From Acetobacteraceae bacterium (lineage in GTDB: Bacteria; Pseudomonadota; Alphaproteobacteria; Acetobacterales; Acetobacteraceae): a stretch of DNA of 35,561 nt. The stretch is taken from NCBI GenBank assembly GCA_030037175.1, contig JASHRV010000234.1:1-35561 (forward strand), in the 5' to 3' direction. The notes under the pieces were generated by a model that did no database searches, was not told the DNA's origin, and worked only from the letters and a program-made list of their open reading frames with translations. The position numbers and the translations under genes are program-made. Positions 1-35,561 of the stretch are shown one piece after another. Position 1 is the stretch's first letter; each line of letters starts with the position of its first letter.

Positions 1-1058
1 CCTTCACGGGCGTGCAGTTCCAGGTCGGCGCCAACGAGGGCCAGACGATCGATCTTTCGATCGGCAGCACGATGGCGAACGGGATCGGCCTCAATACTTT
101 GAATGCCGCTTCCGGCGCGACGGCGCTCTACAAGGGCTCCGGCTCGGCAGCGGCGACCGCGGCCGGCACGGCCTTCACTGCCGGGACGATGACGATCTAC
201 GGCTCCGATGGCTCGGCCAAGGTCGCGGTGACGGCGGATGAGTCGGCGGCCACCCTGGCGGCCGCGATCAACGGCCTGACTGACCAGACCAACGTCGCCG
301 CCCAGGCGAGCACCTCGGTCGTGCTGAAGGCCAAGGGCGGCTCGGGCAGCGCCTTCGATTTCACCCTCGGCAACGGAACCAAGGCCGACCCCACCGACAT
401 GGTGACGATCTCTGCAACCGGCGCCTCGGGCGTGATCACGGCCATCAACAACGCCACCGCGACGACGGGGATCACGGCGACCGAGAACGCGAGCGGCGAC
501 ATCGTGCTCACGCAGAGCCAGGGCCAGAACATCAGCATCACGGGGGTGAAGAACGGCTCCTTCACCACCGAGAACACGCCGGCCGCCGGCGTTTACGGCG
601 GCGTGACGAGCGCCGCCGGGGTGTTCACGGCGGCCGCCAGCGGCAGCAGCCTCGTCGTCCAGGGGAAGGTGTCGTTCCAGTCCGACGAGAGCTTCTCGGT
701 CGGCAGCGCCAAGCTCGTGGGCCTGCAGTCGCAATCCACGCTCGATTCTCTCTCCAACATCAACGTGACCACGGTGAGTGGGGCCAACAGCGCAATCAAC
801 GTCATCAAATATGCGATCGAGGGGCTGAACAACCTCGATGGGTCGCTCGGCGCCACGCAGCAGCGGCTGTCGGCCACGCTGCAGAACCTCACCACCACCA
901 ACACCAACCTGCAAAACGGGCTGGGCGTGGTGCAGGACGCCAATATTCCCCAGGTCAGCGAACAGCTCACCGAGACCGAGATCCAGGCTCAGGCGGGGGT
1001 CGCGGCGCTCAAAAGCTCAACGACGCTACAGCAGGCCTATCTTTCTCTGCTGCCGTAA
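1..1058 (+). CDS. Flagellin, 3' part (5' end outside window)
   Basis: The filament subunit, cut by the left edge of the window: the reading frame is open from the first complete codon at base 3 (FTGVQFQVGANEG, a phrase typical of the end of the conserved flagellin N-terminal domain). About 350 residues remain. The middle is Ser/Thr/Ala/Gly-rich and contains a flagellin-IN-like stretch (around ITATENASGDIVLTQ). The last ~90 residues form the conserved C-terminal helical domain (LGATQQRLSATLQNL, then an I-Q-A-Q-A-G-V-A pattern, ending in QAYLSLLP). It would be secreted through the flagellar export gate and polymerise below the FliD cap. fliD and fliS follow directly. The Ser/Thr-rich surface region makes it a possible substrate for the modification enzyme at 14212-17643, which is inference. 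The promoter is not in the window. Confidence 0.93.
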   Translation, partial: FTGVQFQVGANEGQTIDLSIGSTMANGIGLNTLNAASGATALYKGSGSAAATAAGTAFTAGTMTIYGSDGSAKVAVTADESAATLAAAINGLTDQTNVAAQASTSVVLKAKGGSGSAFDFTLGNGTKADPTDMVTISATGASGVITAINNATATTGITATENASGDIVLTQSQGQNISITGVKNGSFTTENTPAAGVYGGVTSAAGVFTAAASGSSLVVQGKVSFQSDESFSVGSAKLVGLQSQSTLDSLSNINVTTVSGANSAINVIKYAIEGLNNLDGSLGATQQRLSATLQNLTTTNTNLQNGLGVVQDANIPQVSEQLTETEIQAQAGVAALKSSTTLQQAYLSLLP

Positions 1059-1137
1059 GGACTGTGGCGCGAGAGGGCGCAATCCGTGGGACAAAGGGCG
1101 ACGGGGAAGATCCCCCGCCGCCTGTCCGCGCGGGGAG

Positions 1138-1160
1138 TTAAAGAAGTGGAAAGAGGCCGA
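1138..1160 (+). promoter_or_regulatory. Possible sigma-28-like promoter upstream of fliD
   Basis: The 134-base gap between flagellin and fliD contains TAAAG (1139-1143) and GCCGAGTG (1156-1163), resembling the TAAA and GCCGATAA halves of flagellar sigma-28 promoters. The spacing between TAAA and GCCGA is 13, two bases shorter than the usual 15, so this is a weak candidate. It is noted because fliD is a late gene and a FliA-like sigma factor is encoded at 29341-29898. A small GGGGA/TCCCC hairpin lies at about 1104-1116 without a T run. Confidence 0.25.
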
Positions 1161-1192
1161 GTGTACAAGGTCGGATCATGGTGGGGTGACCG

Positions 1193-2590
1193 ATGAGCAA
1201 CAGCATTTCGAGCTTGTTCAGCTCCTCCGAAATCAGCCTTGTCGTCAGCCAGCTGGAGACGAGGCTGGACGCCCCGATCACCGTCGAGAAGGACGAGGTC
1301 AAGACGGACCAGGCGCAGATCTCGGCGCTGGGCGCCGTCCAGGGGGCGCTCTCCTCGCTGAGCTCGGCGCTGTCCCAGATCTCCGATCCGTCCTCCATCG
1401 ATGCGATGCAGGCAACGGTCTCCAACAGCAACGTGACCGCATCCGCCGCGGCGAGCGCGGTCGGCGGCTCCTATGCCCTTTCCAACATCATCCTGGCCAA
1501 GCCGCAGGAGCTCCTCTCGACGCTTTATGCGTCGGGGTCGGCGCAAATCGGCAGCGGTGCAGGCACGCTGACTTTCACCTTCGACGGCGGGGGCTCGGCG
1601 ACCGTGAACGTCGCCTCCGGCAGCGCGAGCGTGGGCGGCATCGCCAAGGCCATCAATACGGCCGATGTCGGGGTGACCGCCAGCATCATCCAGTCTGGCA
1701 GCGGCGCCTATCTCTCCCTGCAGGGCACGGAGACGGGGACGAGCGAGGCCTTCGGTGTGACGGGAACCGGGAGCCTCGCCGGGCTCAACTACTCTGCGAG
1801 CGGGAGCGGCTCCACGCTGAGCCTGACTCAGGCTGCCCGCAATGCCCAGTTCGACCTCAACGGCGCGCTGGTGGAGGAGCCGGGCAACAGCGATCTGAGC
1901 GTCGTGCAGGGGCTGACCATCAACCTCACAGCATCGGGCTCGGCGAGCATCAAGATCGCCGCCTCAACGGAGAATCTTTCAACCGCGCTCACGAGCTTCA
2001 CCTCCGAGTTCAACAATGCTCTCTCCGTGCTCGCCAAAGAAACGGAATACAAGGCGGCCTCTTCGTCTTCGGGCAGCGCGAGCAAGAGCAGCAGCTCGGC
2101 CCAGGTCGGACCGCTTCTCGGGGACGTTTCGGTGGAGCAGCTTTCCCAGGCGCTGCTCTCGAGCATCGCGAGCGCCGCCGGCAGCGGCGTGAGCGCGGCC
2201 TCGATCGGGCTCACTCTCGGCAGCGGCGGCTCGCTCACGTTCAGCAGCGCAACGCTGGCTTCCGCCTATGCGAAGAATCCGGAGGCGGTGAACAATCTGG
2301 TGCAGAAGATCGAGCAGAGCGTGAGCGGCGTCCTTGCCGGAGCCATCGGCAGCGGCGGATCCTCCACGAGCGGATCAGGGGCCGGCGAGATCGGGGAGGA
2401 GAGCACCAATCTCCAGAGCACCGTCACCTCGCTCGACGAGGCCATCAGCACGCAGGAGTCGCTTGCAGCCCAACAGGTCGCGAGCCTCGAGGAAGCCTTC
2501 AGCACCGCCGAATCCAAGTTCAGCTCGGCGAGCACGACGCTCAGTTATCTCAGCGCCATTCTGGGCACCTCGAGCGGTTCGGGAGGCTAA
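1193..2590 (+). CDS. fliD: Flagellar filament cap protein FliD (HAP2)
   Basis: A 465-residue protein that caps the growing filament and helps exported flagellin fold at the tip. The N-terminal ~100 residues match the FliD_N pattern (two-helix start, SQLETRLDAPITVEKDEV, then SALGAVQGALSSLSSAL). The centre has the strand-rich FliD/flagellin-IN type segment (LTFTFDGGGSATVNVASG). From about residue 200 the FliD_C domain follows, ending in a helical tail (TNLQSTVTSLDEAISTQESL and beyond) as expected for the coiled-coil leg. The ATG at 1193 is preceded by a GGTGGGG stretch. Length and Ser/Ala/Gly bias fit secreted axial proteins. It sits between flagellin and fliS, the standard late-gene grouping. 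Confidence 0.92.
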   Translation: MSNSISSLFSSSEISLVVSQLETRLDAPITVEKDEVKTDQAQISALGAVQGALSSLSSALSQISDPSSIDAMQATVSNSNVTASAAASAVGGSYALSNIILAKPQELLSTLYASGSAQIGSGAGTLTFTFDGGGSATVNVASGSASVGGIAKAINTADVGVTASIIQSGSGAYLSLQGTETGTSEAFGVTGTGSLAGLNYSASGSGSTLSLTQAARNAQFDLNGALVEEPGNSDLSVVQGLTINLTASGSASIKIAASTENLSTALTSFTSEFNNALSVLAKETEYKAASSSSGSASKSSSSAQVGPLLGDVSVEQLSQALLSSIASAAGSGVSAASIGLTLGSGGSLTFSSATLASAYAKNPEAVNNLVQKIEQSVSGVLAGAIGSGGSSTSGSGAGEIGEESTNLQSTVTSLDEAISTQESLAAQQVASLEEAFSTAESKFSSASTTLSYLSAILGTSSGSGG

Positions 2591-2595
2591 GGACG

Positions 2596-2988
2596 ATGGG
2601 CGCGGACATGCACGGGGCCGGGCATTACAAGCAGGCGATCATGTTCTCAGAGCCGCCGGGGGCGATGTGGATCGTGCGCGGCTGGCGTGGGCTCAGGACG
2701 TACCTGCTGCGCGCAGCGCAGGCAGCGGAGCGTGGCGACGTCGCAGGGAAGGTGGCGGCGGTCAAGAAAAGCTCCGATCTGCTGGCGTTTCTCTACAAGA
2801 TTACGCCGGCAGGGCGAAACGCCCGGCTCGGAACCGCGATCGCCAGGGTCTATGAGCGTCTCCACTGCTTGCTGGCGCTCGGAAACGTGAAAAACGATCC
2901 CGCGTCGTTCAGGGATGTGAGCAATGCGCTGGCACATCTCGAGGCAGTTTTCCTCAAGGCCCATGAAATCTCGAGGACCTTGCGATGA
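2596..2988 (+). CDS. fliS: Flagellin export chaperone FliS
   Basis: A 130-residue, all-helical cytoplasmic protein that in characterised species binds the flagellin C-terminus and prevents premature polymerisation. Visible FliS features are the start with a single Tyr and hydrophobic residues (YKQAIMFSEPPGAM), a long central helix with paired Ala (LRAAQAAERGDVAGKVAAVKK with a break), and the C-terminal half LGTAIARVYERLHCLLALG followed by NDPASFRDVSNALAHLEAVF, matching the FliS pattern of L..LY......L..A...ND...L..V...L..L. The ATG lies five bases after the fliD stop. The stop overlaps the next start (ATGA at 2985), so expression is probably coupled. The sequence is divergent from model FliS proteins, but position and pattern agree. 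Confidence 0.85.
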   Translation: MGADMHGAGHYKQAIMFSEPPGAMWIVRGWRGLRTYLLRAAQAAERGDVAGKVAAVKKSSDLLAFLYKITPAGRNARLGTAIARVYERLHCLLALGNVKNDPASFRDVSNALAHLEAVFLKAHEISRTLR

Positions 2989-3302
2989 CGAGCCCGGTTT
3001 CCTCCGCCCTTCCATCGGCCGTGACCGGTCCCACATCGGCGCCGACCACCGCCTCTCAGACCAGCGCTGCGGCCTCGGCGGCCGCCGGGACGGGCGAGGG
3101 GCGCGATAGTGTCGAGTTCAGCGACCAGGCGGACGCTGCGGCAACCATGCTCGCCGCCGCCAAGGATTCGGGTTCAGGCACGACGAATCCCGCGCTCGAC
3201 ACAATCGCCCAGGACATCGCCAGCGGGATCTACAATCCTCCGCCGAAAGCGATCGCCGAGGCGCTGGTACGCTATGAACGCAGACTGCTCCAAAGCAGAT
3301 AG
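2985..3302 (+). CDS. flgM: FlgM-like anti-sigma-28 factor (candidate)
   Basis: A 105-residue protein with a disordered Ala/Ser/Thr-rich N-terminal half and a helical C-terminal half. FlgM is known to bind and inhibit the flagellar sigma factor until the hook is complete, then leave through the export channel. The FlgM-like pattern is DSVEFSDQADAA in mid-protein followed by LDTIAQDIASGIYNPPPKAI and AEALVRYE, matching the FlgM ending I..I..GtY......IA..Li. It overlaps fliS (ATGA) and precedes an flgN-like gene, and a FliA-like sigma factor is encoded in the same window, which fits the role. Similarity is short and low-complexity sequence dilutes it, so identification rests mainly on the C-terminal motif and context. 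Confidence 0.62.
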   Translation: MTSPVSSALPSAVTGPTSAPTTASQTSAAASAAAGTGEGRDSVEFSDQADAAATMLAAAKDSGSGTTNPALDTIAQDIASGIYNPPPKAIAEALVRYERRLLQSR

Positions 3303-3307
3303 AGGAA

Positions 3308-3754
3308 ATGGACGGCAGGAAGGAATTCTCGCGCCTGCTCGAGGAGGCCCTGGAAGGCGCGGGAAGTCTGCGCAAGAAGGTCGCGGCACTTTCCACCGAG
3401 GTGCTGACCGGCGAACCGCCCCGCATTTTCCGGGCGGCCATGCGGTTGGAAGAGGAGGCAGAGGGCAGCCGTGCGGTGCTGGAGCGGCTGATCGCCATTC
3501 TCGCGCGCGCTCATCTGCACACGCTCGGCTCGGCATATGCTGCGCTGCGTGCCGCCAAAGGTCGTGAGGCCGACGCTGAGCGGATGCGGAAACTGATCGC
3601 CGAGTACCGTGAGGCGAAAACAATCATGGGAATGGCCGCCGGGCATATCGACGCCGCCATCGCGAGCCTCGGCGCGATCCATCCTGATGTGGTCCCAGCG
3701 CCCGAGGGAGAGCGGGGAGACGCGCGGCAGGGCGCGCTGCTCGCCAAGGCCTGA
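3308..3754 (+). CDS. flgN: FlgN-like chaperone for hook-filament junction proteins (candidate)
   Basis: A 148-residue, charged, almost entirely helical protein with no signal peptide or membrane segment. It fits the FlgN family: an N-terminal helical pair starting EFSRLLEEALEGAGSL, a central long helix rich in Glu/Arg, then a TIMGMAAGHIDAAIASLG segment. FlgN is known to chaperone FlgK and FlgL to the export gate. The ATG at 3308 follows an AGAGGAA ribosome binding site five bases downstream of the flgM-like stop. The flgM-flgN pairing is common in proteobacteria and supports the call, because sequence conservation in FlgN is weak. The C-terminal ~25 residues look disordered. The gene ends the first cluster; a 239-base gap follows. 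Confidence 0.6.
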   Translation: MDGRKEFSRLLEEALEGAGSLRKKVAALSTEVLTGEPPRIFRAAMRLEEEAEGSRAVLERLIAILARAHLHTLGSAYAALRAAKGREADAERMRKLIAEYREAKTIMGMAAGHIDAAIASLGAIHPDVVPAPEGERGDARQGALLAKA

Positions 3755-3993
3755 ACATCGGCCGCGCATCCGGCGACCGGGCCTCGGCCCAATGCCAAAA
3801 CAAAGATTTGGGCGCCTGCCTCCCTCGCGACCGGCCAATCTTGTTCCGATTGACGATTTTGCAAGGTTTATAGCCCTTTGAATCGGGCCCCAGGCAGATA
3901 GGCGCAGACGCCGGAGGCCAATCTGGTTTTGCCGCCAACGGGTATCGGGACACGTCAGATCCGTCACCACTTTAGGGAAACTCACAATTTCTC
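3755..3993 (+). other. Intergenic gap before the flgB operon
   Basis: 239 bases without a supported gene between the flgN-like gene and flgB. It presumably holds the promoter of the rod/hook operon. AT-richer patches occur at about 3840-3890 (TTGACG at 3850-3855 and TTTATA at 3867-3872), but their spacing is too short for a convincing sigma-70 promoter, and no GG-N10-GC sigma-54 element was found by eye. I assign no specific site. Confidence 0.5.
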
Positions 3994-4350
3994 ATGAGTC
4001 TTGGCCCGCCAGCTTTTTTGACCTTTGCCGAAAATGTCCTCCATCTTCGGGACGTTCGAGAGAACCTGCTCGCCGCCAACGTCGCCAACGCCGACACGCC
4101 CGGCTACAAAGCTGTGGACATCGATTTTCCGAAAGCGCTCGCAGCGGCCGTGGACGGCTCATCGGGCGATCCTACACCGCAGTACCTGCAGGATTTTCCC
4201 GTCGGGCTCGACGGCAACGACGTCTCGCTGACGACGGAAAAGGTCGAAGCTGTCGAGAACAACGACGAAATCGCAGACGAGGTGACCTATCTTCACCAAG
4301 CCACCAGTGACTTGATCACAGCGCTCCGTCCCAACCCCAACGGTGTCTGA
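3994..4350 (+). CDS. flgB: Flagellar basal-body rod protein FlgB
   Basis: A 118-residue proximal rod subunit, exported without a cleaved signal. The conserved N-terminal rod motif is clear (ENLLAANVANADTPGYKAVD, the ANN-type signature of flagellar axial proteins), and the C-terminal EVTYLHQATSDLITALRP matches the FlgB end. It is slightly shorter than the E. coli protein (138 residues), mainly in the middle. The ATG at 3994 begins the longest flg operon, and its stop overlaps the flgC start (TGATG at 4348-4352), indicating translational coupling. Confidence 0.93.
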   Translation: MSLGPPAFLTFAENVLHLRDVRENLLAANVANADTPGYKAVDIDFPKALAAAVDGSSGDPTPQYLQDFPVGLDGNDVSLTTEKVEAVENNDEIADEVTYLHQATSDLITALRPNPNGV

Positions 4351-4796
4351 TGCCCCAGAATCCAATTTCCGGAGTGACTGGAATCATCGGCAGCGGCCTG
4401 CTCGCGCAGGACGAGCGGATGAGCCTCATCGCCTCGAATATGGCCAACGCAGAATCGATCACCGCTCCGGGGACCGCGCCCTATGCAGCGGTTGAGCCGG
4501 TTTTCGCGGCGCTGCCGCTTTCGGACACGGAGGAAGCCGCGGATCCTACCGACCCCCCGGGCGCCGCGAGCGTCGATGTCGTAACGACAGCGCAGTCCGA
4601 CGCTCCGGCCAAGCTCGTCTACGACCCAGGCAATCCCTATGCCAACCAGGCAGGCTACGTCACGGAGTCCAACGTCTCGGAGGTGCAGCAGATGGTCGAC
4701 ATGATCGACGCCTCGCAGAGCTACGCCGCCCAAGTTGCAGTGCTCGACGAGCATGAGCGCACGGAGACCCTGATCGTCCAGAGCTTCATTGCGTGA
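4350..4796 (+). CDS. flgC: Flagellar basal-body rod protein FlgC
   Basis: A 148-residue proximal rod subunit. The rod signature is modified but recognisable (ERMSLIASNMANAESITAPG). The diagnostic FlgC middle motif is present as YDPGNPYANQAGYVTESNV, followed by a C-terminal amphipathic helix (QQMVDMIDASQSYAAQV) used in axial packing. Length is close to the usual ~135-150. It overlaps flgB by one base (TGATG) and is followed after a short gap by flgD. The acidic middle (EEAADPTDPPGA) is an insertion relative to enterobacterial FlgC. Confidence 0.93.
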   Translation: MPQNPISGVTGIIGSGLLAQDERMSLIASNMANAESITAPGTAPYAAVEPVFAALPLSDTEEAADPTDPPGAASVDVVTTAQSDAPAKLVYDPGNPYANQAGYVTESNVSEVQQMVDMIDASQSYAAQVAVLDEHERTETLIVQSFIA

Positions 4797-4815
4797 CACT
4801 GGAAGAAACCCCACG

Positions 4816-5481
4816 ATGACGACACTTTCCACGGCCACCTCGACCAGCTCGCAGTCCAGTACAGCCGGGAGCAGCACTTCCGGATCCTCGAACACCACGC
4901 TGACCGAGCAGGATTTCCTGCAGATGCTGGTCGCCCAGCTCGAGGATCAAAATCCGCTCTCGCCGAGCAGCCCGCAGGACCTCGCCAACGAGTTCGCGGA
5001 AATGTCCACCGTGACCGGCATCAACAACCTGAACACCGCCGTCAGCGAGATCCAGACCAGCAATGCAGCGGCCGAGCTTGCCCAGGCCGCCGGCCTTGTT
5101 GGACAGACCGTCGCCATCCCGGGCAACACGCTGACCCCGTCTTCCGCGGGCAAAGCCGAAGGGGCGTTCAGCATTTCCTCCGCGGCGAGCAGCGCCACGG
5201 TCTCGATCTTCAATTCAAGCGGCGCCCTGGTCGGCACCGAGTCGCTGCAGAATCTCTCCGCTGGGCTCAACTCGTTCACCTGGTCGGGCGGAACTTCGGG
5301 CCAGAGCTACACGTTCTCGGTGACGGCCACGGGAACGAGCGGCACGGCGCTCACGGCGACGACCTATTCGGCGGCACAGGTCCAGTCGGTCGATCTCTCA
5401 CAATCATCGCCGTCGATATCGATCGGCGCCGGCCAGCCGGAGGTTTCCCTCTCGTCCGTTGCCGGCATTCTCGGAGGATAA
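4816..5481 (+). CDS. flgD: Hook assembly scaffold FlgD
   Basis: A 221-residue hook-cap protein that promotes FlgE polymerisation and is discarded when the hook is finished. The N-terminal FlgD signature is well preserved (LTEQDFLQMLVAQLEDQNPL, then a LANEFAEMSTVTGINNL block). The C-terminal part is the expected Tudor/FN3-like beta region (ALVGTESLQNLSAGLNSFTW). I chose ATG 4816; an in-frame TTG at 4789 would overlap flgC and add an unconserved leader. The protein starts with a Ser/Thr-rich stretch typical of exported axial proteins. The GGAGGA at 5473-5478, just before its stop, serves flgE. Confidence 0.92.
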   Translation: MTTLSTATSTSSQSSTAGSSTSGSSNTTLTEQDFLQMLVAQLEDQNPLSPSSPQDLANEFAEMSTVTGINNLNTAVSEIQTSNAAAELAQAAGLVGQTVAIPGNTLTPSSAGKAEGAFSISSAASSATVSIFNSSGALVGTESLQNLSAGLNSFTWSGGTSGQSYTFSVTATGTSGTALTATTYSAAQVQSVDLSQSSPSISIGAGQPEVSLSSVAGILGG

Positions 5482-5486
5482 TCACG

Positions 5487-6713
5487 ATGTCCCTCATGAC
5501 CGCTCTTTCCGGCCTTCTTGCCGCCCAGGACGGGCTCAGCGTCACAGGCAACGACCTCGCAAATGCGACTACGGTCGGGTTCAAAGCCGGTTCCTCGATC
5601 TTCAGTGACCTTTATCCGGGGAGCAGCGCCAACGTTCCCGGCGACGGTGTGAGCGAACAGGAAATCCAGCAGGATTTCTCCCAGGGGAATCCGGAAACGA
5701 CCAACGACCCGTACAACCTGATGGTCGAGGGGAACGGCTTCTTCGTGGTGCAGAAGGATGGGCAGGACTACTACACCCGCGACGGCGCCTTTCAGTTGAG
5801 CTCGGGCGGGCAGCTGCAGACCGCGAGCGGCAATGCGGTGCTGGGTTACGGGGTCAATGCGAATGGCACCTCGAACGGGATCCTGAGCCCGATCACCATC
5901 CCGACCACCAGCCAGGCCTCGAAGGCCACCTCGGCCGTTTCTCTCTCGGCGGCGCTCAACACGGCGGACTCGGTGATCACGAATGCGTTCAACGCGGGCA
6001 GCAGTGCGACCTATGACGAGACGACATCGGTGGCCGCGTACGATTCGCTCGGCAATGCCAACCATGTCCAGCTCTATTTCGTGCAGAATGCGGCGTCCGG
6101 CTCAGGAACAACGCCGAACACCTGGACGGTCTATGCGCAGCCTGAGAATGCCAATGGCAGCGCGATCGGCTCAGCCACCAACCTGACCACCCTCGCCTTC
6201 ACCTCGAGCGGCGCGCTCCAGTCGGGCGGCTCCGCCACGCTCAATGTGAACTGGGGCAACGGGGCCGCGCCCTCGAAAATCGCCTTCAACTTCAACGGCA
6301 CGACTCTGGCCGCGCAGTCCTTCGCGGTCAACGGGCTCACCAACAACGGCTACGGGCCGGGCCAATATACCGGCGCGACCATCAGCGATACCGGCCAGGT
6401 TCAGGCCGAATACAGCAACGGCCAGAAAGCGACCGTCGGCAATATGGCGCTCGCGACCTTCATCAACAATCAGGGCCTGGTGCCGCTGTCGCAGAATCTC
6501 TATGCCGACTCCGAGACCTCCGGCCAGCCAGTGATCAATACGCCGGGAGCGGGAACGAGCGGCACTCTGGTTTCGGGCAGCGTCGAAGAATCCAACGTCC
6601 AGACATCGAATGAGTTGGTGCAGCTGCTGAACTACCAGGAAGCCTACCAGGCCAACACCAGTGTTCTGCAGGGAGACTGGCAGGATACCCAGAAACTCCT
6701 TCAGCTGAGCTGA
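5487..6713 (+). CDS. flgE: Flagellar hook protein FlgE
   Basis: The 408-residue structural subunit of the universal-joint hook. The N-terminus has the axial signature (LSVTGNDLANATTVGFKAGS), followed by the FlgE/F/G body motif around VEGNGFFVVQKDGQDYYTRD and GAFQLSSGGQLQT. A FlgE-specific central D2-like domain (about residues 170-290) separates these from the C-terminal helix VQTSNELVQLLNYQEAYQAN. The ATG is preceded by GGAGGA at 5473-5478. Length is close to E. coli FlgE (402). It is followed by flgF 13 bases downstream. Confidence 0.95.
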   Translation: MSLMTALSGLLAAQDGLSVTGNDLANATTVGFKAGSSIFSDLYPGSSANVPGDGVSEQEIQQDFSQGNPETTNDPYNLMVEGNGFFVVQKDGQDYYTRDGAFQLSSGGQLQTASGNAVLGYGVNANGTSNGILSPITIPTTSQASKATSAVSLSAALNTADSVITNAFNAGSSATYDETTSVAAYDSLGNANHVQLYFVQNAASGSGTTPNTWTVYAQPENANGSAIGSATNLTTLAFTSSGALQSGGSATLNVNWGNGAAPSKIAFNFNGTTLAAQSFAVNGLTNNGYGPGQYTGATISDTGQVQAEYSNGQKATVGNMALATFINNQGLVPLSQNLYADSETSGQPVINTPGAGTSGTLVSGSVEESNVQTSNELVQLLNYQEAYQANTSVLQGDWQDTQKLLQLS

Positions 6714-6726
6714 ATGGCGCGGGACA

Positions 6727-7476
6727 GTGGCGACCTCCTCTCTGTTCACGGCAATGGCTGGACTCGAGGCCGCCTCGAGCGCGCTCGATACCATTGCGGA
6801 GAATGTGGGCAATGCCGACACGACCGGCTATGCGGCAGCGCAGACGGCAGCGCTGGCGCTGCCCTACTCCGGGGAGGATTCGCCCCCGGGGGCGGACGTG
6901 ACACCTCTGAACGAGGGGACGGATCCAACGGAAGGGCCAATAGAGCGAACCGGTGGGCCCCTCGACCTTGCGGTCAGTGGTGGCTGGCTTCTGGTGCAGA
7001 CTGAGGACGGTGGAGTCGCGCTCACCCGCAACGGTGCGTTGGTTCAAGGATCCGACGGGCTTCTGGAGACTCAGAATGGCGATCCCGTTCTCGATGTGAA
7101 CCAGCAACCGATCAGCCTACCGGCACTGCGCAATCTGCAGGTCTCTTCGGACGGGACGATCTCCGGGATCCCGGCGAACAGCGAATCTCAGCAGACTACG
7201 GTCTATGCCCAGCTCTATCTCGCCGCGACGCCGCAGAACTCAGACCTCGTTCCGCTCGGCAACACGCTTTACGGACTGCAGAACAATATACAGCCGACCC
7301 AGGCCACGAATGCCACGGTGATGCAGGGATATCTTGAGGGCAGCAACGTCAATCCGGTGCAATCCATGGTCGAGATGATCGCGGGCACGCGCTCATTCCA
7401 ACTCCTGTCCCAGATCATCGCCGGCTCAAACAGCAGCGACCAATCTCTCAATCAGGTGCTCGCCACGACCTCGTAA
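6727..7476 (+). CDS. flgF: Flagellar rod protein FlgF
   Basis: A 249-residue proximal rod protein of the FlgE/F/G family. The N-terminus has the axial signature (LDTIAENVGNADTTGYAAAQ), the middle has the LAVSGGWLLVQTEDGGVALT and RNGALVQGSDG block, and the C-terminal helix reads SMVEMIAGTRSFQLLSQII. The start is probably GTG at 6727; an in-frame ATG at 6754 would remove the first turn of the conserved N-terminal helix. Length matches E. coli FlgF (251). It is distinguished from FlgG by divergence in the core motif (GGW in place of GNGYF) and by gene order before flgG. Confidence 0.92.
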   Translation: MATSSLFTAMAGLEAASSALDTIAENVGNADTTGYAAAQTAALALPYSGEDSPPGADVTPLNEGTDPTEGPIERTGGPLDLAVSGGWLLVQTEDGGVALTRNGALVQGSDGLLETQNGDPVLDVNQQPISLPALRNLQVSSDGTISGIPANSESQQTTVYAQLYLAATPQNSDLVPLGNTLYGLQNNIQPTQATNATVMQGYLEGSNVNPVQSMVEMIAGTRSFQLLSQIIAGSNSSDQSLNQVLATTS

Positions 7477-7490
7477 GGGAGACCGCGAAA

Positions 7491-8285
7491 ATGCTTGCAG
7501 CCCTGGAAACCATCGGCACTGGCCTTGAGGCGGTGCAGACCCAGATGGATTCGATCGCGAACAATATCTCGAACGTGAACACATACGGCTATAAGCAGTC
7601 CCTGCCGGTTTTCGAGACTCTGCTCTACCAGAACCAGATCCAGCCCGGCGCCTCGTCGAGTGGCGATACGCTCTACCCGTCCGGCATGGATCTCGGCACG
7701 GGCGTGAAGGTGGCCGCGGAAGTGCCGGTGCTGACGCAAGGCAACCTGACCCAGACCAGCAACCCGCTGGATGTCGCCATCCAAGGCAACGGCTATTTCC
7801 AGGTTCTCCAGCCCGATGGCCAGCTCGCCTATACGCGCGACGGCGCCTTCCAGCTCAACCAGAACGGCCAGATCGTCACCGCGGACGGCTACCAGGTGCT
7901 GCCAAACATCACCGTGCCTCCGAATGCGACCAGTGTCACCATCGCCGCCGACGGCACCATATCGGTGACCACCCCGACTTCGACCAATGCCGTCGTGATC
8001 GGTCAGATACAGCTCGCCAACTTCATCAATGCGCAAGGGCTGCAGCCGGTCGGCCAGAATCTCTACCTTGCCACCACCTCCAGCGGGCCGGCGATCACCG
8101 GCACACCCGAAACCAACGGCCTCGGCTCCATAAACCAGGGCTATCTCGAAGATTCTAACACCAACGTGGTGTCCTCGATGGTCGACCTGATCTCTGCCGA
8201 GCGTGCATATCAGCTGGGAACCGACGTGGCGCAGTCCGCTGGCTCAGAGCTCGGCTATCTTGCGCAGATGGCCGCCAACGCGTGA
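7491..8285 (+). CDS. flgG: Distal rod protein FlgG
   Basis: A 264-residue distal rod subunit, the best conserved axial protein here. It shows MDSIANNISNVNTYGYKQSL at the N-terminus, then DVAIQGNGYFQVLQPDGQLA followed by YTRDGAFQLNQNGQIV in the core, and SSMVDLISAERAYQLGTDVA at the C-terminus. AAGGGAG at 7475-7481 is the ribosome binding site for ATG 7491. Length equals the family norm (about 260). flgA, which often sits beside flgG in alphaproteobacteria, is instead at 17643-18347. Confidence 0.95.
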   Translation: MLAALETIGTGLEAVQTQMDSIANNISNVNTYGYKQSLPVFETLLYQNQIQPGASSSGDTLYPSGMDLGTGVKVAAEVPVLTQGNLTQTSNPLDVAIQGNGYFQVLQPDGQLAYTRDGAFQLNQNGQIVTADGYQVLPNITVPPNATSVTIAADGTISVTTPTSTNAVVIGQIQLANFINAQGLQPVGQNLYLATTSSGPAITGTPETNGLGSINQGYLEDSNTNVVSSMVDLISAERAYQLGTDVAQSAGSELGYLAQMAANA

Positions 8286-8319
8286 GCCTCGGCGGGTCGG
8301 AGAAGATCGGGTCCAGAGC

Positions 8320-9027
8320 GTGATTTCTCTCGATCATCATATTTTCGCGCGTGCTCTCGGGCTTGCCGGCCTCGTTGTGCTGGCCGGTTGCGCGACCGAA
8401 GCTCCGGGGAAAATGTATTTCGTCAAGCCGAACGCGTTTCCGGTGCAGGCGCCACCCATTCCGGATGCGACCAATGGCACGGTGTATCCCGCCGATTCAA
8501 CCGGCTCGCTTTATGGCAACCAGCGCTTCTGGGAGCCGGGCGACATCGTCACGGTCGATGTCACGCTCGCCTCGAATGCGCAAGGAACCGATGGGGGGAC
8601 GCTCAACAAGAACGAGTCCCTCAATGCCTCGGTCACTCAGTTCCTCGGGGTTCCGCTGCAGTTCGGCTACGCAAACGGCAGCCGCTTTTCGCCCGCTTTC
8701 ACAACGAGCAATCAGCAGCAGTTCACGGGCACCGGATCGGTCTCCGGATCGAGCACGGTCTCAACCAACATCGCCGCAGTGGTGACGGCGGTCGAACCGA
8801 ACGGCGTGCTCCAGCTCTCCGGGCGAACGAACGTGAACATCAACGGCAATGTCACCGGAATCGTGGTGACGGGATATGCCCGTCCGCAGGATATCGGCGC
8901 CAACAACACCATCAGTTCCGACCAGCTCGCCCAGGCCAACATCCAGTATGTCGGCGTCGGCGAGCTCAACTCAGCGCATCATGTGCCATGGCTCGAAGGC
9001 ATCTTCTCGCAATATTTGCCATTCTGA
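8320..9027 (+). CDS. flgH: L-ring lipoprotein FlgH
   Basis: An outer-membrane L-ring subunit of about 235 residues. Starting at GTG 8320 gives a short lipoprotein signal (ARALGLAGLVVLAGC) with lipobox LAGC and lipidated Cys at residue 24; the open frame extends further upstream into flgG, but that part is not signal-like. The FlgH body shows FWEPGDIVTVDV, a STVSTNIAAVVTAVEPNGVL segment, and the family ending ANIQYVGVGELNSAHHVPWL. The gene overlaps flgI by 40 bases. FlgH/FlgI content indicates a Gram-negative envelope. The exact start is the only uncertain point. Confidence 0.9.
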   Translation: MISLDHHIFARALGLAGLVVLAGCATEAPGKMYFVKPNAFPVQAPPIPDATNGTVYPADSTGSLYGNQRFWEPGDIVTVDVTLASNAQGTDGGTLNKNESLNASVTQFLGVPLQFGYANGSRFSPAFTTSNQQQFTGTGSVSGSSTVSTNIAAVVTAVEPNGVLQLSGRTNVNINGNVTGIVVTGYARPQDIGANNTISSDQLAQANIQYVGVGELNSAHHVPWLEGIFSQYLPF

Positions 9028-10100
9028 CCGGGTGTCTTGGCTGGGTCACCGCGGCCCGGGCCGAGCCCGTTCGCGACCTGGTGACAATCGGCGGAGCGCC
9101 GGAGAACCAGCTCGTGGGCTATGGGCTCGTCGTCGGCCTTGCGGGCAGCGGGGATCAGACGACCCAGGTGCCGTACACGCAGCAGGCGATAACCAACATG
9201 CTGAGCCATGAAGGGATCACCCTGCCCCAGACTTCGTTCATGCTGCCGAGCGACGTGGCGAGCGTGATGGTGACGGCGACGGTGCCACCCTTCGCGGAGC
9301 CCGGCTCCGCCATCAATGCTACCGTGGCGGCAATGGGCAACGCCACCTCGCTCGCCGGCGGAGTCCTGTTGCCGACCCCGCTCAAGGGTGGAAATGGCCT
9401 GATCTATGCCCAGGCGCAGGGGCCGCTTCTCGTCAGCGGCTTCGCGGCCCAGGCGGCCGGCAGCTCGGTGACGACCAACACGCCAACCGTCGGGCGGCTC
9501 AGGGGCGGTGCCATCCTTTCCCGTCCGATCCCCACGGCTGCGGATCACGACGGGCACATCGCTCTTCTCCTCCGGGACCCGAATTTCGCCGACGCTGCCG
9601 GCATCGCGGCAGCGATCAATGTCAGAATGGGCGCCGGAACCGCCCGCGCCATTTCCCCCGGTCTGGTCGAGGTCACCGACTACTCTCCCATGGCTGGTGA
9701 TGTTCCCTTTATGGCCGAGGTGCTGGCCGTAGACGTCCAGACCGCGCCACCAATCCCGACCGTCGTCGTGGATGCGCAGAGCGGCACCATTGTCATGGGT
9801 GGTGGCGTCGAGCTTGGCCCAGCCGTCGTCAGCCATGGCGATCTGACAGTGCAGATTCAGGCTTATAACGGTGTAAGCCAGCCGGCGCCGTTCAGCAACG
9901 GAAGGACAACCGGCGTCACCAATGCAACGATCAACGCAAGGCCGCCGCCCGCCCATGTCGTCAACCTGCCACGCAGCACGACGCTCGCGCAGGTGGCTGC
10001 GGCGCTGAATGCCGTCGGCGCAACGCCGTTGGACCTGGTGGCGATCATCGAGGCGCTGAAGGAGGCGGGGGCGCTCAAGGCGGACCTCAAGGTCATCTGA
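8988..10100 (+). CDS. flgI: P-ring protein FlgI
   Basis: A 370-residue periplasmic P-ring subunit. ATG 8988 lies inside the end of flgH and yields a Sec signal (hydrophobic residues 6-20, probable cleavage after ARA at residue 25, mature EPVRDLVTIGG). Family motifs are NQLVGYGLVVGLAGSGDQT near the mature N-terminus, a PPFAEPGSAINATVAAMGNA segment, LLPTPLKGGNGLIYAQAQGP, and the C-terminal LVAIIEALKEAGAL. Length fits FlgI (365-370). Its stop overlaps the flgJ start (TGATG). In model systems assembly requires FlgA as periplasmic chaperone, encoded downstream in the same operon. Confidence 0.95.
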   Translation: MARRHLLAIFAILTGCLGWVTAARAEPVRDLVTIGGAPENQLVGYGLVVGLAGSGDQTTQVPYTQQAITNMLSHEGITLPQTSFMLPSDVASVMVTATVPPFAEPGSAINATVAAMGNATSLAGGVLLPTPLKGGNGLIYAQAQGPLLVSGFAAQAAGSSVTTNTPTVGRLRGGAILSRPIPTAADHDGHIALLLRDPNFADAAGIAAAINVRMGAGTARAISPGLVEVTDYSPMAGDVPFMAEVLAVDVQTAPPIPTVVVDAQSGTIVMGGGVELGPAVVSHGDLTVQIQAYNGVSQPAPFSNGRTTGVTNATINARPPPAHVVNLPRSTTLAQVAAALNAVGATPLDLVAIIEALKEAGALKADLKVI

Positions 10101-10960
10101 TGCTCAATTCCGCGCCCGCCTCAAGCTCCGCCGTGTCCGCGAACCAGGGCAGCCGGGGCGTGCAGCTCGCCATGTCGGCCGAACGTCTTCTCGCCATGCT
10201 CTGGAACATGGCTATTTCCGGCATGCTGAAAAGCGCGGTCGGCGACGGCACACTCGGCACCGGATCCGGCCTGCTCAACAACCTTGCGAGCGAAGCGGCT
10301 TCCAGCGCGCTGTTCGGGAAGACCGACTCTGCGGCCGTGAATCAAATCGTCTCGCAGCTTGGCGCGAACGGCTCCACGGCGGTTTCGGGTCCTGCCGGCC
10401 AGAAGCAAGCCCCCCTGCTTTCGACGATGGAGAACGTGCTGGGCCCGGCGGCTTCCTCGGACGTCTCGGGAACGATGGGCGCCCTCGGTGCGACCATTGC
10501 CGACGCGGTGTCCTTCGCGAAATCGATATGGCCGTTCATCGCCCAGAGCGCGCAGTCTCTTGGAGTATCCCCGGTCGCGCTGCTTGCCCAATTGGCACTC
10601 GAAACCGGATGGGGCACGTCGATGCCTGGCAACAATATCTTCGGCATCAAGGCGCATGGAGGTTTGCCGACGACGACGGACGCGACCACCGAGGAAGCGG
10701 GTGGAAGCATTGTCAACACGACCGCCAACTTCGCGGCCTATCCTTCGCTCGCCCAATCGGTCGCCGACTATACCCACCTCATCATGGCGCGCTTCGGCAA
10801 TGCCATCGGGTCATCCAGCATCGCCCAGTTTGCGACCGCCTTGCAAAGCGGCGGATACGCGACCGACAGCGCTTATGCCAGCAAGATCGTCGGAGTTGCC
10901 CGCTCACCCTTCATGGAGGACGTGCTGCGGGCGCTTGGAATCGAGGAGACCGCGCCATGA
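10100..10960 (+). CDS. flgJ: FlgJ with rod-binding-like and glucosaminidase domains
   Basis: A 286-residue protein thought to act as rod cap and to open the peptidoglycan for the rod. Residues ~20-75 resemble a degenerate rod-binding domain (LLAMLWNMAISGMLKSAVGD, then a LLNNLASEAASSALFG helix). Residues ~145-280 form a glucosaminidase-type hydrolase domain: PVALLAQLALETGWGTSMPG with the catalytic-type Glu at residue 168, GNNIFGIKA, then FAAYPSLAQSVADYTHL and the C-terminal YASKIVGVARS. Two-domain FlgJ is characteristic of beta/gammaproteobacteria, whereas most alphaproteobacteria have a single-domain form and a separate hydrolase. It is coupled to flgI (TGATG) and flgK (ATGA). Confidence 0.88.
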   Translation: MLNSAPASSSAVSANQGSRGVQLAMSAERLLAMLWNMAISGMLKSAVGDGTLGTGSGLLNNLASEAASSALFGKTDSAAVNQIVSQLGANGSTAVSGPAGQKQAPLLSTMENVLGPAASSDVSGTMGALGATIADAVSFAKSIWPFIAQSAQSLGVSPVALLAQLALETGWGTSMPGNNIFGIKAHGGLPTTTDATTEEAGGSIVNTTANFAAYPSLAQSVADYTHLIMARFGNAIGSSSIAQFATALQSGGYATDSAYASKIVGVARSPFMEDVLRALGIEETAP

Positions 10961-12891
10961 GTGGCCTTACCGCCGCTATCAATGCTGCGCTGAGCGGGAT
11001 CGATGCCTTCGAAGAAAGCATCCAGACCGTCAGCACCAACATCAGCAATGAGACGACGCAGGGCTATGCTCTCCGCACGGTGGAGACGGAGACGAGCGCC
11101 TACGGGTCTAGCGGGGCGGGGAGTGGCGTCATCGACCCCGCTTCTGTGCTACGGGCGGCAGACGGTTTTGCAGCGCAGCGGCTCTACAGCGCCACCTCGG
11201 CGAATGAGGCCGCACAGACATTGTCCGCAGCACTTTCAGCAATCGACCAGGCATTGCAAGGCAGCGGCGACATCAATACCGCCGCGGACACATTTTTCGC
11301 CGATCTCTCGACGCTGGCCTCGGAGCCGACCAATTCTGCGCAGGCGGATACCACGCTCGCCGACGCAGAGAACCTGGCCAATACGTTCCAGGCCGCCTCC
11401 GAAAGCCTGAACAGCCAGTTCTCCGGGATCGACCAGTCGCTCCAGACTTCGGTTGGCAGCGCGAACCAGCTGCTCTCCCAGCTGGCAACGATCAACGAAG
11501 AATTGCAAACATCGCCCAACGACAATTCCCTGCTCGATCAGCAGCAGTCAGCACTCACCTCGCTGTCCGCATTGATAGGTTTCCAGACGGTACCGCTGCA
11601 GAACGGTGCCATCGAGGTGACGGTCAACGGCACCGTTCTGCTCGATCAGAGCGGGGCGCAAACTCTCTCGCTCACCCAGACCACCCCAACAGGCACGCCC
11701 GAGCTGACCGCAGGGGCTGCCGATATTCCAGCCAAACCAGATAGCACCTCGGGGTCGATCGGCGCCAATCTCGCCGCGTTCGCGAGCACGCAAAGCGCGC
11801 TCGATTCCCTCAATTGGTTCGCCGCTTCACTCGCCGGGAGCGTCAACCAGGCGCAAGCCGAGGGACTGAACAGTTCGGGCAGCCAGGGCAGCGCCCTCTT
11901 CACCATTCCCTCGCCGCAGGTCGTTGCCGGCACGGCGAACACCGGGTCGGCGTCGCTGACGGCGACGGTAACCAATGCGAGCGCGCTTCCGAGCAACGGT
12001 GCAGGCTATGTGCTCGCTTACGGATCAAGCGGCTGGTCGGCCACCGTTCCGGGGACGACACAGAGCTATTCGCTGGGCACCGGTCCGACCCTTTCCTTGC
12101 CCGGCCTCACGGTGACGGTGAGCGGCGCCGCCGCGACCGGCGATACGTTCGTGATCGACCCGACGCCCGGGGCCGCCGCCTCGATCTCGCTGGCAGTCAC
12201 AAGCGCGACCGCCCTGGCCGTGGCCGATCCATATGTCGCGACCGCGGGGACGGTTTCCGCAAGCGGCGCGGTCACCAACACCAATGCCGGGTCGGAGACG
12301 GAGGCCTCCGGGACAGTGACCGCGACGCCGGCGGGCAGCGCCACCATCGTGCCTGCGGCCTATTTCGGACAAGACCTGACCCTCACCTTCACCAGCGCGA
12401 GCGCGTACCAGATCACCAACGCCTCCGGAGCAACCGTCGCGTCCGGAACCTGGTCGAACGGTGCCGCCATCGCCATCGCCTATCCCTCGTCGAGCCTCGC
12501 CGCCGGGCAGTATTTCCAGATCTCGCTGGATGGGAGTCCGGCTGCCGGCGACGTGGTGAGCCTGACCCCAGGTGGGACCGACAGCGGTTCGAATGCGCAG
12601 CGCATGGCGGATCTCTGGCAGGCGACATCGAGCATTTCCGGGGGCTCGCTGCAAGGCGCCATTCTCTCGGTCGTCGGCAATGCCGGTTCGAATGCTTCAG
12701 CCGCCAGTTCGCTCGCGACCAACACCGAAGACAATCTCACGAGCGCGCAAGACAATCTGACGACGATCGCCGGCGTTGATCCCAACAGCCAAGCCGTGAT
12801 CCTGACCCAGTACCAGCAGGCGTTCCAGGCTGCGTCCCAGGTTATCTCGATCGCCCATCAGATGTTTGAGGACCTGGTAACTGCAATCTGA
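10957..12891 (+). CDS. flgK: Hook-filament junction protein FlgK (HAP1)
   Basis: A 644-residue first junction protein between hook and filament. The N-terminus carries the axial signature (TVSTNISNETTQGYALRTVE), followed by the FlgK helical region (DTFFADLSTLASEPTNSAQA and INEELQTSPNDNSLLDQQ with a QQSALTSLSALIGF helix). The middle (about residues 300-560) is a beta-rich Ala/Gly/Ser/Thr domain. The C-terminal helix (ILTQYQQAFQAASQVISIAH) matches the FlgK end. It starts at ATG 10957, overlapping the flgJ stop. It is longer than E. coli FlgK (547) because of the enlarged central domain. Confidence 0.92.
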   Translation: MSGLTAAINAALSGIDAFEESIQTVSTNISNETTQGYALRTVETETSAYGSSGAGSGVIDPASVLRAADGFAAQRLYSATSANEAAQTLSAALSAIDQALQGSGDINTAADTFFADLSTLASEPTNSAQADTTLADAENLANTFQAASESLNSQFSGIDQSLQTSVGSANQLLSQLATINEELQTSPNDNSLLDQQQSALTSLSALIGFQTVPLQNGAIEVTVNGTVLLDQSGAQTLSLTQTTPTGTPELTAGAADIPAKPDSTSGSIGANLAAFASTQSALDSLNWFAASLAGSVNQAQAEGLNSSGSQGSALFTIPSPQVVAGTANTGSASLTATVTNASALPSNGAGYVLAYGSSGWSATVPGTTQSYSLGTGPTLSLPGLTVTVSGAAATGDTFVIDPTPGAAASISLAVTSATALAVADPYVATAGTVSASGAVTNTNAGSETEASGTVTATPAGSATIVPAAYFGQDLTLTFTSASAYQITNASGATVASGTWSNGAAIAIAYPSSSLAAGQYFQISLDGSPAAGDVVSLTPGGTDSGSNAQRMADLWQATSSISGGSLQGAILSVVGNAGSNASAASSLATNTEDNLTSAQDNLTTIAGVDPNSQAVILTQYQQAFQAASQVISIAHQMFEDLVTAI

Positions 12892-12970
12892 TGATCTTGA
12901 TGGCCGGTCCGGCAGACGCGCGCAGCCGAAAGAAAAGCACCGGCCTGCGGACAGCGAGCCCCATGCCGTA

Positions 12971-12975
12971 GGAGA
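12971..12975 (+). promoter_or_regulatory. Ribosome binding site deciding the flgL TTG start
   Basis: GGAGA at 12971-12975 lies five bases before TTG 12981. No ATG or GTG near this point begins the conserved FlgL N-terminus, so the site supports TTG as the flgL start. Confidence 0.6.
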
Positions 12976-12980
12976 CAGTC

Positions 12981-14189
12981 TTGCAGACAACGTTCTATAC
13001 CGACGCGGCACAGAGCTTTACGTCCGGCGAGGCGAGTCTGCAGACGCTCGAGCAGGAGCTCGCCACCGGCAACGCGGTTCCGAACGCGGGCGTCAACCCG
13101 GCGGCCTTCATCGGCGCCGCCGCGGACGCGAACGATATCAGCCAGCTCAACGCCGAAGATGGCAACCAAACCAGCGTTCAGGACACGCTCGGGCTCGGCA
13201 CTTCGGCCCTCGACGAGGCCTCGACCGTCCTCGACCAGGTCCAGCAGATCGCGCTCGAGGCCATCAACGGAACGGTCGACGGCTCCGAGTACCAGGCGCT
13301 CTCCGAGCAGGTTCAACAGAATCTCCAGCAGCTCCTCGCCGTCGCCAATACCGCCGGGAACAACGGCAACTACGTCTTCGCCGGCACCGCCGCGAACACC
13401 AAGCCGTTCGTCCAAACCGCCGGCGGGAGCGTGAATTATATGGGCGATGACGGACTCTCGAGCGTCGAGGTCTCTCCCGGCATCACGATCAACGCCGCGT
13501 TGAGTGGGGCACCATTTCTTGGTGGTTTCTCGGGAGATGGCTACGCCTCGGTCACGGCTGCATCGGCCAACACAGGAGCGGCGACGTTTCTTCCGGTGGG
13601 CGTGCTGAACGCGGCATCCGCCTCCGCTTTTCAGCGGGCCTCGGCGCCTATCACCGTTTCTTTCTCCACGACGGCGTCGGGGAAGGAGACGTATCTCGCA
13701 ACGCAAGGCAGCGCCACCCTCGGCAGCGGATCGGCGCAGCCAGGGCAGGATATCACGCTCGACGGAATCCAGTTCGGACTGAGTGGAACGCCATCTGCCG
13801 GGGACAGCTTCACGGTCTCTCCGGCGCGGCCGCAATCCGTTTTCGATCTCGTGCAGACCATCCAGAATGCGCTGGCGAGCCCGGGGACCACGGCTGCGCA
13901 ACGCGCCCAGACCACGCAGGTGCTCGGCAACGCGCTTTCCGGAATCACACAATATCAGGGACTCTTCACATCCGCGAACGCACGGATCGGCGTGGTCCTG
14001 CAAACGGTGTCCAACGCGGGGACCGCCAATGCACAGAGAAGCACCAGCGACCAGACCGATGCCGCCAATCTGACCTCTGCGAACACTCCCGATGTGCTCA
14101 CCGCAATCGACGAACAGACCACCGCCCTGCAGGCCGCGCTTCAGGCTTTTGGCATGACCGAAGGGCTGAGCGTCTTCAATTATCTCTAA
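12981..14189 (+). CDS. flgL: Hook-filament junction protein FlgL (HAP3)
   Basis: A 402-residue second junction protein, which connects FlgK to flagellin. The N-terminal helical region (QTLEQELATGNAVPNAGVNP, then DTLGLGTSALDEASTVLDQV) and the EYQALSEQVQQNLQQLLAVA segment followed by NGNYVFAGT match the flagellin-like FlgL pattern. The C-terminus (RSTSDQTDAANLTSANTPDV, then ALQAALQAFGMTEGLSVFNY) matches the family ending. The start is TTG with GGAGA five bases upstream. The 89-base gap after flgK has no gene. The next gene follows after 22 bases, so the large mosaic gene is probably in the same transcript. Confidence 0.9.
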   Translation: MQTTFYTDAAQSFTSGEASLQTLEQELATGNAVPNAGVNPAAFIGAAADANDISQLNAEDGNQTSVQDTLGLGTSALDEASTVLDQVQQIALEAINGTVDGSEYQALSEQVQQNLQQLLAVANTAGNNGNYVFAGTAANTKPFVQTAGGSVNYMGDDGLSSVEVSPGITINAALSGAPFLGGFSGDGYASVTAASANTGAATFLPVGVLNAASASAFQRASAPITVSFSTTASGKETYLATQGSATLGSGSAQPGQDITLDGIQFGLSGTPSAGDSFTVSPARPQSVFDLVQTIQNALASPGTTAAQRAQTTQVLGNALSGITQYQGLFTSANARIGVVLQTVSNAGTANAQRSTSDQTDAANLTSANTPDVLTAIDEQTTALQAALQAFGMTEGLSVFNYL

Positions 14190-14211
14190 CCAAGATTGGA
14201 GCGAACGCACA

Positions 14212-17200
14212 ATGAAGAGCGCCCAGCCAAAACTGGCGCCGCGCCGCGGTATCTTGATCGCCGGATATTACAGGACGGGGACTTCCGCGCTCAGCGGAGC
14301 GCTCGCCGAGGCTGGGGTAACCGTCCTCAACAATACCGAGGCCAACGAACACAATCCGCGCGGGTTCTTCGAGGATACGGCGCTGATCCAGCTGGAGATG
14401 GACGTGCTGAGCGCCCTGGGCTCGATCTGGAGCGATGTCCGCTTCCTCCCCGAGGGCTGGATCGAGCGGCCGGACATGTCGATCTATCTCGAGAGGCTCA
14501 CCGAGCTTTTGGAAAAAAAGTTCGGCTCCGCGTCGCTCTTTGCCGTCAAGCACCCGCATATCTGCCGCCTGGCGCCTCTCTATCGCCGGGCGCTCGAATC
14601 GATCGGTGTCTCGCCGTGCGCGATCCGCACGCATCGCAATCCGTACGTCATCGCGACAAGTCAGAAAAAGAAGAACGCGCTTCCACGCGCGCATGCGCTG
14701 TTGCTCTGGGCAAGCTACGTGCTCGACGCCGAATGGAACACACGCGGGATTCCGCAAGCCCTCGTTCTCTATGACGCCCTGGTCGAGGATTCGGTGGGGA
14801 CAGTCCAGGCGGCGCTCGCTGAGCTTGGCATAGCACCTGCCGACGGCGCTCGCGGCTTCGTCACCAAAACGCTGAGCCGCAGCGCTCCCGTGGCTGTCAC
14901 CGGCCTCTACCGGCCTCTCGAGCAGCTGGTGGGGGAAGTCGAGCAGGCCGTCATCAGCGGTGCTGCTCCTGAGACATGGGACGAGCTCCGCCGCCGCGTT
15001 TCCGACCTCGGCGAGTTCCTGGCCGAAGTCGGGGAGACGCGCAACCGGATCGTGCCGGGCATCGGCAGCGCCATCGCTATGCAGAACCGCCGGCAGACAG
15101 CATCGCTGACGAGCGGAACCCACGCCGGTCACAAGTTGCGCCCCCCGGAGCGGACCGACGAAGCGGCCAGAACACGCATCCTTGCCCGCCTCGAAAACGT
15201 TCCCGCCGCGCGCCTTGCCGTATTCGTGGCGGTGCCGGAAGGCATGTCGGGGCAGCGTGCGGTGACTCTCGAGTCCGTGCGCGCCGGGTGGCGCCAGCCC
15301 GACAAGCTCGTGATCCTCGAGGTCGGCAGCGAGGCGGAGCGGCCGGACAGAGCGGCCGTTATGTGCGACAGCGATGATGCCCTGGCCGGCGAACTGCGCC
15401 GCCGCCTGAACACCGAGCAGGATACGGACTATGTCGCCGTGCTGAATGCCGGGGACGCGATCGAGCCGGACGCGGTGGCAAGGCTCGTGCTCACGGCGAG
15501 CTTGGCGGCCGAGCTTCCGGCGATGCTGTATTGCGATGAAATCGTCGCCTCGGCCGAGCATCCCTGGATTCGGACCAAGCCGGCCTGGGATGTCCATCGG
15601 CTGCGTGAGTCCTGCTTTGTCGGCGACTGGGTGTGGTACGCGACCGCCGCACTGCGCGTGATCGGCGGGTTGCGGGGCGACTATCCGGGAGCCGAAGAAT
15701 ACGACACGCAACTTCGCATGGCGGAGCACGGGCTCGATGTCCTTCGCGTTCCGGAAGCCTTGTTCGTTCGACGTCCTGGGTCGCGGCGCGATTCGGTTCC
15801 CTTGGACGCGGCGATCGCCAATGCGATGTCTGCAATCGATGCCCACCTGACGCGTTCGGGCATCGCAGCGAAGGCGAGGAGCGGGCGCTTCGCCGGGACT
15901 TTTGCGCTCGATCACGGCATCGCGGAAACACCAATGGCAATCGGCATCTCCTGCGACGGCGCAGACGGTGCAGCGGTGCATGCGGCCGCCGCGCGCGTGC
16001 TCGCTTCCATGCGGGTCGGCGACAAGCTGGTCTATCTCGCTGGGAAGCTTCCCGAGGGAGATCCCCTCGCAACCTATCTATCGAGGGTGACCAACGAGGT
16101 CGCGCCCGAACACAGCAACGTCCTCGTGCGCCCGCGCCCGGCGAGCCTTGGAGAGGTTGTCCGCGACCTGGCGTCGCTGGTTGATGAGGGCGGCTATGTG
16201 GCGGTGATCGATGCGCGGGCCCGGCCGGAGCGCGATGACGAGTTCGATCTCATGAGGCGGATCCTGAACGAAGCGAGAGAGGCGGCGATCGCCGGCCTGC
16301 GCGCTTATTATCGCGAGGGAAAGGCCACCCGCCTGCTGGGACCGCTGCTTCACGGGGCCGCGGCGAGGATCGGCGCCGGGCGCGACGTCGAGAATCCCGG
16401 CCCGGGTGCCTGGCTCGCGGCGACGCAGAAAGTCTGTGCGGTGGACGGGCCATGCGTCGTCGTGCGCAAGGCGTCCGCCCCGTTCATCGAACGGATCGCC
16501 GGGCTCGCGACCTGGAGCGAAATCTGCGAGGCGGCCGCGGCTCAGGGCCTGGCGACGCTCTGGTGCCCCTCCGTGAAGTCAGAGGTGCCAGCGCCCGAGG
16601 CCACGAGCAAGGATCCGGAAGTGACGGCGGCCGCCAGAAGTCAGTATCGCCCCGAATGTCACCATCCTGCGCTTTCGATGATCGGAGATCCCATCCTTCT
16701 CGAATCCCGGCTTGGACTGGTCGAGGAGAGTCCGCGCGATATCGGCAACCTGATCTCCGGTGAGCCGGAATGCCATGTGGTGAGCATCGTCCGCGGGCTG
16801 CGACGCCGCGGGCTCACGACAGCGACATGGACGCCGGACGGGGTCGATCCCTATAGCGTTCGGCGATCCGTGCGCGCCGGCCGCCGGTGGGTGCGGATCA
16901 ATCCAAGCTATCTCTGGGAAGAAGTAACAGGCTTCACCGCAATCTGGACCCGGCCGCCTTCGACCGCCGAGCACAAAATCGTCAAGGCAGCGGGAATGAA
17001 TGTCGGGACATCGCGGCCGATCATGCGCACCCTTGCGGGCATGGGGGCAAGGCGAACCAGGCTGCTGCCTCCGGCGCTGGATCGCTCCCTTTGGGAAAAC
17101 ATGACGTTCCCGCCGCATGAGAAAGCGGTGGCGATATGGATCGACGAGAAAATCCGGATCCCCTGGCTCGCCGACATGATCAGCGCCACGCGCGAGCGCT

Positions 17201-17643
17201 TTGCCTGGGCCGTGGTCAGCAATGCAGAGCTCGCTCTGCCCGGCGACGTCGCCAAGCTGCGCCGGCCTGTCTTCGAAGATGGCTGGCGCGATCTCTTCGC
17301 CTCGCTGCGGCCGGCCTTGCTTGTCCGCCCGACCCCCAACGTCAACTGGCTGGACGATCATACTTTGCTGCTGGGAGCCGCAGCAGGGTGCTCCCTTCTT
17401 GCCGGGCGCGAAAGCCTTTCCGAGAGGCTGGACGCGAGCATGGACGTCACGTGGCTCGCCTCGGATCGAACCGATGCCTGGATCGAGGCCGTCAACTCGT
17501 GCGCCGGAAAAGGCGCGGCGATGCAACCCTCCTTCCTCGAACAGAGCAAGAGCTTCTGGCTCCAACCGGAACATGCCCTCGGCTGGCTGGAAATCGACCC
17601 CGCGCCTGTCTCTCCGTCGGATTCAATCGCCCAAGTCGCGTGA
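14212..17643 (+). CDS. Sulfotransferase-glycosyltransferase mosaic protein, putative flagellar glycan modifier
   Basis: A very large cytoplasmic-looking protein of 1143 residues, without signal peptide or membrane helices. Residues ~10-260 look like a P-loop sulfotransferase: GYYRTGTSALSG at 18-29 (PAPS 5'-phosphosulfate loop type), NPRGFFED at 48-55, and THRNPYVIATS at 140-150 (3'-phosphate site type). Residues ~325-535 look like a family-2 GT-A domain: AVLNAGD ending at Asp415, CDE at 441-443, RTKPAWDVHRL, and EEYDTQLR with Asp498. Residues ~575-790 look like a second, degenerate GT-A unit (VIDARARPERDD). Residues ~845-1110 look like a degenerate GT-B-type domain. It lies 22 bases after flgL and overlaps flgA (TGATG). 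Known families suggest transfer of sulfate and sugars; flagellin or hook-protein glycan as substrate is inference from position. It could be split by annotators into separate domains, but the frame is uninterrupted. Confidence 0.75.
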   Translation: MKSAQPKLAPRRGILIAGYYRTGTSALSGALAEAGVTVLNNTEANEHNPRGFFEDTALIQLEMDVLSALGSIWSDVRFLPEGWIERPDMSIYLERLTELLEKKFGSASLFAVKHPHICRLAPLYRRALESIGVSPCAIRTHRNPYVIATSQKKKNALPRAHALLLWASYVLDAEWNTRGIPQALVLYDALVEDSVGTVQAALAELGIAPADGARGFVTKTLSRSAPVAVTGLYRPLEQLVGEVEQAVISGAAPETWDELRRRVSDLGEFLAEVGETRNRIVPGIGSAIAMQNRRQTASLTSGTHAGHKLRPPERTDEAARTRILARLENVPAARLAVFVAVPEGMSGQRAVTLESVRAGWRQPDKLVILEVGSEAERPDRAAVMCDSDDALAGELRRRLNTEQDTDYVAVLNAGDAIEPDAVARLVLTASLAAELPAMLYCDEIVASAEHPWIRTKPAWDVHRLRESCFVGDWVWYATAALRVIGGLRGDYPGAEEYDTQLRMAEHGLDVLRVPEALFVRRPGSRRDSVPLDAAIANAMSAIDAHLTRSGIAAKARSGRFAGTFALDHGIAETPMAIGISCDGADGAAVHAAAARVLASMRVGDKLVYLAGKLPEGDPLATYLSRVTNEVAPEHSNVLVRPRPASLGEVVRDLASLVDEGGYVAVIDARARPERDDEFDLMRRILNEAREAAIAGLRAYYREGKATRLLGPLLHGAAARIGAGRDVENPGPGAWLAATQKVCAVDGPCVVVRKASAPFIERIAGLATWSEICEAAAAQGLATLWCPSVKSEVPAPEATSKDPEVTAAARSQYRPECHHPALSMIGDPILLESRLGLVEESPRDIGNLISGEPECHVVSIVRGLRRRGLTTATWTPDGVDPYSVRRSVRAGRRWVRINPSYLWEEVTGFTAIWTRPPSTAEHKIVKAAGMNVGTSRPIMRTLAGMGARRTRLLPPALDRSLWENMTFPPHEKAVAIWIDEKIRIPWLADMISATRERFAWAVVSNAELALPGDVAKLRRPVFEDGWRDLFASLRPALLVRPTPNVNWLDDHTLLLGAAAGCSLLAGRESLSERLDASMDVTWLASDRTDAWIEAVNSCAGKGAAMQPSFLEQSKSFWLQPEHALGWLEIDPAPVSPSDSIAQVA

Positions 17644-18347
17644 TGCGCCCGATCTTGATATGGATCGCGATGGCCGGCAGCCTGTCGCTCGGAATCGGAG
17701 CGGGCGCAAGAGCAGCGATGTCGGCACGCGAAACGCAGGCCGACGTGAACAAGGCAGTCCTTTCCGCGCTGCCGAAAGGCGAACACAGTGTTGCGGAGAT
17801 AGGCCCATCGGCCGCTTCGCGCATGGAGCGCTGCCAGGGCCCGCTCACGGCATTCATCATGGGGGAGGGTGCCTATCGCACGGCACGGGTGGAATGCCAG
17901 TCTCCGCACTGGACCCTTTATGTCGAGGTCTCTCTGGTAAGGATGGAGAACGTTCTGGTCGCGACCCGGAGCCTTGCCATGGGCCGTCCGCTGGAGGAAG
18001 GCGATTTCCAGGTCGTCTCCATGGCATCCAACGATGTTGCCGGTGACCCTGTCTCGACGAGCGAAGCGATCGGAAAGGAAGCCGCGGCTCCGCTCGCTCC
18101 GGGTGAAACCATCACCCGCAACCAGATCGTCGTACCTCTCGCCGTCCACAACGGGGATAGCGTCATCATTCATTGGACATCGAGCAGAGTGGCTGCCACC
18201 GCAGCCGGAACGGCTCTCGAGTCCGGTGGCATCGGGGAAAGCATCCTGGTGGAAAACGACGGCAGCCACCGGCGGATCACCGTCATCGTTCTCGCGGAGG
18301 GTCGGCCACCCACAGAAGGTCAGCCCTTCATTCTCGCCCCACAATGA
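17643..18347 (+). CDS. flgA: P-ring assembly chaperone FlgA
   Basis: A 234-residue periplasmic chaperone for FlgI. The Sec signal covers residues 1-24 (IWIAMAGSLSLGIGAGARA, cleavage after ARA). The second half carries the SAF-domain signature of FlgA: RSLAMGRPLEEGDFQVVSM, a LAPGETITRNQIVVPLAVHN stretch, then GDSVIIHW, and near the end VLAEGRPPTEGQPFILAPQ in place of the usual repeat ending. It starts at ATG 17643, overlapping the stop of the upstream gene (TGATG), so its translation likely depends on the mosaic gene. Its position at the end of the operon differs from both enterobacteria (divergent flgA) and most alphaproteobacteria (flgFGA). Confidence 0.88.
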   Translation: MRPILIWIAMAGSLSLGIGAGARAAMSARETQADVNKAVLSALPKGEHSVAEIGPSAASRMERCQGPLTAFIMGEGAYRTARVECQSPHWTLYVEVSLVRMENVLVATRSLAMGRPLEEGDFQVVSMASNDVAGDPVSTSEAIGKEAAAPLAPGETITRNQIVVPLAVHNGDSVIIHWTSSRVAATAAGTALESGGIGESILVENDGSHRRITVIVLAEGRPPTEGQPFILAPQ

Positions 18348-18397
18348 GGCGACCACGCCCCAAAGCGCCCGCGGATCGGGATGAGAGAGGCTCGGGC

Positions 18398-18413
18398 CGC
18401 CGCGAGCGCGGCG
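18398..18413 (+). terminator. Possible hairpin terminator after flgA
   Basis: Seven-base arms CGCCGCG (18398-18404) and CGCGGCG (18407-18413) form a GC-only hairpin about 50 bases after the flgA stop. No T run follows, so intrinsic termination is only possible, not shown. Coding texture changes from this point onward. Confidence 0.3.
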
Positions 18414-19115
18414 CACTTCCACACGGCCAAATATCTCCCTAGGCTCACCCGGCCGGAGTTCTCGTTCTCCCGACGCATCGTTCGTCTTGCGGCAACACCG
18501 AGGACGTGACGTTCGGCAGTTGGCGAGGCCATTGTCAGCGAGCCCGAGGTGGCTGCTCTCTCAGCCGCTTCGTTGCATCTCATGAGCACATCGTGGGCCC
18601 GCCCATCCTTCTGTCTGGCTGGCTTGCAAGAACGATACCTGGCCCGGCAAGGTCTTGGGACGTTTCGATACCGATCGCTGTAACCCGGTCCTTTGCGCTT
18701 TCGGATCTGGCTGTACCCGATGCTGTCTCGACAAAGATGCGGGGGGCTTCTTCCCCGTGCTCCCATGGGTGATGGTTCCCCGCCTATGGGCTCAATGTAG
18801 CTGGTCGATACGGGGCCTGCCGCCGGATACCGATACGGCTCCGAGGTGCGCTTGATCTGGAAGTTCCCGACCCACAACGTCTCCACGATCCTTGCCTCGT
18901 TGCCTCTTCCGTCATCCGGAACCGTACCCCCTCGCGTGCCGGCGGAGCTCACATCGCGGCGTCGGTCAGCGTCAGGACGGTTGCGTTGAGCGTGGCGGGT
19001 CAAGATTGCAACCGCGATCAGCACCCTCAGATCTCGAGCAACATTTGAATCTGCGGCCGAGCGCCTCGATTTAGAGGGTGTTATGCACCCTGATGAAGTA
19101 TTGAGAAGGACAAGC
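18414..19115. other. About 0.7 kb without a convincing gene
   Basis: Open frames exist on both strands (for example 18506-18772 plus, 18320-19024 minus), but none shows a recognisable domain, a good ribosome binding site or sustained codon bias, and they overlap each other. Base composition looks more mixed than in the flanking operons. A short minus-strand stretch near 18620-18770 reads APRIFVETASGTARSESAKD followed by further open sequence and then a stop, which may be a decayed gene fragment, but I could not assign it. The region may be an eroded insertion between the flg and fli operons. Confidence 0.45.
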
Positions 19116-19244
19116 CTTCTTTTTCTGAAGAAAAAGAAGCAAAAAGACTTTCCCCCGTTTTCCGGACCCGGCGCCGACCGGCGACTCCGAACGAAGGGAT
19201 TAATGAACGGATAAAAGTTTTCTGGGTCTCTTTTTCAAAAGAGA
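19116..19244. repeat. Palindromic A/T-rich repeat element (MITE/REP-like)
   Basis: About 130 bases bounded by two perfect hairpins: CTTCTTTTTCT/AGAAAAAGAAG with a 2-base gap (19116-19139) and TCTCTTTT/AAAAGAGA with a 2-base gap (19227-19244). The inner flanks GAAAAAGAAGCAAAAAGACT and, on the opposite strand at the other end, GAAAAAGAGACCCAGAAAAC are imperfect inverted copies, so the whole forms a larger inverted repeat around a GC-rich core. From memory, similar runs occur between genes in Acetobacteraceae genomes. No coding is supported; a 129-residue minus-strand frame across it is an artefact of the repeat. Confidence 0.65.
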
Positions 19245-19602
19245 ACACTCTTTGTTGCTCATCGCGCGAGGATGCATGGGAAGGTTCATAATACCCTCTA
19301 GGCCGGTCAACGGCACCCTGAGTGCGTGCCATATCCGAGACGCCGCGCGACGACAGATTGCCCGGCCGGGACGGAAGGATGGCGGAGACGGCACGAGAAC
19401 CGCTCGGCCACGATTGGAAGCGGCATAAGAGCCATACAAATTGTTGTGTTCTGCTGAGATCGACGTTCATTACCCATGACTTCCGGTGAATCCCAGGTTA
19501 ATAAATGCGGCCTCCTCGATCATGCGGAGACAACAAAAGGGGACCCGGGCTCCGCGCGTGCTTGCCTGGATCATTGCGTCAGAAGGGAAAGACCGGCACG
19601 AG
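19245..19602. other. Intergenic stretch, no supported gene
   Basis: About 360 bases between the repeat element and the ribbon-helix-helix-like gene. Composition is mixed and AT-richer around 19440-19510. The frame of the next gene is open back to 19486 (ATG), but that leader is not domain-like. AGAAGGGAAA at 19581-19590 may contribute to translation from 19603. Confidence 0.4.
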
Positions 19603-19875
19603 ATGCAGAAGACCACCAAAAAGAGGGGTTCCCGCCATGGCAAATCGATGGTCCCACCGATTCCCCCCGGCAATCCGGGACATCGCACCAAGGGAAAGAT
19701 CCCGATTCAGTTTATGGCGACCCCCCGGCAGCGGGATATGCTCAATGCCATGTCGGAGCAGACTGGCCTGACCAAAAGAGTCATCCTCGAAATGGCTCTG
19801 GATCAGGTAGAACCGGTCCTCAAGGAGATCGCGCGGATAAGGCGGAAGGCCGCACGCGGTGGCGTTTCGAGCTGA
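19603..19875 (+). CDS. Small ribbon-helix-helix-like protein, function unknown
   Basis: Starting at ATG 19603 gives 90 residues (ATGs at 19486 and 19648 are in frame; the choice is uncertain). The first third is basic and Pro/Gly-rich (QKTTKKRGSRHGKSMVPPIP). The rest, PIQFMATPRQRDMLNAMSEQ followed by TGLTKRVILEMALDQVEPVL, has a strand then two helices with a TGLTKR turn, as in ribbon-helix-helix DNA-binding proteins from plasmids and toxin-antitoxin or accessory regions. A regulator role is inference. No toxin or partner gene is visible beside it. It lies in the low-coding break between the two flagellar operons. Confidence that it is a real gene is moderate. Confidence 0.55.
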   Translation: MQKTTKKRGSRHGKSMVPPIPPGNPGHRTKGKIPIQFMATPRQRDMLNAMSEQTGLTKRVILEMALDQVEPVLKEIARIRRKAARGGVSS

Positions 19876-20110
19876 CAATGTCGTAATCCATTAAGCGCCT
19901 TTGCCTCGAGCTTCATGGCAAAGTCGGTCGGCCGGGCATCGTCCTTGCCCTTCCGTCAAGCTCTATCCCCGATCCGCTTTTTAATTTCCGCCATCGAACC
20001 GCCGAAGCGCAGGCGTGCTTAGCGCTTTTCGATCCATCCAAGCCCTCGGAGGATCTTCGAAAGGAAATCCTATCGGCGAAGCGCAGTGCCACGCAGTGCC
20101 GCCGCGCCGC
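19876..20110. other. Intergenic stretch with short direct repeat
   Basis: 235 bases between the convergent 19603 gene and the minus-strand hypothetical. The only pattern seen is a direct repeat CGCAGTGCC at 20082-20090 and 20092-20100. No clear terminator with T run was found. Confidence 0.35.
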
Positions 20111-20710
20111 TCACGCCTTGGACAAGTGGCCCTTGGCAAGCGGGCTTAGCCCCTGCGCAACATCGGAGGCCATGGCCCTGGCCACGGGCCGGCGCTTCCG
20201 GCTCCGTGTAGCCAGCAAATCGATGATCCTCCCGTAAGCCGTTGCGATGTCCCTTCGCATGCGCTGACGATCGCTCGGGCCAGGGGCGTCAGAGTCGTGC
20301 AGCACTCGCTCCATCGCCCCAAAAGCCTCGTCCACCTCACCATCGGCCTCCGCCCATCGTCGATAAGAAGGCGGCGGGCGGCGAAGCACGGTCCACAAGT
20401 GATCCCACCAGGACATGTTTTCGAGATAGCATTGAGCAATCTCGATGCGCTTCAGCAGCACCCCGGCCGCTTCCGCCAGTTCGGCGCGCCGCCGTTCGGT
20501 GCCGGCAAGCGCCAACTCCATGGCTTGAGCATACTCGTCGAGAGCTGCTCTCAGCTCGGCGCGAGATCGGACCTCCAGCGTTCGAGTGGCGGAGCGCGCA
20601 TCGCGGTCCCTTTCTTCCGAAACCATTTGTAAATTGCCGCGCCCGCCGGCATCGGCCTTTTGAGTCGGCATTGCGGTTACCAATCTATCTGCGTCCAACC
20701 TGCCCACCAC
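20111..20710 (-). CDS. Hypothetical helical protein, only minus-strand gene candidate
   Basis: An open frame of up to 199 residues (GTG start at 20710; ATG starts at 20671 or 20626 also possible, none with a clear ribosome binding site). The sequence is charged and strongly helical, with long Ala/Glu/Arg/Leu stretches (RAELRAALDEYAQAMELALA, then AELAEAAGVLLKRIEIAQCY), a WWDHLWTVLRRPP segment, and a basic C-terminal part. There is no signal peptide or membrane helix, and I recognise no family. No plus-strand gene competes for the region, which makes it more credible than the other antisense frames in this window. It sits between the two flagellar operons, so a link to motility is possible but unsupported. 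Confidence 0.42.
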   Translation of the reverse strand: MVGRLDADRLVTAMPTQKADAGGRGNLQMVSEERDRDARSATRTLEVRSRAELRAALDEYAQAMELALAGTERRRAELAEAAGVLLKRIEIAQCYLENMSWWDHLWTVLRRPPPSYRRWAEADGEVDEAFGAMERVLHDSDAPGPSDRQRMRRDIATAYGRIIDLLATRSRKRRPVARAMASDVAQGLSPLAKGHLSKA

Positions 20711-21281
20711 CGTGTTGCCGGCGGCCGTGCCGGGACCGGGGGCTCATCACCCGCCGATGCCGCCGGAAAAGTCTTCCTAGGTTCGGCTCAGCGTAGGCCA
20801 TTTGATTGAAGAATTGCTTGCCGTCCTCGCAGCATGGTCGCCCTCATTGCAATGGCCAGTCGGGTACGTCCCCGCCACCATGGCCCCGCCCATTTCCTGG
20901 ATCTTAACTCACCTCCCTCATAGTGATCGTCGGCGCCGATCCGGACGGCAAGCCAATGCGCGGCCTGCTTGCCGATCTGCGGGGCGGGTTTCCCGTTCGC
21001 CTCCGGCGGACATGCGCGTGACGCGGCTGCGCATCGCAAGTTGCGGAGGATGATAACGGCGCCCGCGCAATCAAGGCGGACGCGCAGGGCGGCCTGTCTC
21101 CGTCACCTGCGTCGATCCACGCCGCGAACCCACCAAGGAAAGGATATCGCAGAAAACGCAGGTGTCGCCGACCGCTTTCTGCATGGCAAAGTCCAACACT
21201 ATATACGTTCGGACAAATGCCTTTTTATGTCGGTGCCGAGGCGCCAGACGCGCCCGTTCTCATTGATGGAAGGGAGTTCTC
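20711..21281. other. Long upstream region of fliE, no supported gene
   Basis: About 570 bases. Short frames on both strands overlap one another and lack ribosome binding sites or domains. The last ~110 bases, which become AT-richer, probably hold the promoter of the fliEFG operon (see 21177-21205) and the ribosome binding site AGGGAG at 21271-21276. Confidence 0.5.
21177..21205 (+). promoter_or_regulatory. Possible fliE operon promoter
   Basis: TATATA at 21200-21205 stands out in GC-rich surroundings and could be a -10 box. A TTCTGC hexamer 17 bases upstream (21177-21182) is a poor -35. No sigma-54 or sigma-28 consensus was found. An activator-dependent promoter is plausible but not shown. 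Confidence 0.22.
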
Positions 21282-21587
21282 ATGGCACTGCCGGTCATCC
21301 CCATGCCGCTGGCGGGCAACTCTGGTGCGGAGAGCGGAGCAGGATCCTCCGCCTCAGTGGATCAGCAAGGTTTTGGTGCGACCCTGCAGCAGGCTCTTGC
21401 GGATGTTAGTCAATCCCAGACGGCGGCAAGTGCTGCGGAGAACGCCGTGGCGGCAGGAGCTCCGGGAGCATCGACGTCCACGGCGCTGGTGCTTTCCGAT
21501 CGGGCCGAGATCGGATGGAACGCGGTGGTCGCAGTACGAAACGAAGTGGTGTCCGCCTACCAGACCATGATGAGCATGCAGATCTGA
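21282..21587 (+). CDS. fliE: MS-ring to rod connector FliE
   Basis: A 101-residue protein that joins the MS ring and the proximal rod and is among the first exported subunits. The N-terminal half is low-complexity and the conserved C-terminal helix is clear: WNAVVAVRNEVVSAYQTMMS, ending MQI. AGGGAG at 21271-21276 is a good ribosome binding site for ATG 21282. It leads the fliE-F-G cluster as in enterobacteria, rather than lying next to flgBC as in many alphaproteobacteria. A 113-base gap separates it from fliF. Confidence 0.9.
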   Translation: MALPVIPMPLAGNSGAESGAGSSASVDQQGFGATLQQALADVSQSQTAASAAENAVAAGAPGASTSTALVLSDRAEIGWNAVVAVRNEVVSAYQTMMSMQI

Positions 21588-21700
21588 ATCGAAGGGACCG
21601 CAGGGCATTGTTCATGACGGAGACGGGCGGGCAGTCGGAAGGCGATGAACTCAGCTGAACCGTTCAATACTTCGCGGCAAGGTGCCAGGGCGAGCGCGGA

Positions 21701-23296
21701 ATGACGGTGAGCGACGTCAAGGCGATCGGTCTGCGTTGGCTGGAAAGGGCGCGGAATTTGCCGCTGCCTGTGTTTTTCGGCGCGGCGGCCGTTCTGGCCG
21801 CCCTTCTGCTGCTCGCTGTCGTCAGCATGTCGGGCCCTCCCTACCAGGTGCTGTACGAGGGCCTCACTCCGCAGCAAGGCGGGGAGGTGATCGCCGAGCT
21901 GCAAAAGCTCGGGATCCCCTACCAGCTCGATCGGGCCGGCACGATCATCGAGGTGCCGGCGGCCGATGTCGGCAGAGCGCGTCTCGAGCTCGCGAGCAAC
22001 GGCGCGCCGGCGGAAGACGCGTCCAGCGCCTGGAAAAGCCTCGAAAGCGCTCCCATGACGGCCAGCCAGGCATCGATCCAGGCCCTGCAGCTCGAGGCTG
22101 CGCAGAATAGCCTGGAGCAATCGATCAAGCAGGTCTCGGGGGCTCGCGAAGCGCAGGTCATGATCGCCCTGCCCCGCGATACGCCATTTCTTGCGACGCA
22201 ACCCAAGCCCAAGGCTTCGATCGTCATCATCGGCGCCCCCGAGCCGGACGAAGCGCTCGGTGATGCCATCGCGCGCCTGGTCGCCGGGGCGGTCCCCGGC
22301 CTTGCCGCGGGGGACGTCGTGGTTGCGACGGGGGGCGGGAAGATTCTCTATCCCGTCTCCTCGACTTACGACGCCTCGCGACAGCTTGCGATCCAGCAGA
22401 GTGTCGAAGCCGCGCAGGAGGCAAAGATCCGCGCGCTGCTCACTCCGATCGTCGGTGCCGCGAATTTCCGCGCCGCCGTCTCGGCCGACATAGAATTCGG
22501 CACCACCACGATCGAGTCCGTGTCCTACGGCCCGCACTCCTACCCGGTCTCTCAGGACATCGAGCACAGCCGGCGCGTGGGCAACCAGATCCTGCCCATA
22601 GGGATTCCGGGAGCGCTCTCGAACCAGCCCCCCGGCCAAACCGCAGCCCCCCTGAACGCGCAGGCGGCCGCACCGCCCGCCAATACGCCCGCCAATGCTC
22701 CGCCCGCGGCCCAGGGGCCGCCCACCGCAGGCACCACCCAGACACCGCCCACGCAGACGGCCCAGCAACTCCCGGTCAGCACGTCGAACCACGAGCAAAC
22801 CCACTACGCCCTCGATCAGACAACCACGGAAGCTCATCCCGCAAGCTGGCGCGTCAAAGCGATCTCGGTTTCGATCGTGGTCAACCAGGCGGCATTGGGT
22901 GCAGCGACGCCGGCGGAACTGAAAACGCTCATCGCTGCCACCGCCACCATGCCGCTCACGGATGTTGCAGTCATCCCGGCGAGGTTCGTCGCATCCGGGG
23001 AGGCTCCCCAAGGATTGGCCGGCCCCGCCTTTGCGAATATCCTGCGCGCTGCGCTCGTCCTGCTGGCGGCGATCGCCCTGCTCGCCGGCCTTCTGCTTCC
23101 TTTGCGGCGTTGGCTCGCGGGCCTTGCCGGCCGGCCGCTGCGGCTGATCCATGAGCCCCCACCTCCTCCAGAGGAGGATGCGCGTGCGCAGGCGCGCGCT
23201 CTGTTGGGGCACGCGGTCGACAAGGTCCGCCTCACCGTTCAATCCGAACCGCTCACCGTTGCGAGGGCGCTCCAAAAATGGCTGGAACAGAGCTAG
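21701..23296 (+). CDS. fliF: MS-ring protein FliF
   Basis: A 531-residue inner-membrane protein forming the MS ring. The first membrane helix is at about residues 24-46 (FFGAAAVLAALLLLAVVSM) and the second near residue 450 (ILRAALVLLAAIALLAGLLL). Ring-building motifs are LYEGLTPQQGGEVIAELQKL, then GIPYQL; VPAADVGRARLELASNGAP; and VSGAREAQVMIALPRDTPF. A Pro/Ala/Thr-rich segment (about residues 305-360) replaces the usual beta-collar loop sequence. The cytoplasmic C-terminus (TVARALQKWLEQS) is the FliG-binding tail. It overlaps fliG by 19 bases. Confidence 0.94.
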   Translation: MTVSDVKAIGLRWLERARNLPLPVFFGAAAVLAALLLLAVVSMSGPPYQVLYEGLTPQQGGEVIAELQKLGIPYQLDRAGTIIEVPAADVGRARLELASNGAPAEDASSAWKSLESAPMTASQASIQALQLEAAQNSLEQSIKQVSGAREAQVMIALPRDTPFLATQPKPKASIVIIGAPEPDEALGDAIARLVAGAVPGLAAGDVVVATGGGKILYPVSSTYDASRQLAIQQSVEAAQEAKIRALLTPIVGAANFRAAVSADIEFGTTTIESVSYGPHSYPVSQDIEHSRRVGNQILPIGIPGALSNQPPGQTAAPLNAQAAAPPANTPANAPPAAQGPPTAGTTQTPPTQTAQQLPVSTSNHEQTHYALDQTTTEAHPASWRVKAISVSIVVNQAALGAATPAELKTLIAATATMPLTDVAVIPARFVASGEAPQGLAGPAFANILRAALVLLAAIALLAGLLLPLRRWLAGLAGRPLRLIHEPPPPPEEDARAQARALLGHAVDKVRLTVQSEPLTVARALQKWLEQS

Positions 23297-24288
23297 CCGG
23301 CACGCCGCTTTCTCCGCCGGAGAAGGTGGCCGCCGCCCTGCTGACGATGGGAGAATCCTCTGCTGCGGTCATTCTGCGGCAGATGGACGAGAAGTCCATC
23401 GCGGCGGTCTCCGACGCGATGGCGCGGATGCGCACGGTGGACCTCAGGACCGCGACGAAGGTGATGGAGGATCTCGTCACGGATCTCGAAGCGAACGGAA
23501 CCACAACGCCGGGCGGGATCGGCCATCTTCGTCGCCTCCTCGCCACGGCCTTCGGCGACCAGCGCGCCGGGGAAATCGTTGAGCGGATGATGCGCGCCCG
23601 GGACGGCGCGATCGATGTCCTTTCCGAAATCGATCCGAAGACCCTCGCCGAACAGCTGCGGCAGGAGCGGCCACAGCTCCTCGCGGTGCTTCTCGGCCAC
23701 ATGAACAAGCTTTCCGCCGCCGGGTTTCTGGGCAGCCTGCCGGAGGAGACGGTGACCGAGGTCGTCTATCGTTACGCCCGCATGGACACGATCCAACCCG
23801 CGGCGATGTCGGAAATGAGGACCATGCTCGCGGAAATGCTCGGTGGTCACGTCGAATCGAAGACGACGATGATCGGTGGCGTCCGCAATGCGGCGGATCT
23901 GCTGAACGGAATGGGACCCACCGCATCGGAACGAGCGCTCGCGCGCATTCGCGAGACCGATCCGGAGCTGGCCAATCAGATTCGCGAGAACATGTTCACT
24001 TTCGACGATCTCATGCGGCTTTCGGATCAGACGCTGCAGACGATCCTCCGTGCCGTCGCGCCGGAAGGCATCGCCCCGGCGCTCCGCTCCGCTTCACCGG
24101 AGATGCGGGAACGAATTTACGCCAACGTGTCGCGCAAGGCCGCACAGTTCCTGCGCGACGAGGTCGAGAACGGACCCCTCGTCACACGCTCGGACGCACA
24201 AGCGGCACAGCGGGTCATCCTCGAGGCGGCGCTGGCGCTGGCGCAGGAAGGCAAGCTCTCGCTGCGCGGCGAGGAAGAGATGGTGTGA
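23278..24288 (+). CDS. fliG: Flagellar motor switch protein FliG
   Basis: A 336-residue rotor protein that binds FliF through its N-terminus and interacts with MotA through its C-terminus. The N-terminal domain starts PPEKVAAALLTMGESSAAVI. The middle domain has ERPQLLAVLLGHMNKLSAAG, equivalent to the EHPQ motif with Arg in place of His, and the C-terminal torque domain has MFTFDDLMRLSDQTLQTILR followed by SRKAAQFLRDEVE with conserved charges (Arg-Asp-Glu where E. coli has Arg-Asp-Asp). The length is normal. The start lies within the end of fliF, consistent with stoichiometric co-expression. Confidence 0.95.
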   Translation: MAGTELAGTPLSPPEKVAAALLTMGESSAAVILRQMDEKSIAAVSDAMARMRTVDLRTATKVMEDLVTDLEANGTTTPGGIGHLRRLLATAFGDQRAGEIVERMMRARDGAIDVLSEIDPKTLAEQLRQERPQLLAVLLGHMNKLSAAGFLGSLPEETVTEVVYRYARMDTIQPAAMSEMRTMLAEMLGGHVESKTTMIGGVRNAADLLNGMGPTASERALARIRETDPELANQIRENMFTFDDLMRLSDQTLQTILRAVAPEGIAPALRSASPEMRERIYANVSRKAAQFLRDEVENGPLVTRSDAQAAQRVILEAALALAQEGKLSLRGEEEMV

Positions 24289-24340
24289 CCATGGGCGGGG
24301 GGCATCCGCGGATGGCGGACAACGCGCGCGGGTGGCCGCG

Positions 24341-25720
24341 ATGACGCGCCAAATCCGGCCGACGGTGCCATCAACAAAGGGGGCCGATCCGCGCGCCGCG
24401 CCATCCGCCGCCGATGCGCATGCCTGGCAGGAGGCCGCGTCCGCAGCGACCGCCCATCTGAGAACGGCCGACAAGGAGTCGAGCGAGGCTTCGGCCGAGT
24501 CGAGCCCCAACGGCGAAATCGACAGCACAGATCACGGCAATCGTGCCGCGCGGCAAGCAAGCGCGAAAAGCATCGAGAGCGATGATGCCGGCGGCACCGA
24601 TGACAGCATCGAGCCAGCCATACCGCTCGCGTCCCAATCGTTCGCTGCGCTGACCAATGCCGGCAGCGAAAATCCTTCCCTGTCCGGAAGACTGCGTTCC
24701 GCTTCCTCGGAGGCGAAGCCGTCGCACGCAAACGCGCACGGAACCTCAAATACCCGCCCGACCGCGGCGGAGGAGGAATCGCCCCATAAGGTGAAGCTCG
24801 CGGATACGAAGGCGCGTCCGCGCGATCACGATTCGGCAAGCCCAGGCGATGCTGCCGCCGGGACGCCGGATAAGAAAGCGGTCCCAACGCACCATGCCGC
24901 AAGAGCCGCGCAGACCAACGCGGTCCCGAAGGCGAGCGGTGCGTCCAACCCGGCCGGTACGGCGGCCCATTCCGTCAGGCTCGCCGCTTCGGTATCCGCC
25001 GCTCCGGCGGGATCGGCTCGTGCCGCAGAGTCGGCCCGTCCGGCTTCATACGTTCCTCCGGCGGCGTCGCCCTCACCGGCTGCCTCGTCTTCCGCACCAG
25101 CGTCTGCATCCGTCACGAAAACCGCAGCCGTGAACGGCCCCGTTGCCGATCTTGGCCAACCGGGCGGTGAGACGGCACCGGCCATAACGCCGGACAATCG
25201 CGCCCGGCTCCTCTCCGTGCCGGCGGCGGGCGGCCTGACATCATCGTCGCCGGGATCCCCAGGATCGTCTCCGTCATCGTCCCCATCATCGGCCGTGCCA
25301 TCCACCACCACATTGCCCAATGCCGAGGCGGCAACGCCATCTCCGCAAACGGACCAGCCGGGCCTGCAGCGTGCCGCCTCCGGCCTCGCCGCCATGGGGG
25401 GCGGCAGCATCTCGGTCACCCTGCGCCCGCCGACGCTCGGCTCGGTGCGCGTCCAGATGGCGATCGGGGCAAGCGGGGCGACCCATATTCAGCTCACGGC
25501 CGCAACTCACGACGGCTATTCGGTGCTCACCGCAGCCGGCCCGGCGCTGGTGCAGCATCTCGCAAGTGCCGGCATCACCGTCGGCTCCCTCCGGACCGCC
25601 ATGCAGGGAGGCTCGGGCCACGGACAGCCGCAGCAGGAGTCTTCGCGCGGCCACGGCGCGCCTCCCGAAACGAACCGCGCAGACGACGAAGACGAGGACC
25701 GGATCCTTGGCTATGCCTGA
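24341..25720 (+). CDS. fliK: Hook-length control protein FliK
   Basis: A 459-residue exported molecular-ruler protein. About 350 residues are low-complexity and disordered (Ala, Ser, Pro, Thr, Asp), as usual for FliK. The C-terminal FliK domain is recognisable: ISVTLRPPTLGSVRVQMAIG, then ATHIQLTAATHDGYSVLTAA and LVQHLASAGITVGSLRTAM. The start is ATG 24341; an in-frame GTG at 24332 is possible. Its 52-base gap from fliG contains only a 17-codon frame. The gene overlaps the fliM start by eight bases. Position between fliG and fliM and the C-terminal motif make the call sound despite the weak body. Confidence 0.85.
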   Translation: MTRQIRPTVPSTKGADPRAAPSAADAHAWQEAASAATAHLRTADKESSEASAESSPNGEIDSTDHGNRAARQASAKSIESDDAGGTDDSIEPAIPLASQSFAALTNAGSENPSLSGRLRSASSEAKPSHANAHGTSNTRPTAAEEESPHKVKLADTKARPRDHDSASPGDAAAGTPDKKAVPTHHAARAAQTNAVPKASGASNPAGTAAHSVRLAASVSAAPAGSARAAESARPASYVPPAASPSPAASSSAPASASVTKTAAVNGPVADLGQPGGETAPAITPDNRARLLSVPAAGGLTSSSPGSPGSSPSSSPSSAVPSTTTLPNAEAATPSPQTDQPGLQRAASGLAAMGGGSISVTLRPPTLGSVRVQMAIGASGATHIQLTAATHDGYSVLTAAGPALVQHLASAGITVGSLRTAMQGGSGHGQPQQESSRGHGAPPETNRADDEDEDRILGYA

Positions 25721-26609
25721 GCACGCACCCGCCCAGAAGATCGATCTCGTGCACAGGCAGCGGCATTTCACGAACACGCTGCCGGATCTTCGCCTCTACC
25801 GCGAGCGGTTCTTCCGCGCCTGCCGCACCCGCCTCTTCCAGACGCTGCGTCGCAACGTCCAGGTCGAGGATGACCGCTCCACGACGCTGCTCCACGACGA
25901 GTATCTCAACGCGGTCCATGATGGGCCTTGCCTCTACACCATCTATGCGATCCCGCCGCTGCGCGGTCTTGCTCTGCTCACGATCTCGCGGTCCCTGCTG
26001 GCGGCGGTCGTCGATGACCTGTTCGGCGCCGGCGGGATCCACGCGAAGATCGGGCAGAACGATCTCGATCTCTCCGGCATGGAGCGCCGCATCGGCGTGA
26101 AGTTCGGCGTCATGGCGGGACAATCGCTCAGGGATGCGTTCCTGCCGCAGATCGAGTTCACTCCCACCGTTACGGGCACGGAATCTCACGCCGCCCTCGT
26201 CTCCGTGGCCGACTCCGCGGAGCCGTTCTCCGTCATGGCCGCGCGGCTCTCGCTCTCGACCGGCGGCGGCCTCGTTTCCGTCGCCATTCCCTATCGCGCG
26301 CTTGAACCCTATCGCACCGCCCTCTCGTCGGTGATTTCGATCGGCGGCAAGCACGACAATGAAAAAGCCTGGGAAGACCAGATGGACGCCTCGCTGGGCG
26401 AGGTGCCGATCGAGCTCGCAGCGCAGGCCGGCGTGGTGAGCATTCCCGTGCGTTCCCTTTCCCGCCTTCAGGTCGGCGACATCGTGGCCCTGCAGATCTT
26501 CAGGCATGCGAGGCTCGTGCGGCCCGATGGCGGCGTGCTGTGCCTTGCCGATTATGGCGAGCGCGACGGCGAGATTCATTTGCGGGTGCATTCGGACGGG
26601 GTGCCATAA
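25713..26609 (+). CDS. fliM: Flagellar motor switch protein FliM, lacking the N-terminal CheY-binding motif
   Basis: A 298-residue C-ring protein, shorter than the usual ~330. It begins MPEHAPAQKIDLVHRQRHFT and enters the middle domain directly (LPDLRLYRERFFRACRTRLF). Family features are YAIPPLRGLALLTISRSLLA, VVDDLFGAGG (equivalent of the conserved D.FGG.G), and a C-terminal FliN-like domain (SIPVRSLSRLQVGDIVALQI). The typical LSQ-EIDALL segment that binds phosphorylated CheY is absent, and the upstream part of the frame, inside fliK, does not encode it. FliN does not carry it either. It overlaps fliK by eight bases and abuts fliN. Confidence 0.9.
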   Translation: MPEHAPAQKIDLVHRQRHFTNTLPDLRLYRERFFRACRTRLFQTLRRNVQVEDDRSTTLLHDEYLNAVHDGPCLYTIYAIPPLRGLALLTISRSLLAAVVDDLFGAGGIHAKIGQNDLDLSGMERRIGVKFGVMAGQSLRDAFLPQIEFTPTVTGTESHAALVSVADSAEPFSVMAARLSLSTGGGLVSVAIPYRALEPYRTALSSVISIGGKHDNEKAWEDQMDASLGEVPIELAAQAGVVSIPVRSLSRLQVGDIVALQIFRHARLVRPDGGVLCLADYGERDGEIHLRVHSDGVP

Positions 26610-26963
26610 ATGGGCGTGCGCAGCGTCAAAGAGGACGGAACCGCCACCATGCGGACCGAGATGGAGAAGCTGCCGGAGGCCGGCGGCCCGGGCGACACCT
26701 CGGTCATTCCAGCCGGAGTCGTCGAGAACGTCGTCGTCGATCTCGCCGTCGAGCTCGGGCGGATGAGCATGCGGATCCGCGACATCAAGTCTCTCCGGCA
26801 GGGCGAGGTCATCAGCCTCCAGCGCCCGGTCGGCGATCCGCTCGATATCCGCATCAATGGCCGCATCGTGGCCCGGGGCGAGGTCGTCGCGACCGAAGGA
26901 CGCCAGTACGGCATCCGCGTCACCGAGATCGTGATGCCCGAAACCGAACCGGGTGGCGCATGA
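26610..26963 (+). CDS. fliN: Flagellar motor switch protein FliN
   Basis: A 117-residue C-ring protein that docks FliH and the export ATPase. The surface-presentation (SpoA) domain is standard: VVVDLAVELGRMSMRIRDIK, then SLRQGEVISLQRPVGDPLDI and RINGRIVARGEVVATEGRQY, ending GIRVTEIV. The first ATG directly follows the fliM stop. An in-frame ATG at 26649, 13 bases after a GAGGA, is an alternative that would trim 13 non-conserved residues. The stop overlaps the fliQ start (ATGA). Confidence 0.93.
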   Translation: MGVRSVKEDGTATMRTEMEKLPEAGGPGDTSVIPAGVVENVVVDLAVELGRMSMRIRDIKSLRQGEVISLQRPVGDPLDIRINGRIVARGEVVATEGRQYGIRVTEIVMPETEPGGA

Positions 26964-27238
26964 CGATCCCCGACTGGTACACGGACGGCGCCATGTCGTC
27001 CTTCCTGGCGCTGGCCGGGCCGCCTCTCGCGATCTGCCTGGTGCTCGGCGTTCTGGGCGCAATACTCCAGACCACCACCCAGATTCGTGAGGCGGCAATC
27101 ACGTTCGTGCCCAAGGCCATCGGGCTCATGCTGCTCATCGGGTTCGGCGGCGCGCTGATGTTCTCCGCGGATGTGCACTACGCCCGCCACGTCTTCCGGC
27201 AACTCGGGCCAATCGTCCATGTCGGCCAGCGCGACTGA
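26960..27238 (+). CDS. fliQ: Flagellar export gate protein FliQ
   Basis: A 92-residue membrane protein with two hydrophobic helices (LALAGPPLAICLVLGVLGAI and AIGLMLLIGFGGALMFSA). The FliQ signature is present between them: QTTTQIREAAITFVPKAIGL, equivalent to the QA-TQI-E-TL-F-PK motif. In known systems FliQ forms the export gate with FliP and FliR. Those two genes are usually adjacent but are not in this window. It overlaps fliN (ATGA) and flhA (start 27219, inside its 3' end). Confidence 0.92.
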   Translation: MTIPDWYTDGAMSSFLALAGPPLAICLVLGVLGAILQTTTQIREAAITFVPKAIGLMLLIGFGGALMFSADVHYARHVFRQLGPIVHVGQRD

Positions 27239-29351
27239 GGGAAAACCGCCGCTTCCGGCGGGGAATCTGGCATCGCGGATGGCGGCGCCGGTCACGGTCG
27301 CCGCCGTTCTCGTGATGCTGATCGTGCCGCTCTCGCCGACGGCGATCTCGCTGATGTTCGCGCTCAATATCTCCGCCGGCCTGGTCATCCTGGCGGCGGC
27401 CATGTACGTCCAGCAGCCTGCCGAGTTCCTCTCGTTCCCTTCGGTGCTCCTGGGCACAACCCTGATGCGGCTCGCGCTCAACGTCGCAACCGCACGCGCG
27501 ATCCTTCTTGAAGGCTACACCGGCACGGGTGCCGCAGGCCGCGTCGTCGAGGCCTTCGGCAGCTTCGTCGTCGGCGGCAACTATGTCGTCGGCTTCATCA
27601 TCTTTCTCATCCTCATCGTCATCAATCTGGTGGTCGTGACCAAGGGCTCGAGCCGCGTGGCGGAGGTCAGCGCCCGCTTCATGCTCGACTCGCTGCCCGG
27701 GCGGCAGATGGCGATCGATGCCGACGTCAATGCCGGAGCGCTCACCGCCAAGCAGGCGGAAGGGCGGCGCGAACAGCTGCGGCGTGAGGCCGATTTCTTC
27801 GGCGCCATGGACGGCGCGTCCAAATTCGTCCGCGGCGACGCCATTGCCGCCATCATCATTCTCAGCGTCAACCTGATCGGCGGCCTCTTGATCGGCACGC
27901 TCCAGCACGGCCTGCCGATCGGGATCGCAGCGCACACCTACACGCTTCTCACCGTCGGCGACGGGGTCGCAGCGCAAATTCCCTCGCTCGCCATCTCGGT
28001 CGCCGCCGGCCTGATCGTCACCCGCGTCGCGACCGGCGAGGACATCAGCACCCAGGTCATCCAGCAGATCTCGCGCTATCCGCAGGCGCTCTGGAGCGCC
28101 GGCGGACTGCTCACGATCCTCGGGCTGATGCCGGGCATGGCGCATCTGCCTTTCCTGCTGTGCGGATTCGCGCTCGTCGGGCTCGGGATTCGCATGTCGC
28201 TCGCCCGTCGGCGCAAGCGCGCGGACGAGCCCGTACAGGCCAAGACGGAGCCGGCGGCGGAGGGGCGCGGCCTCGACATCGCCTCGGTGCAAAAGATCGA
28301 TCCGTTCGGCCTGGAAATCGGCTTTGCTCTCGTCTCCCTTCTCCAGCAGGCCAAGGGCGGCGGGCCCACTCTCCTCGCCCGTCTCACGGCCGTGCGCCAG
28401 CAGTACAGCCGGCGGATGGGCTTCGTCATTCCGAACATTCATGTCCGCGACGCAGCCGGACTTCGCCCGCAGGAATACGCTTTCACAATTCGCGGCGCCG
28501 CAGTGGCCAAGGGAGAAGTCATCCCCGATTCGATGCTGGCGATCGAGACCCCCGACGTTCTCGAGAAAATCACCAAGGGAAGGCACGTCAAAGACCCCGT
28601 CTACGGCCAGGACGCGATCTGGATCAGCCCGGCGAAGGCGCCCGAGGCGGAGACGCTCGGCTACACGGTCGCCGAGCCCGCGGCGGTGATCGCCACGCAT
28701 CTCGGCTTCGTCCTCGACCGCTATGGATGGGAGATGCTGGGAAGGCCCGAGGTCGACGAGCTTCTCGTCCATCAGGCGAGGCTCCGTCCGAAGGTCGTCG
28801 AAGAGCTCCGCAATCGGGTCCAGCCCGGCGCGGTTCGTCAGGTCCTCCAGACGCTGCTCGCCGAAGGAGTCTCGATCAAGGATTTCGAGCGGATCACGGA
28901 TGCCATCGTCGATGCCTCCGATGCCGTCGCCAAAGATCCGGAAAAGCTTCTTTCCCATGTCCGCCTGCTGATCGGCCGGCAGATCGTCTCGCGCTTCGCC
29001 GACAGCGATCAGATCCTCCGGGTCCTGGTTCTGGAGCCGCAGCTCGAAGCCCTCGTCCACAAAGCCGTGGCAACCGCCAAGGAGCACGGGTTCGAGCAGA
29101 TCATCGAGCCCGCAACCGCCCGCCTCCTGCGCGCCGCCGCCGCGCAGGGACGCCAGGCGGCCGAGCGTCTCAAGCACAGGCCCGTGCTCGCGGTGCAGAG
29201 CGCGATCCGTCGCCCGGTCGCGCGCTGCCTTGGCCATCTCATGCCGGTGATCGCAGCGGAGGAGATTCCGCAATCGATGAATGTCGTCGTCATCGATGCG
29301 ATCAGGCCGCCGAATACCGAGCAGAAAGCGGAAGCCGGCCGTGCCGCATGA
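27219..29351 (+). CDS. flhA: Flagellar export apparatus protein FlhA
   Basis: A 710-residue export-gate protein. The N-terminal half has about eight membrane helices, with the family signature FPSVLLGTTLMRLALNVATA (FHIPEP family) and a cytoplasmic loop DSLPGRQMAIDADVNAGALT. The C-terminal cytoplasmic half (from about residue 350) binds chaperone-substrate complexes in characterised proteins; motifs include PNIHVRDAAGLRPQEYAFTI and the RQVLQTLLAEGVSIKDFERI segment. The chosen start is ATG 27219 in the end of fliQ; an in-frame upstream start at 27171 would overlap more. The last bases overlap the sigma-factor gene by 11. Confidence 0.95.
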   Translation: MSASATEGKPPLPAGNLASRMAAPVTVAAVLVMLIVPLSPTAISLMFALNISAGLVILAAAMYVQQPAEFLSFPSVLLGTTLMRLALNVATARAILLEGYTGTGAAGRVVEAFGSFVVGGNYVVGFIIFLILIVINLVVVTKGSSRVAEVSARFMLDSLPGRQMAIDADVNAGALTAKQAEGRREQLRREADFFGAMDGASKFVRGDAIAAIIILSVNLIGGLLIGTLQHGLPIGIAAHTYTLLTVGDGVAAQIPSLAISVAAGLIVTRVATGEDISTQVIQQISRYPQALWSAGGLLTILGLMPGMAHLPFLLCGFALVGLGIRMSLARRRKRADEPVQAKTEPAAEGRGLDIASVQKIDPFGLEIGFALVSLLQQAKGGGPTLLARLTAVRQQYSRRMGFVIPNIHVRDAAGLRPQEYAFTIRGAAVAKGEVIPDSMLAIETPDVLEKITKGRHVKDPVYGQDAIWISPAKAPEAETLGYTVAEPAAVIATHLGFVLDRYGWEMLGRPEVDELLVHQARLRPKVVEELRNRVQPGAVRQVLQTLLAEGVSIKDFERITDAIVDASDAVAKDPEKLLSHVRLLIGRQIVSRFADSDQILRVLVLEPQLEALVHKAVATAKEHGFEQIIEPATARLLRAAAAQGRQAAERLKHRPVLAVQSAIRRPVARCLGHLMPVIAAEEIPQSMNVVVIDAIRPPNTEQKAEAGRAA

Positions 29352-29898
29352 CGTGCCAGCCTTGGAAAAACCGTCCTCGGAGGCCGTTCTGAAACAGTGC
29401 GGCGCATGGATCTATCGGGCGGCCCGCCGCATCCGGGACAGAATGCCGTGGGCCGATCTCGACGAGCTCGTCCAGCAGGGAATCATGATCGCGCTGGAGC
29501 AGCGGGAGCGCTACGCCCCGGAACGCGGCGTGCCGTTTCTGGCCTTCATCAAGCCGCGGGTGTTCGGCGCCATGATCGATCTGATGCGCACAGCCGGTGC
29601 CGCTTCGCGAACCGCCGCCTCGTTCTCGGAGCTCGGCGCGGAAGACGAGGAGAGTGCGCTCGAGATCATCATCCGCCAGGAGGATATCGAGAGAATTTCG
29701 CAGGCGGTCGACTGCCTCAAAGCGGAGGAGAAGACGGCGCTCGCGCTCTTCTATCTGGAGGAGCTGACGAACAAGGAAGTCGCGATCGCAATGGCGATCG
29801 ACGAAAGCCGCGCGACACGTCTGCGCCAGCGGGCGATCAGGCGGCTTGCAGACATCGTCTCTCCCGCCGCCGCTTCGCGGGCGCGCAATGATTGCTGA
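29341..29898 (+). CDS. fliA: Short FliA-like (sigma-28 type) RNA polymerase sigma factor
   Basis: A 185-residue sigma-70-family protein. Region 2 is clear at about residues 30-75: MPWADLDELVQQGIMIALEQ, RERYAPERGVPFLAFIKPRV and FGAMIDLMR, the last matching the RIRGAMLDELR signature of flagellar sigma-28 factors. Region 4 is at about residues 120-170 (ISQAVDCLKAEEKTALALFY followed by ELTNKEVAIAMAIDESRATR). The segment between them is only ~40 residues, so region 3, present in ordinary FliA (about 240 residues), seems missing or reduced. The GTG start at 29341 has GGAAG upstream. It would transcribe late genes and be held in check by the FlgM-like protein, by analogy. Confidence 0.8.
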   Translation: MPHDVPALEKPSSEAVLKQCGAWIYRAARRIRDRMPWADLDELVQQGIMIALEQRERYAPERGVPFLAFIKPRVFGAMIDLMRTAGAASRTAASFSELGAEDEESALEIIIRQEDIERISQAVDCLKAEEKTALALFYLEELTNKEVAIAMAIDESRATRLRQRAIRRLADIVSPAAASRARNDC

Positions 29899-30091
29899 TC
29901 GTTATGCCGCTGCCTTTGCTCGGAGACCGTTCGATAATGCTGCTGCGGCGGTCGTCCGGCGCCTGCGGCGCCTCCGACTCGCCGGAAGCCGCATTCTCGA
30001 ACGGTCTCTCGGGCCGATCAATGTCATCGCTCAGGCGGGGCGGGCCGATCCCGCCGGAAGCCGCAGTGACCTAACGAAAGGGACCTGAACG
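29899..30091 (+). other. Intergenic gap between the sigma-factor gene and motA
   Basis: 193 bases, the largest gap inside the fliE-fliJ cluster. Short frames are present but lack conservation signals. It contains GCCGATCA (30013-30020), close to the sigma-28 -10 GCCGATAA, but the matching -35 position reads TTCTCGAA and is not convincing. GAAAGGG at about 30076-30082 is the likely motA ribosome binding site. Confidence 0.4.
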
Positions 30092-30895
30092 GTGTTTGCA
30101 ATCCTGGGGATCGCCCTCGGCATCTTCATCGTCTTCTTCGCCAATCACCTTGAGGGCGATCCGATGATCGCGCTGCTCAAGGTGGATGCGGCCCTGATCG
30201 TCTTCGGCGGCACCTTTGCCGCGCTCATGATTCATGCCGGGCTGCAGGATCTGCTTTCCGCCATACGCTGCCTCGCCTGGGTCGTCAGGCCGCCCAAAAC
30301 CGACGCTCCCGCCTTCATCAACGAGATCGCCGGCTGGGCAAGGACGGCGCGGTCCAAGAGCATCCTCGCGCTCGAGCCCGATGCGGACGCGAACAGCGAT
30401 CATTTCACGAAGGTCGGTCTTCGCGCGCTGGTCGACGGACGTTCCTACGAGGATATCCGCGAAACGCTGATCCTGGTCGGCGATGCCGAGGAACGGCAGA
30501 ATTCCGTCGCCGGCGAGGTGTGGGAGGCGGCCGGGGGCTACTCGCCGACGATCGGCGTTCTCGGCGCCGTCCTCGGCCTGATCCATGTGATGGTGAACAT
30601 GAACCATCCGGACCTGCTCGGCATCGGGATCGCCACCGCTTTCGTCGCCACCGTCTACGGCGTCGGCGGCGCCAACCTGATCTTCCTGCCGCTCGGCGCG
30701 CGGATGCGATCGATCGCCAGGCGCCGCATGATGTATCGCGAGCTGGTGATGGAAGGGCTCCTGATGCTGAAGAAGGAGGCGAGCCCGATGCTGATCAGGG
30801 ACCGGCTCGAAACGCTTCTGGAAAGCCGGCTGCAGGCGCGAAGGGAAATGGGGGAAGTCCGCGCGGAGGAACCCCAGCCGATGGAAGCCGATTGA
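30092..30895 (+). CDS. motA: Flagellar stator protein MotA
   Basis: A 267-residue inner-membrane stator subunit with four membrane helices in the MotA/PomA pattern. The N-terminus FAILGIALGIFIVFFANHLE forms helix 1 and LIVFGGTFAALMIHAG helix 2. A ~100-residue cytoplasmic loop carries charged residues for rotor contact. Then come GGYSPTIGVLGAVLGLIHVM, with the conserved Pro of helix 3, and AFVATVYGVGGANLIFLPLG, with the Pro of helix 4. The GTG start follows GAAAGGG. The stop overlaps motB (TGATG). Couple-ion type (proton or sodium) cannot be read with certainty. Confidence 0.92.
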   Translation: MFAILGIALGIFIVFFANHLEGDPMIALLKVDAALIVFGGTFAALMIHAGLQDLLSAIRCLAWVVRPPKTDAPAFINEIAGWARTARSKSILALEPDADANSDHFTKVGLRALVDGRSYEDIRETLILVGDAEERQNSVAGEVWEAAGGYSPTIGVLGAVLGLIHVMVNMNHPDLLGIGIATAFVATVYGVGGANLIFLPLGARMRSIARRRMMYRELVMEGLLMLKKEASPMLIRDRLETLLESRLQARREMGEVRAEEPQPMEAD

Positions 30896-31821
30896 TGGAG
30901 CGGCGAAGGCCCAGGCGCTGGCAACGCCGTGCGCCCAATCACGAGCGCTGGATGATCTCCTACGCCGACATGCTGACGCTGCTGCTGTCGGTGTTCATCA
31001 TGCTCTGGGCCTCGGCATCGACAGACAAGTCGAAGCTCGAAAAGGAAGCAGCCGGCCTGCTCGAGGCGTTCATGGGCACGCCGCCGTCGATCGTCTCCCT
31101 GCCCTCGAGCCCGCACGGTCTTTTTCATGCGCTGCCCAAGCCGATCCCGATGCCGCTTCCGTCGATGCACGCGCCGCTGCCACCCGCCAGGCCACCGCAT
31201 CCCGCCCGGGAGCCGGCCAGCGACCAACCCTCGCATCCGTCCGCTCCGCGGCCGCCCGAGAGAATGCCGGTCCGGGAACGCGCAGCCGCGGCCAGAGCCA
31301 TCCTCCCGATCGCCGAGCAGGAGCGCCTCCAGCCCATCGTGCTCGCGATGAACGCGCTCCACCAGCAGCTCCAGAAATTGCTGGCACCCGAAATCGCGAG
31401 CCACCAGATCGCGATTTTCCAGCTCCCGCTCGCGATCCGCATCCGCCTGAACGCGCAGATCCTCTTCGATACGGGAGAGGCCGCCCTGACCAAGGAGGCT
31501 CTGGCCATCCTCGATCCGATCGGCGACGTGCTCGCGCATGTGCCGCCCGGATACATGATCACCATCCAGGGCTACACCGACGATCGGCCGATCCATACCG
31601 CTTCGTTCGCCTCGAACTGGGAGCTTTCGACGGCGCGGGCCGTCAGCGTCGTCAAGCTGTTCCGGGGCCGGAACGTGCCCGGCGCGGCGCTGAGCGCGCA
31701 GGGCTACTCGAAGTTCCAGCCGATCGCCAGCAACGCCAGCCCGGACGGACGGGCGAAGAACCGGCGGGTCGAAATCGTCATCACCGCGCCGAAACCGGCG
31801 GGATCGGCCGATGGAGGATGA
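30895..31821 (+). CDS. motB: Flagellar stator protein MotB
   Basis: A 308-residue partner of MotA that anchors the stator to peptidoglycan. The single membrane helix begins with the MotB signature RWMISYADMLTLLLSVFIML, containing the ion-binding Asp at residue 25. A long Pro-rich linker (about residues 80-125, with PKPIPMPLPSMHAPLPPARP) separates it from the OmpA-like domain (about residues 165-300: LFDTGEAAL, GYMITIQGYTDDRPIHTASF, SNWELSTARAVSVV, SPDGRAKNRRVEIVI). It starts at ATG 30895 overlapping the motA stop and ends 11 bases inside the next gene. Confidence 0.92.
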   Translation: MERRRPRRWQRRAPNHERWMISYADMLTLLLSVFIMLWASASTDKSKLEKEAAGLLEAFMGTPPSIVSLPSSPHGLFHALPKPIPMPLPSMHAPLPPARPPHPAREPASDQPSHPSAPRPPERMPVRERAAAARAILPIAEQERLQPIVLAMNALHQQLQKLLAPEIASHQIAIFQLPLAIRIRLNAQILFDTGEAALTKEALAILDPIGDVLAHVPPGYMITIQGYTDDRPIHTASFASNWELSTARAVSVVKLFRGRNVPGAALSAQGYSKFQPIASNASPDGRAKNRRVEIVITAPKPAGSADGG

Positions 31822-32050
31822 GCGCAGGGAGACTCCGCCACCGAAGCCGATCCGGCCCTTCCTCACCGGGCTGGCGATCGCGGCGGGCTGGGGCGCATTC
31901 AACATGCCCGACGATCTCACGGCCGGCGCGTTCGGCGCGTTCGCGGCGACCATAGCAGCCATCACGCTCGTCACCGGCGGCGGGTGCGCAATGCTGGTCG
32001 AAGCGGTCAAGCTTGCCGTGCGCTCCATCCGGACGCGATTGCGCAGATGA
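31811..32050 (+). CDS. Small two-helix membrane protein, unknown function
   Basis: A 79-residue protein: a charged/Pro-rich start (EDERRETPPPKPIRP), two hydrophobic segments (FLTGLAIAAGWGAFNM and AFGAFAATIAAITLVTGG), and a basic C-terminus (VRSIRTRLRR), predicting a hairpin with both ends in the cytoplasm. I do not recognise a family. It overlaps motB by 11 bases and fliH by 4 (ATGA at 32047), so it is embedded in a tightly coupled stator/export operon and probably translated with them. A role in stator or export-gate assembly is guesswork. It is short for FliL (about 160 residues) and lacks its periplasmic domain. Confidence 0.65.
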   Translation: MEDERRETPPPKPIRPFLTGLAIAAGWGAFNMPDDLTAGAFGAFAATIAAITLVTGGGCAMLVEAVKLAVRSIRTRLRR

Positions 32051-32706
32051 CCACGCGATTCCGCCCCATCGTTCCGCAGGCGTCCCCCGCATCGTCCGCT
32101 GCGGACGAGGAGGCGGACGAGGAAGCGCAGAGGCGGAGCGCGGAAGCGGACCGCGCAGCCCAGCTGGCGGCGGAGCGCCGGCGCGCACGGGAAGAGGGCC
32201 GCAAGAGCGGCTACGAAGAGGGCTGGAACGAAGCCGCGGCGGACGTTCGCACGCGCCTCGAGGCACCGCTCGACCAACTCGCCGAAGCGCTGCGGACCCG
32301 GCTCGCGGAAATCGATGCCCTGCTCGCCGGGGTCGCGCCCGACATCGCGCGGATGATCGTGCAGCACGCGATCGATCTCGCCGAGGCATTGGTATCCTTG
32401 CCCTCCGCCTTCGACCGCGTCAGCCTGGCGCGGCGCCTGATCGCGGAGGCGGCGGCGGAAAATCGCGGACGGAGAAAAATGATTTGCCTCGCCCACCCCG
32501 ATACCGTCGCCGCGCTGGAGCAGGATCTCCTCCATGCCGGTTGCGTCGCAGAGCCGTGCCCGGACATGGCTCCCGGCGGCGTTGTCGTGCGCATCACCGA
32601 CCTCGATCTCGGGCGCGCGGTGGCCGAATGGGATGCATCCGTCGGGCGGCAGGTCGGGCTGCTGCGCAAGCTTCTCGCCGAGGAGCAGCTTGCCTATGGA
32701 AAATGA
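32047..32706 (+). CDS. fliH: Flagellar export ATPase regulator FliH
   Basis: A 219-residue cytoplasmic protein. The disordered start is followed by an Ala/Glu/Arg-rich coiled coil (EEAQRRSAEADRAAQLAAER), a GYEEGWNEA segment typical of FliH (G...G...G spacing reduced), and a C-terminal domain resembling the F-type ATPase delta/E subunit (ARMIVQHAIDLAEALVSLPS, then CLAHPDTVAALEQDLLHAGC and PGGVVVRITDLDLGRAVAEW). In known systems FliH dimers hold FliI at the C ring via FliN. It overlaps its neighbours at both ends (ATGA with fliI at 32703). Confidence 0.85.
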   Translation: MTTRFRPIVPQASPASSAADEEADEEAQRRSAEADRAAQLAAERRRAREEGRKSGYEEGWNEAAADVRTRLEAPLDQLAEALRTRLAEIDALLAGVAPDIARMIVQHAIDLAEALVSLPSAFDRVSLARRLIAEAAAENRGRRKMICLAHPDTVAALEQDLLHAGCVAEPCPDMAPGGVVVRITDLDLGRAVAEWDASVGRQVGLLRKLLAEEQLAYGK

Positions 32707-34070
32707 GCCGCATGGGGAATGAACCGGCCGCGCGCTTCCTCGCGGCCATCGAAGCCGCCGCCGCGCGGCAGGCGGAAATCGCCGCGGGCGGCTTCGCGCC
32801 CGTCTGCAGAAGCGGGTTCGTCGTGCGCTGCGCCGGTGAGATGCTCTGGTCGACGAGCCTTGGCGTGCCGACCGGCGCAAGATGCGTTATCGAAACGACA
32901 TACAAGCCCCTCGGCGCCGAAGTGGTTGGTTTCGACGACGGCATGACGATGCTGATGGCCGAGCGCGGCAACAAGGGCGTCCGGCTCGGCGACCGCGTCA
33001 CCGCAACCCACGGCGTGGTCGCCGCCGCGGTGGGAGACGCATTATTGGGCCGCGTGCTCGACGCCTATGGCGATCCTCTCGACGGCGGCGCGCCGGTGAG
33101 CGCGGAAGAGCACTGGCCGCTGACCGGAAAACCCGTCAATCCGATGGCGAAGGCACGCATCTCTCTTCCGTTCGACATCGGAATCCGCACCGTCAACGGT
33201 CTCGCCACGCTCGGCCGCGGCATGCGCGTCGGCCTCTTCGCCGGCTCCGGCGTCGGCAAGTCCACATTGCTCGGGATGGCGGCGCGGCATGCCGAGGTCG
33301 ATTGCGTCGTCGTCGCCATGATCGGAGAACGCGGCCGCGAAGTCCGCGAATTCGTCGAGGACCATCTCGGCGAGATGCTGGGCCGCAGCGTGGTGGTGGC
33401 GAGCGCTGCCGGAGAGCCCGCGCTCGCGCGGCTGCACGGCGCGCAAAGGGCGGCGGCGATCGCGGAGTATTTCCGCGCCCGCGGCCGGCACGTGCTGTTC
33501 CTGGTCGATTCCCTGACCCGCCTTGCGATGGCCGGGCGGGAGATCGGGCTCTCCGTCGGCGAGCCGCCGACGACCAAGGGCTATCCGCCGTCCGTGTTCG
33601 GTGCGCTCGCCGCCTATGTCGAGCGCGCCGGAAACGGCAGCGACGCGCAAGGCTCGATCACCGCGATCTACACGGTGCTCGTCGAAGCCGACGATCATAT
33701 CGGGGACCCGATCGCCGACGCGGCGCGCTCCGTGCTCGACGGGCATATCGTCCTTTCCCGAAGATCGAGCGAAGCCGGGATCTATCCCCCGATCGACCCG
33801 GCAATGTCCCTCTCCCGCCCGATGCCCACGCTGATCTCCGATGCGCACAACGCCGCCGCCATGCGGTTCCGGCTGCTGTGGTCCCGCCTCGAACAGAAGC
33901 GCGAGCTGGTCGATATCGGCGCCTATGCGCCCGGCCGCGACCCCATCCTCGACGACGCCCTCGGGCGCAACCCGCGCATGGAGGCGTTCCTCCGCCAGGG
34001 CAGGCACGACAAGGTTTCTCTGGAGCTATCGGTGGCGGCGCTGCGGCGTGCGGTCGAGGAGGAGGGTTGA
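32703..34070 (+). CDS. fliI: Flagellar export ATPase FliI
   Basis: A 455-residue hexameric ATPase that unloads chaperone-substrate complexes at the export gate. The Walker A loop is GSGVGKST (residues 181-188), with IGERGREVREFVEDHL following as in all FliI/YscN ATPases, and Walker B is VLFLVDS with Asp269. Other motifs are GYPPSVFGALAAYVERAGN, SITAIYTVLVEADDHIGDPI, and DGHIVLSRRSSEAGIYPPID. Start ATG 32703 overlaps fliH; ATG 32712 is an alternative. Catalytic residues are intact. The C-terminal helical domain is of normal length. Confidence 0.96.
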   Translation: MSRMGNEPAARFLAAIEAAAARQAEIAAGGFAPVCRSGFVVRCAGEMLWSTSLGVPTGARCVIETTYKPLGAEVVGFDDGMTMLMAERGNKGVRLGDRVTATHGVVAAAVGDALLGRVLDAYGDPLDGGAPVSAEEHWPLTGKPVNPMAKARISLPFDIGIRTVNGLATLGRGMRVGLFAGSGVGKSTLLGMAARHAEVDCVVVAMIGERGREVREFVEDHLGEMLGRSVVVASAAGEPALARLHGAQRAAAIAEYFRARGRHVLFLVDSLTRLAMAGREIGLSVGEPPTTKGYPPSVFGALAAYVERAGNGSDAQGSITAIYTVLVEADDHIGDPIADAARSVLDGHIVLSRRSSEAGIYPPIDPAMSLSRPMPTLISDAHNAAAMRFRLLWSRLEQKRELVDIGAYAPGRDPILDDALGRNPRMEAFLRQGRHDKVSLELSVAALRRAVEEEG

Positions 34071-34072
34071 GC

Positions 34073-34465
34073 ATGGCCTCGGCCCGGCTCATGCGGCTTC
34101 TCTCGCGCCTGGCCGCGCGCGACCTCGCCGCGGCCGAAAGACGGGCCGCCGAAGCCGCCGCCAATCTCCGCGCCATGGCCCGCAATGTCAGCGTGCTCGA
34201 AGCCTACACCAGGGATCTCTCCTCGGCCCTGGCCGAAACCGCGCAGAGCGGCTACGACTTCGCCGTGACGATGGGATTCCGCTCGAGCGGCATCAAGGCA
34301 ACCGGCGACGCCGCCGTCGCGATGGACCGGGGACAGGGGCTGCAGCGTGCCGCCTTCGATCGCCTCGCCATCGAGCTGCAGCGACGGGACGCCATTGCCA
34401 CCGCTTCCGATGCCATCGCGGCCGAGGCGGAACGGGTGCGCGCCCGCGCCGAGGACCGAAAATAA
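34073..34465 (+). CDS. fliJ: FliJ-like export chaperone/coiled-coil protein
   Basis: A 130-residue protein that is nearly all coiled coil: N-terminal heptads (MRLLSRLAARDLAAAERRAA) and a long C-terminal helix (RAAFDRLAIELQRRDAIATA). FliJ is the stalk-like subunit inserted into the FliI hexamer. The gene starts two bases after the fliI stop, and this position with size and helix content supports FliJ, although sequence is poorly conserved in this family. It ends the flagellar operon; 54 bases separate it from the next gene, with a weak GGCGG/CCGCC hairpin near 34485-34506. Confidence 0.75.
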   Translation: MASARLMRLLSRLAARDLAAAERRAAEAAANLRAMARNVSVLEAYTRDLSSALAETAQSGYDFAVTMGFRSSGIKATGDAAVAMDRGQGLQRAAFDRLAIELQRRDAIATASDAIAAEAERVRARAEDRK

Positions 34466-34519
34466 GCGAAAGGCGCGACATATGGCGGCTCGCGGGGAAA
34501 CCGCCGCGACAGGTTCGGC

Positions 34520-35014
34520 ATGAGCAGCGCCGCGCTCTGGGAATTCTCGCTCGCCCTCTACGCAATGGAGGGCGTCGCTTCGGCCTCTCTCCGCTGCCAG
34601 GACGAGGCGGGCGCCGATGTCAACCTGCTGCTCTTTCTGCTCTGGCACGCCGGAGATGGCGTGGCGCTCGACGAATCCGAGATCGAGGCCATCGATGCGA
34701 AGGTGAAAGAATGGCGCGCGCACGTGGTGCAGAAGCTGCGCGCCGTGCGGCGCGCGCTGAAGGGCACGGGCGAGGACTCGCTCCGTGCCCAGGTGGCCGC
34801 CGCCGAGCTCGAGGCGGAGCGCGTGGAGCAGGCTCGGCTCGCCGCGCATGCCGCAACCGCAGCCCCGCCGGCCCAACGCCTCCCGCCTGCCGCCGCGGCG
34901 CGCGCGAGTCTTGCCGCCTATGCGCGCGTGCTCGGCTGCCCACTGCCTGCGGAAGCGACCGGGATCCTGCTCGCTTCCTTCGTCCGGCACCGCGCTCACC
35001 CTGAGAAGAGATGA
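34520..35014 (+). CDS. TIGR02444 family protein, unknown function
   Basis: A 164-residue cytoplasmic protein. It matches the TIGR02444 (DUF2390) pattern: LWEFSLALYAMEGVASASLR with Cys, then EAGADVNLLLFLLWHAGDGV and a VKEWRAHVVQKLRAVRRALK segment. Members are widespread in proteobacteria and have no established function. The C-terminal part is Ala/Pro-rich, then helical. It starts at ATG 34520. It is not known to be flagellar, so the flagellar locus probably ends before it. Confidence 0.78.
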   Translation: MSSAALWEFSLALYAMEGVASASLRCQDEAGADVNLLLFLLWHAGDGVALDESEIEAIDAKVKEWRAHVVQKLRAVRRALKGTGEDSLRAQVAAAELEAERVEQARLAAHAATAAPPAQRLPPAAAARASLAAYARVLGCPLPAEATGILLASFVRHRAHPEKR

Positions 35015-35088
35015 GCCCGCCGCAACCGGGCGCCGCAACAGACCCGGCCGATCGACGCCGGATAGGCGCGCCGCCATAATCGCCGGTC

Positions 35089-35561
35089 ATGTCGTCGAAT
35101 CTCCCCTTGGTCATCGGCATATCCGGCGCGTCCGGCGCCATCTATGGCATCCGGCTGCTGCAGCTCTTGCGCGCGCAAGCCGTCGAGACTCATCTCGTCG
35201 TCTCGCGTTCCGCGGAGATCACGATCGCCCAGGAGACCGATCTCAAGCCTGCCGATGTCAAGGCGCTGGCGAGCCATGTCCACGCGCCGCACGATGTCGG
35301 TGCCGCGATCTCGTCCGGTTCGTTTCGTACCCGTGGCATGATCGTCGCCCCCTGCTCGATGCGCAGCATGGCGGAGATCGCCACCGGCGCGACCTCGAAC
35401 CTGCTGACACGGGCCGCCGATGTCACGCTCAAGGAGCGGCGGCGGCTGGTGCTGATGGTGCGCGAAACGCCCTTGCATCTCGGCCATCTCCGCGCCATGG
35501 CGCAGCTCACCGAGATGGGGGCGGTCATTGCCCCGCCGGTCCCGGCCTTCTACGCCCGTCC
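35089..35561 (+). CDS. ubiX: Flavin prenyltransferase UbiX, 5' part (3' end outside window)
   Basis: The first 157 residues of the enzyme that prenylates FMN to make the cofactor of the UbiD decarboxylase in ubiquinone synthesis. The N-terminal flavin-binding loop is [20 protein letters not shown]. Conserved later segments are [53 protein letters not shown] and [13 protein letters not shown]. The frame stays open to the window edge, and about 30-45 residues are missing. It lies 74 bases after the TIGR02444 gene on the same strand. It is a chromosomal housekeeping gene, which marks the right boundary of the flagellar cluster. Confidence 0.92.

Follow-up and report, generated by a model that had tools for sequence, protein, structure and literature searches.

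A putative flagellum-dedicated sulfotransferase with a glycosyltransferase-derived body, encoded between flgL and flgA in an Acetobacteraceae genome

Introduction

Flagellin glycosylation is well known. RaxST, the tyrosine sulfotransferase of Xanthomonas, acts on a protein substrate, RaxX, and is not known to have a glycosyltransferase (GT) body. In Caulobacter, the cytoplasmic O-glycosyltransferase FlmG modifies flagellin, and the accessible part of the source paper describes a pathway that uses pseudaminic acid (PMC7591256). Sulfated glycans are known on the glycoproteins of a motile haloarchaeon. Here, according to the accessible part of the report, Agl30 and Agl31 are the Halobacterium salinarum sulfotransferases of an N-linked tetrasaccharide, and deleting one of them causes a slight loss of motility (PMC11980604). 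Among the matches listed from the open-licence literature (titles and abstract openings), none concerned sulfated bacterial flagella or a bacterial flagellar sulfotransferase. The word 'sulfotransferase' has no uses in the accessible part of a paper on the Rhodobacterales flagellar clusters fla1-fla3 (PMC12363192).

Here we describe a long gene in a 35,561-nucleotide stretch of DNA (the window) from an Acetobacteraceae bacterium (GCA_030037175.1, contig JASHRV010000234.1). A preliminary description had read its product as a sulfotransferase-glycosyltransferase mosaic that builds a glycan and sulfates it, with flagellin or hook proteins as the carrier.

Results

The mosaic gene opens with an ATG and runs for 1143 codons without an internal stop (Table 1). 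It follows flgL, whose frame ends at 14189, after a gap of 22 bases, and the A of its TGA stop (17643) is also the A of the flgA ATG. The frame, gap and one-base overlap noted in the preliminary description thus agree with the ORF coordinates. The motifs quoted there lie where it had placed them, namely GYYRTGTS (residues 18-25), NPRGFFE (48-54) and HRNP (141-144), followed by the GT2-like NAGD (412-415), CDE (441-443) and YDTQLR with Asp498. By Pfam, the neighbours in the window comprise FlgI, FlgK, FlgA, FliF, FliG, FliM, FlhA, FliD and a flagellin C-terminus; the protein with a Flagellin_N match is taken as FlgL. The gene is neither a fortuitous frame nor a fusion created by assembly, since 21 other proteins in the alignment share its architecture and pN/pS over the whole gene (window versus locus L022, by a counting method) is 0.28. 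For the window's own mosaic protein, neither Pfam nor NCBIfam gives a match (E≤10), and neither do PADLOC or PDB sequences (E≤1); its domains are visible only via relatives and models.

Table 1. Coordinates in the window of the mosaic gene, its units and the flagellar genes discussed.
Feature	Position	Strand	Basis or remark
Mosaic gene (sulfotransferase + GT-A1 + GT-A2 + GT-B)	14212..17643	+	1143 aa; ORF and full-length relatives
Residues 1-225, putative sulfotransferase domain	14212..14886	+	Sulfotransfer_3 in relatives, TPST-type fold, motif counts
Residues 226-317, helical linker, then RPPERxD segment	14887..15162	+	Model; R310, E313, R314 and D316 invariant
Residues 318-560, GT-A unit 1 (GT-A1)	15163..15891	+	Collinear with tandem GT2 proteins; motif counts
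Residues 561-800, GT-A unit 2 (GT-A2), degenerate	15892..16611	+	Motif counts
Residues 826-1143, GT-B (GT4-like) unit	16687..17640	+	Model, fold match, motif counts
flgL, type co-occurring with the mosaic	12981..14189	+	Flagellin_N, 48.2 bits
flgA, one-base overlap with the mosaic	17643..18347	+	ChapFlgA, 1.5e-23
Flagellin 3' part, cut by window start; candidate acceptor	3..1058	+	Flagellin_C, 6e-10

The proposed N-terminal sulfotransferase domain is supported by profiles of relatives and by structure prediction. Among the 22 aligned members, 21 match Sulfotransfer_3 at E≤1 (best 1e-7; profiles concerned: PF13469 / PF00685), the exception being the window's own protein. The gathering score is passed by one of the eight relatives for which bits were shown, which, together with the missing Pfam match of the window protein (E≤10), counts against a sulfotransferase. 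Residues 11-198 share 39.7% identity with proteins on Cereibacter plasmids that are annotated as sulfotransferases. Searching PDB sequences with the N-terminal profile returned an aryl sulfotransferase as the best match (1.2e-3), and the full mosaic profile gave matches at E≥0.37 only. The top fold matches are tyrosylprotein sulfotransferases (TPST1, Z 16.2, rmsd 3.7, 209 aligned), followed among sulfotransferases by entries at Z 14.3 and 14.2, from a model with a pLDDT of 64-93 in ten-residue blocks over 11-210, apart from 38 at 41-50. A TPST as top match does not imply tyrosine specificity.

R21, G23, T24, S25, R142 and S150 are present in 22/22 proteins. They include the loop arginine, Arg21 of YYRTGTS, and an Arg-x7-Ser pair, which we take to contact the 5'-phosphosulfate and the 3'-phosphate, respectively. 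Glu54 and Lys113 are likewise invariant. This domain is the best conserved of the units, with a mean pairwise identity of 0.56 versus 0.39-0.48 elsewhere, 51 of 225 residues invariant and a pN/pS of 0.17 versus 0.25-0.32 (window versus L022). Judged by sequence, it is the sole unit of the mosaic with a complete set of known motifs. APS kinase, for PAPS supply, was found in nine of ten mosaic-bearing genomes; none was found in genome G305 (94% complete), which counts against a PAPS-dependent enzyme.

The two GT-A units, the second of them degenerate, and the GT-B-like tail of the preliminary description are also recovered. Over profile columns 330-785, the GT-A region is homologous to tandem GT2 proteins, with E-values as low as 1.3e-36 in the small set searched; these proteins themselves match PF00535 with E-values down to 3.7e-46. 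Eight of those listed, chosen by hand, served as references for the GT-A motif counts. In GT-A1, D415 (NAGD), D442 and E443 (CDE), E495, E496 and R502 are found in 22/22 proteins and D498 in 21/22, with EE at 495-496 throughout versus QD in 8/8 references. The metal motif DHDD has shrunk to NAGD (20 proteins) or AAGD (2), its last Asp being kept in all. At the two aligned columns of VDD, Asp occurs in 0/22; it stands one column off in 11/22, none of them in the window's group of eight, and the loss of VDD is therefore register-dependent. Invariant positions number 33 of 243 and include the acidic active-site ones, which argues against a dead GT-A1. Eroded in its motifs but with these acidic positions in place, GT-A1 may or may not work.

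For GT-A2, the metal Asp and the catalytic Asp are found in 0/22 proteins at the aligned columns, and a tolerance of one column does not change this. The catalytic position is Trp in 22/22, and an acid precedes the metal position by two residues in 22/22 (Asp 19, Glu 3). The GT-B tail (model pLDDT 73.6, pTM 0.76) matches the fold of BshA (Z 21.6, rmsd 3.0, 287 aligned). Its E-x7-E pair, which we take to be the GT4 motif, is absent in a register set by eye: the second Glu site is L/M/V/I in 22/22 and the first is E in 1/22. Judged by these counts, neither GT-A2 nor the GT-B unit seems to retain catalysis.

These counts divide the earlier claim that one chain builds and sulfates a glycan. A sulfotransferase domain is supported, with its PAPS-site motifs in 22/22, and the glycan-building half is weakened by the motif losses in GT-A2 and GT-B and the erosion of GT-A1. 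A chain that uses one or more active glycosyltransferase units to assemble a glycan on flagellin or a hook protein, and afterwards sulfates that glycan, would fit the conserved GT-A1 residues, the displaced Asp near VDD in half of the proteins, and a non-flagellar sulfotransferase-GT2-GT2 protein of the same family (at locus L092) with strong GT2 matches, whose architecture shows that sulfation and sugar transfer can share one chain. We nevertheless consider it unlikely, as VDD is missing at the aligned columns, DHDD is reduced, GT-A2 has neither metal nor base Asp even with one column of tolerance, GT-B has no E-x7-E, and oligosaccharide assembly would need more working units than remain. Motif loss in three of four units, and the fixed place beside flgL, could also be explained if the protein were not an enzyme but served FlgL or flagellin as a scaffold or export chaperone, with all four domains used for binding only. 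Such a role is improbable given that the PAPS-site residues are complete and invariant and that the sulfotransferase domain is under the strongest constraint.

Relatives of the mosaic, 72% to 33% identical, lie between flgL and flgA in 22/22 aligned loci, with flgL 10-35 bases upstream in each. They overlap flgA at most loci, the negative spacings being partly a product of longest-frame starts. Among 395 Acetobacterales genomes drawn, the mosaic (E≤1e-50) occurs in 25 genomes at 26 loci; its flgL type is found in the identical 25 genomes and is adjacent in 26/26 loci. The flgL-mosaic-flgA neighbourhood, for which the preliminary description had suggested a survey, is thus conserved. No full-length copy with a visible upstream side is without flgL (26/26 and 22/22, in overlapping sets). 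The 22-row alignment excludes L004, whose contig appears to be that of L022, L058 and L059, which duplicate the genes of L023 and L024, the incomplete L028 and L029, and nine of the 26 Acetobacterales loci, whose surroundings were not taken in; the near duplicates L023 and L024 are both included. At L030, flgL is split over two frames, and the second piece alone entered the distance and spacing analysis.

Beyond the order, the mosaic (E≤1e-50) was found in one of 385 genomes of a class draw, the window's own, and in one of 295 genomes from the family of Allgaiera, Allgaiera itself. Allgaiera indica DSM 24802 has the gene alongside three FlhA genes, and Thioclava dalianensis DLFJ1-1 is a further carrier, with an flgL that reads in two frames in its draft sequence. 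A phylum draw of 369 genomes gave three full-length matches and 20 more over part of the profile only (E≤1e-30). Absences in these draws rest on the best two candidates scored per genome (up to four in one). On the frequencies in these draws, a general flagellar gene was rejected. Plasmid-borne relatives were likewise rejected: of 47 plasmid records with a match, none spans 80% of the query.

Sulfotransferase and tandem GT2 classes match many sites in other genomes and plasmids, as would be expected of a surface-polysaccharide enzyme merely linked to the flagellar operon. We regard this as the least probable of the readings, because flgL precedes every full-length copy whose upstream side is visible, flgA is overlapped at most loci, and the arrangement is kept down to 33% identity.

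Distances between mosaic proteins correlate with those of FlgL (0.95) and FlgA (0.97; 22 loci each) and of flagellin (0.83, 16 loci). For FlhA the correlation is 0.50 (15 loci, several FlhA copies being cut at contig or stretch ends), a value reached by 45/2000 shuffles. This lower value counts against a flagellum-dedicated sulfotransferase. In the window's genome, the mosaic cluster is a second, non-native flagellar system. In genomes G161, G305 and G409, the single FlhA found lies on the contig that carries the mosaic, which makes this the sole flagellum detected there.

Discussion

Direct computation yields an intact gene, its domain folds, kept PAPS-site motifs, motif loss in GT-A2 and GT-B, and linkage to one flgL type. 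We tentatively propose, at close to an even chance, that the mosaic is a flagellum-dedicated, cytoplasmic, PAPS-dependent sulfotransferase, with a GT-derived body that serves to recognise the acceptor, or to build part of it, before export. The activity, acceptor, timing, cytoplasmic location and role of the GT body are what we infer. In this model, the N-terminal domain would transfer sulfate from PAPS in the cytoplasm, for one type of flagellum. The body of ~900 residues would descend from a tandem GT2 plus a GT4-like glycosyltransferase; most of it, having lost canonical catalytic residues, would now recognise or position the acceptor, while GT-A1 may still add a sugar. As acceptor, a subunit of the filament or one associated with the hook would be likeliest, namely FlgL, flagellin or a glycan carried by one of them, and it would be modified before its export. 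Gene order and co-inheritance point to a flagellin or hook protein as the target.

These findings suggest that flagella of the mosaic-bearing type, an uncommon one, are sulfated. A bolder version, which we think possible but doubtful, is that sulfation is performed by a built-in flagellar enzyme whose GT units, as pseudo-enzymes, now act as a reading head to pick out the subunit or its glycan, possibly with direct sulfation of the protein at tyrosine, serine or threonine. The flgL type was never found without the mosaic in the 395-genome draw, which makes the question of flagellar sulfation directly testable. If the bolder version holds, a bacterial flagellum would have a sulfation system dedicated to it, and this would also be a clear example of glycosyltransferase domains repurposed next to a working sulfotransferase.

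Among related proteins, tandem GT2-GT2 proteins (L093, L010, L012, L020 and others) are collinear with mosaic residues ~320-790. Unlike the mosaic, the eight aligned have intact GT2 motifs; the five of them scanned gave no sulfotransferase match, and no flagellar neighbour was matched in two contexts (L091, L093). The 987-residue protein of genome G011 (L092:5580-8540) shares a same-class N-terminal sulfotransferase followed by two GT2 units, but lacks the GT-B tail and matches PF00535 strongly; no neighbour in its context matches the window's flagellar proteins.

By description, FlmG resembles the mosaic as a modular, cytoplasmic protein of an alphaproteobacterial flagellum, and has a flagellin-binding part; it differs in its pseudaminic acid pathway, and sulfotransferases are unmentioned in the accessible part of the paper (PMC7591256). 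Agl30 and Agl31, as described in the accessible part of their report, differ in being archaeal, in being two separate enzymes, and in serving an N-linked glycan and an archaellum. Like the proposed role of the mosaic, they are sulfotransferases that act on glycoprotein glycans in a host with a glycosylated motility filament (PMC11980604).

Domain architecture of the mosaic protein

The gene of interest lies in a flagellar cluster (see table), where its neighbours are flagellar by Pfam. It was found as the preliminary description had it: size, gap to flgL, flgA overlap and all quoted motifs are present. The mosaic protein comprises a sulfotransferase unit (residues 1-225), two GT-A units (GT-A1, 318-560; GT-A2, 561-800) and a GT-B tail (826-1143). 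Because the window's own protein has no match in Pfam, NCBIfam, PADLOC or PDB sequence searches, its nature was inferred via relatives and models. For this, 22 full-length sequences including the window's were aligned, with identities to the latter from 72% to 33%.

Features of the window's flagellar cluster
Feature	Position	Length	Remark
FlgM-like anti-sigma factor	2985-3302		25.9 bits (cut-off 25)
FlgI	8388-10100		370.1 bits
Glucosaminidase-domain protein	10100-10960		domain at 1.3e-23; upstream of flgK; likely FlgJ type
Mosaic gene (+)	14212-17643	1143 codons	starts 22 bases past flgL; one base common to flgA
Gap, flgA to fliE-like frame	18348-21281	~2.9 kb	corresponding interval in near relative (L022) ~0.6 kb
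Frame within gap	19486-19875	129 aa	in addition to the six frames tested with Pfam
fliE-like frame	21282-21587		recognised by eye
FlhA	27171-29351		735.6 bits
Sigma-70 family factor	29281-29898

The proposed N-terminal sulfotransferase domain is supported by a fold match, by Sulfotransfer_3 matches in the relatives and by kept motifs. Every member but the window's own protein matches Sulfotransfer_3 at E<=1 (21 of 22, best 1e-7), and one of the eight members whose bits were given passes the curated cut-off. Residues 11-198 share 39.7% identity with plasmid proteins annotated as sulfotransferases. Overall, AlphaFold2 gave a poor model of the full chain (mean pLDDT 57, pTM 0.35), but it was confident across most of the sulfotransferase domain, for which tyrosylprotein sulfotransferases are the best fold matches (Z 16.2, rmsd 3.7, 209 aligned). 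Arg21 in the YYRxGTS loop, Lys113, Arg142 and Ser150 are invariant (22/22); the last two show the R-x7-S spacing that we take to be that of the 3'-phosphate site. With 51 of its 225 positions invariant and a mean pairwise identity of 0.56, this unit is better conserved than the other three. Its pN/pS, calculated for the window and L022, the record of near relative G003, is likewise the lowest (0.17, other units 0.25-0.32).

The family profile is collinear with large GT2-GT2 proteins of relatives over approximately columns 320-790 (E to 1.3e-36, relative to the limited number of frames in that search), and PF00535 was found in all five tandem GT2-GT2 proteins scanned (best 3.7e-46). In the full model, Foldseek matched chondroitin and heparosan synthases across the GT-A units with low TM-score. 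The description of a GT2-like domain followed by a degenerate one holds for the two units and for the decay of the second; GT-A1 is itself partly eroded. Compared with eight tandem GT2 reference proteins, GT-A1 retains the final Asp in the metal motif, the DE of CDE and the LR arginine (22/22 each), lacks the other Asp of DHDD, and has the acidic pair EE in 22/22 where the references carry QD. VDD is absent from the aligned columns in all 22; an Asp lies one column off in 11, none of them in the window's group of eight, so that, as judged from the alignment, its loss appears firm only there. GT-A2 lacks VDN, has no metal Asp in any member (likewise within one column) and carries Trp in place of the catalytic Asp in 22/22. 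An acid two residues upstream of the metal position is universal (22/22), and the Asp of the following DLC occurs in 13/22. With 33 of its 243 positions invariant, GT-A1 may still transfer a sugar; we consider this, the version of the earlier proposal, the less probable reading. A 987-aa sulfotransferase-GT2-GT2 protein occurs in another genome, G011 (L092:5580-8540), where no adjoining gene matches the window's flagellar proteins.

The GT-B-like tail was borne out by modelling it alone (pLDDT 73.6, pTM 0.76): GT4 enzymes align with 287 of its residues, almost the full length (Z 21.6, rmsd 3.0; Foldseek 1.1e-5). GT4 enzymes are expected to carry an E-x7-E pair. In the tail this pair is absent, the second position being hydrophobic in 22/22 and the first Glu present in 1/22, in a register set by eye and anchored on an A-A-G segment.

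Linkage to one flagellar type

Full-length copies were found in several Acetobacterales genera, including G003 (72% identical), and in Rhodobacterales (Allgaiera indica, Thioclava dalianensis and MAGs titled Defluviimonas and Thioclava). Conservation of flgL-mosaic-flgA was seen throughout: in all 22 aligned loci flgL ends 10-35 bases upstream, and flgA overlaps the mosaic or follows it. In the Thioclava dalianensis draft, the adjoining flgL is split over two overlapping frames (L030:1222-2444), so this cluster may be broken or missequenced.

With the best 2 to 4 candidates scored per genome, the mosaic occurs in 25 of 395 Acetobacterales genomes (26 loci, E<=1e-50). The matching flgL type was found in the identical 25 genomes, at 26 loci with E 1.6e-158 or better, and no further match appeared in this draw down to 1e-20. 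The two genes are adjacent on one strand in 26/26 pairs, with profile-match edges 4-44 bases apart. The flgL profile was derived from mosaic-bearing loci; the wide E-value gap argues against circularity. Distances in the mosaic correlate with those in FlgL (0.95) and FlgA (0.97; 22 loci, 0/2000 shuffles each), flagellin (0.83; 16 loci, 0/2000) and FlhA (0.50; 15 loci, 45/2000, several FlhA copies being cut). Full-length mosaics are rare in the draws that reach beyond Acetobacterales (1/295 in the Allgaiera family draw, 3/369 in the phylum draw). One mosaic frame (G324:C81:14381-17800) contains an in-frame TAA, either decay or assembly error. Another genome (G171) has two mosaic-bearing flagellar clusters (C3 and C6; L068, L072) and two FlhA.

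An additional flagellar system

The window's genome (4.43 Mb in 429 contigs) encodes two FlgI and two FlhA, the second set on contigs C97 and C107. One FlgI (444.8 bits) and one FlhA (813.4 bits) score at the level of the congeners' copies; the window's score lower, as do those of G003, in which (77% complete) only the window kind was found. The congeners G001, G002 and G004 each have a single FlgI, which belongs to the higher-scoring kind, and a single FlhA (on one contig but in two pieces in G001), and the mosaic was not found in them. The window cluster is therefore an additional, non-native flagellar system. In three other genomes (G161, G305, G409) the single FlhA found shares a contig with the mosaic, whose flagellum is thus the only one detected there. 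Allgaiera indica and the Defluviimonas MAG (G781 and G782) have three FlhA genes each. In the window, six frames tested in the gap after flgA gave no Pfam match at E<=0.01.

Proposed function and comparison with known systems

The preliminary description envisaged a single chain that builds and sulfates a glycan on flagellin or hook proteins. We favour a different division of labour, since a complete set of known catalytic motifs is present only in the sulfotransferase domain, APS kinase, for making PAPS, is encoded in 9/10 mosaic-bearing genomes, and the gene has a fixed place beside flgL. The N-terminal domain would act as a flagellum-dedicated sulfotransferase, and the glycosyltransferase body may recognise a putative acceptor or make part of it.

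In Halobacterium, sulfotransferases act on the N-glycan of glycoproteins (PMC11980604), and Caulobacter FlmG is a modular flagellin glycosyltransferase (PMC7591256). Among the matches listed in the open-licence literature, none dealt with sulfated flagella in bacteria or with a bacterial flagellar sulfotransferase. The parts of the mosaic are of known kinds; their combination, the pattern of decay and the tie to one flagellar type are, as far as this listed literature shows, new.
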